From NCBI RefSeq assembly GCF_018413645.1, contig NZ_JAHCDA010000002.1, positions 1,054,001 to 1,118,000 on the forward strand: a stretch of DNA of 64,000 nucleotides, written 5' to 3'. Positions 1 to 64,000 of this stretch are shown here, piece by piece. The notes below the pieces were generated by a model, which did not search any database, was not told where the DNA came from, and saw only the letters and a list, made by a program, of their open reading frames with translations. Numbering within the stretch: position 1 is the first letter of the stretch; the number at the start of each line of letters is the position of its first letter. A program made the position numbers and the translations under genes. This DNA comes from Roseococcus pinisoli. GTDB lineage: Bacteria; Pseudomonadota; Alphaproteobacteria; Acetobacterales; Acetobacteraceae.

Positions 1-677
1 GCGTCCACTACACGGTCGGCAACCAGATCATGGAGGCCGTCCTCCAGCATGCCGACATCTCCAAGGCCGAGGCGCAGAACCGCGCCATCGAGCTGCTGCG
101 GGAAGTCGGCATCCCGCGGCCCGAGACCCGCATCTCGGCCTATCCCTTCGAGCTCTCGGGCGGGCTGCGGCAGCGCGTGGGCATCGCCATGGCGCTGGCC
201 GGCGATCCGGAGATCGTCATCGCCGACGAGCCCACCACGGCGCTCGACGTCACCACCCAGGCGCAGATCCTCTCCCTCCTGCGGCGCCTGCAGGAGGAGA
301 AGAACATCGCGCTCATGCTCATCACCCATGACATGGGCGTGATCGCCGAAATGGCCGACGAGGTGGCGGTCATGTATCTCGGCCGGGTCGTGGAATTCGC
401 GCCGGTGGAGGAGGTCTTCTCCGAGCCGCGCCACCCCTATACGCGCGCCCTGCTGCGTGCGGTGCCGAGCATCCTGGCCACGCCGCGCCAGCGCCTCTCG
501 ACCATCGGCGGCGCCGTTCCGCATCCGGGCGCCCGGCCCTCCGGCTGCCCCTTCCACCCCCGCTGCTCGGAGCAGCTCGGCGCGCTGTGCACCGAGCAGT
601 CGCCCCGGCCCGTGCCGCCCGGACGATCCGGCGCGGCCTGCTTCAAGGTCGATCAGAGCGAGGCTGTCACCGCATGA
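1..677 (+). CDS. peptide/nickel-type ABC transporter ATP-binding protein (DppD/OppD family), 5' end outside window
   Basis: This ATPase energises import of a peptide or similar solute and acts at the inner face of the membrane with permeases that must lie upstream. The reading frame is open from base 3, so the gene starts before the window and Walker A is not visible. The visible part has the signature LSGGLRQRV (usually LSGGMRQR), Walker [13 protein letters not shown], the H-loop region LMLITHDMG, and the oligopeptide-transporter C-terminal element GCPFHPRC with conserved cysteines. The stop overlaps the next start as ATGA at 674-677, implying translational coupling with the second ATPase. 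The substrate cannot be told from an ATPase; the family assignment is firm. Confidence 0.93.
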
Positions 678-1672
678 ACCTGCTCGAAGTCCAGGACCTG
701 AAGAAGCACTACCCCATTCGCGCGGGGCTGATGCGCCGCGAGGTGGGCCGGGTGCGCGCCGTGGACGGCGTCAGCTTCCACATCGCCCAGGGCGAGACAC
801 TGGCGCTGGTGGGTGAGAGCGGCTGCGGCAAGACCACCGTCTCCCGCTGCATCCTGCGCGCGCTCACCGTCACCTCCGGCGCCATCCGCTTCGCCACCAG
901 CGAGACGGAGACGGTGGACCTCGCCACCCTGCCGAAGCGCCAGGTCCGGCCGCTGCGGCGGCATATCCAGATGATCTTCCAGGACCCCTATGCGTCGCTG
1001 AATCCGCGCATGATGGTCGGCGACATCATCGCGGAGCCGCTGAAGGTCAACGGCGTGCCGGCGGCCGAGCGGCGGGACCGCGTGGCCGAGCTACTGGAGC
1101 TCGTGCAGATGCCGCAGAGCGCGCGCATCCGCTTCCCCCATGCCTTCTCGGGCGGGCAGCGGCAGCGCGTGGGCATCGCCCGCGCCCTCGCCCTGAACCC
1201 CCGGCTGGTGGTGGCGGACGAGCCGGTCTCGGCCCTCGACGTCTCGGTGCAGGCGCAGATCATCAACCTGCTGCTCGACCTTCAGGACCGGCTGGGCCTG
1301 TCCATGCTCTTCGTGGCGCATGACCTCAGCGTGGTGCGCCACGTGAGCGACCGGGTGGCGGTGATGTATGTCGGCCGCATCGTCGAGGTGGCGCCGACGG
1401 ACACGCTCTACCGCGCCCCGCTGCATCCTTACACCGAGGCCCTGCTGGCAGCGGTCCCGGCGCCCGACCCGTCGCGCCGCGGCCGGCGCCGCGTGGCCCA
1501 GGGCGAGGTGGCCGACCCGGCCAACCCGCCGCCCGGCTGCGCCTTCCACCCGCGCTGCCCCTATGCCGTCGATCGCTGCCGCATCGAGCGGCCGGAGCTG
1601 ACGCCGACGGGCTCGGGCCGTTACGTCAGTTGCCATCGCGCCGCCGAGCTCGATCTCGTCGGCGTCCGCTAA
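674..1672 (+). CDS. peptide/nickel-type ABC transporter ATP-binding protein (DppF/OppF family)
   Basis: This is the second ATPase of the same importer, 332 residues, the usual DppF length. Walker A is GESGCGKTT, the signature is [10 protein letters not shown], Walker B is [12 protein letters not shown], and the C-terminal cysteine element GCAFHPRCP of this subfamily is present. I chose the ATG at 674 because it overlaps the upstream stop (ATGA) and the protein then begins [15 protein letters not shown], the expected first strand; an in-frame upstream ATG lies inside the previous gene. The gene is followed 25 bases later by the binding-protein gene, so the order ATPase-ATPase-binding protein suggests that the permeases precede them outside the window. 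Confidence 0.94.
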
Positions 1673-1697
1673 ACCAAGAAACAGAGGGAGAAACGCC

Positions 1698-3722
1698 ATG
1701 CGGCGCAGGGAATTGGGGGCTTTGGCCCTGACCGGGGTCGCCGGCGCGGCCGTCGCGCAGACCGGCGGCAGCTTTCATGATTCGGGCCTGATCGGCCAGC
1801 TTGAGGGGCCGACCATCGTCACCGACGAGGCCCGCCGTCCCCGGCAGTTCAAGGAAGCGCCGATGCTGGCCGAGCAGGTCCGCGCCGGCCGCCTGCCGCC
1901 CGTCGACCAGCGCCTGCCTCAGGACGTGATGGTCGTGCAGCCGCTGCGCAGCGTCGGCAAGTACGGCGGCACCTGGCGCCGCGGCTTCATCGGCCCGGGC
2001 GACAGCGAGAACGGCAACCGCATCATGTCGGCCGACAAGCCGCTCTTCTTCGATGCTTCCGGCACGGAGCTGCAGCCCTGCCTCGCCCGCGGCTACGAGG
2101 TGAGCGACGACGGCCGCCGCACCACGGTCTTCCTGCGCCGCGGGCAGAAATGGTCCGACGGCTCGCCGCACACCGCGGATGACTGGCTGTTCTACTTCAA
2201 CGACATCTACGCCAACCGCGACCTCGTCCCCTCGCCCGCGCCGGAGCTGGCCTCCAACGGCAAGCCGGGCCGGATCGTGAAGGTCGACGAGCACACGATC
2301 GCCTTCGAATTCGACGACCCGTACTTCCTGTTCCCGCAGATGCTGGCCGGCGACACGCTCATCGGCGGCGGCAACACGCGGCAGCAGTCGCAGGGCCAGA
2401 GCTACGGCATCTATGCGCCGGCCAACTACCTCAAGGCCTTCCTGCCCAAGTACACGCCGATGGAGCAGCTCACCGCCCAGGCCCGCGCGGCCGGCTTCGG
2501 CAATTGGGTGGAGCACTTCAAGTACAGGTCCGACTGGCGCCTGAACCGCGACCTGCCGACCCTTTCGGCCTGGCGGATGGTGCAGCCCATCAACACCCAG
2601 CTCTGGGTGCTGGAGCGCAACCCTTACTACTACGCCGTCGACACCGAGGGGCAGCAGCTGCCCTATATCGACCGCGTGCAGATGTCGCTGGCCGAGAATC
2701 CCGAGGTCATCAACCTGCGCGCCATCGCCGGCGAATACGACTACCAGGAGCGCTTCATCGACCTCGGCAAGCTGCCGGTGATCATCGAGAACCAGCAGCG
2801 CAGCCGCTACAAGGTGCATCTGGACCCGGGCTTCAACGGCGCCGATTCCGTGCTCTTCCCGACCATCACCTACAAGGAGGACGCCGAGATCGGCGACCTG
2901 CTGGCCAAGGTGGACTTCCGCCGCGCCCTGGCGCTGGGCATCGACCGCGACCAGCTGAACGAGGCCTTCTGGCTCGGCCTCGGCACGCCGGGCTCGGTCG
3001 TGCCGGACGACAACCTGCCCGAGAATCCCGGGCCGGAATGGCGCCAGAAATGGTCCACGCTCGACATCCCGCAGGCCAACCGCCTGCTGGACGGCATCGG
3101 CCTGCAGCGTAAGGATCGCGAGGGCTTCCGCCTCCGGCGCGACAACGGCCAGCGCCTGCGCATCGAGATCGCGGTGGGCCAGACGCTCTCCCCCACCTGG
3201 CCGCAGCAGGCCGAGATGATCGCCCAGCATTGGCGCCAGATCGGCATCGCGACCGACGTGAAGGTGATGGAGCGCAGCCTCTGGTACACGCGCGCTTATA
3301 CGGACCAGCACCAGATCGCGCTCTGGACCAATAACGGGACGGAGAGCCTCTACCTTTACCCGCGTTATACCCTGCCGGTGGACCCGATCGGCGCTGTCAT
3401 CAGCAATGTCTATTCGCACTGGTACGCTTCCAACGGCGCGCGCGGCGAAGCGCCGACGGATCCCAAGCTGCTCCGTGCCTACGAGCTGATGCGCTCGGCA
3501 TCCGGTCAGCGGCAGGAGGAGCGCAACCAGACGGCCAAGGAAGTCTGGAAAATCGCGGTCGACGAGCAATGGGGCATCGGCCTCGTCGGGCTCTCGCCGG
3601 CCTTCATGGGCGTGCGCGTGGTGAGCGAGAAGCTGGAGAACGTGCCGGCGCGAACGGGCATTTCCCAGCACTGCCGCACGCCCTGGGGCGCCCGCCCGGA
3701 TCAGTGGTACTTCAAGAGCTGA
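1698..3722 (+). CDS. ABC transporter substrate-binding protein, family 5 (SBP_bac_5), large form
   Basis: This is the periplasmic receptor of the importer encoded just upstream. It has 674 residues, longer than the roughly 530 of DppA or OppA and typical of a large subfamily seen in Alphaproteobacteria. The N-terminus begins MRRRELGALALTGVAGA and ends AVAQ, a secretion signal with twin arginines that may be Tat- or Sec-dependent. A segment of about 90 residues precedes the binding fold, which starts near residue 95 (RSVGKYGGTWRRGF, then GQKWSDGSPHTADDW, typical of family 5). The start follows a good ribosome site (gagggag, 7 bases upstream). The substrate is unknown; a peptide, an opine or an oligosaccharide is possible. 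Confidence 0.92.
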   Translation: MRRRELGALALTGVAGAAVAQTGGSFHDSGLIGQLEGPTIVTDEARRPRQFKEAPMLAEQVRAGRLPPVDQRLPQDVMVVQPLRSVGKYGGTWRRGFIGPGDSENGNRIMSADKPLFFDASGTELQPCLARGYEVSDDGRRTTVFLRRGQKWSDGSPHTADDWLFYFNDIYANRDLVPSPAPELASNGKPGRIVKVDEHTIAFEFDDPYFLFPQMLAGDTLIGGGNTRQQSQGQSYGIYAPANYLKAFLPKYTPMEQLTAQARAAGFGNWVEHFKYRSDWRLNRDLPTLSAWRMVQPINTQLWVLERNPYYYAVDTEGQQLPYIDRVQMSLAENPEVINLRAIAGEYDYQERFIDLGKLPVIIENQQRSRYKVHLDPGFNGADSVLFPTITYKEDAEIGDLLAKVDFRRALALGIDRDQLNEAFWLGLGTPGSVVPDDNLPENPGPEWRQKWSTLDIPQANRLLDGIGLQRKDREGFRLRRDNGQRLRIEIAVGQTLSPTWPQQAEMIAQHWRQIGIATDVKVMERSLWYTRAYTDQHQIALWTNNGTESLYLYPRYTLPVDPIGAVISNVYSHWYASNGARGEAPTDPKLLRAYELMRSASGQRQEERNQTAKEVWKIAVDEQWGIGLVGLSPAFMGVRVVSEKLENVPARTGISQHCRTPWGARPDQWYFKS

Positions 3723-3730
3723 CACCCATG

Positions 3731-3753
3731 GGGAGCCGGCGTGCCCGGCTCCC
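3731..3753 (+). terminator. hairpin after the peptide ABC operon
   Basis: A perfect 9-bp stem (GGGAGCCGG / CCGGCTCCC) with a 5-base loop begins eight bases after the stop codon of the binding-protein gene. It is followed by a pyrimidine-rich stretch (tccccctcc) but no true T-run. The position suggests transcription termination or 3'-end protection. Confidence 0.55.
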
Positions 3754-3779
3754 TCCCCCTCCAAAGGGAGGCGCGTGCC

Positions 3780-4030
3780 TCAGCCAGCCAGGAGGTCGAT
3801 GTAATCCTCGGCCCGGGTTTTCGCCCGGGACGGCAATTCGCGAATCAGGGCGCTCGTCTCGATCAACGCCTGCACGCCCAGGGCACTCGCCTCGCCGTCG
3901 CGCGGGAAGATCTCCTCGCCGGTGCAACGGCACCTCGTCGCGTGGCTCCCAGAACGAGACGAAGCCCTGCTCCATCGCGATGCGGTTCAGCGGCACGCCC
4001 CCAGCCGAGCCGCGACCTCCTCGATCCCAT
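3780..4030 (-). pseudogene. frameshifted C-terminal remnant of an unidentified protein
   Basis: Read leftward, three consecutive frames join into one protein-like C-terminus. The pieces are NGIEEVAARLGA, then VPLNRIAMEQGFVSFWEPRD, then TGEEIFPRDGEASALGVQ continuing through ETSALIRELPSRAKTRAE to DYIDLLAG and a stop at 3780-3782. Two frameshifts (near 3978 and near 3930) and the lack of any upstream start make this a decayed 3' end, roughly 80 codons long. The family is not recognised with confidence. It lies between the peptide ABC operon and the end of livF, so it is probably a leftover of a gene that once followed the liv operon. Confidence 0.55.
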
Positions 4031-4040
4031 TGATGTCATC

Positions 4041-4778
4041 TCACGCCGGGGCCTCATCGCCGCCGATGCCCAGATAGGCCCGCTGCACCTCGGGGCTGCG
4101 GGCCAGTTCGTCCGCCGGCCCCTCCAGCACGGAGCGACCGGTCTGGATGACGTAGCCCCGGTCGGCAATGTCCAGCGCGAGCTCGACGGACTGTTCCGCG
4201 ATGAGCAAGGTCAGCCCCTCGTCGCGCAGGACCTGCAGCTTCTCGTACATCATCTCGACGATGGCCGGCGCGAGGCCCAGCGACGGCTCATCCAGAAGCA
4301 GCAGGCGCGGCGCGCTCATCAGCGCGCGCCCCACCGCCAGCATCTGCCGCTCGCCGCCGGAGAGCGTGCCAGCCGCCTGGCGCCGCCGTTCCTTGAGCTT
4401 CGGCAGGAAGGCGAAGACCTTCTCCAGCAGTTCCGCCTCGCGCTTGCGGTTTCCCAGCGGCGTGGCGCCCAGGCGCAGGTTCTGCTCCACGGTCTGGTTC
4501 ACGAAGAGCCGCCAGCCCTCCGGCGCCAGGGCAAGCCCGCGGCCGACGACCGCAAAAGCCGGCTGACCGGCGATCGAAGCGCCCTCCCACAGCACCTGGC
4601 CCGCCGTGGGCCGGACGAGGCCGATGATCGCGTTCAGCACCGTGGTCTTGCCCGCCCCGTTCGAGCCGAGCAGCGCGACCACCTCACCCTTGCGAACCTC
4701 CAGCGACACGTCCGACACGCCCACGAGATCGCCGTAGCGGACCTCGAGGTTCCGGACGCTCAGCAGCGCGTCGGTCAT
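4041..4778 (-). CDS. livF: branched-chain amino-acid-type ABC transporter ATPase LivF
   Basis: This is the second ATPase of a high-affinity hydrophobic amino acid or related-carboxylate importer. It has 245 residues, close to the usual LivF length. Walker A is LLGSNGAGKTT, the signature LSGGERQML, Walker B LLLLDEPSLGLAP, and the LivF-type switch region is LLIAEQSVELAL. The start at 4778 overlaps the livG stop (ATGA), so the two are translationally coupled. It is the last gene of the leftward livKHMGF operon. Liv-like systems in this group of bacteria often carry aromatic acids, amides or urea rather than leucine, so the substrate is left open. Confidence 0.94.
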   Translation of the reverse strand: MTDALLSVRNLEVRYGDLVGVSDVSLEVRKGEVVALLGSNGAGKTTVLNAIIGLVRPTAGQVLWEGASIAGQPAFAVVGRGLALAPEGWRLFVNQTVEQNLRLGATPLGNRKREAELLEKVFAFLPKLKERRRQAAGTLSGGERQMLAVGRALMSAPRLLLLDEPSLGLAPAIVEMMYEKLQVLRDEGLTLLIAEQSVELALDIADRGYVIQTGRSVLEGPADELARSPEVQRAYLGIGGDEAPA

Positions 4779-5521
4779 GCCCTCGCCTTCCGGTTGAGGC
4801 TGCGGCCCAGATAGGCCTCGATGACCCCCGGGTCCTGCACCACGTCCTTAGGCGCCCCCTGCGCGATCACCTTGCCCTGGTGGAAGACCACGGCCCGGTT
4901 CGCGAGCGACAGGATGACCTCCATCACATGCTCCACGATGACGAGGGTGATGCCGCGCGCATGGATGCGGCGCACCAGCTCGATGGCGGCCCGTACCTCC
5001 GTGGGCGTCAGGCCGGCCAGTGCCTCGTCGAGCAGCAGGATCTCGGGCTCCGTCGCCAGGGCACGGGCGATCTCCAGGCGCTTGCGCGCTGGTGTCCCCA
5101 GGCTGCCGGACCGTGCCGCCGCGATGGGGCGCAGGCCGGTGAAGTCGATCACCTTCTCGGCGGCAGCCACGGCATCGGCGGTGCGCGGGTGCCGCAGGAA
5201 GGCACCCACCATCACGTTCTCCAGCACGCTCAGGTCGTCGAACACCGCGGGCACCTGCCAGCTCCGAGCGAGGCCCAGGCGCGCATGCTCCTCGGGCGTG
5301 GCCCGTGTCACGTCGTGGCCCCGCAGCATGATCGTGCCCGAAGCCGGCTGCCGGTCTCCTGCCAGGCAGTTGAAGAAGGTGCTCTTCCCCGCGCCGTTCG
5401 GCCCGATCAGCCCGATGATCTCGCCCTTGCCGATACTGAGCGAGGCGCCGTCGACCGCGCGGAAGCTTCCGAAGGCGACGACGATGTCGCGGGCTTCCAG
5501 CAAAGGGGCATCAGCCGGCAT
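4775..5521 (-). CDS. livG: branched-chain amino-acid-type ABC transporter ATPase LivG
   Basis: This is the first ATPase of the Liv importer, 248 residues from the chosen ATG at 5521 (MPADAPLLEARDIVVAFGSF). An in-frame ATG 96 bases upstream would lie well inside livM and is rejected. Walker A is LIGPNGAGKST and Walker B is ILLLDEALAGL. The ABC signature is the variant LGTPARKRLEIARAL, lacking the canonical SGG or YGQ core. The C-terminus has the LivG element VIEAYLG. The start overlaps the livM 3' end by 11 bases and the stop overlaps the livF start. Confidence 0.93.
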   Translation of the reverse strand: MPADAPLLEARDIVVAFGSFRAVDGASLSIGKGEIIGLIGPNGAGKSTFFNCLAGDRQPASGTIMLRGHDVTRATPEEHARLGLARSWQVPAVFDDLSVLENVMVGAFLRHPRTADAVAAAEKVIDFTGLRPIAAARSGSLGTPARKRLEIARALATEPEILLLDEALAGLTPTEVRAAIELVRRIHARGITLVIVEHVMEVILSLANRAVVFHQGKVIAQGAPKDVVQDPGVIEAYLGRSLNRKARA

Positions 5522-6506
5522 GTCGCGCCCTCCAGGCCTTGAGGCGGGACAGGATCTCGGCCAGCCCTCCCGGTGCGAAACGGCTGATGAACACGATGAT
5601 GGCGCCGTAGACGACATAGGTGACGCCCGTGCCGCTTCCGCCGAACATCGCGTTGGTGATCTCCTCGAGGGGTACCAGGATCGCCGCGCCGACCAGCGGA
5701 CCGAACAAGGTGCCCGCGCCGCCCAGCGCCGCCGCGATCACCATCTTGACCGAGAGAAGGATGCCAAGTCCGCTATCGGGATCGACGAAGCCCAGCATGG
5801 CCGCATAGAGCGAGCCCGCGAGCGAGGTGAAGCCCGCCGACGCCAGAAGCGCATACATCTTGTAGCGCTCCGCCGGCACCCCGAGGCTGCGCGCCGCCCG
5901 CTCCTGCCCACGGATCGCGCGGAGATAGAAGCCCATGCGCGAGCGGCTCATCCACCAGGTGAAGAGCAGGAGAACGCCCAGGACGCCGCCGAAGATATAA
6001 TAATAAGGCAGGGGGCTGATGAAGGAGAGATCGAGCACCGACCGCGGCATCGCCGGCCCCGAGACACCCACGGCCCCACCGAGGATCGGCGTATTGGTGA
6101 CGATGATCCGCGCGAGCTCGGCCAGGGCGATCGTCGCCATCGAGAAGTAGTGGCCCTTCAGCCGCAGCGTCGGCCGGCCGACGACGAGCGCCAGCAGGAG
6201 CGACACCGCGACGCCGAAGGGCGCGCCCAGGATCGGCGCCCATTCGAACCAGGTGAAGCCCAGCAGCGACGCATAGGCGCCACAGCCGAAGAACAGCACA
6301 TGGCCGATCGAGATCTGGCCGGCATAGCCGCCGACCAGGTTCCAGGCCGAGGCGGACAGCGCGGCCAGCATCACCAGCGCGCCGACGCGCTGGTAGAACT
6401 GATCCTCGATCAGCAGTGGCCAGACCAGCACGGCGGCCAGCACCAGCGCGCCAAGGAGCAGCCGGCTCGCGGCGCGGGGCGCTGCCGGCATCGTCTTCGC
6501 GCTCAT
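5511..6506 (-). CDS. livM: branched-chain amino-acid-type ABC transporter permease LivM
   Basis: Inner-membrane permease subunit, 331 residues, with eight to nine hydrophobic segments. The LivM-typical motif GGYAGQISIGHVLFFGCGAY follows the second helix, and the EAA-like loop near GLPAERYKM of this family appears as LGVPAERYKMYALLASAG. The start at 6506 overlaps the livH stop (ATGA). An upstream in-frame ATG at 6539 would invade livH and is less likely. LivM forms a heterodimer with the adjacent LivH and docks with LivG and LivF. Confidence 0.94.
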   Translation of the reverse strand: MSAKTMPAAPRAASRLLLGALVLAAVLVWPLLIEDQFYQRVGALVMLAALSASAWNLVGGYAGQISIGHVLFFGCGAYASLLGFTWFEWAPILGAPFGVAVSLLLALVVGRPTLRLKGHYFSMATIALAELARIIVTNTPILGGAVGVSGPAMPRSVLDLSFISPLPYYYIFGGVLGVLLLFTWWMSRSRMGFYLRAIRGQERAARSLGVPAERYKMYALLASAGFTSLAGSLYAAMLGFVDPDSGLGILLSVKMVIAAALGGAGTLFGPLVGAAILVPLEEITNAMFGGSGTGVTYVVYGAIIVFISRFAPGGLAEILSRLKAWRARHAG

Positions 6507-7360
6507 GCCTTGCCCAGCAGACCCTGCGGCCGGAACCACAGAACGGCGAGGAAGAGAATGAAGACGACGACGTCCTTGAAGGCCGGCCCGATCCAGAAGG
6601 AGGTCAGGGATTCGATGATCCCGATGGTCAGGCCCGCCACCAATGCCCCCGGCACGCTGCCGAAACCGCCCAGACAGACGACCACGAAGGCGATCAGCGC
6701 GAGGGATTCGCCCACCGTTGGCGTGATGTAGAAAAACAGCGCGATGAGGGCGCCGGCCACCCCCGTGCAGGCAGCACCTAGGCCCCAGGCCAGGGCCTGC
6801 ATGGGATCAGGCCGGATGCCGACCAGCATGGCCGCGTTCCGATCCTCCGCCACGGCGAGCAGGCGGCTGCCCAGCGCGGTTCGCGTGAGCAGCAGATGCA
6901 GGCCGATGGTCAGGATCAGCGCCGCGATCCCCGCCACGACACGCGAGGGTTCCAGGCGCAGGCCGGCCACGGTCTGCACTTCCCCCAGCAGGTTCTCCGG
7001 CAGCGACAGGAAATTGGCGGAGAATATCCAAAGCGTGGCGTAGCGAAGGACCAAGGCCAGCCCGAAGGTGCCCAGGATCTGCGCCAGGATGGGGCCGCGC
7101 ATAACGTGGCGCACCAGCCCGTAATAGACGACGACACCGAGAAGAAAGAGCATCATCGCGGCCAGCGGCACGAAGAACTCCGGCCCCAGATGCAGCGCCG
7201 TGAAGGCGATGAAGGCGACGTACATCGCGATCATGACGAAGTCGCCATGGGCGAAGTTGACCACGTTCATCATGCCCCAGATCAAGGTGAGGCCGGATGA
7301 GAACAACGCATAAACGGCCCCTACCAGGAAACCGTTCAGCACCACCTGCGCAAGGATCAT
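6503..7360 (-). CDS. livH: branched-chain amino-acid-type ABC transporter permease LivH
   Basis: Inner-membrane permease, 285 residues, beginning MILAQVVLNGFLVGAVYALF. The LivH-type motif LTLIWGMMNVVNFAHGDFVM is present, as is the conserved ALAWGLGAACTGVAGAL loop region near the ATPase contact. The start at 7360 lies ten bases after the livK stop. Longer in-frame starts would overlap livK and add no conserved sequence. Confidence 0.94.
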   Translation of the reverse strand: MILAQVVLNGFLVGAVYALFSSGLTLIWGMMNVVNFAHGDFVMIAMYVAFIAFTALHLGPEFFVPLAAMMLFLLGVVVYYGLVRHVMRGPILAQILGTFGLALVLRYATLWIFSANFLSLPENLLGEVQTVAGLRLEPSRVVAGIAALILTIGLHLLLTRTALGSRLLAVAEDRNAAMLVGIRPDPMQALAWGLGAACTGVAGALIALFFYITPTVGESLALIAFVVVCLGGFGSVPGALVAGLTIGIIESLTSFWIGPAFKDVVVFILFLAVLWFRPQGLLGKA

Positions 7361-7370
7361 GGGGAGTTGC

Positions 7371-8615
7371 TCACTCCCAGCCGCGATAGGGAAGCTGCAA
7401 TTGCGAGGTGGCGGTCTCGGTCGGCCAGACCGAGACATATTCGCGGCCGCGCAGCTGCACCAGCAGAACGGAGGCCAGCGTGTTCTGCCCCTTCTCGTCG
7501 AAGCGCACGCCGCGATACCCGATCATCAGCTGCTCGGCCTTCAGGTCAGTCGCGCGCAGCGCCGCCTGGATGGCGGCCGGCTGCGTCGAGCCCGCGCGAT
7601 TGATGGCGTCGCAGGTGACGAGGAAGCCCTGCATGGTGCGCGCGGTGGTGTCGTCCATCTCGCGGCCGGTGCGGGCCTTGTAGAGCGCGTTGATCTTGAA
7701 GGAATTGCTACCCGGCCGGCTCGGGTCGAAAGCGCTGCGGTTGATGATGCCCTGCGCGGTGTCGCCCGCCGTCTGCACGAAATTGTCGTCCGAGAAGCCG
7801 GAGTTGTCGCCGATCAGGATGGGCGGACGGTAGCCCTGCGCGCGCATGGTGCGGGCATAGAGGATGGCATCCGAGGTGTAGCTGATGAAGATCGCAACAT
7901 CGGGCTGCGCGTCCTTCAGCTGCAGCACCTGCGCCGAGACGTCGGCGCTGTTGGCCGCGTAGGGGATCTGCAGCGCGATGGAGAGGCCATGGGCATCGGC
8001 GGTGCGGCGGATGACGTCCGCGATCGACGTGCCGTATTCGGTGTTCTCGTTGACGATCGCGATCTTCGAGATCGGGCGGTCATTGACGCGGGCCGCCTTC
8101 AGGAACTCCATGTAGATGGCCGCGATGTCGGGGCCGATGGGCGTCGTGCGGAAGAACCAGCGGAAGCCGCGCTCCGTCAGGTTCGTCGCGACGGACTCGC
8201 CGTTCACGTAAGGAATGCCGTGCCGCTCGGCGATGGCGCTGGCCGTCTGGGTCAGGCCCGACTGATAGCCGCCGGTCAAAGCGACGACGCGCTCCTGCGT
8301 GATGAGGCGCAGCGCCTGGTTCTGCGCGACCGAGGGACTGCCCTGCTGGTCCGCCAGGACGAGCTGCAGCGGGCGGCCGCCGATCGCGGGGAAGCCCGTC
8401 GTCGCCATCAGCGGCATCGCCGCAAGGTCGGGCTGCGGCGTGTTGATCAGCTCCACAGCGAGTTCGAGGGCGGCTTTCGCGGCATTGCCGGCCGAGGCCG
8501 CGACCCCGGTGAGGGGGTGCAGCGCGCCGACCTTGATGGGCGCGCCCTGCGCCAGGGCGGGCACGCCAGTCAGCAGCGCGGGCGCGGCCAGCATGGAGCG
8601 TCGGGTGATGGACAT
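7371..8615 (-). CDS. livK: branched-chain amino-acid-type ABC transporter substrate-binding protein LivK family
   Basis: Periplasmic receptor of the Liv importer, 414 residues, type 1 periplasmic-binding fold (Peripla_BP_6). It begins MSITRRSMLAAPALLTG and ends its signal ALAQG, a twin-arginine-style signal peptide. Mature sequence starts APIKVGALHPLTGVAASAGN, typical of the family. The start at 8615 is preceded by a ribosome site (cccagggg). It is the first gene of the leftward operon. The ligand cannot be read from the sequence. Confidence 0.93.
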   Translation of the reverse strand: MSITRRSMLAAPALLTGVPALAQGAPIKVGALHPLTGVAASAGNAAKAALELAVELINTPQPDLAAMPLMATTGFPAIGGRPLQLVLADQQGSPSVAQNQALRLITQERVVALTGGYQSGLTQTASAIAERHGIPYVNGESVATNLTERGFRWFFRTTPIGPDIAAIYMEFLKAARVNDRPISKIAIVNENTEYGTSIADVIRRTADAHGLSIALQIPYAANSADVSAQVLQLKDAQPDVAIFISYTSDAILYARTMRAQGYRPPILIGDNSGFSDDNFVQTAGDTAQGIINRSAFDPSRPGSNSFKINALYKARTGREMDDTTARTMQGFLVTCDAINRAGSTQPAAIQAALRATDLKAEQLMIGYRGVRFDEKGQNTLASVLLVQLRGREYVSVWPTETATSQLQLPYRGWE

Positions 8616-8695
8616 TCGTTTTCCCCTGGGTGAACGCGGTCTTCGCCGCTGTTCATTACGAGGGCAGCCTAGCGACCTTGCGCGCCACCGCAAAG

Positions 8696-8710
8696 TGGCA
8701 TCGCCCTTGC
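8696..8710 (+). promoter_or_regulatory. candidate sigma-54 promoter (-24/-12) before the Bug/enolase operon
   Basis: The bases TGGCATCGCCCTTGC match the sigma-54 consensus TGGCACG-N4-TTGC at all the most conserved positions, with GG and GC separated by exactly 10 bases. The downstream start codon (8757) lies about 35 bases after the predicted transcription start, with a ribosome site (gaggag) between them. A chance match in GC-rich DNA is possible and no activator site was recognised. Confidence 0.4.
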
Positions 8711-8756
8711 CTGCGGCGCGCAGCTGCGCGAGTTAGGCGCGACGAGGAGCGGCATC

Positions 8757-9743
8757 ATGCAACGACGTGGATTGATGGGCGCGGCGGCGGGGGTTCTCGC
8801 GGCCGGCAAAGGGCAGGCGCAGAGCGCCGATCCGGCGGCGCGCTGGCCCCAGCGGGCGGTGCGCCTCATCGTTCCTGACTCGCCCGGCACCGGCAACGAC
8901 ACGACGGCCCGCCTCCTGGCGCCGCTGCTGGAAGCGGCGATGGGCCAGCCCTGGATCGTGGAGAACCGCGTCGGCGCCGGCGGGCGCATCGGCGTCGAGG
9001 CCGCCTATCGCGCGACGCCGGACGGCTACACCTTCCTGCTCGGCAATGCCGGCTCCAACGGCATCAACGCCGCGATCTACCGCGACCTTCCCTACGACCT
9101 CGCCACCGCCTTCGACCCGGTGTCGCTGCTGGTCGTGGGGCCCAACGTGCTCTTCGTGAAGCCCTCGCTGCTGCCGGTGACGACGGTCGCCGAGCTCGTC
9201 GAGACGATCCGGGCGCGGCCCGGCCAGTTCAGCTATGCCTCGGCCGGCGTCGGCTCCTCGGCGCATATGTCCATGGAGCTGTTCCGCCACCGCACCGGGC
9301 TCGACATCCAGCACGTGCCCTATCGCGGCGCCGCGGGCCTCGTTCAGGCGGTGCTGGCGGGCGAAACGCCGCTGGCCTTCGCCAACCTCGTGAACGTCAT
9401 GCCGCAGCTGCGCAGCGGCGAGGTGCGGGCGCTGGCCGTGACCTCGCGCCGCCGGCAGCCCGACCTGCCCGAGCTGCCCACCATGGAGGAGAGCGGCCTG
9501 CCAGGCTTCGAGACACTGGCCTGGAACGCCCTGCTGGCGCCGCGCGGCACGCCGCCCGCCATCCGCGAGCGCGCCCGCGCGGAACTCGCGAAGCTGCGCG
9601 AAGATGCGGCGCTGAGCTCGCGCATCCGGCAGCTCGGCGGCACGCTCGTCGTCTCCTCGCCCGAGGAGCTGCAGGCCCGCCTCCAGAGCGACATCACGCA
9701 ATGGCGCGGCCTGGCCGATGCCGTGGGGATCCAGGCGCAATGA
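8757..9743 (+). CDS. Bug/TctC-family tripartite tricarboxylate transporter substrate-binding protein
   Basis: Periplasmic solute receptor of 328 residues. The N-terminus MQRRGLMGAAAGVLAAGKGQ is a short secretion signal. The mature protein begins with the family pattern WPQRAVRLIVPDSPGTGNDT and has VENRVGAGGRIGVEAAYRAT and DGYTFLLGN, both typical of Bug proteins. No TctA or TctB membrane subunits are present nearby, as is common for Bug genes, so the protein may serve a distant transporter or act as a sensor. The stop overlaps the next gene (ATGA), tying it to an enolase-superfamily enzyme and suggesting a sugar-acid or hydroxy-acid ligand. Confidence 0.93.
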   Translation: MQRRGLMGAAAGVLAAGKGQAQSADPAARWPQRAVRLIVPDSPGTGNDTTARLLAPLLEAAMGQPWIVENRVGAGGRIGVEAAYRATPDGYTFLLGNAGSNGINAAIYRDLPYDLATAFDPVSLLVVGPNVLFVKPSLLPVTTVAELVETIRARPGQFSYASAGVGSSAHMSMELFRHRTGLDIQHVPYRGAAGLVQAVLAGETPLAFANLVNVMPQLRSGEVRALAVTSRRRQPDLPELPTMEESGLPGFETLAWNALLAPRGTPPAIRERARAELAKLREDAALSSRIRQLGGTLVVSSPEELQARLQSDITQWRGLADAVGIQAQ

Positions 9744-10894
9744 CCCGCATCGCGAGCGTCGACTTCCTCGGCGTCAACGTCACGCCCAAGACCAACTGGT
9801 GCTTCGTGCTCGTCCGCACCGAGGACGGGCTGACCGGGATCGGCGAATGCACCCTCGCCGATCACGAGGCGCTGCTGGAGGCCGAGGCCCGCCGGCTGGC
9901 GGCCCGCCTCGCCGGCGCCGATGCCCTGGCGCGCAACGCCATCGCGCGCCTCATCCCGCATGCGCCCGGCGGGCTGGTCGCGCATTCGCTGATCTCCGCG
10001 CTGGAGCAGGCGCTGTGGGACATCGCGGGCCAGGCGGCCGGGCGGCCGATCCACGCCATGCTGGGCGGCGCGCTGCGTGCGGCGGTGCCGCTCTATGCCA
10101 ACATCAACCGCGGCGCGAACCCGCGCACGCCCGAGGGCTTCGCCGCCGCCGCGCGCCGCGCGCTGCAGGCCGGCTTCCGCGCCGTGAAGCTCGCGCCCTT
10201 CGAGCCCCTGGTCTGGGAGGACGCGGCCGATCCCGCCCAGCGCGCGGCCTATCACCAGGGCCTCGCGCGCATCGCCGCGGTCCGCGAGGAAGTCGGGCCG
10301 GCGGTGGACATCATGGTGGATGCGCATTGGCGCTTTTCGCCGGGCGGGGCCGCGGGCCTGGTGCGCGACGTCGCGCCCTTCGGGCTCTTCTGGCTGGAAT
10401 GCCCGGTTTCCGAGGCGAACCACGCCGCGATCCGCGCCATCCGCTCGCTGGCCAACGACCGCGGCATGCGCCTCGCCGGCGCGGAGACGCTGGCCGGGCT
10501 CGGCGCCTATCGCACGATCGTCGAGGCCGGCTGCTATGACGTGCTGATGCCCGACATCAAATACGCGGGCGGGCATGAGGAGATCCGGCGCATCGCGGCG
10601 CTGGCGCAGACCGCGGGCATCGAGATCGCGCCGCACAACCCGACCGGGCCCGTCTGCCACGCCCATTCGGTGCATCTCTGCGCCACGCTGCCGAACCTGC
10701 TGCCGCTCGAGGTGCAGTTCGGCGAGACGGAGCGCTTCTTCACCATGGCCCCCGGCCACGACCTGCGCTTCGGCCCCGGCGAGGCCCGCCTGCCCGAGGT
10801 TCCCGGCCTCGGCATCGCGCTGGACGAGGACGGCGCCCGGGCAACGCCCTGGATCGAGATGACGCAGCCCTGGCTGGACCCGCGGCTGGGTTGA
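9740..10894 (+). CDS. enolase-superfamily enzyme, mandelate racemase/acid-sugar dehydratase-like
   Basis: Likely cytoplasmic Mg-dependent dehydratase or racemase acting on a carboxylate sugar acid, 384 residues. After the capping domain (residues 1-130), the barrel shows a Lys in FRAVKLAPFEP and metal-ligand candidates Asp in DIMVDAHW, Glu in FWLECPVSE and Glu in LAGAETLAG. Then come Asp in MPDIKYAGG and the catalytic His in APHNPTGPVCHAH, a pattern common in galactonate-dehydratase-like members. The ATG at 9740 overlaps the Bug stop (ATGA). Coupling to a solute receptor suggests that the pair take up and dehydrate the same compound; the exact substrate is unknown. Confidence 0.88.
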   Translation: MTRIASVDFLGVNVTPKTNWCFVLVRTEDGLTGIGECTLADHEALLEAEARRLAARLAGADALARNAIARLIPHAPGGLVAHSLISALEQALWDIAGQAAGRPIHAMLGGALRAAVPLYANINRGANPRTPEGFAAAARRALQAGFRAVKLAPFEPLVWEDAADPAQRAAYHQGLARIAAVREEVGPAVDIMVDAHWRFSPGGAAGLVRDVAPFGLFWLECPVSEANHAAIRAIRSLANDRGMRLAGAETLAGLGAYRTIVEAGCYDVLMPDIKYAGGHEEIRRIAALAQTAGIEIAPHNPTGPVCHAHSVHLCATLPNLLPLEVQFGETERFFTMAPGHDLRFGPGEARLPEVPGLGIALDEDGARATPWIEMTQPWLDPRLG

Positions 10895-11080
10895 ATTACC
10901 GCGATTGACGGAGCCGCCGGCGCGGCGCGACACTTCCCGGACCATCATCCGGGGAGGCCAGCGCCGCATGTGCGCCGCCGGCGAACATCCGCTGCCTTCA
11001 TCGAAGCGCGACCGCGATGCGGGCACGCGCGAACACGCTCAGCCTGTATCCCCGTTTCCCCTGACCGGAAGGATCGTGCC

Positions 11081-11488
11081 ATGCCGTTGGAAGGCCTGAA
11101 CCACTACACCATCCGCGCCGTCGATCTTGCCCGGACGCGCGACTTCTACGTGGAGGTGCTGGGCCTGGAGGAGGGCCATCGCCCACCGCTCGGCTTCGAG
11201 GGGCACTGGCTCTATTGCGGCGGCGCGCCGACGGTCCATCTGGTCGGCGCAAGGCCACAGCGCGAGGCCGGCTGGCCCGATCGCGTCGCGGGCCCCACGG
11301 GGCTGTTCGACCATATCGCCTTCTCCTGCACCGGCCTGGCCGAGATGCGGGAACGGCTGAAGAAGAGCGGCGTCGCCTTCGAGGAGCGGATCGTCCCGCG
11401 CGACCGCCAGACGCAGCTCTTCCTGCACGATCCCGACGGCATCGCGGTGGAGCTGAACTACCCGCCCCGCGAGACCGCGCCCGCCTGA
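11081..11488 (+). CDS. VOC (glyoxalase/bleomycin-resistance) family protein
   Basis: Small metalloprotein of 135 residues with the two beta-alpha-beta-beta-beta modules of the vicinal oxygen chelate superfamily. Candidate metal ligands are His8 in LNHYTIRA, the His in TVHLVG, His in FDHIAFSC and Glu in IAVELNYP. The ATG at 11081 follows a ribosome site (ggaagg) and precedes the conserved first strand; an upstream in-frame ATG has no conserved extension. Members include dioxygenases, isomerases and lyases, so the reaction is undetermined. It lies 186 bases after the enolase-superfamily gene and may belong to the same pathway. Confidence 0.85.
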   Translation: MPLEGLNHYTIRAVDLARTRDFYVEVLGLEEGHRPPLGFEGHWLYCGGAPTVHLVGARPQREAGWPDRVAGPTGLFDHIAFSCTGLAEMRERLKKSGVAFEERIVPRDRQTQLFLHDPDGIAVELNYPPRETAPA

Positions 11489-11586
11489 CCGGCCGGCACC
11501 GAAAGGGCCATTGAGCATTCCCGATGCCGGGGAATAGGCTGGCGCCAAGGCCCGCATCCAAGCCGGGCCCTGGGAGATTCCGGTCC

Positions 11587-12846
11587 ATGAGGAAACTGCT
11601 TCTGGCGAGCCTGGCCCTGCTGGCCCTCACCGCTGCGCCGCCCGTCCGTGCGGCCGATCCCCTGCCCCGCGCCGCACCGGAGGCCCTGGGCTTCTCGGCC
11701 GAGAGGCTGGACCGGATCCGCACCACGATGGAGGCAGACGTCGCGCGGGGGCAGCTTCCCGGCGCGGTCATCGCCATCGCCCGCCGCGGCCGGCTCGCCT
11801 ATTTCCAGGCCTTCGGCCATCTGGACGGCGCGCGCACGCGCCCCATGCCGCTGGACGCCATCTTCCCCATCGCCAGCATGACCAAGCCGCTGACCGGCGT
11901 GGCGCTGATGACGCTGCTGGAGGAAGGGCGCCTCGCCCTCGGCGACCCCATCACGCGCTTCTTCCCCACGCTCGGCGACCGCCGCGTGGCCGTGGACGGC
12001 AACCCCGACAACACCGTGCCGGCGGTCCGCCCGATCACGCTGACGGACCTCGCGCGGCACACCTCGGGCATCACCTATGGCGGCCGGGGGACGACCGCGC
12101 TGCACCGGCTCTACCCGGCCTCCTCCAGCGCCGCCGCGCGCGACTACGACACGAACGGGCTGATCGCGAAGCTCGCCTCGCTGCCGCTGCTTTATCAGCC
12201 CGCCAGCGTCTGGGACTACAGCCTGTCCATCGACGTGCTGGGCGCCGTGGTCGAGCAGCAGACCGAGCAGCGGCTCGGCGAGGTCATGGCGCAGCGCATC
12301 TTCACCCCCCTCGGCATGGCCGATAGCGGCTTCCTGGTGAGCGAGGCGCAGCGGCCGCGCTATGCGACGCCCCTGCCGACGGATCCGACGACGGGCCGGC
12401 CGCAATCCGTGGAGATGGGGCTGAGTGCCCCGCGCCTGGACTGCGGCGGCGGCTGCGCCGTCTCCACCGCCGGCGACTATATCCGCTTCGCGCAGATGCT
12501 GCTGAACGGCGGCGCGCTGGACGGCCGGCGCATCCTCTCCCGCGCCAGCGTGGCCGAGATGGCGCGCGACCATCTCTACCCCGACATCCGCAACAACCTG
12601 ACCCAGACCGAGGGCAACATGGTGAACTGGGGCTTCGGCCTCACCGTCGCCGTGCGGCGCGAGGGTGGCGCCACGATGCTCGGCAATCCGGGCATGTTCA
12701 GCTGGAACGGCGCCTATGGCACCGCGATGTGGGTGGACCCGCAGGAGGAGCTGGCCGTCGTCTTCATGGCCTCCACGCCCGGCGTGCTGCGCCAATACTA
12801 TCGCCGCGTCATCAACGCCCTCGTCTACCAGGCGATCCTCGACTGA
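11587..12846 (+). CDS. exported serine hydrolase, beta-lactamase/class C fold
   Basis: Probably a periplasmic esterase or peptidase-like enzyme of 419 residues. The signal peptide MRKLLLASLALLALTAAPPV is cleaved near VRAAD. The active-site SxxK motif is SMTK in FPIASMTKPLTG, the second motif is the Tyr of WDYSLSID, and a C-terminal GNPGMFSWNG stands where KTG or HTG is usual. The start at 11587 fits the signal peptide; an earlier in-frame ATG would spoil it. It is isolated by about 100 bases from the VOC gene. Class C-like family members include carboxylesterases and D-aminopeptidases; antibiotic hydrolysis is not implied. Confidence 0.88.
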   Translation: MRKLLLASLALLALTAAPPVRAADPLPRAAPEALGFSAERLDRIRTTMEADVARGQLPGAVIAIARRGRLAYFQAFGHLDGARTRPMPLDAIFPIASMTKPLTGVALMTLLEEGRLALGDPITRFFPTLGDRRVAVDGNPDNTVPAVRPITLTDLARHTSGITYGGRGTTALHRLYPASSSAAARDYDTNGLIAKLASLPLLYQPASVWDYSLSIDVLGAVVEQQTEQRLGEVMAQRIFTPLGMADSGFLVSEAQRPRYATPLPTDPTTGRPQSVEMGLSAPRLDCGGGCAVSTAGDYIRFAQMLLNGGALDGRRILSRASVAEMARDHLYPDIRNNLTQTEGNMVNWGFGLTVAVRREGGATMLGNPGMFSWNGAYGTAMWVDPQEELAVVFMASTPGVLRQYYRRVINALVYQAILD

Positions 12847-12919
12847 GGCCGGCCGGAAGGGGCTTCGCGCGGGCCGGGATCGGGGACAGCATCCCCGCCT
12901 GATTCGCGAGGATTTGATC

Positions 12920-13822
12920 ATGCCCCTTCCCGCCCATCCCGTCTGGCGCTCCGGCCTCTTCGTGCCGGTGAATGTCGAGCGCTTCCTGGCCAAGGCTTCC
13001 TCGCGCGGCGCGGACGTCATCCAGCTCGACCTCGAGGACAGCATCGCCCCCGCCGACAAGGCCGAGGCGCGCAAGGCCTTGCCCGCCGCGGTGGAGCGCA
13101 TCCGCAGGGAGGGCGTCTCGGACATCCTGGTCCGCATCAATCAGCCGCTGGAGCTCGCCGTGCGCGACCTGGAGGCGGCGGTGCTGCCCGGCGTCGACGG
13201 CCTCATGATCACCAAGGCCGAGGGGCCGGACCATCTGCGCCTGCTCGACGAGCTCGTCTCGCGGCTTGAGGCGCAGCGCGGCATCCCCGACCGCACGCTG
13301 CGCTTCATGGTGCTGATCGAGGCGCCGGGGCCGCTGGCCAACGCGCAGGAGATCGCGCGCGCCACGCCGCGCAACCTCGGCCTCTCGCTCGGCGCCGAGG
13401 ACTACGCCACGGAGATGGGCGGCGAGCCGACGGCCGAGACGCTGCTGCTGCCCAAGCAGCAGGTGCTGCAGGCGGCGCGGACGCATGGGCTGATGCCCAT
13501 GGGCACGATCGGCACCGTCGCCGACTACTCGGATCTGAAAGAATACGAGCGGATCGTGCGCCTCTCGGCCTCCTATGGCTTCGTCGGCGCCTCGGCGATC
13601 CATCCGGCGCAGGTCCCCGTCCTCAATGCCGGCTTCAGCCCCTCGGCCGAGGCGGTCGCGCGGGCCGAGAAGATCGTGACGCTGGACAAGGAGGCCGCGG
13701 CAGCCGGTCGCGGCTCCTGGTCGCTGGACGGAAAGATGATCGACATCCCCATCGTGCAGCGCGCCGAGGCGCTGCTGGTGCGCGCCCGGGCCATCGCGGA
13801 ACGGGCGAAGCGCGCGGGCTGA
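12920..13822 (+). CDS. HpcH/HpaI aldolase/citrate lyase beta-subunit (CitE)-like lyase
   Basis: Cytoplasmic TIM-barrel lyase of 300 residues acting on a CoA thioester or keto acid (malyl-CoA lyase, citramalyl-CoA lyase or similar). The family patterns are RSGLFVPVNVERFLAKA, DVIQLDLEDSIAPADKAEAR, the Mg-binding Glu in VLIEAPGPLANAQEIA and Asp in LSLGAEDYATEMG, and the C-terminal IHPAQVPVLNAGF. The ATG at 12920 follows gaggattt and begins MPLPAHPVWRSGLF. It closes the rightward catabolic group that begins with the Bug protein. The strong hairpin after it suggests an operon end. Confidence 0.9.
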   Translation: MPLPAHPVWRSGLFVPVNVERFLAKASSRGADVIQLDLEDSIAPADKAEARKALPAAVERIRREGVSDILVRINQPLELAVRDLEAAVLPGVDGLMITKAEGPDHLRLLDELVSRLEAQRGIPDRTLRFMVLIEAPGPLANAQEIARATPRNLGLSLGAEDYATEMGGEPTAETLLLPKQQVLQAARTHGLMPMGTIGTVADYSDLKEYERIVRLSASYGFVGASAIHPAQVPVLNAGFSPSAEAVARAEKIVTLDKEAAAAGRGSWSLDGKMIDIPIVQRAEALLVRARAIAERAKRAG

Positions 13823-13835
13823 CGAGGCGCGGGGC

Positions 13836-13868
13836 GGGGCGGAACGGCGGCGGGTGCCGTTTCGCCCC
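13836..13868 (+). terminator. strong hairpin after the CitE-like gene
   Basis: A 12-bp stem (GGGGCGGAACGG / CCGTTTCGCCCC, one G-T wobble) with a 9-base loop lies 13 bases after the stop codon. No T-run follows, so it is a likely but not classical terminator. Confidence 0.5.
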
Positions 13869-13920
13869 GATGACCTGGTCGGCGAAGTTGACACCTCGAA
13901 TTCCGGAGTCCAGATTTTCG

Positions 13921-13935
13921 TCAGTATATTACTGA
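13921..13935 (+). promoter_or_regulatory. inverted repeat TCAGTA-TAT-TACTGA upstream of the PEP-CTERM gene
   Basis: Perfect 6-bp arms around a 3-base centre, placed about 54 bases before the predicted transcription start of the PEP-CTERM gene and upstream of its sigma-54 box. It has the form of a dimeric activator site and could bind a sigma-54 activator such as PrsR. The spacing is shorter than the usual 70-200 bases for such enhancers, so the role is inferred. Confidence 0.45.
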
Positions 13936-13955
13936 AATCACTTAATATTATAGAG

Positions 13956-13972
13956 TGGCACGGAACCTGCTT
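13956..13972 (+). promoter_or_regulatory. sigma-54 promoter (-24/-12) of the PEP-CTERM gene
   Basis: The bases TGGCACGGAACCTGCTT carry a perfect -24 element TGGCACG and a -12 element CTGCT, with GG and GC exactly 10 bases apart. Only the first T of TTGC differs from consensus. Start of transcription would be near 13982, giving a leader of about 47 bases with ribosome site caggga before the ATG at 14029. Established work on PEP-CTERM systems links their expression to RpoN and the PrsK/PrsR pair, both of which are encoded in this window. Confidence 0.75.
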
Positions 13973-14028
13973 TGCCTGATTGGTCGGCACTCCAACCCCG
14001 GGGCGCGACGAAACCAGGGAGAGCTATC

Positions 14029-14760
14029 ATGTTCATGAATATGCGCGGCGCCGCTTCTGCCGCCGCCCTATCGATGGCAGTCATCTTCGGCCCTGCTGTC
14101 GCCAGCGCCGCCTCCGTCACCATCAATGCCACGGCGCCGAGCTGGTCGAACGTGGTCGGCGGCACCAACGTCAACACGGGCACCTCGGGCACCGGCAACA
14201 ACACGGTCACGCAGGTCCATTGGGGCTCCCCCTCGAACAGCCAGAGCGGCCTGGGCTTCAATCCCGCCAACCCGCCGGCAGCCGTCGTCAACACGGACAC
14301 CACCTTCCTGCTCGGCACGCTGACGCACTACAATGAGCCGATCAACAGCGGCACGGCGGCCAGCTCCGCCCGCCTGAACCTCGCGACCACCATCGCGGGC
14401 GCCGTGCCCAGCACGCAGACCTTCAGCTACCAGTTCCTGATCGACGAGACCCCGAACACCCCGCCCTGCGCCTATCCCAGCACCACGCCCTGCGCGGACC
14501 GCATCACCTTCAACAACCTGACCACCTCGTCGTCCTTCATGATCGGCGGCGTGCCCTACACGATCGAGCTGCTCGGCTTCTCGAGCAATGGGGGCGCCAC
14601 CATCAGCAGCTCCTTCATCAGCCAGGAAGGCGGCTCGAACAGCATCCAGCTCTATGCGCGGATCACCACCCCGACCCCCGTGCCGGAGCCTGCCAGCTTC
14701 GCGATCCTCGGTGCCGGCCTGCTTGGCCTCGCCGCGGCCCGCAAGCGCCGCCAGAGCTGA
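14029..14760 (+). CDS. THxN-family PEP-CTERM sorted exported protein
   Basis: Secreted or surface protein of 243 residues. The N-terminus from the ATG at 14029 gives a signal peptide (cleavage near ASAASV). The body is Ser/Thr/Asn-rich and contains the THxN motif as LTHYNEPIN, the feature that names a family of PEP-CTERM proteins. The C-terminus has the complete sorting signal: VPEPASF, a hydrophobic segment (AILGAGLLGLAAA) and the basic tail RKRRQS. It should be processed by an exosortase (XrtA type) and linked to exopolysaccharide metabolism. The start was chosen for its ribosome site and because an earlier in-frame ATG would lie within or before the sigma-54 box. Confidence 0.9.
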   Translation: MFMNMRGAASAAALSMAVIFGPAVASAASVTINATAPSWSNVVGGTNVNTGTSGTGNNTVTQVHWGSPSNSQSGLGFNPANPPAAVVNTDTTFLLGTLTHYNEPINSGTAASSARLNLATTIAGAVPSTQTFSYQFLIDETPNTPPCAYPSTTPCADRITFNNLTTSSSFMIGGVPYTIELLGFSSNGGATISSSFISQEGGSNSIQLYARITTPTPVPEPASFAILGAGLLGLAAARKRRQS

Positions 14761-14778
14761 TCTCCGGATCGCTCGATG

Positions 14779-14806
14779 GGGAGAGGAAGGCTTGCCTTCC
14801 TCTCCC
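14779..14806 (+). terminator. 13-bp perfect hairpin after the PEP-CTERM gene
   Basis: Arms GGGAGAGGAAGGC and GCCTTCCTCTCCC flank a TT loop, beginning 18 bases after the stop codon. No U-tract follows. It most likely ends or stabilises the short PEP-CTERM transcript. Confidence 0.6.
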
Positions 14807-15097
14807 GCCTTCCGCTGCGGCGCCTCTCGGAGAGGCGTAAAGTTTACCTGCAGCTCCGTTTAAAATCCTTGCATTGTTGCGATGCGGCATACATTTCGCC
14901 GCCACCGACCAGGCGCGATCCGTCGCGTTTCCAGCCCAGGACCGCCGAAGGCGGGGACCGGCTCGGGGAGGACGGATGGCAGCAGACTGGCGCAATCGCC
15001 CGCCTCGCCGGCCACCCGGCCTCTCCTCCCTGGCCCTCACGACGCGGCCCTCATCAGGAGATCAGCCACGCGGCCTCGGTCGCAGCGCCCCATCCCT
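14807..15097 (+). other. intergenic region before the type I secretion operon
   Basis: No convincing gene is seen. A second small hairpin (CGCCTCT/AGAGGCG, 14821-14837) runs directly into the palindromic AT-rich GTAAAGTTTAC. Further on, from about 14860, is the only plausible promoter zone for the downstream transporter genes, but no clear -35/-10 pair was found. Confidence 0.4.
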
Positions 15098-16819
15098 ATG
15101 GCAAGTCCTATATCCAACACCGGCGATACCGCGCTCACGCGCGCCATCGCCTCGTGCCGCGGTCTTTTCTGGACCGTCGGCGTCTTCTCCGGCGTCGCGA
15201 ACCTGCTGCAGCTGACGGTGTCGCTGTACATGATGCAGGTCTTCGACCGCGTGCTGACCACGCGCAACACCGACACCCTCGTCTATCTGACCATCATCGC
15301 GATCGCGGCCATCGGCGTCCTCGCCGCGCTGGACGCGATCCGCGGCGCCATCATGCGCCGCATGGCGGGATGGATGGAGCGCCGGATCGCGCCCGAGGGC
15401 TTCGCGCGCGCGCTGGAGGCGCGGCTGCGCGGCCGGCCCTATCGCATGGAGGCGCTGCGGGACCTTTCCACGGTTCGGGGCTACCTCGGTTCGCCCGGCA
15501 TGCTGGCGATCTACGACCTGCCCTGGGTGCCGGTGTACCTCTTCGTGATCTTCCTCCTGAACCCGATCCTCGGCGCCGTGGCGCTGGGCGGCGCCCTGCT
15601 GCTGATGCTCCTCACCCTCGTCAGCGAGGCCGTGACCACGCGCCTGCTGCGGGAGGCGGGAACGGCGGCCCAGGCCACGCAGCGCCGCGCCGACGCCATC
15701 GGCCGCAATGCCGAGGTGATCGACAGCATGGGGATGCTGCCGGCCGTCCTGTCGCGCTGGCAGGAGGAGGTGGCGCGGATGATCCCGCCGCAGTCCCGCG
15801 CGGCCGACCGGGCCAGCTGGATCACCGGCCTCACCCGCTTCGCCCGCCTCGCCGTCCAGCTCGCGATCCTGGGCCTCGGCGCCTGGCTGGTGCTGCGGCA
15901 GCAGATGACGGCGGGCTCCTCCATCGCGGCCTCCATCATCATGGGCCGGGCGCTGGCCCCGGTCGAACAGCTGGTCGGCGCCTGGAAGCAGCTGGTCGAC
16001 GCGCGGCAGTCCTTCCGCCGGCTGCAGACCTTCCTGGCCTTGCCCCGCCTTCGACCCGAGGGGATGCGCCTGCCCTCCCCGGCCGGCTGGCTCTCGGTCG
16101 AGCGCCTTTCCTACGTGATCCCGGGCAGCCAGGAGGCCGTGCTCAAGGGCGTCGGCTTCGCCCTCTCGCCCGGCGAATCCCTGGCCATCATCGGCCCGTC
16201 GGCCGCCGGCAAGACGACGCTGCTGCGCCTGCTGGTCGGCGTGGCGCCGCCTTCCACCGGCCATGTCCGGCTCGACGGCGCGGATGTCTTCCTCTGGCAG
16301 CGCGAGGATTTCGGCCGCCACGTCGGCTACCTGCCGCAAGATATCGAGCTCTTCGACGGCACCGTGTTCAGCAACATCGCCCGCCTGACCGATTCCGGGC
16401 CGGAAGCGGTCTTCGAGGCCGCGAAGCTCGCCGGCTGCCACGAGATGATCCTGCGCCTCCCCGAAGGCTACGACACGCAGATCGGCGAGGGCGGTATCCA
16501 TCTCTCGGGCGGGCAGCGGCAGATGATCGGCCTGGCCCGCGCCTTCTTCGGCGATCCGAAGTTCGTCGTGCTGGATGAGCCGAGCGCCAGCCTCGACGGC
16601 GAGGGCGAGCAGGCGCTGGCCCGCGCCCTGGCCACGCTGAAGGAGCAGGGCACGACGGTCGTGGCCGTCACGCACCGGCCCTCGCTGGTCCAGGCCCTCG
16701 ACAAGGTGCTGGTTCTGAAAGCCGGCACCGTCGCCACCATCGGGCCCAGGGGCGAGGTCATGCGCCGGCTGGCGCCGCCCGCCGCCCGCCTCGCCGCCGT
16801 TGCGGAGGAAACGCCATGA
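15098..16819 (+). CDS. type I secretion ABC transporter/permease (PrtD family)
   Basis: Inner-membrane ATPase of a type I secretion system, 573 residues. About six membrane segments occupy residues 20-300 (for example LFWTVGVFSGVANLL and FVIFLLNPILGAVAL). The nucleotide-binding domain follows with Walker A IIGPSAAGKTT, signature LSGGQRQMIG and Walker B FVVLDEPSASLD. There is no N-terminal C39 peptidase domain, so substrates should have C-terminal uncleaved signals. The ATG at 15098 (MASPISNTGDTALTRAI) was chosen because the upstream extension is compositionally shadow-like. The stop overlaps the adaptor start (ATGA). The outer-membrane TolC partner is not nearby. Confidence 0.92.
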   Translation: MASPISNTGDTALTRAIASCRGLFWTVGVFSGVANLLQLTVSLYMMQVFDRVLTTRNTDTLVYLTIIAIAAIGVLAALDAIRGAIMRRMAGWMERRIAPEGFARALEARLRGRPYRMEALRDLSTVRGYLGSPGMLAIYDLPWVPVYLFVIFLLNPILGAVALGGALLLMLLTLVSEAVTTRLLREAGTAAQATQRRADAIGRNAEVIDSMGMLPAVLSRWQEEVARMIPPQSRAADRASWITGLTRFARLAVQLAILGLGAWLVLRQQMTAGSSIAASIIMGRALAPVEQLVGAWKQLVDARQSFRRLQTFLALPRLRPEGMRLPSPAGWLSVERLSYVIPGSQEAVLKGVGFALSPGESLAIIGPSAAGKTTLLRLLVGVAPPSTGHVRLDGADVFLWQREDFGRHVGYLPQDIELFDGTVFSNIARLTDSGPEAVFEAAKLAGCHEMILRLPEGYDTQIGEGGIHLSGGQRQMIGLARAFFGDPKFVVLDEPSASLDGEGEQALARALATLKEQGTTVVAVTHRPSLVQALDKVLVLKAGTVATIGPRGEVMRRLAPPAARLAAVAEETP

Positions 16820-18165
16820 ACATCCGCCAGGGCCTCGTGCCCGCCACCGCCATCGGCCTGGACTTCAGCACCGGCGACCGGGATCGCCCGCACACGAAGC
16901 GCCTCGTCGCCGCCGGCCTGATCATCACCGTGGGCCTCTTCGGCGGGTTCATGACCTGGGCGGTGCTCGCGCCGTTGGCCGAGGCGGCGATCGCGCCGGG
17001 CGTCATCAAGGTCGAGGGCACGCGGCGCACGCTGTCGCATCTCGAGGGCGGCATCGTCCGGGAGATCCTGGTGCGCGACGGCAGCCGCGTCGAGGCCGGG
17101 CAGCCCGTCATGCGGCTGGACGACGTTCAGTCCGGCTCGGCGCTCGAAGGCTTCCGGGCGCAACGCTTCGCGCTGCTCGCCCAGGCGGCACGGCTGGAGG
17201 CCGAGGCCGCCGATGCCTCCGCGATCAGCTTCCCCGCCGATCTCGCCTCCGCCGGGAATTTCCGCGCGCAGGAAGCCATGGCCGGCCAGCGCGCGCTTTT
17301 CGACGCGCGGCAGGCCAGCCTCGCCAGCCAGCTCACGGTCCTGGAATCGCGGGTGTCGCAACAGCAGGCCGCGATCGCGGGCGCCGAGGGGCAGATCGAG
17401 GCGACGCATCGGCAGCTCGATCTCATGCGGCAGGAGGAGGCGATGCGCAGCAACCTGGTGCGCCAGGGGCTGGCTCGCATTCCCGACCTGCTGGCCCTGC
17501 AGCGGGGCCTGGCGGCGCTGGAAGGCCAGGAGCAGGACCTTCTGGGCCAGGTGCGACGCGCCGAGGGCATGATCGCCGAGGCGCGGAACGGCATCACCCA
17601 GGCCCGCGACATGCGCCGGCAGGAGGTTGGGACCGAGGCGCGGGACGTCGCCGGGCGCCTGGCCGAGGCGGAGGAGCGCCTGCGCGCGGCCGCCGATGTC
17701 TCCGCGCGCCGCGAGCTTCTGGCGCCGGAGGCCGGCACGGTGGTGAACCTGCGCCAGTTCACGCTGGGCGCCGTACTGCGGCCCGGCGATCCCGTCATGG
17801 ATCTGGTGCCCGCGGCCGATCGGCTGGTCGCCGAGGTCAATGTGCAGCCGAACGACATCGACGTGGTGCATGCCGGGCTTCCGGCCGATGTGCGGCTCCC
17901 GGCCTTCCGTGCGCGCCTGGTTCCGGTGCTGCACGGCCACGTGACCTTCGTGGCCGCCGACGTGACGACGGACCCGCAGACCCAGGCCAGCCATTTCCGC
18001 GCGCATATCCGCATCGACGAGGAGCAGCTGGCGGCGCTTCCCGGCGTGACGCTCGTCGCGGGCATGCCGGTTGAGAGTTACATTCAGATCGGGACACGAA
18101 GCTTCTGGAAATATTTGACTCAACCTATCCGCGACAGTCTGACCCGCGCCTTCACGGAGCAATAG
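16816..18165 (+). CDS. HlyD-family type I secretion periplasmic adaptor (PrtE-like)
   Basis: Membrane-fusion subunit of 449 residues that links the PrtD-like ATPase to an outer-membrane channel. A short cytoplasmic N-terminus precedes one membrane segment (LIITVGLFGGFMTWAVLAPL, near residues 35-55). Then come the lipoyl half-motif HLEGGIVREILVRDG, a long coiled-coil hairpin (about residues 110-300), and the second barrel part LAPEAGTVVNLRQFTLG. The end AGMPVESYIQIGTRSFWKYL is characteristic of type I adaptors. Its start overlaps the transporter stop, so both are made together. The likely cargo is the CBM60 protein encoded 5.5 kb downstream. Confidence 0.93.
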   Translation: MNIRQGLVPATAIGLDFSTGDRDRPHTKRLVAAGLIITVGLFGGFMTWAVLAPLAEAAIAPGVIKVEGTRRTLSHLEGGIVREILVRDGSRVEAGQPVMRLDDVQSGSALEGFRAQRFALLAQAARLEAEAADASAISFPADLASAGNFRAQEAMAGQRALFDARQASLASQLTVLESRVSQQQAAIAGAEGQIEATHRQLDLMRQEEAMRSNLVRQGLARIPDLLALQRGLAALEGQEQDLLGQVRRAEGMIAEARNGITQARDMRRQEVGTEARDVAGRLAEAEERLRAAADVSARRELLAPEAGTVVNLRQFTLGAVLRPGDPVMDLVPAADRLVAEVNVQPNDIDVVHAGLPADVRLPAFRARLVPVLHGHVTFVAADVTTDPQTQASHFRAHIRIDEEQLAALPGVTLVAGMPVESYIQIGTRSFWKYLTQPIRDSLTRAFTEQ

Positions 18166-18452
18166 GCTCCAGCTTTTCTGTCGTCGGCGCGGAAATATCG
18201 ACGGATCATCCACGCCTGGGACGCTCCGACAAGGTGCGATCCCAGGGATGTGAATAACACTTACAATTAATTCTATTTTTGGACGCAAAAAGAAAATTAG
18301 TTTCACAAAATATAAAATTTACTCGTATTTTTCGCTGATTTTATTAATGGCGGCCAGTCGGCAATTCGGTATCATATAAACCAGAATGCAAACCGAGATG
18401 GCTCTCCCGATGACCGCCCATTCGCTCGGACAGCGATGACGAGGGGACGCGC
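18166..18452 (+). other. AT-rich intergenic region before the large signalling chimera
   Basis: No gene is seen. The first part holds a 7-bp inverted repeat (CCTGGGA at 18215, TCCCAGG at 18240) that may end the secretion operon. From about 18250 to 18350 the GC content falls to roughly 22 percent in a genome near 70 percent, and this is presumably the promoter region of the gene starting at 18453. Confidence 0.5.
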
Positions 18453-21400
18453 TTGAACGCCGACTCCCCCAGCACCTGCCTGGCGGAGATCATCGTCACG
18501 CTGCAGGCAGAAGGATTGGAAAAGGCCGCGGATCTCCTGGCGGTCCTGCCGCTTGGCAGGCGGATGGGCTTCGTCCTCTTTCTCGACACGCAGGAACAGG
18601 TGGCCCAGCTGACGAAACAGCTGTCGACCTCGCCGCCCCTTCCGGCCGTCACCGCCGCCGATGGAATGCCCATCCTGGCCGACCAGCTTCACGTGAGCGC
18701 GGCGGGCGCCTTCAACGTGACGGCGGGGGCGCTGCATGCACTGGCGCCGGCCTCCCGCTCCGATCCGCGGGCTGCCTTCGACGACATGCTGCGCGACCTC
18801 GCGATGAGCCACGGCGCCAAGGCCGTGGCCATCATGCCGAGGGCCTCGCGACAACTCCCCGGGGCCGAGCTGTTCCGCGAGGCCGGCGGGCATCTCATCG
18901 ACGCGGAACTTGCCCTCCGCCACGCCGGCTGGGCGGAGGAATTGTTCCAGGGCGAGACAACCCCCCCTGCCCGGCTCGACCCCAAAAGCGTCGAGGCCCG
19001 GCCGCTTCGCGCCCGCCGGGCGGCCCGGCGCGCAATCCCGCCCAGCGAAAGCCCGCGGATGGACGCCGCGATTGGTGCTGCTTCCCAGAAGCCGGAAGGC
19101 CTTCTCGGCGATCCCGCCGATCTTGCGATGCTCGAGGAACGCTTCCTGCCAGCGCTGGCCGCCGCCCGTGCCCCTGCCTCCGCCCACCTTCGCGTCTGGG
19201 TGCCAGGCTGCGGCACCGGCGAGGCCGCCTACGCGATCGCGATGGCCGCCAATGCGGCGGCCATCCAGGCCGGCCTCGCCCTGCAGGTCCTCGCTTCCGA
19301 CCCCAGCGCGGCCGCGATCGATCAGGCGCGCCGGGGCATCTATCCGCGCGAGGCCGTCGCCAAGATCCCGCCCTCCCATGTCGGGCGATATCTTCGTGAG
19401 CAGGACGGCGAATGGCGGGTGGAAGACGCGCTTCGCTCCCGCATCGTCTTCGGCACGCATGAGCTCCTGCACGATCCCCCCTTCTCCCGCATCGACCTCA
19501 TCGCCTGCCCGAGCCTGCCGGGCGCGCTTCTGCCGGCGACGCGATCGCGGGTCCTGGGCGCCTTCCGCTTCGCGCTGAACCCCGCGGGGCTGCTCTACCT
19601 GCCGGAAGGCGAGGAGGTTCCGGCCGATGCAGGGTTCGACCCGATCTCCGTACGGCCGCATCTCCTCCGGCGCATCGCGGCCATGGACAGTGCCCGGGCG
19701 CCGGCGCGGCGAAATGCCTCCGCCCAGGCGATGCCGCAGGACCTCGCCCTGGCCAAGCGCGCCGCCGCCGAGGAATTCAACCCCGCCGCCATCCTGATCG
19801 ATGCAGCCAGGGGCGTGGCCGCCACGGTCGGCCCCGTCGAGCGCTTCGCCGAGGTGGCGATCGGCGACACGCCGGAGGATCTCCTCTCCCACGCCGCGCC
19901 GTGGCTTCGTCGCGGCCTTTCGCACGCTGTCACAAAAGCCTGGCGAACCGGCCAGGACCAGTCCTGGCAGGCCCTGCGCCCCGGGACGGATTCCATCGCC
20001 CAACCCGTCGCCATCCGCGCGCGGCATCTGCGCGACGGTGATCGGGCACTGCTGCTGGTCAGCCTGCACGAGCTGCCGGTTGCTGCCCCGGCCGGCGCAC
20101 CGCAGCCGAGCAGACCCATCGACCCGGACCTGGCCGAGGAAAGCGAGACGCTGCGGGAAGCGATCGAGAGCCAGCGCCTGCAACTCGCCGCCCTTCGGCA
20201 GCAAGCGAGCCTCGCGCGCGAAGAGGCGTTGTCGCTTCAGGAAGAACTCGCCTCGGCCCATGCGCAGCTGGAGGAGGAGCGCCGGCGGCAGCGCGGCGTG
20301 GAACGGCTGCAGGATATCCTGCGCAGCTGCGGCATCGCGATGCTGGTGCTCGACCCGGCGCTCTCCATCCGCTTCTTCACCTCCTCGCCGCTGCTGCCAT
20401 TCCGGATGATCCCGGGCGACATCGGCCGGCCGCTGGCCGATATCGCGCCGTTGGTCGACGACCCGGACCTCCTGGAGGGCGCCGCGCGCGTCCTGGCGAC
20501 GCGGGGGACGGCTAGCCGGGAGCTGGAAGGGCCTGACGGGGCCTGGCTCATGCGGCGGATCCATCCCTGCCTGGACCGGCATGAGGCCGTGACCGGCCTG
20601 GTCGTCACCTATGCCGATATCCGGGAGACCAAGGCCGCTGGAAACCGCGCGGATGCGCTACGCGGCATGGCGGCCGACATCGTCCAGAGCTACGGCCGGC
20701 CGGTCGTCATGATGGACGCGAACCTGCACGTCGTCTTCGCCAACGACGCCTTCCACGAGACCTTCGGCTCCGATGACGGGCACGACGACGAGAATACGCT
20801 CCGCCTGCTCATCGGACCCGCGCTGCGCGCCGTGCCGCATCTCGCAACCTTCCTCACCGGCCGCGACGACCGGTTCGAGCGGATCGAGGACTGCGTGATC
20901 CAGGCCACCCTGCCCGCGATGGGCCTGCGGACGCTGCGGCTGGCGGTCAGCCGCGTGCCGCCGGGCCGGACGCTCATCGTCGTGGAGGATGTCACCGAGC
21001 GCGTCGTCGCGACCGCCGGCCTCGAAAAAGCGAAGGCGGCAGCCGAGCGTGCCAACCGCGAGAAATCGCGGCTCCTGGCCACCATCAGCCAGGAGCTGCG
21101 CCCCTCGCTGCGGGATATCGAGGAGCTGTCCCAGGGCCTGCGCGAGCCCGAAGGCCCGGCTGGTCTGACGCCGAAGCAGCGCGGCCTCGAGATCGGGCTG
21201 CGCGAAATGTCGGGCATCCTGGATGCCTTGCAGGACGGCGCCCGGCTCGATCTGGGTACCTTCAACATGAGCTCCTCGACCTTCGCGCTCGGCGCGCTGC
21301 TGGAGGAGATCGACCTGGATTTCACCCAGGAGGTCCGTGCGCGCGGCCTGCGCTGGCGCGTCCTTGCAAGCGAGCGCGTGGTGGTCAGCGACGCGCAGCT

Positions 21401-22748
21401 CCTGCACCAGGTGCTGAGGAACCTCATCTCCGTCCTCCTGCGCTATACGGCGACGGGGCGGATCCTCGTCGGTTGCCGGCGCCGGGGCGAGCTTCTCGGC
21501 CTGGAGGTCTGGAGCGAGGGGCTGCAGATCCCGCTTCCGGTGCTCCGCGCCTCCTTCGATCCCCGCGTGGACGGGCCGGCCTTCGGCGAAAGTGCAGATG
21601 CTTCCCGCTTCGGCCTGGAGGTCGCGCATCGCCTGAGCGAGCTCCTCGGCCATCCGATCCGCCTCGAAACACGCGTCCCGGGCACGCCGGCCTTCATCAT
21701 GGAACTGCCGACGGCCGCGCGCCCGGCAACGCGTCTGCTTTCCGGCGGGGATCAGGAGGGACAACGGCCGATCCTCATCGTCGGCGAGATGTCCATGCTC
21801 GCCGACTCGCTGCGGCTCCTGCTCGAGCAGGACGGCTATACGGCGATGCTGGCGACGGACGCCCCCTACGCCATCGGCCTTGCCGTCGAGCACCCGCCGG
21901 CGCTCATCGTCGCGGAATACGAGCTGCCTGGCCGCCTTACCGGCCTCGATCTCGCACGGCGGATCGGCGACACGCAGGACCCGCCGCCGCCCGCCATCCT
22001 GCTGACGGGCGATCTTCCAGCCGCCCTGCTGCATGACATCGCCAGCGCCGACTTCACGCACGTGCCGGAGTCGATCCGGCCTGAGGAACTGCTCGAACTC
22101 ATCCGACGCCAGCTTCCACGGGCCAGCGCGCCCGCCACGATGCCCGCCTCGCTGGGCCGGATCTTCATCGTGAACAGCGATGCCACCTCACGCCTCGCCA
22201 TGGGGGAATGGCTGCAGAACCACGGCTGGGTCACGGAATGCTTCGCAAGCGCGGAGGTCTTTCTCGACAGCGACACGCCGGAACGCCGCGGCTGCGTGCT
22301 GGTCGACTGGTCGCTGGCGGGGATGGGCGGCCTCGCGCTGCTGGGCATCCTGCGGCCTTTGAGCCACCGGCTGCCGGTGATCATGCTCGCCGAGCAAGGC
22401 GACATCCGCCTGGCGGTGCGGGCGATCTCGGAGGGCGCGATCGATTTCATCAAGCGCCCCGTCCAGTACGACGCGCTGCTGCGAAGCATCGAGAAGGCCA
22501 TGCTGAAGGTGGCAGCCAGCGCCCAGCACCAAGCCTCAAGGACAGAGCTGACGGTGCGCCTGGCCAGCCTCACGCAACGCCAGCGCGAGATCCTGGAAAG
22601 GATCGTCGCCGGCATGCCGAACAAGATCATCGCGGCGGAATTGAACCTGAGCCAGAGGACGGTCGAGAACCACCGGGCGGCCCTGATGTCCAAGCTGGGT
22701 GCGCGGTCACTCTCGGAACTGATCCGGATCGTGGTGGCCGCGCCTTAA
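18453..22748 (+). CDS. CheB-CheR-PAS-kinase-receiver-receiver-LuxR chimera with degenerate catalytic sites
   Basis: A 1431-residue predicted cytoplasmic signalling protein starting at TTG with ribosome site aggggac. Residues 1-155 resemble CheB methylesterase but the Ser, His and Asp of the triad are missing (ASAGG is replaced by LQAEG). Residues 205-420 are CheR-like with an intact SAM loop VPGCGTGEAAYAIAM, while the usual CRNLLIY motif reads CPSLPGA. Residues 555-625 form a coiled coil, then two PAS-like domains. A kinase region follows whose H-box reads ISQELRPSL (Gln880 instead of His) and whose N-box lost its Asn. Receiver 1 (1106-1225) lacks the acceptor Asp; receiver 2 (1236-1355) keeps Asp1285 and a Lys. 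Residues 1365-1431 are a FixJ/LuxR-type helix-turn-helix. It probably works by binding rather than catalysis. Target genes are unknown. Confidence 0.85.
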   Translation: MNADSPSTCLAEIIVTLQAEGLEKAADLLAVLPLGRRMGFVLFLDTQEQVAQLTKQLSTSPPLPAVTAADGMPILADQLHVSAAGAFNVTAGALHALAPASRSDPRAAFDDMLRDLAMSHGAKAVAIMPRASRQLPGAELFREAGGHLIDAELALRHAGWAEELFQGETTPPARLDPKSVEARPLRARRAARRAIPPSESPRMDAAIGAASQKPEGLLGDPADLAMLEERFLPALAAARAPASAHLRVWVPGCGTGEAAYAIAMAANAAAIQAGLALQVLASDPSAAAIDQARRGIYPREAVAKIPPSHVGRYLREQDGEWRVEDALRSRIVFGTHELLHDPPFSRIDLIACPSLPGALLPATRSRVLGAFRFALNPAGLLYLPEGEEVPADAGFDPISVRPHLLRRIAAMDSARAPARRNASAQAMPQDLALAKRAAAEEFNPAAILIDAARGVAATVGPVERFAEVAIGDTPEDLLSHAAPWLRRGLSHAVTKAWRTGQDQSWQALRPGTDSIAQPVAIRARHLRDGDRALLLVSLHELPVAAPAGAPQPSRPIDPDLAEESETLREAIESQRLQLAALRQQASLAREEALSLQEELASAHAQLEEERRRQRGVERLQDILRSCGIAMLVLDPALSIRFFTSSPLLPFRMIPGDIGRPLADIAPLVDDPDLLEGAARVLATRGTASRELEGPDGAWLMRRIHPCLDRHEAVTGLVVTYADIRETKAAGNRADALRGMAADIVQSYGRPVVMMDANLHVVFANDAFHETFGSDDGHDDENTLRLLIGPALRAVPHLATFLTGRDDRFERIEDCVIQATLPAMGLRTLRLAVSRVPPGRTLIVVEDVTERVVATAGLEKAKAAAERANREKSRLLATISQELRPSLRDIEELSQGLREPEGPAGLTPKQRGLEIGLREMSGILDALQDGARLDLGTFNMSSSTFALGALLEEIDLDFTQEVRARGLRWRVLASERVVVSDAQLLHQVLRNLISVLLRYTATGRILVGCRRRGELLGLEVWSEGLQIPLPVLRASFDPRVDGPAFGESADASRFGLEVAHRLSELLGHPIRLETRVPGTPAFIMELPTAARPATRLLSGGDQEGQRPILIVGEMSMLADSLRLLLEQDGYTAMLATDAPYAIGLAVEHPPALIVAEYELPGRLTGLDLARRIGDTQDPPPPAILLTGDLPAALLHDIASADFTHVPESIRPEELLELIRRQLPRASAPATMPASLGRIFIVNSDATSRLAMGEWLQNHGWVTECFASAEVFLDSDTPERRGCVLVDWSLAGMGGLALLGILRPLSHRLPVIMLAEQGDIRLAVRAISEGAIDFIKRPVQYDALLRSIEKAMLKVAASAQHQASRTELTVRLASLTQRQREILERIVAGMPNKIIAAELNLSQRTVENHRAALMSKLGARSLSELIRIVVAAP

Positions 22749-22773
22749 CCGGCGTACGGAGGAGGCTGTGGTC

Positions 22774-23259
22774 CTACTCCGCCGTGAGGGCCTCATCCGA
22801 TCCCGGGCCACGGGCGACGGCCCGGGCAAAGGCAATGAGGGCGAGCCGCCGGCGCGGATCGCTGATGGCCCCATAGGCCTCGACGAGCTCGACCAGATCG
22901 TCGGACGCCGCGCCGTCGAGCAGCTGGGCGGGCATGGCCGGGGTGGTCGCCTTGGCGCTCATCAGCACCTCGGGCCGCGTGCCCAGAGCAGCTGCGATGG
23001 CCATGAGCCGGCTCGCGGCGACGCGCGTCGCGCCCGTCTCGTAGCGGTGGAACTGCGCGCCGGTCACGCCGATCGCCATGGCGATCTCCTTCTGCGTATG
23101 ACCGGCGGCGCGCCGGAGCTCCTTGATCCGCACACCGACCCGAGCATCGGCGGAAGTCGGCGATCGGTTATTGAGCCCCACCTCGTCGGCCAGCTGAGCG
23201 CGGCCGGCGTTTGTGTCGATCCGGCCATCGCCAGATCCGATTTTCACACTGTGCAGCAT
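22774..23259 (-). CDS. XRE-family helix-turn-helix transcriptional regulator
   Basis: DNA-binding protein of 161 residues. The Cro/CI-type helix-turn-helix spans about residues 42-100 (VGVRIKELRRAAGHTQKEIA, then FHRYETGATRVAASRL), followed by an acidic, Ala-rich C-terminal tail of 60 residues with no known effector fold. The N-terminal 40 residues are not conserved-looking, so a later start is possible. The gene converges on the signalling chimera with only 25 bases between the stops. Targets are unknown; it may control itself or the neighbouring secretion genes. Confidence 0.82.
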   Translation of the reverse strand: MLHSVKIGSGDGRIDTNAGRAQLADEVGLNNRSPTSADARVGVRIKELRRAAGHTQKEIAMAIGVTGAQFHRYETGATRVAASRLMAIAAALGTRPEVLMSAKATTPAMPAQLLDGAASDDLVELVEAYGAISDPRRRLALIAFARAVARGPGSDEALTAE

Positions 23260-23670
23260 CCCTTACCCTCCTTCACTTCCATATGCCGCCGTGACCTGGA
23301 CATAACTGACCTATGCCTCGGTGAAGCCTGGTGACGCCGCTGTGGCGCTCGGCATCAGCCCTCAATACGGATAGGACGGCTGAGTTTCCCTTCCAGTTGA
23401 TCGCGCCGTGCGGTTTTCGTCACACGACTGATCGAGAAGGAAATTACCTGACGCCCTGCCGCCGTGACAGGATCGGAAAATACTCAGGCCAGGACATGGA
23501 TTTTTGGGTCGGCAAGGGCCCCTCGGGCGCCAACTCGCCCGAGGGTTGCAATCATTATAGGAGCCGGGCGTCGCTCTGCGGAAAATACCCGGCCCCAAAT
23601 TGCGCAGAACGAAGAGCGTGGATTGCACGCAATCTCATAGCTAACGCAATTAACTATTTAATCGACTGTC
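23260..23670 (-). other. intergenic region with a 10-bp hairpin
   Basis: About 410 bases without a supportable gene. It contains the presumed promoter of the XRE regulator and the 3' flank of the large CBM60 gene. A perfect hairpin (CCCTCGGGCG-CCAACT-CGCCCGAGGG, 23520-23545) may act as a terminator for the leftward CBM60 transcript, although no T-run follows on either strand. Confidence 0.45.
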
Positions 23671-26600
23671 CTAGAACGAGAAAATCGCATCTCCCTGGTG
23701 GGGCACCGGGGTTTGGACATGATGCTCCATCTCGTTGGATGACACGACCTCAACGTAAAGGTTGTGATCCGCCGGGGCAGTCCCCACGCCGTCCTGCAGG
23801 GAAGCGGCCGCCGGATCATGCCCCTGGTCGATCGAATGCTGAAGCTCGATTGCCTCCGCCTCGGTCTGGGCCTGCGAAGCGGTCGCGGCGACCTCTTGCC
23901 CCGCCCCCTCACCCGGCGTGGCCGCCGTGACCCCGTGCCCGTCCTCCGAGACGAGGATCCGGGAGACATCCGCCGCAGCGAGCGCCACCGGTGCCGCCGC
24001 CTTCGCGCCACTGAAGGAGAAGGCCGCATCGCCTTCGTTGAAAAGGCTTGCGGCGAAGTGGAGATCCACTCCGTTCAGCGAAGCGGAATCGAGGTAGAGG
24101 TTTCGATCCGTATCCGCGGTTCCGCCCCAGGCATCGTTGAGGAAGCGCACCGTCACCGCATGCTCGCCGTCGGAGAAGTTGCCCGTCAGCTCGAGGAACT
24201 GCTGCTCCCCCGCCGCATGCGACGCCGTGACCGCGCCGCGGCTTACCTCCTGCCCATCGACCAGGACGGCGTACTGGGCATCGCCCCGCCATTCGTCCTG
24301 CGACAGCGCGAGGCGCAGCACGTCCGGCCCGGTCGACGGCGCGGTGCCACCTTCCGTCTGGCCCGGCGGCGTCGTGCCCGGAGAGGTGGGCGAGATGGCG
24401 AAGTCCGCCTCGCCATTCTCCAGCAGTGCCTGGTGCTGGCCGGTGTCCACGCCATTCACCAGCACGGCCTGGACATGGAGGTTGCGATCGGTGTCGGCCG
24501 ACCCGCCCCAGGCATCGTTGAGGAACTCCACGGTGATCTTATGCGCCGCGTCCGCCGCGTAGTCGCCGAGATCGATCTTCTCGCCGCCGGCGGTGTGCTG
24601 GGCCGAGACCGTCCCGCGGAACACCTCCTCCCCGTCGACGCGAATGACGGCGAGAGGGTCGCCATTCCAGCTCTCCGCGCCGAGCACGACGGCAAGCGAG
24701 ACGTGGTCGCCAGGATGGCCGGCTTCCGGCTTACCGGGTGTCGTGCCCGGATCGGTGCCGGGATGGGTACCGGGATCCGTGCCGGGATGCGTTCCCGGAT
24801 CCGTCCCGGGGATCGTGCCCGGATCCGTCCCCGGATGCTCGCCCGAACCGTTGCCGGGTTCAGGCGGCGTCACCACCGGCACCTGGCCGACATGGTCGGG
24901 GCTGACCCCCGGCTTCGGCGCCGAACCGTCCGGTCCCGCGATGGCGTAGGTCGGGTCGCGCTGGTAGTCGCTCGTCCCGGTGAAGGGCGGCGCGTCGTGC
25001 ATCAGCGCGTCATAGGCCGCCTTCGCCTCGGCCGAGCCGGTCAGCCGGTAGATGCCCGCCAGCGTCGCCAGCGCCAGCTGCGCATAGTCGCCCTGGGTCT
25101 GGGACCAGCCGTCCCCGTTGCTCCAGCCGCGCGCCTCGGTCTGCTCGCCGATCTGCGCCCAGGTCGTGTAGGGCGCGGAACCATCAGCGGTATCGCTGAT
25201 GGCGATCAGATAGGCCGCGCCATCATGCTGGTCGAAGCCCTCCGCCGCATGGGTGAAGCGGCCCACGAGGAAATTGGCCTGCCAGTTCAGGAAGGTCAGC
25301 GCATCCGCGTTGCCGCGGCTGGCGGCCGCGATCACGGTGGAGGCGAAGTAGTCCTGCTGCCAGGGCGGCATCGCGCCCGCGGCGCCATAGTTTCCCGGCA
25401 CCCAGCCATGCGCCTCGCCCTGCTGCGCGGTCCATTCCGGGATCTTGGAGACGAGCCAGGCGTAGTTGTCGGCCGAGGCTTTCTGGAAATAGGCCTGCTC
25501 GGGGCTGCCATCCGGCGCGGTCCAGGCCGCCTCGTCGATCTCGCGCAGCGCCCAGGCCGCGCCTCGCACCTGGTTCTCGTTGATGACGTTGTCGTCCGCA
25601 CCGCCGCGCGTCGGCGGGTACTGGCCGAGGATGTTGGAGGCAGCCTGCGCCGAAAGGTTGTCGAGCATCCAGCGCTCGCCCGTCAGCACATAGGGCACGA
25701 AAGAGAGGTTCGGCTGGTGGGCGACGTCCACGGTCCAGCCCGTGTCGTCCGGCACCTGCTGGGTGAGCCCGCCCGAGTTGGCGTCGCCGGGCGTGCCGGT
25801 GCCGCCGCGGCCATCCGTCCAGAGCTGGGGATAGTCGTCGGTGCTCAGCCAGGTCTTGTTCGCGGCGTCCCAGAAGTTCCAGGGCACCGAGCCGGAAGCT
25901 TCTGCCTGGCCCATCGCATAGGCCGCCGCATGCGCGTCCTGGCTGATCAGCCAGGAGGTATTGGCCAGCGTGGTGAAGCCGATATCCGCGCGGCCGCCAG
26001 TGCCCGGCATGTAGGGCGAGACGCCGTTCATCGCGAGCGGATCGCCCCAGCCCGCGGCCTGGGTGGCGGCGGCATATTCGGCGAGAAGGCTCGGATTGAC
26101 CGAAAGCCCCAGGTCGTAGCCGGCGACGACGCCGGCCTCCTGCAGATGGGAGACGTCGTGCCGGATGTTCAGCCAGCCGGCGCTGGGATCGCCCGTCCCC
26201 TGCCCGCCATCGGCGGCGTTGCTGGAGAAGCTCTCGTGCCAGTTCTGGTACTGGGCCTGGCTTACCGTCTCGCGGGCCGCCTCGCGGCCGTCCATGTGGA
26301 CGGTGAGGTCGTAGTCGACGCGGCCGCCCGAGGCGCCCATGGCGCCGTCGTTGTTGAACTGGGCGTCGACCGAGAAGCCGCCGCCCTTATAGGCCGTCAC
26401 GTCGAAGACGAGGCGCTGGGAGCCGGCGAGGTCGACCTCCACGCGCGCCTGGGTCGCCAGCTCACCCTGCTGCCAGAAGCTGGCGGTGCCGGCGGCCATG
26501 GCCTTCTGCAGGGCGTCGAGCACGTCCACGCTGACATGCGAACCGCCATGGATATCGAGATCGACCACGAAGGAGTGGCCGGACAGCGCCTGGTTGAGCT

Positions 26601-26889
26601 CGATGGCAGCGGCGGAGGTGGGCGCGCCGGTCGCGAGCTTGACGTCGAGCGTGGTGCCGGCGGCGATGGCGGGACGCTCGACGGACAGCACCGCCATCTT
26701 CACCGAACCATCGGCGTAGCGTGTCTTCACATCGAGCTGAACCGCGTGGGAGACGCCGCCGAAATCGGCGGTGAGCGAAGAACCCTGGGGAACTTCACCG
26801 GGAAGGAAGACCTGGCCGAAGCTGGCCACTCCGGCCTGCAACGTCGAGATGCCAGCATTCTCGAAACCGAGACTAACAATGTCGGGCAA
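23671..26889 (-). CDS. putative secreted glycan-active protein: RIFT-barrel/toroid-like region plus CBM60-type modules
   Basis: A 1072-residue protein starting at TTG (ribosome site ggaga, 8 bases upstream) without a signal peptide. Residues 1-110 resemble the RIFT-barrel start of PcRGLX/YetA-like lyases (LDVKTRYADGSVKMAVLSVE). Residues 110-650 are rich in Trp/Tyr helix-like repeats (NQVRGAAWALREID, GEAHGWVPGNYG, PPWQQDYFAST) suggesting an alpha-toroid. A PGTDPGT linker (675-722) leads to two CBM60-like modules (about 728-835 and 845-960), each with FLNDAWGG and DTDRNL, and a partial third at the C-terminus (ADHNLYVEVV) ending GDAIFSF. Lack of a Sec signal and the nearby PrtD/HlyD genes suggest type I secretion. 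Residues 1-650 are paralogous to the lipoprotein at 44911-46947. Lyase or hydrolase activity on polysaccharide is inferred. Confidence 0.72.
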   Translation of the reverse strand: MPDIVSLGFENAGISTLQAGVASFGQVFLPGEVPQGSSLTADFGGVSHAVQLDVKTRYADGSVKMAVLSVERPAIAAGTTLDVKLATGAPTSAAAIELNQALSGHSFVVDLDIHGGSHVSVDVLDALQKAMAAGTASFWQQGELATQARVEVDLAGSQRLVFDVTAYKGGGFSVDAQFNNDGAMGASGGRVDYDLTVHMDGREAARETVSQAQYQNWHESFSSNAADGGQGTGDPSAGWLNIRHDVSHLQEAGVVAGYDLGLSVNPSLLAEYAAATQAAGWGDPLAMNGVSPYMPGTGGRADIGFTTLANTSWLISQDAHAAAYAMGQAEASGSVPWNFWDAANKTWLSTDDYPQLWTDGRGGTGTPGDANSGGLTQQVPDDTGWTVDVAHQPNLSFVPYVLTGERWMLDNLSAQAASNILGQYPPTRGGADDNVINENQVRGAAWALREIDEAAWTAPDGSPEQAYFQKASADNYAWLVSKIPEWTAQQGEAHGWVPGNYGAAGAMPPWQQDYFASTVIAAASRGNADALTFLNWQANFLVGRFTHAAEGFDQHDGAAYLIAISDTADGSAPYTTWAQIGEQTEARGWSNGDGWSQTQGDYAQLALATLAGIYRLTGSAEAKAAYDALMHDAPPFTGTSDYQRDPTYAIAGPDGSAPKPGVSPDHVGQVPVVTPPEPGNGSGEHPGTDPGTIPGTDPGTHPGTDPGTHPGTDPGTTPGKPEAGHPGDHVSLAVVLGAESWNGDPLAVIRVDGEEVFRGTVSAQHTAGGEKIDLGDYAADAAHKITVEFLNDAWGGSADTDRNLHVQAVLVNGVDTGQHQALLENGEADFAISPTSPGTTPPGQTEGGTAPSTGPDVLRLALSQDEWRGDAQYAVLVDGQEVSRGAVTASHAAGEQQFLELTGNFSDGEHAVTVRFLNDAWGGTADTDRNLYLDSASLNGVDLHFAASLFNEGDAAFSFSGAKAAAPVALAAADVSRILVSEDGHGVTAATPGEGAGQEVAATASQAQTEAEAIELQHSIDQGHDPAAASLQDGVGTAPADHNLYVEVVSSNEMEHHVQTPVPHQGDAIFSF
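24732..24838 (-). repeat. tandem PGTDPGT-encoding linker repeat
   Basis: Inside the CBM60 gene, imperfect 12- to 24-base repeats encode a Pro-Gly-Thr-Asp linker (units HPGTDPGT, IPGTDPGT, TPGK) of about 35 residues that separates the catalytic-like region from the binding modules. Such DNA is prone to slippage, so its length may vary between strains. Confidence 0.8.
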
Positions 26890-27249
26890 TGGATTCTCCG
26901 ATAGTTCTCACACAGCGGCGCTCATCTGCCCGCCAGACCGCCGAAACCAAAGCGAAGAATCATTAAATCCGACGACAAGAAATTTACCAAAACAAAAAAT
27001 TTATAATTACTTATAAACATCAAAATGATAAATAAAAAAATTCTTATCAATGATAAAACTCTATACGTCTTAAACTTCACTTTCTGTCAAAAATCTTTAC
27101 ATACCTGTATATTTAGCATAACAGGGAATGAACCACGATTTTGCCACATTCCAAAACCAGCAAGGTAGGCCGTCATTGCATGTCAACTCCCCTTCACTTC
27201 CATGATCACCCCTAGTGTTGGATGGATGGTTACAGGAAGAGGGAACGTT
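26890..27249 (-). other. very AT-rich regulatory region upstream of the CBM60 gene
   Basis: No gene is seen in these 360 bases. Bases 27001-27060 are only about 13 percent GC. On the minus strand a candidate promoter has TTGACA (27090-27085), a 19-base spacer and TATAGA (27065-27060), which would give a leader of about 165 bases before the TTG start at 26889. The spacer is longer than ideal, so this is tentative. The region also forms the 3' flank of the leftward glycosyltransferase operon. Confidence 0.4.
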
Positions 27250-28281
27250 TCAGTGGCGATCTCGTGGTTGAGCGCCCTCATCTCCCAAAGCAGGTAAGCT
27301 TAGCGGGCCGAGGCCGAAACTCTCTCGATATCCCTGCATCAAAGACCGGTCGGAGATGGGCTCGCCATCACGGCGCCGGCCGAAGAACCAGCATCCGCCC
27401 GCCGCATCCGCGCCGTTGGGCAGCCACCGGTCGAAACGCCGGAGGATTGGCGTCGCCATCAGCGACACCGCCCGCGCCCCCGCCCGCCACCAGTTCCGGG
27501 AAGAGACGGAGAGCAGCACACTCTGCAGCGCCCAGGCCGCGACGCTGCCGGTGCCCATCGCGACGCCGGCCGCCACCTCGTCGAAGTGACGGAAGAGGCG
27601 GCGATGGCCGATCGGCGTGAAGCGCGTGAAGTCGTAGGCGCCCATATGCACGGGCTGCAGGAAGGGCGTCACCGCATGGATGTATCCACCCGGCGCCAGG
27701 ACGCGATGGAACTCCGTCACGCAGCGCTGCGGATCCGCCACGTGCTCCAGCACCGCGACCGCCACCACCAGATCGAAGCTCGCATCCGGGAAAGGCAGGT
27801 CATGCGCGTCGGCGATGGTGTCGACGCCAGGCGCGAAGGCGACGTCGGTCTGGATGACGCAATCGCCCGGCCTGCCCAGCCGCAGGCCGCCCGAGCCCAC
27901 GACGAGGACGCGCGGGTCCTGATGGAGGCGCGCGACATAGGCCAGCGCGTCGTCCTGACCCGGATGCCGGATGGACGAAGGCGCCTCGGCGAGGCGCCGC
28001 ATCCACCGCCGCCAGAGCCGCCGCGGGCCGCTCGCGCGATCCGCGGCCCGCCCATAGGCCGCGCCCTCATAGCCAGGCCCTTCCGTGTAGTCGGCCACGG
28101 CGAAGACGGACCGCTCGTCATGGATGAGCACCGGGATGCCGCTGATCACCGGATAGGACTTGCCGCAATGCGTGCAGAATAGCGTCGACGCCCCTGGCAT
28201 GAGAGGCTGGCCGTCGCCGGGGCAATGCAGCGGGATCCCGCGCAGGGAGGCCGGGTTCGGCCGGCCGGTGCCACCATCCAT
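27250..28281 (-). CDS. SAM-dependent methyltransferase with Trm112-like N-terminus
   Basis: Class I methyltransferase of 343 residues, type 11. Residues 15-60 form a Trm112-like zinc-binding segment (LHCPGDGQPLMPG, then FCTHCGKSYPVISGIPVLI). The methyltransferase core follows with motif I VLVVGSGG, an acidic loop DVAFAPGVDTIADA, DLPFPDASFDLVVAVAVLEH and VLAPGGYIHAVTPF. The ATG at 28281 shares one base with the stop of the upstream glycosyltransferase (TGATG), showing it is the last gene of the leftward glycosyltransferase operon. It probably methylates a sugar of the exopolysaccharide or its lipid-linked precursor; the acceptor is not known. Confidence 0.88.
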   Translation of the reverse strand: MDGGTGRPNPASLRGIPLHCPGDGQPLMPGASTLFCTHCGKSYPVISGIPVLIHDERSVFAVADYTEGPGYEGAAYGRAADRASGPRRLWRRWMRRLAEAPSSIRHPGQDDALAYVARLHQDPRVLVVGSGGLRLGRPGDCVIQTDVAFAPGVDTIADAHDLPFPDASFDLVVAVAVLEHVADPQRCVTEFHRVLAPGGYIHAVTPFLQPVHMGAYDFTRFTPIGHRRLFRHFDEVAAGVAMGTGSVAAWALQSVLLSVSSRNWWRAGARAVSLMATPILRRFDRWLPNGADAAGGCWFFGRRRDGEPISDRSLMQGYRESFGLGPLSLPALGDEGAQPRDRH

Positions 28282-29435
28282 CAGGCGATCTCCCTGCCAT
28301 CCAGGAGGACGGCGTAGGACTGGAACATCGCCTCCTGGTCGAACTCCCGCTCCGCGCGGGCACGATTGGCCTCGCCGACGGCCAGGCGCAGCGCCGTATC
28401 CACCAGCAGGGCGTGCAGCGCCGCGGCGAAGGCGACATCGCTCAGCGCCGAGACCTGCCCCAGATTCTCGGGCGCCAGCATGGCGCGGACGTCGCCCACA
28501 TCGGTCGTGGCCACGGCCAGGCCGCTCGCCATCGCCTCGAGGATCGAGAAGGGCATCTGCTCCGTGCTCGACGACAGGGCGAAGAGGTCGAAGGCGCGAT
28601 AGGCCGCGGCGGGATCGGGCATGGCGCCCACGAACCGCACGCGATCCCCGAGGCCCAACTCCTCCGCGAGGCTTTCGAGCGATGGCCGCTGCGGGCCGTC
28701 GCCAATGATGGCGAGGCGGAACGGCGTTCCGGACTTCATCACCAAGGCACAGGCGCGCAGAAGCCGGTCGAGCGCCTTTTCGGGCCGCAGGGCCGCGACC
28801 GTCCCGATGACCGGCCCCTCGCCCGGAATGTCGAGCGGCGCCACCGGCCCGTCGGGGCTGAACCGCGCCAGGTCGATGCCATTGGGAATGTAGCGAAGGG
28901 CCCCGGGCGGCAGCCCCCACTCCTCCTGCGCCAGGCGCAGCAGCCGCGTGGAGGGCAGGATCACCGTGCTGCGCCGCAGGGCCCATTGGCGCGCCAGCAC
29001 GCGGCGGCGCAGCTGCGTCACCGCCTCCTCCGGGCCAAAGCCGTCCTCCATGTGCAGATGGCGGATGCCAGGCGGCAGGCGATTGGCGATCGCCCATTCC
29101 ATGCTGCCCCAATTGCCGGTCACCAGCACATCCGGTCGCCATTCGCGCAGCAACTGCCAGATGCGCCAGATCCGCTGCGGCATCGTGCAGCGGGAGAGGT
29201 CGGGCGCGGGGATCATGGTCAGGGGCACGCCCGTCCCGATCCGCTCGGCGCAGGCATCGTCGCCGTTCAACGAGAGCACGCCGTGCCGCCAGCGCCCCTG
29301 GAACCGGTTGGCGAGCGCGGCGAAGCGGACCTGCGCGCCGCCGACGGCGAAGCTCGGCAGGACGTGAAGCACGCGCGGCACGTCGAAACGGCTTGCGAGT
29401 TCCTGCATCAGGCCGGGTCCCGTCGGCAGATCCAT
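28281..29435 (-). CDS. family 4 glycosyltransferase
   Basis: Cytoplasmic GT-B glycosyltransferase of 384 residues, likely adding a sugar to the exopolysaccharide repeat unit. The N-terminal fold opens RVLHVLPSFAVGGAQVRFAA, the linker has RYIPNGIDLARFSPDG, and the donor-binding domain has VIGTVAALRPEKALDRLL and the E-x7-E region SSSTEQMPFSILEAMASGLA. The start at 29435 shares one base with the previous stop (TGATG). It sits in a run of five leftward polysaccharide genes. Similar proteins are described as PEP-CTERM/EpsH1-associated sugar transferases, but I cannot assign a named subfamily with certainty. Confidence 0.9.
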   Translation of the reverse strand: MDLPTGPGLMQELASRFDVPRVLHVLPSFAVGGAQVRFAALANRFQGRWRHGVLSLNGDDACAERIGTGVPLTMIPAPDLSRCTMPQRIWRIWQLLREWRPDVLVTGNWGSMEWAIANRLPPGIRHLHMEDGFGPEEAVTQLRRRVLARQWALRRSTVILPSTRLLRLAQEEWGLPPGALRYIPNGIDLARFSPDGPVAPLDIPGEGPVIGTVAALRPEKALDRLLRACALVMKSGTPFRLAIIGDGPQRPSLESLAEELGLGDRVRFVGAMPDPAAAYRAFDLFALSSSTEQMPFSILEAMASGLAVATTDVGDVRAMLAPENLGQVSALSDVAFAAALHALLVDTALRLAVGEANRARAEREFDQEAMFQSYAVLLDGREIA

Positions 29436-30619
29436 CACGGACGTCCCGCGAGCGGCAGGCGCGCGCGGCGCGGCCGTCCGCGACCGAGCGCCGCGATCTC
29501 GGCCTCCGCGATGGCCACCACGCGGCGCGCATTGCCCTCCCAGGTCAGGTCGCGGCGCAGCACCTCCCCGCGGGCGGCGGCGCCCAGGCGCGCGCGCAGC
29601 CCGGCCGAGGAGGCCAGCCGATGCACCGCCTGCCAGAGCCCGCGCGGATCCCTGGGGTCGAAGAGCAGCGCCGTTCGCCCCTCCTCCAGCACCTCGCGGA
29701 TATTGGGCTGGTCGGGCGCCACGATCGCACGCCCGGCGGCCATGTACTCGAAGACCTTCAGCGGCGAGGCATAGGGCACCGAGGCCGGCTGCAGGGCCAC
29801 GTCGAAGCCCGCGACGAGGGCCGGGATGCGCTCGCGCTCGGCCAAGCCGGTGAAGCTCACGCGGTCGGCGATGCCGAGCTCCCGCGCCTGGCGCTCCAGG
29901 CTCGCCCGCGCCGGCCCGTCGCCGACCACGACGAGCGAGAGCGCCGGCGGCCCCTGCCACTCGGCCATGCCGCGCAGAACGCCGTCCAGCCCGTGCCAGT
30001 CGCGCACGAAGCCCACGAAGCCGAGCACGAGCGGGTCACGCTCCGCGATCGCCGGCGGTTCGGGAAATTCGTCGAGATGGATGCCGTTCGGAACCACGGC
30101 GATGCGCTCCCGCGCGACGCCGCCCGCCAGCAGCCGGCCGGCCAGCACCTCGGTCACGGGCAATGCGCGATGGGCGCCCCGCCAGGCCAGCCGCTCGATC
30201 CAGGCGGCGAGGCGCGGCAGGCCCAGACCGCCGAAGCGCGCCCGTTCCTCCGCCAGCGGCGCATTGACCTCCAGCAGCAGCGGGATGTCCCGCAGCCAGG
30301 ACACGATGCGCCCGGCCAGATGGTAGAGATTGGCCCTTTCGTAGATCACGTCGGGCTGGAATTCGGCCGCCGCGCGCGCGAGGCGCCAGGTGGCCGGCAG
30401 CGCATAGGCGAGCTCCGCCAGCTCGGCGACGCCGCGCGGCAGGGCTCGGCGGAGGCGGCCGACCCAGGGGCTGTCCCCGCCCAGCTGCGCCTGGTCGTAG
30501 CTCGCGGGACCGACGAGGCGCACCTCGTGGCCCTGGGCGCGCAACGCGCCGACCATGGCGTCCAGATGCACGCCCTGCCCGTCGCGCGAGGCGATGCGGT
30601 GGCTGTAGAGGATCTTCAT
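29435..30619 (-). CDS. family 4 glycosyltransferase
   Basis: GT-B enzyme of 394 residues, beginning MKILYSHRIASRDGQGVHLD, with a typical glycine-rich acceptor loop. The acceptor domain has DVIYERANLYHLAG, the donor domain VPNGIHLDEFPEPP, LGFVGFVRDWHGLDG and the C-terminal site YASPLKVFEYMAAGRAIVAP. The start overlaps the upstream GNAT-like gene (stop at 30616) by four bases, and its stop shares a base with the next start, so all are translationally coupled. It should transfer a sugar onto a lipid-linked intermediate; donor and linkage are unknown. Confidence 0.9.
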   Translation of the reverse strand: MKILYSHRIASRDGQGVHLDAMVGALRAQGHEVRLVGPASYDQAQLGGDSPWVGRLRRALPRGVAELAELAYALPATWRLARAAAEFQPDVIYERANLYHLAGRIVSWLRDIPLLLEVNAPLAEERARFGGLGLPRLAAWIERLAWRGAHRALPVTEVLAGRLLAGGVARERIAVVPNGIHLDEFPEPPAIAERDPLVLGFVGFVRDWHGLDGVLRGMAEWQGPPALSLVVVGDGPARASLERQARELGIADRVSFTGLAERERIPALVAGFDVALQPASVPYASPLKVFEYMAAGRAIVAPDQPNIREVLEEGRTALLFDPRDPRGLWQAVHRLASSAGLRARLGAAARGEVLRRDLTWEGNARRVVAIAEAEIAALGRGRPRRARLPLAGRP

Positions 30620-31725
30620 GCGCCGCGTCCCAGCAAGGTCGAAAGCCGGTGCCGCGCCACCGCGGCGAGCCCGGCCGGATGCCAGGCATGCGCCAGGACC
30701 GCGCCCATGCGCTGCCGGCGGCGCGAGGCCCAGAGGCGCTTATAGGCATCGTCGCCCCGGCCGAAATCGAGCTCCCGCACGCCGTCGCGCTCGATGAGGC
30801 TCCGGATCATGAGGGCGGTCAGCGCGGTGCCGGGCGAGGCGCCGCGCGCGGCCTCGACATGGCAGAGCTTCAGCACCCAGGCGCGCCCGCCCGAGACCAG
30901 CCAGTATTGGGCGGCCACCGCGCGGCCGTCCGGCTCGCGCAGCAGGCCGAGGCGCAGCACGCCCTGCCCCGCCGCCGCGCGCATCAGCACGGCATCGAAG
31001 CCCGGCGAGGGTTCCGGCGGCTTCCAGCTCGCCGCGCGCACCTCTTCATAGGCGGCGATGCCCGTGCCCAGGGCGGTGCCCGGCGCGTCCAGCAGCTCGA
31101 AGCGGAAATCCCGTGCGGCGCGGCGCAGCTTGCGCTGGATGGTGTTGCGCAGCTCCGAAGGCCGGTCGGCCAGGTAGCTCGCCCAGCCGGTATCGGCCGC
31201 CAGCGGCTCGTGCCAATTGCCGAAATGGCGATAGGCCAGGACCGAGATGCCTGCCTCGGCGACGCCTTCCAGGAAGGCCTCCAGGCCCGGCGCGGCGGGA
31301 TCCATCGCCTCCAGCCGCAGCGGCGGCCGGCCGCGCAGCCAGGCGCCGAAGCCGCGCCCGGCGCCATGCACCGTCGCTTCCTCGCCGGACGCCGGAAGCG
31401 GCCGCCATTCGAGCGTATAGGGCGTCGTGAGGGAACCGAGCGGGCCGGGCCCACGCCGCAGCGGCACCAGGGCCGCGCCGTCGCCGATCACGGCGAGCTC
31501 CGCCGCCGCATTCCGGGGCAGTGCCTGGGCGAGCGTGGCGTCGTACCAAAGGCGCGAGGCGAAGATGTCGCCGCCATCGACCGGCGCCAGGAAGGGCTCC
31601 GCCCAATCGGGCATGGCGCGGAGCGGCGCCCCATGCAGCCGGACGGACGAGGCCGGAAGCGCGCGCCTCGCCCTCTCCTTCGCCCTGGGGGCCATCGGAA
31701 GCGCCGGCTGCTTTTCCGCCGCCAT
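30616..31725 (-). CDS. GNAT/FemAB-like protein (BioF2-like acyltransferase domain)
   Basis: Protein of about 369 residues with the paired GNAT fold seen in FemAB-like and CelD/BioF2-like proteins common in exosortase-associated polysaccharide loci. Useful landmarks are the basic helix LRNTIQRKLRRAARDFRFEL and then the second domain VAAQYWLVSGGRAWVLKLCH and ELDFGRGDDAYKRLWAS, a characteristic ending of this family. The start at 31725 (MAAEKQPALP) was chosen because an earlier in-frame ATG at 31860 lies inside the upstream gene; the true start could be slightly different. It may transfer an acyl or aminoacyl group to the polysaccharide; no substrate can be read. Confidence 0.78.
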   Translation of the reverse strand: MAAEKQPALPMAPRAKERARRALPASSVRLHGAPLRAMPDWAEPFLAPVDGGDIFASRLWYDATLAQALPRNAAAELAVIGDGAALVPLRRGPGPLGSLTTPYTLEWRPLPASGEEATVHGAGRGFGAWLRGRPPLRLEAMDPAAPGLEAFLEGVAEAGISVLAYRHFGNWHEPLAADTGWASYLADRPSELRNTIQRKLRRAARDFRFELLDAPGTALGTGIAAYEEVRAASWKPPEPSPGFDAVLMRAAAGQGVLRLGLLREPDGRAVAAQYWLVSGGRAWVLKLCHVEAARGASPGTALTALMIRSLIERDGVRELDFGRGDDAYKRLWASRRRQRMGAVLAHAWHPAGLAAVARHRLSTLLGRGA

Positions 31726-31783
31726 GCTCAAGACACGGCCTTTGCGCTGGCAGGCGCCGTCCGGTCGGGCAGAGGCGGGGGTG

Positions 31784-32674
31784 TCATGCGGCAGCGTCCT
31801 CGATCTTTCGGCAGGAATGGGACGTGTGCAGGAAGCAAGATGTGAGCCACCTGAATTCAACTGGAATGCCAGCGACTTGGCGCGAGTTGCGCGGCGGGCG
31901 CGGCGGATCCGTAAATTTTGCCGACACCCCCTCTGCCGGGTCGTCCCGCAGCATGTAGACGAGCCGGCCGAGCCATTCGCGCAGGGCGAACCAACTTTCG
32001 GCCATGCGGTCCGGCCGGGGCGCGAGGTCGGACCAGCTGCCTCGCGGCCGGTCCTCGATCCGGACGGGCCGTGCGTAGACGGGGAAGCCGGCCCGCCCGA
32101 AGGCCTCCATCGCCCGCGCCATGTGCCAGGAATGCGTAACGAGGAGCGCCGCGCCCATCCCGCTCTCCCGCAGCATGGCGGCCGAGAGCAGCGCGTTGTC
32201 GCGGGTGTCCCGCGCGCGCGGCTCGACCCAGCGCACCGGGATGAGGAAATCGTCCTTCAGGCTGCGCGCCATCAGGGTCGCGAGCGGCGGCTCGCCGGGG
32301 CCGAGGACCCCTCCGGTGACCAGGATGGGCAGGCCTGTCGCGCGATGCAGAGCGGCCCCGGCGCGCAGACGCTCCAGCGTGAGCGACCCCGGCTCGTCGC
32401 CCGCCCGGCCATGCGCGACGTCGCCGCCCAGGATGATGATCGCCGTGGCATCGCCGGCCGGCTGGTTCATCGGCACCCCACGCTCCAGCGAGGCGATGAG
32501 CAGCCCCGCGACCAGCGGCGTCGCCATCGCGAAGAGGCCGAGCGCGCAGATGGCGGCGAGGAGCCCCGCCCAGGCGGCGCCCCGCCAGGCCAGCAGCCCG
32601 CAGAGCAGGATCAGCCCGGCCAGCAGCAAGGGCGGCAGCAGGAGCGCCGGCAACAGGCCCTGGAGAACGGCCAT
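31784..32674 (-). CDS. YdcF/ElyC-like DUF218 membrane protein
   Basis: Inner-membrane protein of about 296 residues. Two N-terminal hydrophobic segments (LLPALLLPPLLLAGLILLCG and AGLLAAICALGLFAMATPLV) precede a DUF218 domain with ATAIIILGGDVAHGR, TLERLRAGAALHRATGLPIL, VTGGVLGPGEPPLA and VTHSWHMARAMEAF. DUF218 proteins such as ElyC and SanA affect envelope polysaccharide and lipid-carrier use. The ATG at 32674 is used here; a GTG at 32686 that overlaps the upstream stop (GTGA) is an equal alternative. The last 40 residues look unconserved. Confidence 0.82.
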   Translation of the reverse strand: MAVLQGLLPALLLPPLLLAGLILLCGLLAWRGAAWAGLLAAICALGLFAMATPLVAGLLIASLERGVPMNQPAGDATAIIILGGDVAHGRAGDEPGSLTLERLRAGAALHRATGLPILVTGGVLGPGEPPLATLMARSLKDDFLIPVRWVEPRARDTRDNALLSAAMLRESGMGAALLVTHSWHMARAMEAFGRAGFPVYARPVRIEDRPRGSWSDLAPRPDRMAESWFALREWLGRLVYMLRDDPAEGVSAKFTDPPRPPRNSRQVAGIPVEFRWLTSCFLHTSHSCRKIEDAAA

Positions 32675-32682
32675 CACCCCAT

Positions 32683-34902
32683 TCACTGGGCGGCCATCGG
32701 GACGCGCGCCGCCTCGCCGAAGCGGACGTCCCGCCAGCTTCCGAAGCGGCCGCCGACCTCGCCGGAGAAGAAGCTGTAGAATTCGTCGAGCCAGACGAGG
32801 AAGCGCGTCAGATCCTCGGCGCTTCGCACATAGGGCGTGTTGCCCGGCACCAGCGAGGGCGTGTGGTAGGTCACCACGAAGACGCGATGGCCCTCGGCCA
32901 GCATATGGCGCGTCAGGCGCCGCGCCTCGTCGATCGTCATGCCCTCGGGGCTCAGGCGGATGCGCTCCATCAGTCCGAGGCGCGACATGGCCCCCGAGAC
33001 GTGCATCCGCTGCATCCGTGGGTGCAGCACCAGCGGCGCGACCCGCGTCGCCTGCGAGAGCCGGCCCACCAGCGCGGCGGAGACGGGGATCTCCATCAGC
33101 GTCTTCTCGCGGTCCGCCCAATAGGGGCGCGCGGAAAGCCAGGGCCGCATCACGCCCTCGGGCGGCCAGCAGGGGGTGACGCTGCTGTCGGCGGCATAGC
33201 CGAGGGATTTCAGGATATCGCCCGTGCGCGGGCCGGCGCCGAAGCGCCCGGTGCGGAAGATGCGGGGCGCCTCGCCGAAGGTGTCGCCCAGCACCTGCGT
33301 GAGGCGGCGTGCCTTGGCGAGCTCCAGCTCCACCGGCAGGTTGCCGGCGTAGCTGTTACGCTCGCCCAGCGGCTCGTCGAAGGGAGGCGTGACCCAGGGA
33401 TGCAGCTGCGCCCCGATCTCGCAGGCGCCGTCGCGAAGCAGGTCCTGCAGCGGTTCCCGCCCCGCATCCTGCGCCGCGACGGGATAATCCGTGAGATAGA
33501 GCGGCACCACGCCGTGGCGCTCGAAGATGCGATGCGCCCGCCATTGCATCCCCATGGAGGTCACGTCCGTCGCGTCGCGACGGAAGGGGGCGGACCAGTC
33601 GAAGGCCTCCTCCGCATCCACCATGGTCACCAGCAGCGGGCGCGCATCGCGAGCCACCGGTGCCGGCGAATGGAAGCGCGTATCGAAGATCGAGGCGCCG
33701 CTGCCCAGCCCGGTCGCCTTCCTCTGCTCCAGATGCGAGGCCGCCGGGGCCCGGGCGCCATAGATGCGCAGATAGGTCGCGGCCACGTTGCCCATGCCGA
33801 AGCGCTCCGTGGCGAGTTGCTTCGCCGCCGCGCCGATGCGCGCCCGTGCCGCCGTGTCGCGCAGCAGCCCGTCGACGGCCGCGACGTAGCGGTCGGCATC
33901 GTCGAAGAGGAAGCCGGTGCGCCCCTCGATCACGAAGCCGTCATTGACCTGCGGCAGGCGGCGCACGACCACCGGCAGGCCATGCGCCATCGCCTCGGGC
34001 ACCACCGTGCCGAAACCCTCGAGATGCGAGGCGAAGACGAGGAGGTCCGAGGCCGCGAACCAGGGATGGGGATCGGCCTGCTCGCCCGCCAGATGGACGC
34101 GCTCCTCGATGCCGGCCATGCGCGCGGCCCCGGTCAGCGCGTGAAGATGGTCGGGCTCCAGCACCGGCCCGACGAGCACCAGATGGGCGCGCGGATGCGA
34201 GGCGAGGATGCGCGGCATGGCCTCGACCAGGAAGAGCGGATCCTTCCGCGCGCAAAGCCCGCCAACGAAGAGAAGGACAGGGTCCTCCGCGCCGATGCCG
34301 AGCCGCAGGCGCAGGCGCGCGCGCGTCCCCGGCGCGGTCTCGGGAATGGTGATCCCGCAGGGCACGAGATGGCAGCGCTCCGGATCGGCGAGGCCCTTCG
34401 TCTCGTTCATGAGCTTGGGGCTGATGCTGACGAAGGCGTCGAAGAGCCTGAAGCCCGCCGTCGCGAGCCGCCGCAGGCTGGACCGATACTGGCCGACCAG
34501 CACCGGCAGGCTGTCGTCGAGCGTGGCCGAGAGCACGAGGCGGCGGCGCATCAGCCGCGCCAGCGCGTAGCTCACGAAGTACCAGTCCGCATGCGTGCGG
34601 AAATGCACCGTGTCGTAGCGGTGCAGGTTGCGGAGGAACCAGGCGGCCAGGGCGGTCTGCCTACGCCAGGTGCCGACCGGTTTCGACGACAGGTAGATCA
34701 CGCGCTCCAGCGTCGAGCAGGCGGCCATCTCCTGCGCCGGCTGCGGCGTGTGCGTGACCAGGAGGTCGTGCGCGATGCCCGGCTCGATCTCCTGCATGAC
34801 CGCGCTCGATCGTTCGAGGAAGACGCCTTCCCCCGTGAAGGCCGGGCGATAGTATTTGAGCACGTGGAGCACGCGGCGCGGGCCAGGGCGTTCAGCGGTC
34901 AT
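32683..34902 (-). CDS. glycosyltransferase family 4 fused to a polysaccharide-deacetylase-like domain
   Basis: A 739-residue two-domain protein. Residues 1-380 are a GT4 enzyme (VLHVLKYYRPAFTGEGVFLE, LLFVGGLCARKDPLFLVEAM, and the donor site ASHLEGFGTVVPEAMAHGL). Residues 420-720 resemble the NodB/WalW polysaccharide-deacetylase superfamily. Landmarks are VTMVDAEEAFDW with an Asp/Glu metal-site candidate, EIGAQLHPWVTPPF with a His, FRTGRFGAGPRTGDIL and VVTYHTPSL near the end. Fusion suggests that the sugar is transferred and then deacetylated, or that the second domain trims the product. The start overlaps base for base with the divergent gene's start (34900-34902), so the exact N-terminus needs care. 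Confidence 0.82.
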   Translation of the reverse strand: MTAERPGPRRVLHVLKYYRPAFTGEGVFLERSSAVMQEIEPGIAHDLLVTHTPQPAQEMAACSTLERVIYLSSKPVGTWRRQTALAAWFLRNLHRYDTVHFRTHADWYFVSYALARLMRRRLVLSATLDDSLPVLVGQYRSSLRRLATAGFRLFDAFVSISPKLMNETKGLADPERCHLVPCGITIPETAPGTRARLRLRLGIGAEDPVLLFVGGLCARKDPLFLVEAMPRILASHPRAHLVLVGPVLEPDHLHALTGAARMAGIEERVHLAGEQADPHPWFAASDLLVFASHLEGFGTVVPEAMAHGLPVVVRRLPQVNDGFVIEGRTGFLFDDADRYVAAVDGLLRDTAARARIGAAAKQLATERFGMGNVAATYLRIYGARAPAASHLEQRKATGLGSGASIFDTRFHSPAPVARDARPLLVTMVDAEEAFDWSAPFRRDATDVTSMGMQWRAHRIFERHGVVPLYLTDYPVAAQDAGREPLQDLLRDGACEIGAQLHPWVTPPFDEPLGERNSYAGNLPVELELAKARRLTQVLGDTFGEAPRIFRTGRFGAGPRTGDILKSLGYAADSSVTPCWPPEGVMRPWLSARPYWADREKTLMEIPVSAALVGRLSQATRVAPLVLHPRMQRMHVSGAMSRLGLMERIRLSPEGMTIDEARRLTRHMLAEGHRVFVVTYHTPSLVPGNTPYVRSAEDLTRFLVWLDEFYSFFSGEVGGRFGSWRDVRFGEAARVPMAAQ

Positions 34903-36040
34903 GGCACAGGTTTCGCTTGCGGTGGCGGAGGATCGGCGGGCAGATGGCCAGGTGAATATCGCGGTCTCCCGGCATCACAGCCTCGATGGACTGGAAGCGC
35001 TCTGGCGGGGATTGGAGCCGGAAGTGCCGGGCCTTTCCTTCTTCCGCAGCTGGAGCTGGGTCGGATGCCTGATCGAGGAACGCTTCCCAGATCCGCTGGT
35101 GCTGAAGGCGATGCAGGGCGGGCGCCTGATGGGCCTGGCGCTGTTCAACCGGCGCGGCGGCCGGCTCTGCCTGGGCGAGAGCGGCGATGCCGCGCTGGAC
35201 GCGCCCTTCGTCGAGCATAACGGCCCGCTGACCCTGGGCACGCCCGACATCGGCCGGGCCCTGCTGCAGGCCGCGGTGGACACGCGCGGCATCCGCCGCC
35301 TCATCCTCGGTGGCGTTCCGGCCGAGGTGCTGGCCCTGGCGCCGGGCATCGCGCTCCGTCGTCAGGAAAGGCTCGCGCCCCGCCTGGATCTGGAAGCGGT
35401 GCGCGCGGCGGGCGGCGATCCGCTGGCGCGGCTCAGCGCCAATGCGCGGCAGCAGATCCGTCGATCCGCCCGGCGCTACGGTCGGCTCGCGCTTCGTCGC
35501 GCGGAGACGGTGCCCGAGGCGCTGGCGGTCTTCGCCGAGATGGTCGAGCTGCACGGGCGGAGCTGGCGCGCGCGCGGCAAGCCGGGCGCCTTCGCCTCCC
35601 CCTTCATGCGGCGCTTCCACGAGGCGCTGATCGCCCGCGCGATGCCGCGGGGCGAGGTGGACCTGCTGCGCATCGAAGGCGACGGAGGTCTCGTCGGAAT
35701 CCTTTACAACTTCCGCCTGGGCGGCCGCGTCTCGGCCTATCAGAGCGGTTTCGACCTCGCCGGCGCCGGCCCGCACGGCAAGCCCGGCCTGACGTGCCAC
35801 AGCCTCGCCATCGCGCGCGCCGCCGAAGCCGGGGAGGCCGTCTATGATTTCCTGGGTGGCGCCGATCGCTACAAGCTCACCCTCGCACAGGAAAGCGAGG
35901 CGCTGTTCTGGGCGGAGATGGTGCCGGCCCGATCGATCGAGGGCCTGGGCGTGCGGGCGATGGAATTCCTTCGTCATCCCGGCCTCGCGGCCAGGAGGCG
36001 CGGCTCCAGCTCCGAAGGCGACGGCTCCGGGCGGGCCTGA
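34901..36040 (+). CDS. GNAT/FemAB-like protein (BioF2-like domain)
   Basis: Second GNAT-fold protein of this type in the locus, 379 residues. It contains GLSFFRSWSWVGCLIEERFP (a CelD/BioF2-type opening), ANARQQIRRSARRYG, GLVGILYNFRLGGRVSAYQS and YDFLGGADRYKLTLAQES, the usual C-terminal acceptor signature. It reads rightward, opposite to all neighbours, and its first ATG overlaps the divergent gene's ATG. A GTG at 34952 is a possible later start. Its 3' end overlaps the 3' end of the opposing GT2 gene by 67 bases. It probably acts on the polysaccharide or a lipid-linked sugar; the substrate is not known. Confidence 0.78.
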   Translation: MAQVSLAVAEDRRADGQVNIAVSRHHSLDGLEALWRGLEPEVPGLSFFRSWSWVGCLIEERFPDPLVLKAMQGGRLMGLALFNRRGGRLCLGESGDAALDAPFVEHNGPLTLGTPDIGRALLQAAVDTRGIRRLILGGVPAEVLALAPGIALRRQERLAPRLDLEAVRAAGGDPLARLSANARQQIRRSARRYGRLALRRAETVPEALAVFAEMVELHGRSWRARGKPGAFASPFMRRFHEALIARAMPRGEVDLLRIEGDGGLVGILYNFRLGGRVSAYQSGFDLAGAGPHGKPGLTCHSLAIARAAEAGEAVYDFLGGADRYKLTLAQESEALFWAEMVPARSIEGLGVRAMEFLRHPGLAARRRGSSSEGDGSGRA

Positions 36041-36942
36041 CGCATGAGCGCCAGCGCGAGGCGCGCGAAGGGATCGCGCTGCAGGGCTGGCGTGCGTGCC
36101 TCCGGATCGGCGGCGATCCAGTCCAGGACCATGCGGTCCGCGTCTTCCGGCAGGCTCGGGAAGCCGCCGGCATAGATGAGCTCGCGCAGCGCCGCCGTCT
36201 GCAGGCGTCCCCTGCCCTGCTGCAGCATCCGGCGGGCGACGCGGCGCACGTCCCGGCAGCGCCAGGGCGCGGCGGGCGGCACGGTCCAGCTGGCCTCCCC
36301 CTCCACCACGACGCGCTCGGTCACCCAGCCGCCGCCCAGGGCGTCGAGGTCGTGCATCACCAACGAGCCGATCAGCCCGTCGCCGCGATAGAGGTTCCGC
36401 GGCAGCCGGATGCCGGCGGCGACCAGGCGCTCGACGAACTCGCCGCGCAGCATGAAGAGCGAGCCGTGCAGGCCCGGATAGTCGAGCATCTGCTGGCGCA
36501 GCGCGGCCGCGCTCCGTCCCGTGCGGGGAACCGCCGCCGCGGCCAGCGCGTCCGGCCGCCGCCGCAGCGCCGCGGCCAGGCGGTCCAGCGCCGGCGGCTC
36601 CACCTCGGCATAGCCGTCGATCATCGCGTAATGCGCGGCCGAAGGGCGCAGCTGATGGAGGAAGAGGTTCATGGCATGCGACTTGTCGCCATAGGCGATG
36701 TCGTAGATGGCGCCGGCCAGCCCCTCCTTCTCCATGACCCTTTCGGCGACGGCGGCCGATCCGTCGGTCGTGCCGTTCAGCAGCAGGGTGACGTGCAGCC
36801 GCGGCGCGGCCTCGCAGCGCGCCAGGGCGCGGAGGCAGGGGCCGATCCGCTCCGCCTCGTTGCGGGCGAAGACGGCGACGGCGCAGAGCCCGGCCTCCGT
36901 GGCGTCCGCGCGCCTCGTCAGGGGCATGCCAACCTCGCCCAT
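35974..36942 (-). CDS. family 2 glycosyltransferase-like protein
   Basis: GT-A type protein of 322 residues starting at ATG 36942, which shares a base with the flippase stop (TGATG). Family 2 features are VAVFARNEAERIGPCLRALA, LLLNGTTDGSAAVAERV and YAMIDGYAEVEPPALDRLAA, where DGYAEV occupies the DxD metal site. Later come DYPGLHGSLFMLRGEF and LPRNLYRGDGLIGSLVMHDL. Its 3' end runs 67 bases under the end of the rightward GNAT gene. It is downstream of wzx and the amidotransferase gene and is likely part of the same transcript. Confidence 0.85.
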   Translation of the reverse strand: MGEVGMPLTRRADATEAGLCAVAVFARNEAERIGPCLRALARCEAAPRLHVTLLLNGTTDGSAAVAERVMEKEGLAGAIYDIAYGDKSHAMNLFLHQLRPSAAHYAMIDGYAEVEPPALDRLAAALRRRPDALAAAAVPRTGRSAAALRQQMLDYPGLHGSLFMLRGEFVERLVAAGIRLPRNLYRGDGLIGSLVMHDLDALGGGWVTERVVVEGEASWTVPPAAPWRCRDVRRVARRMLQQGRGRLQTAALRELIYAGGFPSLPEDADRMVLDWIAADPEARTPALQRDPFARLALALMRQARPEPSPSELEPRLLAARPG

Positions 36943-38468
36943 CAGCTCGCCTCGAGCTGATGGCGCAGACGCAGGCGCAGGCGTCCGATGATCCGCCGCA
37001 GGAGACCCAGCAGATCGGCCTCGGCTCCCGGAGGGCGGCCGGCCAAGGCCCAAAGGAAGCCGAGCGTTCCGATATAGACGAGCGCGCCCAGCGACACGCC
37101 GGCTGCGAGCTGCTCAGTCGCCAGCAGGGTCGAGGGCTCCGGCGGGGCCCAGCCGAGCCCGACCTCCCAGAGCAGGCCCGCCATCGCGCCGGAGGCCAGC
37201 ACGGGGCGCCACAGCACCGGCACCAGCCGCACCGCCTGCAGGCGCAGCAGGCGGAAGGCGAAGACGACCAGCATCAGATGCTCGGCCAGCACCGCGCCCG
37301 CCACCGCGAGCGCCGCGCCCGTGACGCCAAAGGCCGGCGTCAGCAGCAGTAGCAGGCCCACGCGCAGCGTGGCGGCCGAGACGGTCACGCCGAACAGCCG
37401 GCTGAGCCGGGCATGCGCGTTGAGCATCGCCGCGCTCACATTGCCGAGCGGCGTCAGCACGCTCGCGACGCCCAGCACCGCGACCACCGGCACCGCCGCC
37501 AGCCAGGCATAGCCGAAGGCGAGCACCACCACGGGCGCAGCGACGAGCGAGATGCCGATGCCGGCCGGGAGGGTCAGCGCCAGCAGCAGCGCGAGGATCC
37601 TGAGATAGTCGGCGCCGCCGCCGTCCTCGCCCTCGCGGCGGCTGGCGGCGAAGCCCGGCATGCAGGCGCGGCATATGGGGTCCACGAGCTCCGTGGCCGC
37701 CAGGGTCGAGACCTCGACGCCGACCGTGTAGACGCCGACCGGCGTCGGCCCCAGGACGCGGCCGATGACGAGGCTGTCGGCCCGGTCCTTGACAACGGAG
37801 GCCACGCTGAGCGCCCAGCTCCAGGCCGAGATGCCGGCGAATTCGCGCCAGGCCGCGAGCGACAGCCGCGGCCGGTAGGGATGCAGCACGTAGCTCATCG
37901 CCACGACCCCCAGGCGGTTCACGAAGATGCCGATGACCAGCGCCCAGTGGTTGCGCAGGATGAAGGCCAGCGCGATCGTCGCCGTCATCCCGGCGAGGCG
38001 CGGCAGGATCTGCATGACGAATTCGCGCTCGAAGCGCAGCTCGCGCCGGAAATCGACGGCGCCGATATTGGCGAGGCCGGAGAGCAGCGCCGAGATCGCC
38101 AGGGCGAAAAGCACCTCCTCCAGCCGGAGGTCGCCGAAGAAGCGGGCGGCGGGCGCCGCGGCGATCGCCACCAGCCCGCCGACGACGGCCCCGCGCAGCA
38201 GGTTGATCGTGAAGGCCGTGTCGTAGAGCTGGCGCGTCGGCCGGTCGGCGCGGATGATCTGCTCCTCCACGCCAAGGGCGAGGCAGATGTCCAGCGAGAC
38301 CGCGAAGGCCGCGGCCAGCGCCACCAGCCCGAAATCGCTCGGCGCCAGCAGGCGAACCAGCGCCAGCGTGCTGCCGAGGCCGAGAAGCCGCGTCGACATG
38401 CGCCAGGCCACGACCCAGCCGGCGCCGCGCGCCGTTCTTCGAAGGATGCTGTCGTCCTCGCCCGCCAT
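36942..38468 (-). CDS. polysaccharide flippase (Wzx-like, MOP superfamily)
   Basis: Inner-membrane protein of 508 residues with 12 or more hydrophobic segments, of the oligosaccharide flippase type that moves lipid-linked repeat units to the periplasm. The family start ILRRTARGAGWVVAWRMSTR and the following LGLGSTLALVRLLAPSDFGL are clear, with DFRRELRFEREFVMQILPRL in a characteristic loop. The start at 38468 lies two bases after the amidotransferase stop (38471), so they form one operon. The substrate should be the repeat unit assembled by the surrounding glycosyltransferases. Confidence 0.9.
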   Translation of the reverse strand: MAGEDDSILRRTARGAGWVVAWRMSTRLLGLGSTLALVRLLAPSDFGLVALAAAFAVSLDICLALGVEEQIIRADRPTRQLYDTAFTINLLRGAVVGGLVAIAAAPAARFFGDLRLEEVLFALAISALLSGLANIGAVDFRRELRFEREFVMQILPRLAGMTATIALAFILRNHWALVIGIFVNRLGVVAMSYVLHPYRPRLSLAAWREFAGISAWSWALSVASVVKDRADSLVIGRVLGPTPVGVYTVGVEVSTLAATELVDPICRACMPGFAASRREGEDGGGADYLRILALLLALTLPAGIGISLVAAPVVVLAFGYAWLAAVPVVAVLGVASVLTPLGNVSAAMLNAHARLSRLFGVTVSAATLRVGLLLLLTPAFGVTGAALAVAGAVLAEHLMLVVFAFRLLRLQAVRLVPVLWRPVLASGAMAGLLWEVGLGWAPPEPSTLLATEQLAAGVSLGALVYIGTLGFLWALAGRPPGAEADLLGLLRRIIGRLRLRLRHQLEAS

Positions 38469-38470
38469 GC

Positions 38471-40384
38471 TCAGCCCCGGATGAGCTGGGACTGGGCCAG
38501 CATCGGCGCCTGGCCATGGCCGCTCAGGAAGCCTTCCAGCACCAGCAGCTGCCACAGCGCCTGCGAATGATCGCCGCGCTCGGCCTCATGGGCGTCGATC
38601 AGGGCGTTCACGGCCGAGGGGTCGATGAGGCCGGAATCCCGCATGGCCTCGCCGCCCAGCCGCGCGCGGAGGCTGCCCGCCTGGACGCGGAACTGCCGCC
38701 CGATCGAGGCGGCGAAGCCCTGCTTCGTGCCTTGCAGCACCTCGGCCGGCAGATAGGGCGCCATCGCCTGGCGCAGCACCTGCTTGCCCACGCCCCCCTG
38801 CAGCTTCAGCCCGGCTGGCAAGGCAAGGCCCCAGGCCACGAGCTCATGCGCCAGCAGCGGCGGCCTCGTCTCGAGCGAGGAGGCCATGCTGGTGCGGTCG
38901 AGCTTGGTCAGGATGTCGCCCGGCAGATAGGTGTGCAGATCGGCGTATTGGGCCTGCAGCAGCGGATCGTCCGGATCGCACTCGCCCATCAGGGCCAGGA
39001 AGCGGTCCGACGGGTCGTAGCCGTCCACCGCCGAGCGCATCGAGACCGAGAGCAGGCGGCGCCGGGCGTCGAACTGGATCTTGGACAGCATCCGGTAGTA
39101 GCCGAGCGCGCTGTCCAGGCTGAGCTCGGTGAAGGTGCTGCGCGCCCGCAGCCAGCGCGGGGCCCAGTGCATCGCGGGATAGGCCGCGGCCAGGCCGCGG
39201 AACATGCGCCGCCGCACGCCCGGAGGCAGCCGCCGCCGGACGCCGTCGGCCAGGCTGTGGAAGCGGTAGCGGCGATAGCCGGCGAAAACCTCGTCACCCC
39301 CGTCGCCGGACAGCGCGACCTTCACGTGCCGGCGGGCCAGGGCGCAGACCGCCATGGTGGGAACGGCGGAATGGTCGCCGAAGGGCTGCCCGAAGATCCG
39401 CGCCTGCTCGGCCGCCATCTCCACATAATCGGCGGTGCCGCTCTGCGCGCGGTGGCGCGTGCCGAGCTGCCAGGCGACGCGCGCGGCCACCGGCCGTTCG
39501 TCGGCCCCGTCCTCGAAGCCGATGGTGAAGGTGGAGATGCCGGCCATGGCACGGGCGGCCATGGCCGTGACGGCGCCGGAATCGAGCCCACCCGAGAGGA
39601 AGCTGCCGAGCGGGACGTCGGCCATCAGCCGGTCGCGCACCGCGATATCCAGGCGGGCGGCCAGCTCCCCGGCCGCATCGGCCGGCGCGGCCACGGCGGC
39701 GGTGGGCGCGCGCCAGTAGCGGATGGTGGTCGCCTCGGCCTCGCCGCGGCGCAGCAGCAGCGCGTGGGCCGGCGGCAGGGTCCGCACATCGGCATAGATA
39801 GTGGCGGGATCGGGCACGTAGCCGAGGGCCAGGAAGTCATCCAGGGCGGCCGGGTCGATCCGGCCCGAGACGCCCGGGACTGTGAGCAGCGCCGGAATCT
39901 CCGAGGCGAAGGCCCAGCCGCCATCGGGCAGGCGGGCGTAATGGAGCGGCTTCTCCCCGAGGCGATCGCGTGCCAGCAGCAGCTGGCCCTGGTCGGCGTC
40001 CCAGAGCGCGAAAGCGAACATGCCGTCGAGATGGCGCAGGACATCCACGCCCCATTCCCGCCAGCCATGCAGGATGGCCTCCGTGTCCGAGCGCGTGCGG
40101 AAGCGATGGCCGAGCGCACCGAGCTCGCGCCGGAGCGCCCCGTGGTTGTAGATCTCGCCATTGAAGGTGATGACGACGCGCCCGTCCTCCGTCGCCATGG
40201 GCTGGGCGCCGCCGGCGAGATCGACGATGGCGAGGCGGCGATGCACGAAGCCGAGATGCTGCTCGGCATGCAGGCCCTCGCCGTCCGGCCCGCGATGGCG
40301 CAGACGATCCGCCATGCGCCTCAGCGTGGCCGGGTCGGGCTCCGCCGGGCGGAAGGCGTGAAACAGGCCCGCGATACCGCACAT
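38471..40384 (-). CDS. asparagine synthase-type glutamine amidotransferase (exosortase-A-associated)
   Basis: Cytoplasmic enzyme of 637 residues. The N-terminal glutaminase domain begins MCGIAGLFHAF with catalytic Cys2 and has FNGEIYNH and RSDTEAILHGW. The synthase domain carries the ATP pyrophosphatase loop SFLSGGLDSGAVTAMA and later LSGDGGDEVFAGYRRYRFHS. Asparagine synthase-like proteins of this length are regular members of XrtA-associated exopolysaccharide loci, where they are thought to amidate a uronic acid or similar sugar. It heads the leftward run that continues with wzx and a GT2 gene. Ordinary asparagine synthesis is the alternative. Confidence 0.92.
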   Translation of the reverse strand: MCGIAGLFHAFRPAEPDPATLRRMADRLRHRGPDGEGLHAEQHLGFVHRRLAIVDLAGGAQPMATEDGRVVITFNGEIYNHGALRRELGALGHRFRTRSDTEAILHGWREWGVDVLRHLDGMFAFALWDADQGQLLLARDRLGEKPLHYARLPDGGWAFASEIPALLTVPGVSGRIDPAALDDFLALGYVPDPATIYADVRTLPPAHALLLRRGEAEATTIRYWRAPTAAVAAPADAAGELAARLDIAVRDRLMADVPLGSFLSGGLDSGAVTAMAARAMAGISTFTIGFEDGADERPVAARVAWQLGTRHRAQSGTADYVEMAAEQARIFGQPFGDHSAVPTMAVCALARRHVKVALSGDGGDEVFAGYRRYRFHSLADGVRRRLPPGVRRRMFRGLAAAYPAMHWAPRWLRARSTFTELSLDSALGYYRMLSKIQFDARRRLLSVSMRSAVDGYDPSDRFLALMGECDPDDPLLQAQYADLHTYLPGDILTKLDRTSMASSLETRPPLLAHELVAWGLALPAGLKLQGGVGKQVLRQAMAPYLPAEVLQGTKQGFAASIGRQFRVQAGSLRARLGGEAMRDSGLIDPSAVNALIDAHEAERGDHSQALWQLLVLEGFLSGHGQAPMLAQSQLIRG

Positions 40385-40639
40385 GTTACTATCTCCAGGG
40401 ACATCGGATGGGCAGATTTATTATTCACATGGGAGAATTTTGTTATTCTCACCGACAGACAACTTCAGAACGGAAAGGCGAATTCATCGGACTTCGCGGA
40501 GTAATTTCGAGTATCAGGATTTGTCTTGGCGAATCCGCGAAGCGCCTGCACCGTCATCGCCGAGAGCAAGTGATGGAGATGGCGCCGTGCTGAGGTCGGC
40601 CGGGCGTCGCCCGATGAATCCCGGCGCGCAGGGCCAGGC
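40385..40639 (-). other. upstream region of the amidotransferase gene with a long-range inverted repeat
   Basis: This segment must hold the promoter of the leftward amidotransferase gene. It contains an inverted repeat with 9-bp arms, CTTCGCGGA (40492-40500) and TCCGCGAAG (40534-40542), separated by 33 bases; in RNA it would form a hairpin in the leader. No clear -35/-10 pair was recognised. No gene is seen. Confidence 0.4.
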
Positions 40640-40750
40640 ATGACCAGACGCAACCGCTGGTCGTGGCGGGTCTCGATCGTGGTGATCCTGCTGCTGTCCG
40701 CGACGCTCTGGCTCGCGCTCGCGCGGCTCCTGCGAGCGCTGCTGGGCTGA
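40640..40750 (+). CDS. candidate 36-residue single-membrane-segment protein
   Basis: A short open frame beginning MTRRNRWSW and running through a 20-residue hydrophobic stretch (VSIVVILLLSATLWLALARL) to a stop at 40750. The positive N-terminus and single helix fit a small membrane protein with the N-terminus inside. A weak ribosome site (agggcc) precedes it. It lies alone, rightward, between two leftward genes, and is too short to identify. It could be a chance reading frame. Confidence 0.4.
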   Translation: MTRRNRWSWRVSIVVILLLSATLWLALARLLRALLG

Positions 40751-40771
40751 GACCAGCCGCCCTGTTGCGCG

Positions 40772-41773
40772 TCAGGCATTGCGGGAGGCCGGCCCCAACG
40801 CGGAGGCCATCGCCCCCACGGAGACCAGCGTCGGCGCGCCCGACCCCATCCACGCCAGCACCCGCACCAGCCCTGCCTCGATCGCCATGGGCGGCGGCAG
40901 CGCCAGGGCGGCGCGAGCGCGGAGCGTCGATCCGACGGAATGCCGGATATCGCCCGCGCGCGAAGGCCGGAACTCGATGGCGGCGCGGGAACCGGCGGCC
41001 GCGGCGATCAGCTGCGCCAGCTTCCTCACGCTCGTCGCGCGTCCGGTGCAGACGTTGAAGACGGGGGCGGCGGTGCTGGCCGCGCCCATGCCGGCCAGCA
41101 GGGCCGCCACCACGTCGGTCACGAAAACGAAGTCCCGCGTCTGGGCGCCGTCGCCATAGATGACGATCCCATCGCCGCGCGACAGGCGCTCGCAGAAAAT
41201 GGAAATCACGCCGGAATAGGGCGATCCGGGATCCTGTCGCGGCCCGAACACGTTGAAGAACCGCAGCCCCAGCGTGGGAATGCCATGGACCGCGCCCGCC
41301 ACGCGCGCATGCAGCTCGCAGCCGAGCTTGTCCGCCCCATAGGCCGATAGCGGCCCGGGCGCCGCATCCTCGCCGAGAGGAACGGAGGCCGGCGCGCCGT
41401 AGATCGCCGCCGAGGAGGCATAGACGACCGGAACCGGCCGCCCGCGCTGCGCCGCCGCGACCCGCGCGGCCTCCAGCACCGTGATCGTGCCGGTGAGGTT
41501 CGTCCGATGGGTCGCCAGCCAGGCCTCCGTGCCGCGCTGGACGGAGGCGATCGCGGCGAGGTGGAAGCAGGCGTCCACGCCGACCATCGCACGGGTGACA
41601 TCTTCTGGATTGTCCACGCTGCCGATCACGAGCGTCGCCCCGGGTGCCAGATTGTCCAGCGAACCCGTCGAGAGGTCGTCGAGCACACGAACCTCGTGTC
41701 CCTGCGCCAACAACGCTTCGCAAAGATGCGATCCGATGAAGCCGCAGCCGCCGGTAACCAACAGCTGACCCAT
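40772..41773 (-). CDS. NAD-dependent sugar epimerase/dehydratase (GalE-like)
   Basis: Extended short-chain dehydrogenase of 333 residues acting on a nucleotide sugar. The NAD loop is LVTGGCGFIGSHLCEAL, the acidic end of strand 2 is VLDDLSTGSL, and the catalytic set is the Ser of VVYASSAAIYG with YGADK (YxxxK). FFNVFGPRQDP and YGDGAQTRDFVFVTDV are typical of UDP-glucose epimerases and related enzymes. The start at 41773 (MGQLLVTGG) was chosen because the frame upstream is AT-rich intergenic DNA. It likely supplies a sugar nucleotide for the neighbouring transferases. Its promoter lies in the AT-rich gap to its right. Confidence 0.9.
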   Translation of the reverse strand: MGQLLVTGGCGFIGSHLCEALLAQGHEVRVLDDLSTGSLDNLAPGATLVIGSVDNPEDVTRAMVGVDACFHLAAIASVQRGTEAWLATHRTNLTGTITVLEAARVAAAQRGRPVPVVYASSAAIYGAPASVPLGEDAAPGPLSAYGADKLGCELHARVAGAVHGIPTLGLRFFNVFGPRQDPGSPYSGVISIFCERLSRGDGIVIYGDGAQTRDFVFVTDVVAALLAGMGAASTAAPVFNVCTGRATSVRKLAQLIAAAAGSRAAIEFRPSRAGDIRHSVGSTLRARAALALPPPMAIEAGLVRVLAWMGSGAPTLVSVGAMASALGPASRNA

Positions 41774-42011
41774 GATGCCGGAACTCCTTCCGGGCCGGAG
41801 AGGACCACCGGCCCGGTATCGCATCAAGTATAAAATCGTCTATTTCTCGTTTTTTACTTACCATTCTATAAAGTTTAGGCAAATTTACGTTTATATAAAA
41901 TTTGATTTACCATAAATATACAGAATATGTTGCGCTATTCATTTACAATGAAGGCGAATCCCGACTAGGTTCCCGACCACTATCGAACCCCAGTGACTTG
42001 GGAGCCCGCGG
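41774..42011. other. AT-rich divergent promoter region
   Basis: The gap separates the leftward epimerase gene from the rightward GT2 operon. Bases 41881-41940 have about 22 percent GC, in sharp contrast to the flanking genes. It must carry both promoters, but no consensus pair stands out on either strand. No gene is seen. Confidence 0.5.
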
Positions 42012-42992
42012 ATGCAGACCAGCATCATCTGCCCCGTCTTCAACACGGCCCCATCCCTGCTCACCGCCGCCGCCAGCTCCCTCCTCGATGACCGGTCCCC
42101 CTTTCTCCGGCAGCTCATCCTGGTGGACGATGCGTCGGACCGGCCGGATACGCTGAGCGCCCTCGACGCCCTCGCCGCGGCGGATCCGCGCGTCCTGCTG
42201 GTCCATGCGCCACGCAACCTGGGCCCCGCCGGCGCCCGCAACCTCGGCCTCGCCGCCGCGACCGAGGAATGGGTCGGCTTCCTGGATGCGGATGATGTCT
42301 GGCTTCCCGAGCAGCCCGCGCGTCTGCGGCGCCTGGCCGCGGCGCATCCCGAGGCCAGCTGGTTCGGCGTCAGCCACCGGCTGATCGACCCCAATGGCTC
42401 CTGGCGGCCGGCCCGACGCCTGACCTGCCCGGTGGCCAAAAGCCTCGGTGGGGGCGTGCTCCGCTTCGAGGCGCCCGCCCTCACCCGGATCCTGCTCAGC
42501 GACTTTTTGCTGCACCTTGGCGCCATGGTCGTCCGCCGCGCGTTGGTGAAGCAGGTCGGCGGTTTCGCCGAGGGGCTCTGCTACTTCGAGGACTTTCTCT
42601 TCATGGCCAAGCTCTCCACCCTCACCCCGCTCTTCTACCTGGGCGTCGACGGATATGGATGGCGCCGCGGGGGCGAGAGCCTCGTCACCAATCCGCGCCG
42701 CCTGGACCTGTCCTCGCTGCGCATGCATCGCATCGCCGCGCGCGACCCGGCGCTGCGCGACTACCGGCGCGAGATCCGGTGGGCGCGCTACAGCGCCATC
42801 AAGGGCCTGGCCGTCAACAACCTGCTGGCCGGCCGCCGCCGGCGTGCCCTGGCCATCGCGGTGCGCGGATGGACCATCGACCCGCGCGAGGTGCGCGACC
42901 TCCTGCTCTTCCTCCGCCTCTGGCTGCGGGGATCGGAGGAGGCCGGCGCCGCCTACAGCTCGACGGAGCGCTTCGGGGCGCGCGGCGCATGA
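42012..42992 (+). CDS. family 2 glycosyltransferase
   Basis: GT-A enzyme of 326 residues. It opens SIICPVFNTAPSLLTAAASS, then LILVDDASDRPDTLSAL, APRNLGPAGARNLGLAAA and the metal-site DAD in VGFLDADDVWLPEQPAR. Ribosome site and ATG at 42012 fit the fold start exactly. It is the first gene of a tight three-gene rightward operon whose second gene begins within its stop (ATGA). It probably adds a branch or main-chain sugar; donor unknown. The last 60 residues are helical and basic and could contact membrane or lipid-linked acceptor. Confidence 0.9.
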   Translation: MQTSIICPVFNTAPSLLTAAASSLLDDRSPFLRQLILVDDASDRPDTLSALDALAAADPRVLLVHAPRNLGPAGARNLGLAAATEEWVGFLDADDVWLPEQPARLRRLAAAHPEASWFGVSHRLIDPNGSWRPARRLTCPVAKSLGGGVLRFEAPALTRILLSDFLLHLGAMVVRRALVKQVGGFAEGLCYFEDFLFMAKLSTLTPLFYLGVDGYGWRRGGESLVTNPRRLDLSSLRMHRIAARDPALRDYRREIRWARYSAIKGLAVNNLLAGRRRRALAIAVRGWTIDPREVRDLLLFLRLWLRGSEEAGAAYSSTERFGARGA

Positions 42993-43915
42993 GGGCGGCG
43001 ATCTCCCCCGGCCTGAAGGACCTCGCGATCCGCGCGGCCTGCGCGGCCTGCGCCACCTATCTCCAGCGGATGCCGGGCCAGCTCGGCAAGGTTCCGCTTT
43101 GGGATCGGGTGGTGACGCGGCACCTGCTCTGGCGGCAGCTGGACATCGAGGCCCGCTCCAGCTTCGGCGCACGCTTCGCCGGCAGCTTCCCCGACAGCGT
43201 GCACGGCTTCCTCTATTTCTTCGGCGTCTGGGAGCCGGCGATCACCGCGCTCTACCGCGCCGCGCTGCGGCCGGGCGACACGGTGGTGGATATCGGCGCC
43301 AATGTCGGCACCCACGCGCTGCTCGCCGCCCATCTCGTCGGGCCGGAAGGGCAGGTCCATGCGGTGGAGGCCTCGCCCTGGATCCATGCGCGGCTGCGAC
43401 AGAACCTCGAGACCAACCGCGTGCGCAACGTGACGACCTACAACATGGCGGCCACGGCCGAGCCCGGCGAGGTCACGGTCTTCCTGCACGACGGCACGAA
43501 TCTCGGCGGGACCACCATCGTCGCGAGCGAGGCGGCGCGCGTGGGCGCTGCGCGGGAGGCCGTGGTGGAGGGCCGACCGATCGCCGACATCGTGCCGTTG
43601 GAGGCGCTGCTGGCCGCGCGCCTCATCAAGATCGACGTGGAGGGCGCGGAATGGCTCGTGCTCCAGGGCATGCGGGACCTGCTGCCGAGGCTCCGCCAGG
43701 AGGTGGAGATCCTGGTCGAGGTGAATCCCGGAGCGCTCGCGCAGTTCGGTGCCTCGCTGGAGGACTTCCTCGCACCCTTCAAGGCGGCTGGCTTCGAGCC
43801 CTTCGAGATCGCGAATCCCTATGAAGGCCGTTTCTACATCGAACGGCCGGCTCCTTTCTGCCGGCCGCTCGGCGGGAGCTCCGGCACGCTCGATCTCGGA
43901 TTCCGGCGCCCCTAG
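42989..43915 (+). CDS. FkbM-family methyltransferase
   Basis: SAM-dependent O-methyltransferase of 308 residues, likely modifying a sugar of the exopolysaccharide. The first 85 residues are an uncharacterised helical lead. The core shows PGDTVVDIGANVGTHALLAA (motif I), GQVHAVEASPWIHARL and the FkbM motif RLIKIDVEGAEWLVLQGM. The ATG at 42989 overlaps the GT2 stop, and its own stop is two bases before the next GT2 start. Confidence 0.9.
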   Translation: MRAAISPGLKDLAIRAACAACATYLQRMPGQLGKVPLWDRVVTRHLLWRQLDIEARSSFGARFAGSFPDSVHGFLYFFGVWEPAITALYRAALRPGDTVVDIGANVGTHALLAAHLVGPEGQVHAVEASPWIHARLRQNLETNRVRNVTTYNMAATAEPGEVTVFLHDGTNLGGTTIVASEAARVGAAREAVVEGRPIADIVPLEALLAARLIKIDVEGAEWLVLQGMRDLLPRLRQEVEILVEVNPGALAQFGASLEDFLAPFKAAGFEPFEIANPYEGRFYIERPAPFCRPLGGSSGTLDLGFRRP

Positions 43916-43917
43916 CG

Positions 43918-44925
43918 ATGATGGCCTCACTCCGCATCAGCGTCATCATTCCCACCTTCAATCGCGCCGCCCTGCTGAGGGAGACCCTGCGCCACGTGCT
44001 CGCGCAGACCTCCCCGGCGGAGGAGGTGATCGTCGTGGATGACGGCTCCACCGACGGCACGGCCGAGATGGTGGCCGCGGATTTCGCCCCCCAGGTGACG
44101 GTCCTCCGCATCGCGAATGCCGGCGACCTCGCCGCGCGGAACCACGGGCTTTCCGTCGCGACGGGCGATCTCGTCGCTTTCTGCGACAGCGACGATCTCT
44201 GGGACGCCGGCTTCCTGGCGGAGATGCGCGGCATCTGGCGACGGGAGCCCGGCCTCCGCGTGGCCTATGCGAATTTCCGCATCCTGGCCGAGACTGCTGA
44301 CCAAAAGGACGACAAGTTCGGCGACGCGCCGCCCGGCTTCTGGGAGGGAATGCGCGAGCTCGGAGAGGACCAGGCCGTCTTCGACCGGCCGATCGTCGAC
44401 CGGCTGGTCCGCTTCCAGCCCTTCTTCCCCTCCTGCATGGTCGCCGACCGCGAGTTCCTGCTCTCGATCGGCGGATGGGATGAAAGCGTGGGCCGCGTGG
44501 TCGGGACCGATTTCGCGACCGTCCTGCTCCTCGGCGAGCATGCGCCCTTCGGGGTCATCCGGCGGCCGCTGGTCAGCATCCGCAAGCACGAGGCGAATTA
44601 CTCGGGCGACGTGCAGACCATGAACCTGGGCGACGCCGCCATCCTCGAGCATGTACTGGCGCGGCGGCCCACCCTGCGCCCCCTGGCGCGGGAGATCACG
44701 GAGAGCATCGCGCGTCGCCGGCGCGAGGCCTTCGACATCGCCTTCGCCCGCCACGACTTCGAAGCCGTCCTCGCCATCGACGCGATGCTCGGCGCTTCCG
44801 GACGAAGCGCGTCCCAGCGCGTGAAGGCGATGGTCGCGCGGTGGCCGCCCCCGTTCAGCGGCCTGGCGGCGGCCTCCCTGCTGCGACTCGGCAGCTGGCG
44901 CGCCGGGACGTCATCGGCAGGCTGA
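43918..44925 (+). CDS. family 2 glycosyltransferase
   Basis: GT-A enzyme of 335 residues with the classical opening RISVIIPTFNRAALLRETLR, VIVVDDGSTDGTAEMVAADF and a DSDD metal site in LVAFCDSDDLWDAG. It starts two bases after the FkbM stop and ends the three-gene operon. Its 3' end overlaps the 3' end of the convergent lipoprotein gene by 15 bases. Donor and acceptor are unknown. Confidence 0.9.
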   Translation: MMASLRISVIIPTFNRAALLRETLRHVLAQTSPAEEVIVVDDGSTDGTAEMVAADFAPQVTVLRIANAGDLAARNHGLSVATGDLVAFCDSDDLWDAGFLAEMRGIWRREPGLRVAYANFRILAETADQKDDKFGDAPPGFWEGMRELGEDQAVFDRPIVDRLVRFQPFFPSCMVADREFLLSIGGWDESVGRVVGTDFATVLLLGEHAPFGVIRRPLVSIRKHEANYSGDVQTMNLGDAAILEHVLARRPTLRPLAREITESIARRRREAFDIAFARHDFEAVLAIDAMLGASGRSASQRVKAMVARWPPPFSGLAAASLLRLGSWRAGTSSAG

Positions 44926-46947
44926 GCGCGCGGCCTCGCGCGGCACGATGTTCAGGATCGGGTCGCGGCGGAACGCCTCCTGATGGGTGAAGGGCGCGCC
45001 CGCATTGCGCAGCCAGTGCCAGGCGGCCCGGGCCTGATCGTCACCCGTCACATCCGAGAGCATGGCCAGGGAGGCGAGGGCGAGCTGCGCATAATCGCCC
45101 TCCGTCTTCGACCAGCCATTGCCGTTGGAGAGGTTGCGGCCGCGCGTCGCCTGGCCGATCTCGGTCCAGCTGCGCAGCGGCGCGCTGGCATTGGCATCGG
45201 CATTGACCGCGATCAGATAGGCCGCGCCGTCATGCGGGGCGAAACCGCGCCGCTCGGACAGGAAGCGCCCGGTCAGGAAATTGCCCATCCATCGCAGCAC
45301 CGCGCCGGCATCCGCATTGCCGCGCCGCGCCGCCGCCGCGGCGGCGAAGGCGAAGTAGTCCTGCTGCCAGGGCGGCAGGAGGCCGGGAACGCCATATTCC
45401 CCCGGGATCCAGCCATGCGCCTCACCCTGCGCCGTGGTCCAGGCCGGGAGGCGGGAGCGCACCCAGGCCCAGTTGGCCGCGGCGGTGGCCTGCAGCCAGG
45501 GCTTCATGGGATCGTCGTCCGGCGTGGCCCAGGCCGCGCCGTCCAGCTGTCGCAGCGACCAGGCGGCGCCGCGCACCTGGTTGTTGCGCACGACATTCAC
45601 GCCTTCCGCCACGCCCGGACGGTCCGGCGTGCCACGCGTGCCGGTCCATTGCCCCAGGACGGACCAGGAGGACTGGGCCTGCAGCTCGTCGAGGAAGGCC
45701 CGCCGGCCGGTCAGAAGGTAGGGCACGGTCGAGAGATCGGGCTGATGCGCGCTGTCGAGCGTCCAGCCCGTATCGGCGGCGATGGGCTGCCGCAGCCCGC
45801 CGGGCGGCGGTCCGCCCCGCGCATCGGTCCAAAGGCGCGGCCAGCGCCGCGTATCCATCCAGCCACCGTCCCAGAAGTGCCAGGGAATGGCGCCGGCGGC
45901 CTCCGCCTGGCCGCTGGCGAAGGCGGCGGCGCGGGCATCGCCCGTCTGCAGCCAGATCGCCTGGGATTGCGTGACGGGGCCGATATCCGGGCGGGCGCCC
46001 GTCTGCGTCATGGTCTGCGCGATGAGGCGCGGATCCAGCGGCCGCGCCCAGGCCGGGGAGCGCGTGGCCTCGCCCAGCGTCGCGAGGAGGGCGGGCGACA
46101 CGCCGGTCGAAAGGTCGTAGCGCGGTACGGCGCCCGTCTCGGCAAGATAGGCCGCATCATGCCGGACGTGGGGCGGTGCCGGCCCCGTGCCCGCCAGGCG
46201 GCCCCAGCCGGTATACTGATGCTGCCGCGCGATCTGCGCACGCAGGACCTCCCGCCCATCCAGCGCCAGCCGCATCGAATAGGTCACGGGCCCGCCGCCC
46301 GCGCTCATGGCGCCGTCATTGCGCAGCCAGGGCTCGACCCAGAGGCTGCCATCGGCCCGGATCGCGAGATCCGCGACGAGCCGGAGGGAGGTGACGCCCA
46401 GATGCGTCAGCGGCACCGAGACCCGCGCCTGCGCTGCCAGCGGGCCGGACTGCCAGGGTCGCGCATCGGGGGCGGCCAAGGCCGTCCGCAACAGCTCGAC
46501 GAGGTCGATCCGGCGGTCGCCGACCCAGAGCTCGGCGCGGTGCGTGCCCATGAGCGCGGGCGCATCGAGCCGGCCGCCCGGCGCGCTGTCGCGCGTCAGC
46601 ACGACGCCCTGCCTGGCCCCGGCCGCGAGCGCCGGCGCCGCCAGCGCCATCACGGCGAAGCGCACCGAGCCGTCGGGATGGCGGGCCTTCACGTCGCATT
46701 GCGCGACCATGGGTCGGCCGTCGGCGAGACGGGCGCCGGCCGTGGCACCGCGCGGCAGATCGCCGGGCCGGAAGCACTGGCCGAAGACGACCACCGTATT
46801 GGCGGGCGCGCCCGTGCCCTCCAGCAGAAGGCCCACGACATCGCCCGGCCGGGTGGGGCACGGAAGCGCCGCACCGCCGGATTGCGCCATGGCGCAGGCC
46901 GGCAGCACCGGCAGGGCGGCGAGCGCCAGGGCCGCGCGGCGCCTCAT
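44911..46947 (-). CDS. putative lipoprotein or periplasmic glycan-active protein, RIFT-barrel/toroid-like
   Basis: A 678-residue paralogue of the first 650 residues of the CBM60 protein at 23671-26889. The N-terminus MRRRAALALAALPVLPAC carries a possible lipobox (LPAC, Cys18), so it is probably exported and lipid-anchored; a plain Sec cut near AMAQ is the alternative. The RIFT-barrel-like opening has CDVKARHPDGSVRFAVMALA. The shared toroid-like motifs are NNQVRGAAWSLRQLDGAAWA, GEAHGWIPGEYG, LPPWQQDYFAFAAAAAARRG, APHDGAAYLIAVN and NGNGWSKTEGDYAQLALA. It has no CBM modules. It is the last gene of the leftward prsK-containing operon and overlaps the preceding glycosyltransferase by four bases. 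A lyase or hydrolase acting on the exopolysaccharide in the periplasm is inferred. Confidence 0.75.
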   Translation of the reverse strand: MRRRAALALAALPVLPACAMAQSGGAALPCPTRPGDVVGLLLEGTGAPANTVVVFGQCFRPGDLPRGATAGARLADGRPMVAQCDVKARHPDGSVRFAVMALAAPALAAGARQGVVLTRDSAPGGRLDAPALMGTHRAELWVGDRRIDLVELLRTALAAPDARPWQSGPLAAQARVSVPLTHLGVTSLRLVADLAIRADGSLWVEPWLRNDGAMSAGGGPVTYSMRLALDGREVLRAQIARQHQYTGWGRLAGTGPAPPHVRHDAAYLAETGAVPRYDLSTGVSPALLATLGEATRSPAWARPLDPRLIAQTMTQTGARPDIGPVTQSQAIWLQTGDARAAAFASGQAEAAGAIPWHFWDGGWMDTRRWPRLWTDARGGPPPGGLRQPIAADTGWTLDSAHQPDLSTVPYLLTGRRAFLDELQAQSSWSVLGQWTGTRGTPDRPGVAEGVNVVRNNQVRGAAWSLRQLDGAAWATPDDDPMKPWLQATAAANWAWVRSRLPAWTTAQGEAHGWIPGEYGVPGLLPPWQQDYFAFAAAAAARRGNADAGAVLRWMGNFLTGRFLSERRGFAPHDGAAYLIAVNADANASAPLRSWTEIGQATRGRNLSNGNGWSKTEGDYAQLALASLAMLSDVTGDDQARAAWHWLRNAGAPFTHQEAFRRDPILNIVPREAARSACR

Positions 46948-48137
46948 GCCAGCACCCGGCGGAAGAGGGCGATCTGGCCCGCCGTCGTCGCATCCCAGCC
47001 GAAGCGCTCGGCATAGGCACGGGTAGCCGCGCGCGAGGGCGGGGCCGCCAGCAGGGCACGGACCGCGGTGGCGATGGTGTCCGGCGTTGTCTCGTCCAGC
47101 ACCATCCCGGCCTCCGGCGCGGCCACGGCCTCGCGGCTGCCCCAGGCGGGGCTGGCGATGACGGGCGTTCCGCAGGCCATCGCCTCGAGCAGGACATTCG
47201 CCCAGCCTTCGCGGCTGGAGGCGAGGATCATCACGTCGGCGGCGTTGTAGAAGCGCGGCAGATCCTCATGCGCCTGCAGACCGGCGAAGCGGACGCGATC
47301 CGCCACGCCGAGGCGCCGGGCCAGCCCCTCCAGCGCCGCACGCTCCGGCCCCTCGCCCACCACGACCAACTGATGGCCGGGCAGCGCGGGCAGCGCACCG
47401 ATGACGAGGTCATGCCCCTTGCGGGGGATGAGATGGCCGATGGTGAGCAAGGTCGGCATCGCCGAGGGAATGCGCGCCACCGCCGGGCGGAAGGCATGGA
47501 GGTCCACGCCGTTGCGCAGGACCGTCACCTTCTCCGGTGGTGCGCCGAGCTCCACAAGGCCGCCCTTCAGCCCCTCGCTTACGGCGATGAGCGCCGCAGC
47601 CTCCCGCATCGCCTCCTGGATCAGGCGGCGCGGCAGCGCGTATCGCGGCAGCTGGCTGGTGTCCGAGCCGCGGGCGGTGATCACCACGGGAAGGCCGAAT
47701 TCGCGGCCGAGGCGGATGGCCGCGACGCCATCCGGATAGAGATAATGCGCGTCGATCGCGTCGAAGCGGGCGCCCTCCGCCCAGAGGCGCCGCAGGACAC
47801 GGCGGGCGGCGGCCAGCACGGCCAGGGGCGCGGTGTACATCCCGAGCCCGGGCGGAGCCAGGAAGCGGGGATGGTGCACGGTGATCCCATGCCGCGTCTC
47901 GCAGGCCGGCACCGACCTGCCCCGCCCCGGGAACCAGGGCACGGGCGCCAGCACCTCGGCCCGGGCCTCACCGCCGGCGAGAAGATGCCGGAGGCGATTC
48001 TCGACGAAGACGCCATGATGCGGCCGCGCCGGGCTTGGGTAGAGGGTGCTGAAGGTCAGCAGTCGCAGCGGCGCGGGCGCGCCAGCCGCGGGCGCGGGCT
48101 TCGGCGGCCTGACGGGCGCCGTCCGGGTTGCCGACAT
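46944..48137 (-). CDS. family 4 glycosyltransferase
   Basis: GT-B glycosyltransferase of 397 residues. After a Pro/Ala-rich lead of 20 residues the fold opens LRLLTFSTLYPSPARPHHGV, typical of exosortase-associated GT4 enzymes that end in the donor site ASSREGWANVLLEAMACGTP. Also seen are VTVLRNGVDLHAFRPAV and LLTIGHLIPRKGHDLVIGAL. Its 5' end overlaps the small membrane-protein frame by 170 bases and its stop overlaps the lipoprotein start (ATGA), so the three are coupled. It probably completes the repeat unit; donor unknown. Confidence 0.9.
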   Translation of the reverse strand: MSATRTAPVRPPKPAPAAGAPAPLRLLTFSTLYPSPARPHHGVFVENRLRHLLAGGEARAEVLAPVPWFPGRGRSVPACETRHGITVHHPRFLAPPGLGMYTAPLAVLAAARRVLRRLWAEGARFDAIDAHYLYPDGVAAIRLGREFGLPVVITARGSDTSQLPRYALPRRLIQEAMREAAALIAVSEGLKGGLVELGAPPEKVTVLRNGVDLHAFRPAVARIPSAMPTLLTIGHLIPRKGHDLVIGALPALPGHQLVVVGEGPERAALEGLARRLGVADRVRFAGLQAHEDLPRFYNAADVMILASSREGWANVLLEAMACGTPVIASPAWGSREAVAAPEAGMVLDETTPDTIATAVRALLAAPPSRAATRAYAERFGWDATTAGQIALFRRVLA

Positions 48138-48261
48138 CAGGCTTCTCCTCGCGCATGTCGAAGGGCCACCAGTAGCGGTCCTCCGCGCCCGGGTTGCGCG
48201 CCGCCCAGACGGCTAGCCAGGCCATGCCGCCCAGCATGGCGACGAAGTAGAGCGAATCCAT
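47968..48261 (-). CDS. small membrane protein overlapping the glycosyltransferase gene
   Basis: Up to 97 residues, starting MDSLYFVAMLGGMAWLAVWA (one membrane segment) and continuing ARNPGAEDRYWWPFDMREEK. The ATG at 48261 has a good ribosome site (ggag, 8 bases away) and lies 12 bases after the O-ligase stop, so it fits the operon. The first 41 codons are in otherwise empty DNA; the rest overlaps the next gene in another frame and may be less constrained. No family is recognised. It may be an accessory of the ligase beside it. Confidence 0.6.
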   Translation of the reverse strand: MDSLYFVAMLGGMAWLAVWAARNPGAEDRYWWPFDMREEKPDVGNPDGARQAAEARARGWRARAAATADLQHPLPKPGAAASWRLRRESPPASSRRR

Positions 48262-48273
48262 GCCGTGTCTCCG

Positions 48274-49581
48274 TCATGCGGTGCGCCACCCAGGCTGCGG
48301 GGCGCGGGTCCCCGGCCAGGTGCTCGCGCGTGCAGCGGCAGGCGCCACCGCACGCCGCACCTGCGTCCAGGCCGCGCCGATCACCACCAGCAGCGTCCAG
48401 TAGAAGTCCCAGTAGCTCAGCGAGAGGAAGGTGCCGCTCACCAGATAGGCCACGATCGAGACCTGGCTCATGCGCGCCAGGTCATAGGCCCAGGAGAGCT
48501 CGGGCTTCCCACGCGTCGCGCCGATGAGCCGCTGCGCCCAGAAGAGGCCCATCAACGTCATGCCGAGCCAGACCGCGAAGGTGACGAAGCCCTGCTCGCC
48601 CAGCAGCTCGAACCAGATGCTGTGCACCGCGCGCGCCGGCCCGCCGGGCGCCACCCGATCCACGACCTCGCGGTTGTAGGGCCCCGTGAAGCCGGAGCCG
48701 ACGAGCGGCCGCTCCAGCGCGAGCTTCCAGGAGATACCCCAGAGCACCAGGCGCTCCGTGGCCGAGCCGTCCTCCTGATACTCGGTGATGCTGTTCATGC
48801 GGTCCATCCACTGGGGCGGCATGAAGGTGATCGCGCCCGTCAGCGCCACGGCCAGCATGGCCGCGGAGAGGATCTTGGAGTCGCTGCGCCACCACAGCAC
48901 CGCCACCACCGCACCGAGGCCGAGGAGCGCTCCGCGCGAGTAGCTGCTGACCACGGCCAGCAGCGTCAGCGCCATGGCGACGGCCAGGCCCACGCGGACG
49001 ATGTGGTGCCGGGACTGGAGCCGCAGGTAGTTCATGAGCGGCAGCGTCACCAGCATCGCGGCGGCGAGGTGGTTGTTGTCGTTGATCATCGTCTGCGGCG
49101 GGCCCCAGACGCGATAGTTGCCGCCGGTCATGATGGCGAAGATGCCGCCGCGCACGCCGTAATAGCCGATGGCGATCACCATCGCCCAGACGACGCCATG
49201 GATGCGCCGCCGCTCGGTCAGCAGCGCCGAGGTCAGGATCAGGCCCAGGATCACCTTCATCACGGCATCGTGCTTGGCCCAGACCTCGGCCGGCACGCCG
49301 AGCGCCGTCACGGAGGTGACGGTGATGCAGGTCAGCAGCGCCAGCAGCAGCCAGGTCATCGCATCCACCCGCGGCCGCGTGATCTCGGTGGAAACCACCG
49401 CGCCGATCAGCGTCGCGGCGAAGATGGCAACCGCCCAGGGCAGCTCCATCGCCACGCCGTAGACCAGCCGGTGCGGATTCATGAAAGAGATCCAGCACCA
49501 CAGCAGGATGCCCACGAAAGGCCGGAACACCGCCAGCGGCAGCAGCCCGGCCATGGTCAGGATGAAGACGGCGTCGCGCAT
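48274..49581 (-). CDS. putative O-glycosylation ligase/polymerase, exosortase-A-associated (Wzy-like)
   Basis: Inner-membrane protein of 435 residues with 10 or more hydrophobic segments, of the O-antigen ligase/polymerase superfamily. The opening MRDAVFILTMAGLLPLAVFR and the following WCWISFMNPHRLVYGVAMEL are characteristic of the exosortase-A-associated O-glycosylation ligase family. The Wzy_C-like loop has VVSSYSRGALLGLGAVVAVL, and a large periplasmic segment includes GSGFTGPYNREVVDRVAPGG. It would act in the periplasm by transferring or polymerising lipid-linked polysaccharide. It lies between prsT and the small membrane protein in the same operon. Confidence 0.9.
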   Translation of the reverse strand: MRDAVFILTMAGLLPLAVFRPFVGILLWCWISFMNPHRLVYGVAMELPWAVAIFAATLIGAVVSTEITRPRVDAMTWLLLALLTCITVTSVTALGVPAEVWAKHDAVMKVILGLILTSALLTERRRIHGVVWAMVIAIGYYGVRGGIFAIMTGGNYRVWGPPQTMINDNNHLAAAMLVTLPLMNYLRLQSRHHIVRVGLAVAMALTLLAVVSSYSRGALLGLGAVVAVLWWRSDSKILSAAMLAVALTGAITFMPPQWMDRMNSITEYQEDGSATERLVLWGISWKLALERPLVGSGFTGPYNREVVDRVAPGGPARAVHSIWFELLGEQGFVTFAVWLGMTLMGLFWAQRLIGATRGKPELSWAYDLARMSQVSIVAYLVSGTFLSLSYWDFYWTLLVVIGAAWTQVRRAVAPAAARASTWPGTRAPQPGWRTA

Positions 49582-49587
49582 CCGGGA

Positions 49588-52350
49588 TCAGGGCTGCAGT
49601 TCGGCGCGCAGGCGCTCGGCCTGCGAGCGTTCCGGGAAGGTCGTATCCGTCGCGAGGACCGGCGTGAGCACGCGCAGCGCCTCCTGCCGCTCCCCGGCCT
49701 TCTGCAGCGCATAGGCCAGGCGATAGGCGGTACCGGCCCTGTCGCCGCCCTGCCGCAGCAGCGTGACGGCGAGGCCATGATCCGGGCCGCGCGCCAGGAT
49801 CCAGCCCAGCGTGTCGGCCGTGTCCGGGTTGGGGGCCAGGTAGAAGGCCCGCTGGGCAAAGCCGCGCGCCTGCACCAACGAGTCGGGATCGCCGCGCTCG
49901 CCCAGGAGCCATGCCAGGTTGTTCAGCGCCATGGGATGCTCGGGCGCGATGGCGATCAGCTGCCGCAGCCGCGCCTCGGCCGCGGCGGTGCGGCCGGCCA
50001 CGATGTCGAACTGCGCGAGGGCGTTCAGGACCTCTACATCGTCCGGCACCGCCTCCACCCTTGCCCGCAGCGCGGCGGCCGCCTGGTCCGGCTGGCCTGC
50101 CGCCTGCAAAGCGGCGGAGAGGCGCAGGGCCAGCGGCCCGCTGGGGCTCGAGGGCGTCAGGGCCGCGAAGGCCTGCGCCGCCTCGGCCGGCCGGTGCGCG
50201 GCCATCAGCACGTCGCCGCGCAGGGTCGCCGCCGCCGGCAGGGCATCGGCCTGGGAAGCGAGCTGCGTCGCCTCCGCCAGGGCCGCATCGACGCCCCGGT
50301 TCTCGGTGATCAGGCCCATGAGCGCCTGCTGGAGCATGGCATCACCCGGCGCTGCCCGCAGCCCTTCCCGCAGCAGGGCCTCGGCCTCCCGCGGATCGTT
50401 CGCGCGCATCCTCAGCCGCGCGAGCTGCACCCTGGCGCGCGCGGAGGAAGGATCCTCCGCCAGCGCCTCGCGGGCGGATTCCTCCGCCCGCGCCGCCTGG
50501 CCGGCGGCCGCCTGGATCTCCGACCGCGCCAGCGGGATGGCGGTGCCCCTCCCCTGGCGAAGGGCATCGCCCCCGAGTATCGCGATCGCGCGATCCGCCT
50601 GGCCGTTCCGGGCCAGCGCCTCGGCGGTGGTGATGGCGAGGGCCGGCTGCGCCGGGCTCGCTGCCTGCTCGGCGACCAGAGCCGTCAGGGCCGCCGGGCC
50701 GGCGGGGCCGGTCGTGAGCTCGGACATGCGGCGGATCGCCTCCGCATTGGCCGGATCCTGCCGTAGCACTTCCGCGACGAGGCGAATGGCCTCCTCGCCA
50801 CGGTCCTGCAGCAGCGCGACCCTGGCCAGGCCGAGGCGTCCGATCTTGCTGGCGGGCGCCTGGCGGATGGCATTCTCGAATTCCGTGCGCGCGGCCGGAA
50901 GGTCGAGCCGCATCAGGCTGAGCGTGCCGGCGAGCGAAGACGCCACCTCGCCGCGCCTCGTATCGGCCGGCAGGCCGGCAAGCTCGGTTTCCGCCGTCGC
51001 CAGATCGCCGCGCGACATCGCCGTCGCCACCAGCATCTCGCGCGCGCCGGGCAGTGCGGGGCCGTGCTTCAGCGCCTCCCTCACCGCATTCTGCGCCCCT
51101 TCGGCATCGCCGACGGCGAGCCGCGCGATGCCGAGGCGCGTCAGCAGGGTCGGGTTCTCCGGCGCTATGGACACCGCCTTCTCCAGCGCCTGCACGGCCT
51201 CCGCCGACCGGCCCACGGTGGAATAGGCGCGGCCCAGCAGCTCATAGAGCTCGGGGTCGCGCGGCTCGCGCTGCGTGGCCCGCGCCAGGACGGCCACGGC
51301 CTCCTCGGGCCGGCCCCCATCCAGCGCCATGCTGCCGAGCAGCCGTGCGCCGCGCGGATCGTCGGGGAAGCGCGCCACATGCCGGCGGGCGGCATCCTCG
51401 GCCTGGGCGGTCTGGCCGAGGCCGCGCTTGGCCATCGCCTGCATCAGCAGACCGTCCGGGAAGGCCGCGACCTGCGGGCCCAGGCGCTGCAGCGTGGCAT
51501 CGGCGGCGCGCCAGTTCTGCTGCAGGCTGAAGGCCATGGCGCGCAGATAGACGGCCATGGCGTTGTTGGGCACGGAGGCCGAGACGGCGTCGATATCGGG
51601 TGCCGCGCGGTCGACCTGGCCCATCCGCAGCAGCACCTCGGCGCGGCGCAGGCGCGCCGTCACCTCGCCGGGCGCGGTGGAGACGATGCGGCCGAAATTC
51701 TCGAGGGCGCCCGTGGGATCGTTCCGCTCGAGCTGGAGCTGCGCCTTGATCAGCAGGGCCTCGCGGGCATTGGGATGCGCGGCCAGGGTGCGATCGATGC
51801 GCGCCTCGGCCGCGGCCTTGTCGCCCTCAGTCATCGCCAGGGAGGCAGCGGCCACGCCCGCCTCCATGCTCGCGCCGTTGAGCCGTTCCGCCGTGGCCAC
51901 CGAGGCGCGGGCGCCTTCGACGTCGCCGGAGCCGATCTGCGCCAACGCGCGCCCGGCCGCCACCTGCAGGGCCACGGCCGGTGGAAGGTCCGGCGCGGGT
52001 TCCGGGAATTCCGAGAGCACGTCGCGGAAGCGGCCCTGGCTCAGCAGCACGCGCATCAGCAGCGCCGTGCCGGCCGCGCGGTCGTAGCCATTGGCCAGCG
52101 CCGCGCGCGCCTCGCGCTCGGCCGTGTCGACATCGCCGATATCCAGGCTCGCCGAGGCGAGCCCGGCCCGGATCGCGCCGACCGTGGGCTCGGCGCGCAC
52201 GGCGTTTCGCCATTCGATCTGCGCCGCGCGCAGCTCGCCCCGGGCCTGGGCGAGCACGGCGCGGTCCCTCGCGGGATTGGCCATGGCCGGCGACGTCGCG
52301 GCCATGGCGGCAGCGACGACCAGGGAAAGCATCACGGGCTGGCGGATCAT
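49588..52350 (-). CDS. prsT: XrtA/PEP-CTERM system TPR-repeat protein PrsT
   Basis: Exported tetratricopeptide-repeat protein of 920 residues. The signal peptide is MIRQPVMLSLVVAAAMAATS with cleavage near PAMANP. Almost the entire remainder consists of TPR-like units (for example DPELYELLGRAYSTVGRSAE and NPTLLTRLGIARLAVGDAEG), about 20 or more repeats. The length and its place directly before prsR and prsK match the PrsT family of PEP-CTERM loci. It likely acts as a periplasmic scaffold for polysaccharide or protein assembly. It is 12 bases downstream of the prsR stop and six upstream of the O-ligase start. Confidence 0.92.
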   Translation of the reverse strand: MIRQPVMLSLVVAAAMAATSPAMANPARDRAVLAQARGELRAAQIEWRNAVRAEPTVGAIRAGLASASLDIGDVDTAEREARAALANGYDRAAGTALLMRVLLSQGRFRDVLSEFPEPAPDLPPAVALQVAAGRALAQIGSGDVEGARASVATAERLNGASMEAGVAAASLAMTEGDKAAAEARIDRTLAAHPNAREALLIKAQLQLERNDPTGALENFGRIVSTAPGEVTARLRRAEVLLRMGQVDRAAPDIDAVSASVPNNAMAVYLRAMAFSLQQNWRAADATLQRLGPQVAAFPDGLLMQAMAKRGLGQTAQAEDAARRHVARFPDDPRGARLLGSMALDGGRPEEAVAVLARATQREPRDPELYELLGRAYSTVGRSAEAVQALEKAVSIAPENPTLLTRLGIARLAVGDAEGAQNAVREALKHGPALPGAREMLVATAMSRGDLATAETELAGLPADTRRGEVASSLAGTLSLMRLDLPAARTEFENAIRQAPASKIGRLGLARVALLQDRGEEAIRLVAEVLRQDPANAEAIRRMSELTTGPAGPAALTALVAEQAASPAQPALAITTAEALARNGQADRAIAILGGDALRQGRGTAIPLARSEIQAAAGQAARAEESAREALAEDPSSARARVQLARLRMRANDPREAEALLREGLRAAPGDAMLQQALMGLITENRGVDAALAEATQLASQADALPAAATLRGDVLMAAHRPAEAAQAFAALTPSSPSGPLALRLSAALQAAGQPDQAAAALRARVEAVPDDVEVLNALAQFDIVAGRTAAAEARLRQLIAIAPEHPMALNNLAWLLGERGDPDSLVQARGFAQRAFYLAPNPDTADTLGWILARGPDHGLAVTLLRQGGDRAGTAYRLAYALQKAGERQEALRVLTPVLATDTTFPERSQAERLRAELQP

Positions 52351-52362
52351 GATCGCCTCCGG

Positions 52363-53766
52363 TCAGGATTTGGGGGGTTTGGGTTCGAGAGGCTTGTCGT
52401 CCGCCGGCTCACGCTCCGGCGTCAGCCCGTGGGTCGCGAGCAGGCCGTAGAGCGTCGGACGGCTGATCCCGAGCACGCGCGCCGCGTTCGAGAGGCTGCC
52501 GTGGCTGCGCGCCAGGGCACGGGAGATGGTTTCCCGCTCGGCCCGGGCGCGGGCGGCGCGGATGTCCAGGTTCTCCGCCTCACCGCCGGAGCCGGGCGCG
52601 AGCTCGAGATCGGCCGCGGTGATGAGCGGTCCCGCGGCCATGAGCACGGCGCGCTGGACGCGGTTGCCCAGCTCGCGGACATTGCCCGGCCACTGGTATT
52701 CCAGCATGGCGTCGAGGGCCGCATCCTCGAAGCCGCGCAGGCGCCGCTGGAATTCATGGGCATAGCGGGCGAGGAACCATCGCCCGAGCAGCGGGATGTC
52801 GCCGCTGCGCTCCCGGAGCGGCGGCACGCGCACCGTCATGGGATTGAGGCGGAAGAGCAGGTCGCCGCGGAACTTCCCGGCCCCCGCCTGCGCCTCGAGC
52901 GGCTGGTTGGTCGCGGAGACGACGCGCACATCGACCCGGACGGGCACGCGCCCGCCCACCCGCTCGAAGGTCTGGTCCTGGAGGAAGCGAAGCAGCTTGG
53001 CCTGCAGGCCCTGCGGCAGGTCGCCGACCTCGTCGAGGAAGAGCGTGCCGCCATGGGCCTGCTCCACGCGCCCCGTCGTCTGCTTCACGGCGCCCGTGAA
53101 GGCGCCGCGCTCATGGCCGAAGAGCTCGCTTTCCAGGAGCGCCTCGGGGATCGCCGCGCAGTTGATGGCGATGAAGGGCCGGGCGGCGCGCGGCCCCATG
53201 TCGTGCAGCGCCCGGGCCAGCGCCTCCTTGCCCGTGCCACTCTCGCCCAGCAGCAGGACGGGCGCGTTGACCGTGGCCAGGCGCTCGACCATGCGGCAGA
53301 CCCGCAGCATGCCCTCATCGGCCGTGATGATATTGGCGATGGGGCTCGGCCGGGGCGCCGCGGCCAGGCGCTGGTTCTCGTCCTCGAGCTCGCGCAGGCG
53401 CAGCGCGCGGTCAAGGATGGTGCGCAGCACGTCGAGGTCGACGGGCTTCTCGCAGAAGTCATAGGCGCCGACGCGCAGCGCGCGCAGCATGTTCTCGCGG
53501 TCGCCCTGGCCGCTCGCCACCACCACCGGCATGTTCGCCGAGAGGGCACGCAGCATCGCCAGCGTCGCGAAGCCCTCGGACACGCCCTCGGGATCCGGCG
53601 GAAGGCCGAGATCCACCAGGGCGATGGCGGGCTGCTCGCGCCGCGCCGTCGTCTCCGCCTGCCGGCGGTCATGCGCCAGGAGCACGCGGTAGTTGGGGAA
53701 GGCCCAGCGATACTGGGCGCAGAGGCCCAGATCGTCCTCGACCACGAGGAGCTTCGGCTTGCTCAT
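52363..53766 (-). CDS. prsR: sigma-54-dependent response regulator PrsR
   Basis: Transcription activator of 467 residues. The receiver domain (1-125) has VVEDD and the phospho-acceptor Asp52 in ALVDLGLPPD, with Lys in FCEKPVDL. The AAA+ domain has Walker A GESGTGKEALARALH and the sigma-54 contact motif GAFTGA in ERGAFTGAVKQ, then GGTLFLDEVGDLPQGL. The C-terminal Fis-type helix is SRALARSHGSLSNAARVLGI. In PEP-CTERM systems PrsR, with PrsK and RpoN, turns on genes of PEP-CTERM proteins; the promoter at 13956-13972 is a likely target. The start overlaps the prsK stop (ATGA). Confidence 0.95.
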   Translation of the reverse strand: MSKPKLLVVEDDLGLCAQYRWAFPNYRVLLAHDRRQAETTARREQPAIALVDLGLPPDPEGVSEGFATLAMLRALSANMPVVVASGQGDRENMLRALRVGAYDFCEKPVDLDVLRTILDRALRLRELEDENQRLAAAPRPSPIANIITADEGMLRVCRMVERLATVNAPVLLLGESGTGKEALARALHDMGPRAARPFIAINCAAIPEALLESELFGHERGAFTGAVKQTTGRVEQAHGGTLFLDEVGDLPQGLQAKLLRFLQDQTFERVGGRVPVRVDVRVVSATNQPLEAQAGAGKFRGDLLFRLNPMTVRVPPLRERSGDIPLLGRWFLARYAHEFQRRLRGFEDAALDAMLEYQWPGNVRELGNRVQRAVLMAAGPLITAADLELAPGSGGEAENLDIRAARARAERETISRALARSHGSLSNAARVLGISRPTLYGLLATHGLTPEREPADDKPLEPKPPKS

Positions 53767-55787
53767 GCCGCCACCTCACGCACCAGCTCGGCTGCCGGCA
53801 GGCAGGGCAAGGTGACGCGCATGGTCGTTCCCCTGCCCGGCGCCGTGATCACGTCGATGTCGCCGCCCGCGCCGCGCAGCAGGTCGCGCGCCTGCCAGGC
53901 GCCGATGCCGTTGCCGCCCGCGCGGCCGGAGGAAAGCGGCCGGAACAGCGTGTCCCGCACGAATTCGGCGGACATGCCGGGCCCGCGGTCGGTGATGTCG
54001 AGCACGAGGCGCGCCTCCTCCTGCCTCAGGGTCACCCACACCGGCACGTCGGGGGGCGAGGCCTCGGCCGCATTGTCGAGAAGATGACGCAGTGCCGCGT
54101 CGAAGCGCCCGGCCGCGATCGGGACCCGGCATTCCGCGGCGCCCTGATCGCGGATCTCGACGGCATGGCCGATGTTCCGGGCGATGGTGCGCAGCCGGTC
54201 GAGCGGCGCGACGCGCGCGAGGCTCTCCTCCGCCTCCGGGTTCCGCAGGCGCGCCACCAACGTGGCGATGCGCGCCGCGGCCGCGCCGACCGTGGTCAGC
54301 AGGTCGGCCTGGAACTCCGGGTCGTCCATGTGATGTTCGGCATTGGCGTGCAGCATGGAAAGCTGGTGCGCCACGGTCTTCACGTCATGCGCCACGAAGG
54401 CGAAGCGGCGCGCATAGTCCTGCAGGTCGCGCTGATCGCGAAGGCGCTCGGCGGCCCGGCGCTCGGCCAGGAACATCGCGACCGCGCGGCCGACGGCGCG
54501 CAGCAGGTCGAAGACCTCGCCGTCGAGCGCGAAGGCCGCGCGCGGCGGCGCCAGCAGCACGACGCCCATCAGGCCGTCCAGGTGATGATAGAGCGGCACG
54601 GCCAGCCAGAGCGGGCCGATACCCTCCGCCACCTCGACCGGCACCTCGGTCGCGATGCGCTCGCCCTCGCCCAGGGCGGCGAGCAGCGCCTGGTCGGCGG
54701 CGGGGCTGAGGTCGACCTTCGGCATGTTCCAGGCGCCCGCCCAGCTCAGCCGGCCATTCTCCGGATCGCGCAGGAAAAGCAGCCCGGCCGGGCTGTCCAC
54801 GGGATCGGCGATGGCGATCACCGCGCGGCGCTGCGGATCCTCGGCATGGCCGGAGAGGGTGCGGATGCAGCGCAGCCACTCGCGGCGATAGTCGAAGCGC
54901 GCGGTGAAGAAATGATCCACCACCCGCGCCCGCAGCCAGGACCGAGCGGAGCGCGAGCCGGCCGCCACGGCGAGGACCATGACGCCGCCGGCCAGCAGGC
55001 TCGCCTGGGCCGCGCGGGTCCAGTCCGCGCCCAGATGGCGCAGCACCTCGCCCGCGGCGCCGACGCCGAGCAGGAAGGTGCCGGCGAGGATGAAGGTGGT
55101 GCCGTGGAAGACCGCCTGACGCGAGACGGGCGGGTCGCGGCGCCAGCGCCGGTCGCGCGCCGCCGCGACGACGAGGAGCGGCATGGCCAGTGCGGCCACG
55201 GCCGCACGGCCGTCGAGCAGCGCCGGGGAATAGCCCCGCGACAGCGCGGCATCCGCATGCAGCAGGACGTCGAAGGCGGAGACGAGGCCGAGCGCGATGC
55301 AGGGCATCACCACATGCCAGCGGGTTCCCTCCTCGGCATTGCGCCAGAGGTTCTCGGCCACGACCAGCACCAGCAGCGCGAGGCCGAGGCGGGCGAGCAG
55401 GCCGGGCGAGCCCAGCGTGGGGAAGCTCGGCGTGCCCGGCAGCAGCGCCACCAGGGCCAGGACTGTCAGCAGCGCCGCCGCGGCGGAAAAGCGCCACATC
55501 AGGGCCGAGGACCATCCATTGCCGAAGCGGCGCGCCAGCCAGAGCAGTACCGCGCACCAGACGGCGCTGCGCAGCACCTCGAGCACCGCGGCCGTGCCGG
55601 AGAGCGGCTCGGAAGGCGCGAGGGCGACGGCGGCGGCCCAGGCGGCGGTGGCCAGGCAGGCCAGCGCGAGCACGAGGGCGGTGCTCCCCCTCCCCACCAC
55701 CAGGATCAGGACGATCCAGGCCAGGCAGATGGCGGCGCTGCCCGCATGCAGGATGGGAGAGGCGGTGGCGATCATGTCGCCCGCCAT
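53763..55787 (-). CDS. prsK: XrtA/PEP-CTERM system histidine kinase PrsK
   Basis: Membrane histidine kinase of 674 residues. About eight to nine hydrophobic segments cover residues 1-290, a GAF-like domain follows (about 310-460, with ERIATEVPVEVAEGIGPLWL), then the H-box FVAHDVKTVAHQLSMLHANA. The ATPase domain has the N-box RHLLDNAAEASP, DRGPGMSAEFV and the G-box NGIGAWQARDLLRGAGGD. All kinase sites appear intact. It should sense an envelope or polysaccharide cue and phosphorylate PrsR, whose gene overlaps its 3' end. It begins 19 bases after the sugar transferase gene. Confidence 0.94.
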   Translation of the reverse strand: MAGDMIATASPILHAGSAAICLAWIVLILVVGRGSTALVLALACLATAAWAAAVALAPSEPLSGTAAVLEVLRSAVWCAVLLWLARRFGNGWSSALMWRFSAAAALLTVLALVALLPGTPSFPTLGSPGLLARLGLALLVLVVAENLWRNAEEGTRWHVVMPCIALGLVSAFDVLLHADAALSRGYSPALLDGRAAVAALAMPLLVVAAARDRRWRRDPPVSRQAVFHGTTFILAGTFLLGVGAAGEVLRHLGADWTRAAQASLLAGGVMVLAVAAGSRSARSWLRARVVDHFFTARFDYRREWLRCIRTLSGHAEDPQRRAVIAIADPVDSPAGLLFLRDPENGRLSWAGAWNMPKVDLSPAADQALLAALGEGERIATEVPVEVAEGIGPLWLAVPLYHHLDGLMGVVLLAPPRAAFALDGEVFDLLRAVGRAVAMFLAERRAAERLRDQRDLQDYARRFAFVAHDVKTVAHQLSMLHANAEHHMDDPEFQADLLTTVGAAAARIATLVARLRNPEAEESLARVAPLDRLRTIARNIGHAVEIRDQGAAECRVPIAAGRFDAALRHLLDNAAEASPPDVPVWVTLRQEEARLVLDITDRGPGMSAEFVRDTLFRPLSSGRAGGNGIGAWQARDLLRGAGGDIDVITAPGRGTTMRVTLPCLPAAELVREVAA

Positions 55788-55806
55788 GAACCCGAAAGGC
55801 GGCGGA

Positions 55807-57138
55807 TCATCGCGCGCCTTCCTGGAAGAGCACCACGCGCACGGTGGCGAGCAGGATCAGCAGGTCCAGGAAGAAGCTGCGGCGGCGGATGTAATAGAGG
55901 TCGTAGGAGAGCTTCATCCGCGCATCCTCGACCGAGGCGCCATAGGGGTAGTTCACCTGCGCCCAGCCCGTGATGCCGGGGCGAACCACCGCGCGGTCGT
56001 GATAATGCGGGATGACCTGGCCCAGCTGCTCGACGAAGCGCGGGCGCTCCGGCCGCGGGCCGATGAAGGACATGTCGCCGCGCAGAACGTTCATCACCTG
56101 CGGGATCTCGTCGATCCGGCAGAGCCGCAGGAAGTAGCCCACCCGTGTCACGCGGGAATCGCCCTGCGTGGCCCAGACGGGGGCGCCCTTCACCTCGGCA
56201 TTGGGCACCATGCTGCGGAACTTCAGCAGGTTGAACCGGCGGTTCCCCAGGCCCACGCGCTCCTGCCGGTAGAAGATGGGGCCGGGCCCGTCGAGGCGGA
56301 TGGCCAGCATGGTCACCAGCAGCAAAGGCAGCGTCAGCGTCAGCAGGGCGAGCGAGAGGAGGATGTCGAAGGCGCGGCGCAGCCCCCGGCTCCAGAGGGA
56401 TTCGCGCAGGGCATTGGCCGAGGCGAGCCAGCCGTCCGGCAGCCGCTCGATGTCGATGCGGTTCAGGCCCTTCTCGCTGAACTCGCTCTCGGTGAAGACC
56501 TGCAGCCCCTCGACGCCGCAGCGCCGGCGCGTGGCGGGCGCCAGCGGCGCCTGGACCGCGGCGACGACGGCCCAGATGCGCCAGGCGCGCAGGCGGCCGC
56601 GCTCCACCGCCTCGATCAGCGCCTCGCCGGCCGGCAGGGCCAGCGTCACCTCGAAGGGGCGGTAATGCTTCTGCAGCGCCTCGGGATCCGCCGCGCGGCC
56701 GACGAGGGCGACGCGGGGAAGCGGGAACTGAAACAGGCCGAAGGCGAATCGGAGCAGGGCCATGGACGCCAGGCTGCCGAGAAGCGCCGCGCTCATGAGC
56801 GGCAGGAAGCTATGCGGAGGGAAGCCGAAGGGCAGCACGCCGAGGAACCCCGCGACCAGGAGGGCCAGCAGGCCGCATCCCGTCACGCCCCGCGCGACCG
56901 AGGGGAAAAAGCCCTGCAGCGCCACCGGCCGGTACAGGCCGATCGCGCCGGCGGCGAAGCCCGCCAGGAGGGACACGAGCACGGCGAAACCGGCGGCGGC
57001 GGCGATGCTCGGCCCCGTCTCGTCGAAGGGCAGCACCCCCATCACGAGGGCGAAGACGGCCAGCGCGATGGCGGCGGTCTCGGCCAGGTAGAGGGCCAGC
57101 ATCTCCGACCGGACCGTGTGATTGAACAGGCTCGTCAT
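55807..57138 (-). CDS. priming undecaprenyl-phosphate sugar transferase, PEP-CTERM-associated (EpsB-like)
   Basis: Polyprenyl-phosphate glycosyl-1-phosphate transferase of 443 residues that starts exopolysaccharide assembly by loading the first sugar phosphate on the lipid carrier. Four N-terminal membrane segments and a CoA-binding-like loop precede the re-entrant helix region FDILLSLALLTLTLPLLLVT. The catalytic domain shows FYRQERVGLGNRRFNLLKFR, RLCRIDEIPQVMNVLRGDMS and FIGPRPERPRFVE. The start at 57138 (MTSLFNHTVRSEML) was chosen because the 33-residue upstream extension lies in AT-rich DNA. It leads the leftward operon that contains prsK, prsR and prsT. Confidence 0.93.
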   Translation of the reverse strand: MTSLFNHTVRSEMLALYLAETAAIALAVFALVMGVLPFDETGPSIAAAAGFAVLVSLLAGFAAGAIGLYRPVALQGFFPSVARGVTGCGLLALLVAGFLGVLPFGFPPHSFLPLMSAALLGSLASMALLRFAFGLFQFPLPRVALVGRAADPEALQKHYRPFEVTLALPAGEALIEAVERGRLRAWRIWAVVAAVQAPLAPATRRRCGVEGLQVFTESEFSEKGLNRIDIERLPDGWLASANALRESLWSRGLRRAFDILLSLALLTLTLPLLLVTMLAIRLDGPGPIFYRQERVGLGNRRFNLLKFRSMVPNAEVKGAPVWATQGDSRVTRVGYFLRLCRIDEIPQVMNVLRGDMSFIGPRPERPRFVEQLGQVIPHYHDRAVVRPGITGWAQVNYPYGASVEDARMKLSYDLYYIRRRSFFLDLLILLATVRVVLFQEGAR

Positions 57139-57445
57139 GTTTTTCGTCCCCGCCGCGGCCCACCAGCTGCGATCGACATTCAATCCACAAGGACGGTTTT
57201 CAGCAATGAAATTGTCGTGTTCACTAAGGTAATGCACAATAAATAACGTGTAAAAGCTTTACATTTGATAACTAATTTCCTGTAATAATTGAATTTAGTG
57301 ATAACTAATTGAATTATAAGCTGTAAAATTTTCACTTAATACCACATAGTATTGCATTGCCATGGTCTAGTATTTTGTGGATATTTGAATGGCCGCATGG
57401 GTCTTGGACCGGAAGCGGCCCCGCGTTCAAGACGAGGAAGAAAAG
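57139..57445. other. AT-rich divergent regulatory region between the two main EPS operons
   Basis: About 300 bases separate the leftward EpsB-prsK operon from the rightward export operon. Bases 57241-57300 are about 23 percent GC. A 13-base near-palindrome GTAAAAGCTTTAC (around 57250-57262) and direct copies of ttgaat (near 57289 and 57310) are visible. No sigma-54 box was found, so the operons are probably not PrsR targets in the same way as the PEP-CTERM gene. No gene is seen. Confidence 0.5.
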
Positions 57446-58072
57446 ATGACCATGAGCTGGCGAAAGGGTGCTGCCGCCCTGCCCTTGTTGGCGATGCTCG
57501 CGGCCTGCGACACGCCAAGGCAGCTTGGCCCGGTTTCCGCCGAAGCCGGCCAGCAGGCCCCGAATTATCTCCTGGGCCCCGGGGATACGCTGACCGTCTT
57601 CGTCTACCGCTCGCCCGAACTGAGCGCCGCCGACCTGCCGATCCGCCCCGACGGTCGGATCTCGCTGCCGCTCATCCCCGATATCCAGGCCGCGGGACGC
57701 ACGCCGACCGACCTGGCCCGGGACATCGAGGGCAAGCTTCGCCAATACGTCCGCGAGCCCAACGTCACCATCATGGTGCGGACCTTCATCGGCCCCGCCG
57801 ACCAGCAGATCCGCGTGATCGGCGAGGCGTCGCAGCCCATGGGCCTGCCCTATCGCGAGGGCATGACCGTCATGGACGTCATGATCGGCGCCCGCGGCCT
57901 CACCCGCTATGCCGCCGGCAACCGGGCGGAGATCATCCGCCGTGACGTCTCGACCGGCCAAAGGGAGGTCATCCGCGTCCGCCTGAACGACCTGCTGCGG
58001 GGTGGCGACATCTCCCAGGATCTGGCTATGCGGCCGGGCGACACGCTCGTGATCCCGCAGGGCTGGTTCTGA
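57446..58072 (+). CDS. polysaccharide export lipoprotein (Wza-like, PEP-CTERM-associated)
   Basis: Outer-membrane export protein of 208 residues, compact compared with Wza. The N-terminus MTMSWRKGAAALPLLAMLAA ends in a lipobox (LAAC), so it is a lipoprotein. The Poly_export domain starts NYLLGPGDTLTVFVYRSPEL and continues PIRPDGRISLPLIPDIQAAG; a SLBB-like domain follows near DQQIRVIGEASQPMGLPY. The ATG at 57446 is preceded by gaggaag. It leads the rightward export operon with the chain-length gene three bases downstream. Confidence 0.93.
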   Translation: MTMSWRKGAAALPLLAMLAACDTPRQLGPVSAEAGQQAPNYLLGPGDTLTVFVYRSPELSAADLPIRPDGRISLPLIPDIQAAGRTPTDLARDIEGKLRQYVREPNVTIMVRTFIGPADQQIRVIGEASQPMGLPYREGMTVMDVMIGARGLTRYAAGNRAEIIRRDVSTGQREVIRVRLNDLLRGGDISQDLAMRPGDTLVIPQGWF

Positions 58073-58075
58073 CGC

Positions 58076-59575
58076 ATGTCACCGATCGCACTCGCGCGGC
58101 GAGCCATCGCCGCGGGCGCCCGCCACCGCTGGCGCGCCCTTGCCCTGGCCTGGCTGGTCTGCCTCGCCGGATGGACGGTCGTGGCGAACCTGCCGAGCCG
58201 CTACGCGGCGACCACCCGCGTCTACGCCGATGCCGATGCGATCCTGGGCCTGCTGCTGCGTGGCATCGCGATCGACAGCTCCCCCGCCGGGCAGGTGGAG
58301 ATCCTGCAGCGCACGCTGCTCAGCCGCCCCAATCTCGAGAAGATCATCAGCCGCACCGGCCTCGATCAGCGGGCGCCTGACGATCTGTCGCGCGAGAAGC
58401 TGATGAACGACCTGGCGCGCGACATCCGCATCACGACGCAGACGCGCAACCTCTTCACCATCGACTATCGCGATTCCGACCCGCGCGTCGCCCAGGAGGT
58501 GGTGCAGACGGCGCTGAACCTCTTCATGGAGGCCGCGACGCTGACGGACCGCCAGCAGATGGAGAATGCGCGCTCCTTCGTGAACCAGCAGATCGCCTCC
58601 TACGAGGTGCAGCTGCGGCAAGCGGAGCGGCGGCGCGCCGCCTTCCAGGCCCGCTACATCGACGTCCTGCCTTCCGAGGCGCTGGGCGGCATCACGCGCC
58701 TGGAGGCAGCCCGTTCGCGCCTGGCTCAGGTCCAGGGCGAGCTGCAGGACCAGCGCCGGCGGCTCGAGCTCACGCGCCAGCAGCTGGAAGCCATGCCGGC
58801 CGCCGCGCCCGTGATCGCGGGCGGCGGGGGCGGCGGATCGCGCCTCGCCGAGGCGGAGCGCTCCCTTTCCGAGCTGCGCCTGCGCTACACCGACGCGCAT
58901 CCCGACGTCGTGGCCGCGCGCCGCATCGTCGGCTCCCTGCGCTCCTCCGGGGGCGGCGGCGGCACGGGTCCGGCGCGCGAGGTCTCGCGGGTCAATCCGG
59001 CCTATGAGCAGATGCGCCTGCGCCTGATCGACGTGGAGGCGCAGATCGCCTCGCTCGAGCGCCAGGAGCGCGAGGGCCAGGCCGAGGTGGTACGCCTGGA
59101 CAACATGGCGCGCAGCGAGCCCGAGGTGCAGGCCCAGTTCCTCAACCTCGACCGCGACTACTCCGTCCTGCGCCGCAACTACGAGGAGCTTCTCGCCCGG
59201 CGCGAATCGCTCCAGCTCGGCGGCGCGGCGCGCAGCAGCTCGGACCGCGTGCGGCTGGAGGTGGTCGATCCGCCTTCCGTGCTGGCGCAGCCCGTCTCGC
59301 CGGATCGCCGGCTGCTCGCGGCGGGCGTGCTCGTCATCGGCCTCGGCGCGGGGGCGGCCCTGGCCTTCCTGCTGTCCCAGTTCGACCGGACTTTCTACAC
59401 CGTCCAGGATCTCCGCCGCCTCGGACCCACGGTGCTGGGCGCCTTCTCGGCCCCGCCGCGGCGCGGTGTCCTCCTCGGTCGACTGGGCTTTGCGAGCGGC
59501 ATCGCCATGCTGCTCCTCGCCTTCGGCGTGACCGTCGCCGGCGGTCCCCTCCACGTGGCGAGGATGTTCATATGA
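58076..59575 (+). CDS. exosortase-A-associated chain-length determinant protein (Wzz/EpsF-like)
   Basis: Inner-membrane protein of 499 residues controlling polysaccharide length and partnering the kinase-like ATPase next door. The Wzz domain starts near residue 20 with a membrane segment (ALAWLVCLAGWTVVANL), a long periplasmic coiled coil covers about 140-400 with Gly-rich interruptions (VIAGGGGGG, SSGGGGGTG), and a second pair of membrane helices lies near the C-terminus (LLAAGVLVIGLGAGAALAFL). The chain-length motif VDPPSVLAQPVSPDRR precedes the helix. Its stop overlaps the following gene (ATGA). Confidence 0.92.
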   Translation: MSPIALARRAIAAGARHRWRALALAWLVCLAGWTVVANLPSRYAATTRVYADADAILGLLLRGIAIDSSPAGQVEILQRTLLSRPNLEKIISRTGLDQRAPDDLSREKLMNDLARDIRITTQTRNLFTIDYRDSDPRVAQEVVQTALNLFMEAATLTDRQQMENARSFVNQQIASYEVQLRQAERRRAAFQARYIDVLPSEALGGITRLEAARSRLAQVQGELQDQRRRLELTRQQLEAMPAAAPVIAGGGGGGSRLAEAERSLSELRLRYTDAHPDVVAARRIVGSLRSSGGGGGTGPAREVSRVNPAYEQMRLRLIDVEAQIASLERQEREGQAEVVRLDNMARSEPEVQAQFLNLDRDYSVLRRNYEELLARRESLQLGGAARSSSDRVRLEVVDPPSVLAQPVSPDRRLLAAGVLVIGLGAGAALAFLLSQFDRTFYTVQDLRRLGPTVLGAFSAPPRRGVLLGRLGFASGIAMLLLAFGVTVAGGPLHVARMFI

Positions 59576-60495
59576 CGACCGGTTCGGTTAACCGCGCCCA
59601 CCTCGTGGAGCGCGCGCTCGAAGCCATGGGCGCGTCCCCGCTGCCGGCCCCCCTCGGCCCGCCGGCGCCGCCCGCCGCCGAGCGCCAGCCGGCGGAACCG
59701 GCCGAGCGCCCCGTCTATGCGCCCGCCGCTCGCCCCCTGGCAGAGCCGCGCCCGGCCATTCCGATGGCCGCGCTGCGGGAAGCCGGCCTGGCCTTCACGG
59801 TCGAGGCGAAGGCGCGCTCCAAGTTCATGGAGGAGCTGGCGCTCGTGCAGCACCAGCTGTTCCGCGCGCTGGAGCCCGCGGTCGGCGAGGCGCGGGCGGC
59901 CGCGCGCCGCCAGATCATCATGGTCACCAGCGCCCGGCGCGGCGAGGGCAAGAGCTTCACCTCGCTCAACATCGCGGCGAGCATGGCGAGCACCACCGCC
60001 CGCCCGGTCCTGCTGGTCGACGTGGACGGGGGCGCGTCGTCGCTCACGGCCCGCCTTGGCCTGACGGCGGAGCGGGGGCTGATGACCCTCGCCCGGGAGA
60101 AGGATTTCTCCCGCGAACTGCCGCTCAGGCCGACCGCGATCGAGCGCCTCTCCTTCCTTCCGCATGGCAGCGCGACGGTGGCCGAGGCGCGGGCGGCGAA
60201 TTCCGACACGCTCGCCCTGGCCATCCGCTCGCTGGCCTCGGCCCTGCCCCGCCACGTGCTGGTGCTCGACACGCCGCCGGCGCTGGCCACGAGCGATGCG
60301 CAGTCCCTGGCGGCCGTCGCGGGCCAGGTCGTCATGGTCGTGCAGGCGGAATCGACCCAACGCGACGAAGTCGAGGCGGCGCTTGATCTTGTCGACAATT
60401 GCCCTCTTCTTCAACTTCTTCTGAATCGCACACGACTCACGACAAATGATAGCTTTGGCGCTCATGGGGATTACGGAGCGACCGAGCATGCGTGA
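59572..60495 (+). CDS. CpsD/CapB-family tyrosine kinase-like ATPase, exosortase-A-associated
   Basis: Cytoplasmic P-loop ATPase of 307 residues that should pair with the Wzz-like protein. A disordered Pro/Ala-rich N-terminus (residues 20-70) precedes the nucleotide-binding domain with Walker A SARRGEGKSFTSLNIAASMA, A' motif RPVLLVDVDGG and Walker B VLVLDTPPAL. The C-terminus ends AHGDYGATEHA with a single Tyr, whereas kinases of this type usually carry a tyrosine cluster. The start overlaps the Wzz stop and its end overlaps the next gene by eight bases. Confidence 0.9.
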   Translation: MTTGSVNRAHLVERALEAMGASPLPAPLGPPAPPAAERQPAEPAERPVYAPAARPLAEPRPAIPMAALREAGLAFTVEAKARSKFMEELALVQHQLFRALEPAVGEARAAARRQIIMVTSARRGEGKSFTSLNIAASMASTTARPVLLVDVDGGASSLTARLGLTAERGLMTLAREKDFSRELPLRPTAIERLSFLPHGSATVAEARAANSDTLALAIRSLASALPRHVLVLDTPPALATSDAQSLAAVAGQVVMVVQAESTQRDEVEAALDLVDNCPLLQLLLNRTRLTTNDSFGAHGDYGATEHA

Positions 60496-62212
60496 AGCCT
60501 TGCAGGACCTTTCACCGTTCCGGCACCGATTTCTGGGGGCGGTATCGGTTCTCTTCGTGGGTGCATCCCCTGCCTTCGCCGAGCCGCCTCCCCTTCCTTC
60601 GGATGTCGGCCCGGGCTCGCTGCCCACCACCCGCGCGGCAGCAGCGGCGGCGCTGGCCGAGGAGGGTGGGATACCCGCCCCTTCAACCCTGTCGCCGGCC
60701 GTGAGGCTCGGCGCCTTCGGCTTGCCGACCGGCGGCCCGCCGGCCGAGGGGCCGCCCCCGGCCGATGCGGAGCCCACCCGCCGCTGGACCATCTCGCCCA
60801 GCCTCGGCGTGCAGGTGATGGGCACCGACAACGTCTTCCAGACGGCGCAGAACCGGCGCTCGGACATGATCACGACGATCATGCCCTCGCTCATCCTGGG
60901 CGCCGACACCTCGCGCCTGCAGGGCGTGCTGAACTATTCGCCGAACATCCAGATCTACGCGAATACGCGCGGCCAGAACCGCATGGACCAGCGCTTCAAC
61001 GGCCAGGGCCTCGCCACGCTGGTGCCGGGCCTGCTGTTCCTCGACGTCCGCGGCGCCTCCGCCGTCCAGACGCTGACCGGCGGCATCGCGCCGGAATCGA
61101 CGCTGGTGACCGACCGGCGGAACACGCTGCAGACGACGAGCTTCCAGATCTCGCCCTACATCATGCATCGCTTCGGCGACCTGGCGACGGTCCGCGCCGG
61201 CTATGCCTTCCAGTACGTCGACCAGAAGACCGACTCGCAGTCGGGCCAGTTCACGCTGACGCCCGGCGGCCTGCCGACCTTCCAGAACCAGAACTTCACC
61301 GCGCACGAGGTCTATGCCGTGGCGCGCAGCGGGCCCGACCTCGGCCGCCTCGCCCTCGAAGCCCGGGTGGACAGCACCTCCTATATCGGCACGGGCGTGC
61401 TGGACGGCGCCTATCGGCGCAATGCGGCGATCCAGGCGCGCTACGCCATCGTCCGCGGCTTCTCTGCCCTCGTCGAGGGCGGCTACGAGCAGCAGCGCTA
61501 TGGCGGCGTGCCGGGCGTGCACATCAGCGGCCCCATCTATTCCGTCGGCTTCCGGCTCGACTTCTCCGACGAGAGCCGGATCATCGCGAAATACGGCCGG
61601 CACGACGGCTTCGACTCCGCCTCGCTGGACGCCTCCCTTGCCCTGGGCGGAAGGACGCGCCTCTCCGCCAGCTACAATGAGCGCCTATCCACCTCGGCCG
61701 GGCTGGCGGGAGACCTCCTGGCCACGACCTCGCTCGACGCGCTGGGCAATCCGATCGATCTCGCCACCGGCCTGCCCGTGGTGCAGCCCTTCGCCAATTC
61801 CTTTCTCGGCGCGCAGACGAGCCTGATGCGCGTCCGCTCCGCCGCCGCCGCGCTGGTGCAGAACTGGCCGCGCGACACCATCGCGCTGACCTTCAACTAC
61901 GAGAAGCGCGACCCGATCTCCGCGGTGCCCGGCACGGCCAGCTTCCAGCAGACCGGCACCTCGGGCGCGGTCTCCTGGTCGCACGCGCTGACCGAACGGA
62001 CAACGGCCTTCGCCTATCTCCAATATGGCGAGTTCACCAACGGCATTCTCGGCAAGGGCGACTTGGTGACCGCCAGCCTCACCTTCACGCACCAGCTGCA
62101 GCCGCGGCTCACGGGCACGCTGCAATTCGCCACCAGCAGCCGCAGCGACGAACGCAGTACCGGCCGCGCGACGCAGAACCTCGTTCTCGTCGGCCTCCGG
62201 CAGAGCTTCTAG
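60488..62212 (+). CDS. outer-membrane beta-barrel-like protein, PEP-CTERM-system-associated (EpsL-like)
   Basis: Exported protein of 574 residues. The signal-like segment FLGAVSVLFVGASPAFAEPP follows the ATG at 60488 (MREALQDLSPFRHRF). A linker rich in Pro/Ala reaches residue 110, then a long run of alternating amphipathic strands ending in Phe (LVLVGLRQSF), the outer-membrane barrel signature. Repeats such as GVLNYSPNIQIYANTRGQNR and SSYIG-like strands fit a barrel of about 16 or more strands. It is the counterpart of the uncharacterised PEP-CTERM-associated barrel that follows the tyrosine kinase in related loci, probably assisting polysaccharide passage. Confidence 0.85.
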   Translation: MREALQDLSPFRHRFLGAVSVLFVGASPAFAEPPPLPSDVGPGSLPTTRAAAAAALAEEGGIPAPSTLSPAVRLGAFGLPTGGPPAEGPPPADAEPTRRWTISPSLGVQVMGTDNVFQTAQNRRSDMITTIMPSLILGADTSRLQGVLNYSPNIQIYANTRGQNRMDQRFNGQGLATLVPGLLFLDVRGASAVQTLTGGIAPESTLVTDRRNTLQTTSFQISPYIMHRFGDLATVRAGYAFQYVDQKTDSQSGQFTLTPGGLPTFQNQNFTAHEVYAVARSGPDLGRLALEARVDSTSYIGTGVLDGAYRRNAAIQARYAIVRGFSALVEGGYEQQRYGGVPGVHISGPIYSVGFRLDFSDESRIIAKYGRHDGFDSASLDASLALGGRTRLSASYNERLSTSAGLAGDLLATTSLDALGNPIDLATGLPVVQPFANSFLGAQTSLMRVRSAAAALVQNWPRDTIALTFNYEKRDPISAVPGTASFQQTGTSGAVSWSHALTERTTAFAYLQYGEFTNGILGKGDLVTASLTFTHQLQPRLTGTLQFATSSRSDERSTGRATQNLVLVGLRQSF

Positions 62213-62222
62213 GGGAATCGTC

Positions 62223-63194
62223 ATGATGCTCACGGATTTCTACGGGCTGCGGGAGCATCCATTCCAGATGACGCCCGACGCGCGCCTGTTCTATCCGAGC
62301 ACCGTGCATTCCCGCGCCTATGCGCATCTCACCTACGGCATCGCGCAGCGCGAGGGCTTCGTGGTCGTCACGGGCGAGGTCGGCGCGGGGAAGACCACCC
62401 TCGTCGACCGTCTTTGCTCCGAGCTCGATCCCGTGGGCTTCGCCGTCGCGCGGATCAGCACCACCCAGGTGGCCGGCGACGACCTGCTCCGCCTCGCCGC
62501 CGCCGCCTTCGGCACCGAGGCGGATGGCAACAAGGCGGCCGTGCTGCGGGGCATCTCCGCCGCGCTGCGCGCGGGCGACCGGCGCTTCCTCCTCATCGTC
62601 GACGAGGCGCAGGGCCTGAAGATCGACGCGCTGGAGGAGCTGCGCATGCTCTCCAACGTGACCGAGGGCGGGCAGGCGCCGATGCAGACCATCCTGCTCG
62701 GCCAGCCACAGCTCCGGGCCATGCTCGCCAGCCCCGACCTCGAGCAGCTGCGGCAGCGCGTGCTGGCCAGCTACCACCTCGGCGCGCTCTCGCGCGAGGA
62801 GACGCACGCCTATGTGAAGCACCGCATGCGGGCCGTGGGCTGGCAGGAGAACCCGCGCTGGGAGGACCGCGCGCTCGACCTCATCCACCGCCACACGGAT
62901 GGCCTGCCGCGCCGGATCAACCGCCTCTGCTCGCGCGTGCTGCTGAGCGGCATGCTGGAGAAGTCCGACGTGCTGAGCGCTTCCATGGTCGAGGCGACGG
63001 CGCTCGAACTCGAGGAGGATCTGGGCCCGACCATGCTGCGGACGGCCCGCGGCGGAGCTTCCGCCGATTACGACGCCGCCCTGCGCGACGTCCAGCAGCG
63101 CCTCGCGACGCTCGAGCGGAATGCCGGGCAAAGGGAACGCCTTTTCAATCGCCTCGCGGAGATATTCTTCGACGGCGTGAGGGACCGACCATGA
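62223..63194 (+). CDS. ExeA-like AAA ATPase, XrtA-system-associated
   Basis: Cytoplasmic ATPase of 323 residues. The opening MMLTDFYGLREHPFQMTPDA is the hallmark of ExeA/GspA-like ATPases, then Walker A VVTGEVGAGKTTLVDRL, Walker B FLLIVDEAQGL and a sensor region LRMLSNVTEGGQAPMQTILL. A coiled tail follows residue 270. Proteins of this type regularly occur in exosortase-A polysaccharide loci. It starts ten bases after the barrel gene and overlaps the deacetylase (ATGA). Its mechanical role in export is inferred. Confidence 0.92.
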   Translation: MMLTDFYGLREHPFQMTPDARLFYPSTVHSRAYAHLTYGIAQREGFVVVTGEVGAGKTTLVDRLCSELDPVGFAVARISTTQVAGDDLLRLAAAAFGTEADGNKAAVLRGISAALRAGDRRFLLIVDEAQGLKIDALEELRMLSNVTEGGQAPMQTILLGQPQLRAMLASPDLEQLRQRVLASYHLGALSREETHAYVKHRMRAVGWQENPRWEDRALDLIHRHTDGLPRRINRLCSRVLLSGMLEKSDVLSASMVEATALELEEDLGPTMLRTARGGASADYDAALRDVQQRLATLERNAGQRERLFNRLAEIFFDGVRDRP

Positions 63195-64000
63195 AATCCA
63201 TCGCGATCGCCCCCGAGGTCGCACAGCACCGCACCCGCTCCCGCAACGCCATGTCCGTGGATGTGGAGGACTGGTTCCAGGTGCAGGGCTTCGCCGACGT
63301 CATTCCGCGCGAGGAGTGGGATTTCCTCGACTGTCGCGTGGAAGCCAATACGGATGCGGTGCTGCACCACTTCGAGGAAGCCGGCATCCGCGCCACCTTC
63401 TTCACCCTCGGCTGGGTCGCCGAGCGCTATCCGCGCCTGATCCGCCGCATCGTCGAGGCCGGCCATGAGCTCGCCAGCCACGGCTACGGGCACCAGCGGG
63501 TGGACCAGATCGGCCCCACGGCCTTCCGCGAGGATATCCGCCGCGCGCGCACGATCCTGGAGGATGCCGGCGGGGTGCGGGTCTCGGGCTATCGCGCGCC
63601 GACCTTCTCGATCGGCCCCGCGACGCCCTGGGCGCATGGCATCCTGGCCGAGGAGGGCTACCGCTATTCCTCCTCCGTCTTCCCGGTGCGGCACGATCTC
63701 TACGGCTCGCCCGACACGCCGCGGGTCGCGCACCGGCCGAGGCCGGAGGGCGTGGTCGAGCTGCCGATGACCACCTGCCGCGCCTTCGGCCGCAACCTGC
63801 CCTGCTCGGGCGGGGGATGGTTCCGGCTTGCGCCCTACCGGCTCTTCCGCGCGGGGCTGCGCCACGTGAACGACATCGAGGGCCGGGCCGGCATCTTCTA
63901 CTTTCACCCCTGGGAGATCGACGCGGCCCAACCGCGCGTCTGGCACGCCAACCGCCTTTCGCGCTTCCGGCACTACACCGGTGTCGCCAGCATGCCGCCG
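63191..64000 (+). CDS. XrtA-associated polysaccharide deacetylase, 3' end outside window
   Basis: NodB-family enzyme that removes acetyl groups from the polysaccharide; the visible 270 residues are open to the window edge. Metal and catalytic residues are in MSVDVEDWFQVQGF (Asp pair) and HELASHGYGHQRVD (His-x3-His), followed by SGYRAPTFSIG and the DUF3473-type region with FYFHPWEIDAAQPRV. The order barrel, ATPase, deacetylase is the standard one in XrtA loci. The start overlaps the ATPase stop (ATGA). Further cluster genes, probably including the exosortase, should lie downstream. Confidence 0.92.
   Translation, partial: MKSIAIAPEVAQHRTRSRNAMSVDVEDWFQVQGFADVIPREEWDFLDCRVEANTDAVLHHFEEAGIRATFFTLGWVAERYPRLIRRIVEAGHELASHGYGHQRVDQIGPTAFREDIRRARTILEDAGGVRVSGYRAPTFSIGPATPWAHGILAEEGYRYSSSVFPVRHDLYGSPDTPRVAHRPRPEGVVELPMTTCRAFGRNLPCSGGGWFRLAPYRLFRAGLRHVNDIEGRAGIFYFHPWEIDAAQPRVWHANRLSRFRHYTGVASMPP

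Follow-up and report, generated by a model that had tools for sequence, protein, structure and literature searches.

A degenerate CheB-CheR-kinase-receiver-LuxR chain of Roseococcus, a putative phosphorylation-independent regulator of its own locus

Described systems

Chains that carry CheB, CheR, a coiled coil, PAS, kinase, two receivers and LuxR, in this order and in a single polypeptide of 1429-1529 aa, are widespread and intact. They occur for example in Phyllobacterium sp. 628, Acidiphilium cryptum and Lichenicola cladoniae, and RefSeq names such hybrids 'chemotaxis protein CheB' or 'CheR family methyltransferase'. They keep their kinase, CheB, CheR and receiver residues (with one exception in receiver 1) and lack a second PAS domain. 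Hybrid two-component systems of Bacteroides likewise combine a kinase, a receiver and a DNA-binding domain within a single polypeptide, where domain contacts must hold DNA binding in check; they use a membrane sensor kinase and phosphorylation (PMC11253607).

Loss of chemistry is also on record. Pseudo-receivers and atypical response regulators are defined by the absence of any one of five conserved receiver residues, and how pseudo-receivers are switched was called a mystery in a 2025 review (PMC12632262). In Caulobacter the histidine kinase DivL has been repurposed so that it reads the phosphorylated form of a response regulator (PMC4211667). DivL has the kinase fold minus the kinase chemistry, as has the ChrS pseudokinase. 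Neither is known to possess a LuxR output domain of its own. Finally, the CheWS proteins of spirochetes fuse a CheR-derived domain without catalytic residues to a signalling protein, and a mutant lacking the pocket Glu and Asp does not bind SAM (PMC10653840, the excerpt of which does not mention a DNA-binding domain).

The protein described here is encoded in a window of 64,000 nucleotides from Roseococcus pinisoli. It has the same order in one chain as the widespread hybrids, at 29-35% identity (plasmid rows). As in the Bacteroides proteins, contacts between domains must restrain DNA binding, but no membrane domain was found in it (the sole 19-residue stretch above 1.6 in hydropathy lies inside receiver 2) and its phosphate chemistry is lost. 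Like DivL and ChrS it has a kinase fold deprived of kinase chemistry; like CheWS it contains a CheR-derived domain without catalytic residues, which of the pocket pair retains only the Asp, in a chain that ends in LuxR. Both receivers fit the pseudo-receiver class, receiver 1 being also aspartate-less, yet they differ from those of the review in sharing their chain with a pseudo-kinase and two pseudo-chemotaxis enzymes. No paper naming this combination in its title or opening abstract lines was found in the open-access literature searched, which is no proof of its absence from print.

The regulator gene and its domains

The gene is single-copy, and a GAGGGG stretch lies directly 5' of its TTG start. 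An earlier note, made by reading the letters, had its length, coordinates and domain order right:

18453..22748, + strand: regulator gene of 1431 codons, TTG start; open frame, unbroken orthologues elsewhere
18453..18977, + strand: CheB remnant, residues 1-175; triad Ser, His and Asp lost; Pfam under cut-off; alignment
19053..19688, + strand: CheR remnant, residues 201-412; Pfam CheR 104.8 bits; alignment
20073..20300, + strand: eroded coiled coil, residues 541-616; shortened and lacking the canonical QSTNEELLTSKEELQSLNEEL stretch; alignment
20301..20630, + strand: first PAS, residues 617-726; well kept; PAS_10 52.9 bits
20631..20987, + strand: second PAS, residues 727-845; insert, alignment A1
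20988..21272, + strand: HisKA-like dimerisation segment, residues 846-940; Gln880 replaces the phospho-accepting His; alignment
21273..21722, + strand: HATPase_c remnant, residues 941-1090; Pfam 33 bits, cut-off 26.4; alignment
21762..22127, + strand: receiver 1, residues 1104-1225; Glu1155 at the phosphosite, Lys replaced by Glu1206; alignment
22155..22508, + strand: receiver 2, residues 1235-1352; Asp1285 present, but no acid pair, Thr or Lys; Pfam, alignment
22545..22745, + strand: LuxR/GerE DNA-binding domain, residues 1365-1431; complete by sequence; GerE 69.1 bits, 2-56 of 57

The Pfam profiles above cut-off were CheR, Response_reg (two stretches), GerE/LuxR, PAS_10, PAS_4, HATPase_c and Sigma70_r4_2. 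PAS_10 and PAS_4 both cover the first PAS, and Sigma70_r4_2 overlaps the GerE helix-turn-helix; no HisKA match was listed at E up to 1. The order CheB-CheR-PAS-HK-REC-REC-LuxR lies within one open frame, and tblastn together with alignment points to common descent with the canonical hybrids along the length of the chain. A frameshift, an assembly error or a mis-join of separate genes is ruled out by unbroken orthologues in three other genomes of the genus, 44-47% identical to the window regulator.

This degenerate form, with its extra PAS, is present in four of the 21 genomes of the genus; besides the window copy, the clade comprises L016, L017 (from genome G007) and L018. Residue counts were taken over 35 of the 36 candidate rows, L046 having been dropped. 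The CheB triad, said to be lost, is indeed substituted at all three positions when the window copy is aligned with its relatives, so that it does not qualify as a methylesterase; the CheB profile scores 18.6 bits against a cut-off of 24, and 7 of 30 canonical invariants are kept. As for CheR, the note was right about the loss of CRNLLIY (the window protein has CPSLPGA there), while the SAM loop it took to be kept is so only in part, the second Glu of GEE being Ala258. The Gly loop, Glu257 and Asp283 are retained; Gly219, Ala258, Pro353, Ser354 and Ala358 replace conserved residues. With Gly219, Ala258, Ser354 and Ala358 at conserved positions, the domain does not pass for a methyltransferase, even though it keeps Asp283.

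The first PAS keeps 17 of 29 canonical invariants. The second is present in the four clade members, absent from the 15 other rows of alignment A1, and its profile match is weak (PAS_8, 16.8 bits against a cut-off of 21.8). Comparison with relatives bears out the replacement of the H-box His by Gln880 (codon 21090-21092) and of the N-box Asn by Val994; the G1 and G2 boxes are broken as well. With both residues absent and the ATP lid broken, kinase catalysis is not expected. Outside the clade the H-box His and the N-box Asn are each found in 31 of 31 rows. Within it the Asn is missing from all four members. The expectation that Gln880 and the triad losses would be conserved held in part: Gln stands in three of the four and the CheB Ser is gone in all, but the G007 orthologue keeps the H-box His and the CheB Asp.

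Alignment also upheld the loss of the receiver 1 aspartate and the retention of Asp1285 in receiver 2. Receiver 1 has Gly1111-Glu1112 at the acid pair, Glu1155, a preserved Thr1185, and Glu1206. Receiver 2, which the note had left as the sound one, is itself degenerate in the window copy despite Asp1285, since the Asp pair has become Asn1241-Ser1242, the Thr Ala1313 and the Lys Arg1335. As judged from the alignment, the phosphorylation site (acid pair, Asp, Thr or Ser, and Lys) is incomplete in both receivers of this copy, and each misses at least one of the five residues that define the pseudo-receivers of PMC12632262.

The predicted DNA-binding end, by contrast with the enzyme sites, is intact as had been proposed: the GerE helix-turn-helix domain is complete, and 16 of its 20 canonical invariants are kept in all four members. 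By domain, pN/pS was 0.13-0.29 for LuxR, the strongest constraint among the domains, 0.43-0.68 for receiver 2, 0.49-0.67 for the PAS domains, 0.53-0.76 for the former kinase and 0.54-0.71 for receiver 1 (both about equal to the PAS domains), and 0.70-0.99 for the CheB remnant and coiled coil, close to free evolution; with synonymous sites near saturation, these values rank domains and are not a true omega.

Relatives and descent

The layout itself is ordinary. The earlier note held a CheB/CheR-PAS chain with a FixJ/LuxR end to be unusual, and this does not stand: 11 of 12 annotated records have it in one gene with sites intact. The annotated regions of relatives and a plasmid search both rule the idea out; the latter matched 1193 records, of which not one covered 80% of the query, and the best matches take in residues 246-1430 at a single place.

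All four degenerate rows group in a single clade (100/100) that is borne by a long stem, in a tree whose program warned that the bootstrap was unsettled and in which long branches meet (L044 with the clade). L044, from G141, is an intact 912-aa relative that has the second PAS and is devoid of CheB and CheR. L017 branches first in the clade, on the shortest branch, and keeps 167 of 232 canonical invariants, as against 140 in L016, 133 in the window copy and 128 in L018. Since the copy with most invariants is also the first to branch, the losses were stepwise. In overall erosion it is L018, and not the window copy, that has gone furthest.

A fifth congener, G014, has an intact homologue at the same locus, and a sixth genome of the genus a version without LuxR. 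The genus offers a natural series: the G014 gene is intact, that of G007 keeps the H-box His, and those of G001, G008 and the window have lost it. Intact orthologues were to remove the novelty, and this applies in part: an intact homologue does sit at the same locus in a congener, and the G007 orthologue retains the His and the CheB Asp. Free trees separate the G014 gene from the clade, but a constraint joining them was not rejected (p-AU 0.50); with the G072 gene added, the joined tree was 6.95 log units higher (p-AU 0.715), and the grouping with G014 and G072 was again not rejected. These comparisons left out L044, L038 and L039, with their long branches, and L033, which has no second receiver or LuxR. 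An independent origin of the G014 gene is not upheld, and descent may be shared at the locus.

The neighbourhood

14882..16819, + strand: type I secretion permease/ATPase (PrtD type); TIGR01842 677 bits; 70-79% identity in three congeners
16816..18165, + strand: HlyD-type membrane fusion protein; TIGR01843 352 bits; 75-81% identity in congeners
22774..23259, - strand: XRE-type (Cro/C1 helix-turn-helix) regulator; neighbour kept in congeners
23439..23588, - strand: array of three GTAWTTTCC(G) sites, spaced by 105 and 36 nt, on the upstream side of the XRE gene; conserved; candidate operator
23671..26889, - strand: 1072-aa protein with two CBM60 stretches; PF16841 90.3 bits
52363-53766: PrsR, response regulator beside PrsK
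53763-55787: PrsK, kinase of the adjoining XrtA cluster

Where congeners match a neighbour over its full length, identity is 61-81%. Around the intact G014 homologue the XRE, CBM60 and XrtA/PEP-CTERM exopolysaccharide genes recur, and the XrtA cluster shares a contig with this locus in G008, G014 and, in part, G007, the three congeners inspected. The CBM60 protein is probably a secreted cargo.

The conserved array could be bound by the XRE protein. In front of the regulator gene, GTATTTTCCG occurs with one mismatch at 18325; a stricter scan before this gene found no copy in any of four genomes. Genome-wide, the short form with two mismatches gave 24 and 22 sites against 18 and 20 in the backward control. 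Because counts in the own genome hardly exceed this control, no regulon can be read from the site, and a genome-wide operator was dropped. A search for an operator before the regulator or CBM60 gene met upstream regions that align poorly among genomes, with inverted repeats present there. A consensus promoter scan was of no use (2 sites found, 1.1 expected), and no known RNA element was detected in 13500-27500 at E up to 0.5.

A proposed mechanism and its rivals

The note's suggestion of a binding-based regulator is the best reading, because the enzyme sites are lost, LuxR is kept, and the losses are inherited in a clade rather than due to assembly. We think the chances somewhat better than even that a hybrid two-component protein has here become a pseudo-enzyme, a phosphorylation-independent transcription regulator of its own locus, and it probably still switches genes, outside the usual phosphate relay. 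Its ancestor would be the widespread one-protein phosphorelay (CheB-CheR-coiled coil-PAS-histidine kinase-receiver-receiver-LuxR). Both chemotaxis domains have lost catalytic residues, and LuxR remains constrained. The chain would act as a dimeric scaffold; a ligand or partner may bind at the two PAS domains, possibly also at the CheR remnant, and the signal would pass through the old kinase and receiver domains, with no transfer of phosphate, to expose or hide LuxR. Synteny suggests as targets the type I secretion genes, the CBM60 protein and the XRE regulator, and perhaps the adjoining exopolysaccharide cluster. The fuller proposition, that an entire phosphorelay (kinase, receivers, CheB and CheR) turned into a phosphorylation-independent transcription factor under allosteric gating, of which congeners preserve natural intermediates and, at the same locus, an intact homologue, and that it controls secretion of the CBM60 protein and the XrtA/PEP-CTERM exopolysaccharide, is one that we put forward tentatively, as less probable than its denial.

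The main rival makes of the protein an atypical response regulator, its kinase half dead and its receiver 2 phosphorylated at Asp1285 by another kinase, such as PrsK, or by a small phosphodonor. It may be so, at rather long odds. The Asp1285 equivalent is retained in all four members; L017 and L018 miss only the Thr of receiver 2 and have a Glu-Asp acid pair, Asp and Lys, while L016 lacks Thr and Lys and keeps an Asp-Asp pair. Receiver 2 is most damaged in the window copy and nearly whole in G007 and G001, so that phosphorylation from outside may still operate in the clade taken as a whole. PrsK belongs to the adjoining XrtA cluster. Yet the Thr is Ala in all four, the window copy has Asn-Ser and Arg for acid pair and Lys, and PrsK has an adjacent response regulator of its own. 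Phosphorylation from outside and independence from it are compatible, each for different copies.

That the CheR remnant senses SAM or SAH and gates LuxR, on the analogy of the CheWS domain, we deem unlikely. SAM binding by a CheR-like domain devoid of catalytic activity has a precedent (PMC10653840), and Asp283, the pocket Asp equivalent, is kept in all four members. Moreover, invariants are better preserved on the SAM side (10/16 against 6/38 elsewhere, Fisher p 0.0012; at a 90% threshold 10/19 against 9/55, p 0.0045); but the segments in question also form the core of the domain. Ala258 and Gly219 weaken the claim for the window copy, in which two of the three mapped SAM-contact positions are gone, if the Salmonella numbering that we assume for the contacts, Arg98 included, is correct. 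The pocket Glu position reads Ala in the window copy, Glu in L016, Gln in L018 and Glu in L017, that of Arg98 Gly, Arg, Asp and Arg respectively, and the CRN Asn and Tyr are lost throughout. With pocket positions so variable and kept segments that serve the core, SAM sensing would at most be a feature of some members. Single-sequence AlphaFold models of the CheR pocket and the PAS pair, made with no alignment, reached mean pLDDT values of 42.5 and 39.3, too low to be informative, and were set aside.

It is quite improbable that the protein works chiefly as a kinase-dead partner that forms dimers with a further histidine kinase or response regulator, or senses one, with DNA binding secondary. 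DivL provides a precedent (PMC4211667) and the former kinase segments retain some constraint, but the strongest constraint falls on LuxR rather than on the kinase core, which makes an output via DNA more likely; the two roles can coexist. Last, a gene in the course of dying, under relaxed selection throughout and its function already gone, would account for a regulator identity far below that of the neighbours, for nearly free evolution of the CheB and coiled-coil parts and for a clade confined to so few genomes, beside an intact and a LuxR-less version, but is very unlikely with four open frames of 1431-1544 codons, intermediate PAS and receiver values, 22 sites at which the whole clade is fixed for a non-canonical residue, and a LuxR domain so constrained that the gene is probably not dying.

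Significance

The architecture, then, is ordinary; the part worth following is a graded decay with a conserved output. Within one genus there is a natural series in which to ask which signal remains once phosphate chemistry has gone, and which contacts between domains still pass it on to the DNA-binding domain.

A common architecture and a degenerate clade within it

The regulator, read from a TTG start, occupies 1431 codons:

18453-22748, + strand: regulator gene

Its product is a single chain in the order CheB-CheR-coiled coil-PAS-PAS-kinase-receiver-receiver-LuxR, and is the sole full-length match in its own genome, the other 15 matches listed being partial. The earlier note regarded this architecture as unusual, a view that plasmid records do not support: in 11 of the 12 inspected with gene tables the whole chain stands in one gene (4290 to 4590 bases), annotated as a chemotaxis protein CheB or CheR family methyltransferase. 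The twelfth, from Methylocapsa polymorpha (L036), splits it in two:

1595-2416: separate CheB gene, directly 5' of the following
2447-5875: CheR-to-LuxR gene

A thirteenth record, from Novosphingobium (L034), comes without a gene table and has an equally long open frame. The search behind these figures (tblastn, 72,556 plasmid records) gave 1193 records with a match; the best cover residues 246-1430 in one place, and none reaches 80% query coverage. Homologues are present in 17 of 100 genomes of the same family, own genome counted (E <=1e-80). The CheB-CheR-PAS-kinase-receiver-receiver-LuxR layout is common. An intact relative of 912 residues (L044 1215-3953, in genome G141) has two PAS domains, kinase, two receivers and LuxR, without CheB and CheR.

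Within the genus, 6 of 21 genomes carry a match (E <=1e-40): its own, G008 (L016), G007 (L017), G001 (L018), G014 (L032) and G006 (L033). The G014 homologue is intact; that of G006 (4836-8483) stops after receiver 1, lacking the second receiver and LuxR, and a TGA is reported within one of its match rows. The window copy, L016, L017 and L018 form one fully supported clade, whose stem is 1.31 changes per column long, with L017 branching first on the shortest branch, in a tree whose bootstrap was not settled according to the program's warning and where the long L044 branch meets this clade.

Relatives outside this clade are intact. We aligned 35 proteins, namely the 19 of a first alignment (the four clade members and 15 others) and 16 of the 17 family-search loci, the window's own not counted; L046 was left out, no open frame having been picked up by motif. 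Outside the clade the H-box His and the N-box Asn are each present in 31 of 31 rows. All 30 rows compared at receiver 2 keep its Asp, and all 30 have Thr or Ser at its Thr position; the Asn of the CheR motif CRN is kept in 29 of 29 rows, and the whole CheB triad (Ser, His, Asp) in the 14 rows that include the CheB part. The receiver-1 Asp is found in 30 of 31, the exception being Glu in Asticcacaulis. That copy (L043 1475-5899) has intact kinase, CheB and CheR motifs despite its Glu.

Stepwise loss of catalytic residues

The losses reported for the window copy were confirmed by alignment: Gln880 replaces the H-box His, Val994 the N-box Asn and Glu1155 the receiver-1 phosphosite Asp, the CheB triad is gone, and the CheR motif CRNLLIY has become CPSLPGA. 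Receiver 2 does keep Asp1285 but is less whole than the earlier note held, Asn1241-Ser1242 replacing both Asp of the acid pair, Ala1313 the Thr and Arg1335 the Lys. The His loss holds for three clade copies, but L017 still has this residue, together with the CheB Asp, the receiver-1 Asp and the Lys of both receivers. Counting the 232 positions invariant in the 15 non-clade rows of the first alignment, L017 keeps 167, L016 140, the window copy 133 and L018 128. All four members have lost the N-box Asn and the CheB Ser; in each, the second acidic position in receiver 1 is Glu and the Thr position of receiver 2 is Ala; they also share the second PAS domain, absent from the 15 other rows. In receiver 2 the loss is of Thr alone in L017 and L018, of Thr and Lys in L016, and of four residues out of five in the window copy.

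Decay was thus stepwise, because L017, the first branch, keeps the His and most invariants while some losses are common to all four. The changes at the N-box Asn, CheB Ser, receiver-1 acid and receiver-2 Thr arose in or before the clade ancestor; the phospho-accepting His was lost by three copies once L017 had diverged, and other receiver, CheB and CheR residues differently, copy by copy.

Constraint along the chain

The regulator gene is probably not on its way to being lost. All four frames run without a stop over 1431, 1465, 1447 and 1544 codons, and at 22 sites the clade is fixed for a residue other than the canonical one.

Table. Constraint by domain in the degenerate clade: pN/pS (Nei-Gojobori; ranks, not true omega, because synonymous sites are near saturation); canonical invariants of the first alignment kept in all four members
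LuxR; 0.13-0.29; 16/20
Receiver 2; 0.43-0.68; 10/20
PAS domains; 0.49-0.67; PAS1 17/29
HisKA and HATPase parts; 0.53-0.76; HisKA 8/21, HATPase 10/31
Receiver 1; 0.54-0.71; 1/4
Linker 413-540; 0.56-0.96; –
CheR; 0.71-0.86; 16/54
CheB remnant and coiled coil; 0.70-0.99; CheB 7/30, coiled coil 1/15

The CheR pocket

We take residues 98, 129 and 154 of Salmonella CheR (1bc5) to be the counterparts of positions 219, 258 and 283 of the window protein, assuming the chain offset; residue 98 falls outside the 1bc5 alignment and was placed by means of the family FFRD motif. Position 258 is Ala in the window copy, Glu in L016 and L017 and Gln in L018; position 283 is Asp in all four; position 219, the Arg98 counterpart, is Gly in the window copy, Arg in L016 and L017 and Asp in L018. 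Single-sequence structure models of parts of the window protein were too poor to inform the pocket. The suggestion that SAM is sensed through CheR gains from the SAM-side segments (residues 246-260 and 278-293), where 10 of 16 canonical invariants survive, compared with 6 of 38 in the rest of CheR (Fisher p 0.0012), and loses from Ala258 and Gly219 in the window copy. There is a precedent for SAM binding by a CheR-like domain devoid of catalytic residues, that of spirochete CheWS, whose Glu297/Asp321 double mutant did not bind SAM (PMC10653840). Given the residues at positions 258, 283 and 219, SAM binding is doubtful in the window copy; L016 and L017 may be capable of it.

The locus and a candidate operator

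The regulator has the same neighbours in G008, G007 and G001 as in the window: a PrtD-type type I secretion ATPase (70-79% identity), HlyD (75-81%) and an XRE regulator (71-74%), with a CBM60 protein at 61-66% in G008 and G007 and just a 52% fragment at the contig end in G001. The regulator itself is 44-47% identical across these genomes. Past the CBM60 gene lies:

38471-63194: XrtA/PEP-CTERM exopolysaccharide cluster (amidotransferase, O-ligase, PrsT, PrsR, PrsK, glycosyltransferase, export protein, chain-length determinant, ATPase)

This cluster shares a contig with the regulator locus in G008, G014 and, partly, G007, the three genomes examined. The gene at 44911-46947 (-) encodes a second protein, which resembles the CBM60 protein's N-terminal part (47% identity); it has no NCBIfam match at 1e-10 and is kept in G008, G007 and G014. 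Matches to the CBM60 protein itself occur in 11 of the 21 genus genomes, six of which have no regulator match, and the 17 regions (7.7-19 kb) surrounding family homologues hold no CBM60 or XRE match (E <=1e-8).

The intact G014 homologue also adjoins XRE and CBM60 genes, differently oriented, with no secretion genes in the 14-kb region covered. Free trees place it apart from the degenerate clade; a common ancestor at this locus is nevertheless plausible, because grouping the two is not rejected and, with the G072 gene added, outscores the free tree.

Upstream of the XRE gene a short element recurs:

23439-23588 (-): candidate operator, three GTAWTTTCC(G) copies, spacing conserved in four genomes

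The copies are 105 and 36 nt apart in the window and, slightly altered, in G008; G007 and G001 have identical spacing with more diverged copies, judged by eye. With one mismatch, GTATTTTCCG has 3 matches in the window versus 0.70 expected, a number reached by 2 of 100 shuffles; it is conservation, not this count, that argues for the element. Across the 21 genus genomes (<=2 mismatches), perfect matches to GTANTTTCCGATCCTGTC occur at this locus only (G000, G008, G007), with a two-mismatch copy at the equivalent place in G014 and scattered one- or two-mismatch copies elsewhere; none of the matches listed falls at the G001 locus. No copy is seen in the ~280 bases available upstream of the XRE gene at a contig end of G005, a genome without a regulator match. 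The element may serve either the regulator or the XRE protein as an operator.

How the regulator may work

No membrane domain could be found in the window protein, its highest 19-residue hydropathy (1.81) falling within receiver 2, and it is most likely a soluble dimer. Signals bound by the PAS domains, or a partner protein, would change how the former kinase and receiver domains pack, and thereby how readily the LuxR domain reaches DNA. In single-chain hybrid systems, receiver contacts restrain the DNA-binding domain (PMC11253607), which makes it credible that our protein lost the phosphate chemistry, unlike those systems, and retained the receiver-LuxR contact. Receiver 2 might still be phosphorylated at Asp1285 from outside: the case is weak for the window copy, where acid pair, Thr and Lys are all missing, and better for L017 and L018, where Thr alone is. 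As a graded natural series, the clade is of moderate interest for the question, open according to PMC12632262, of how pseudo-receivers are controlled.
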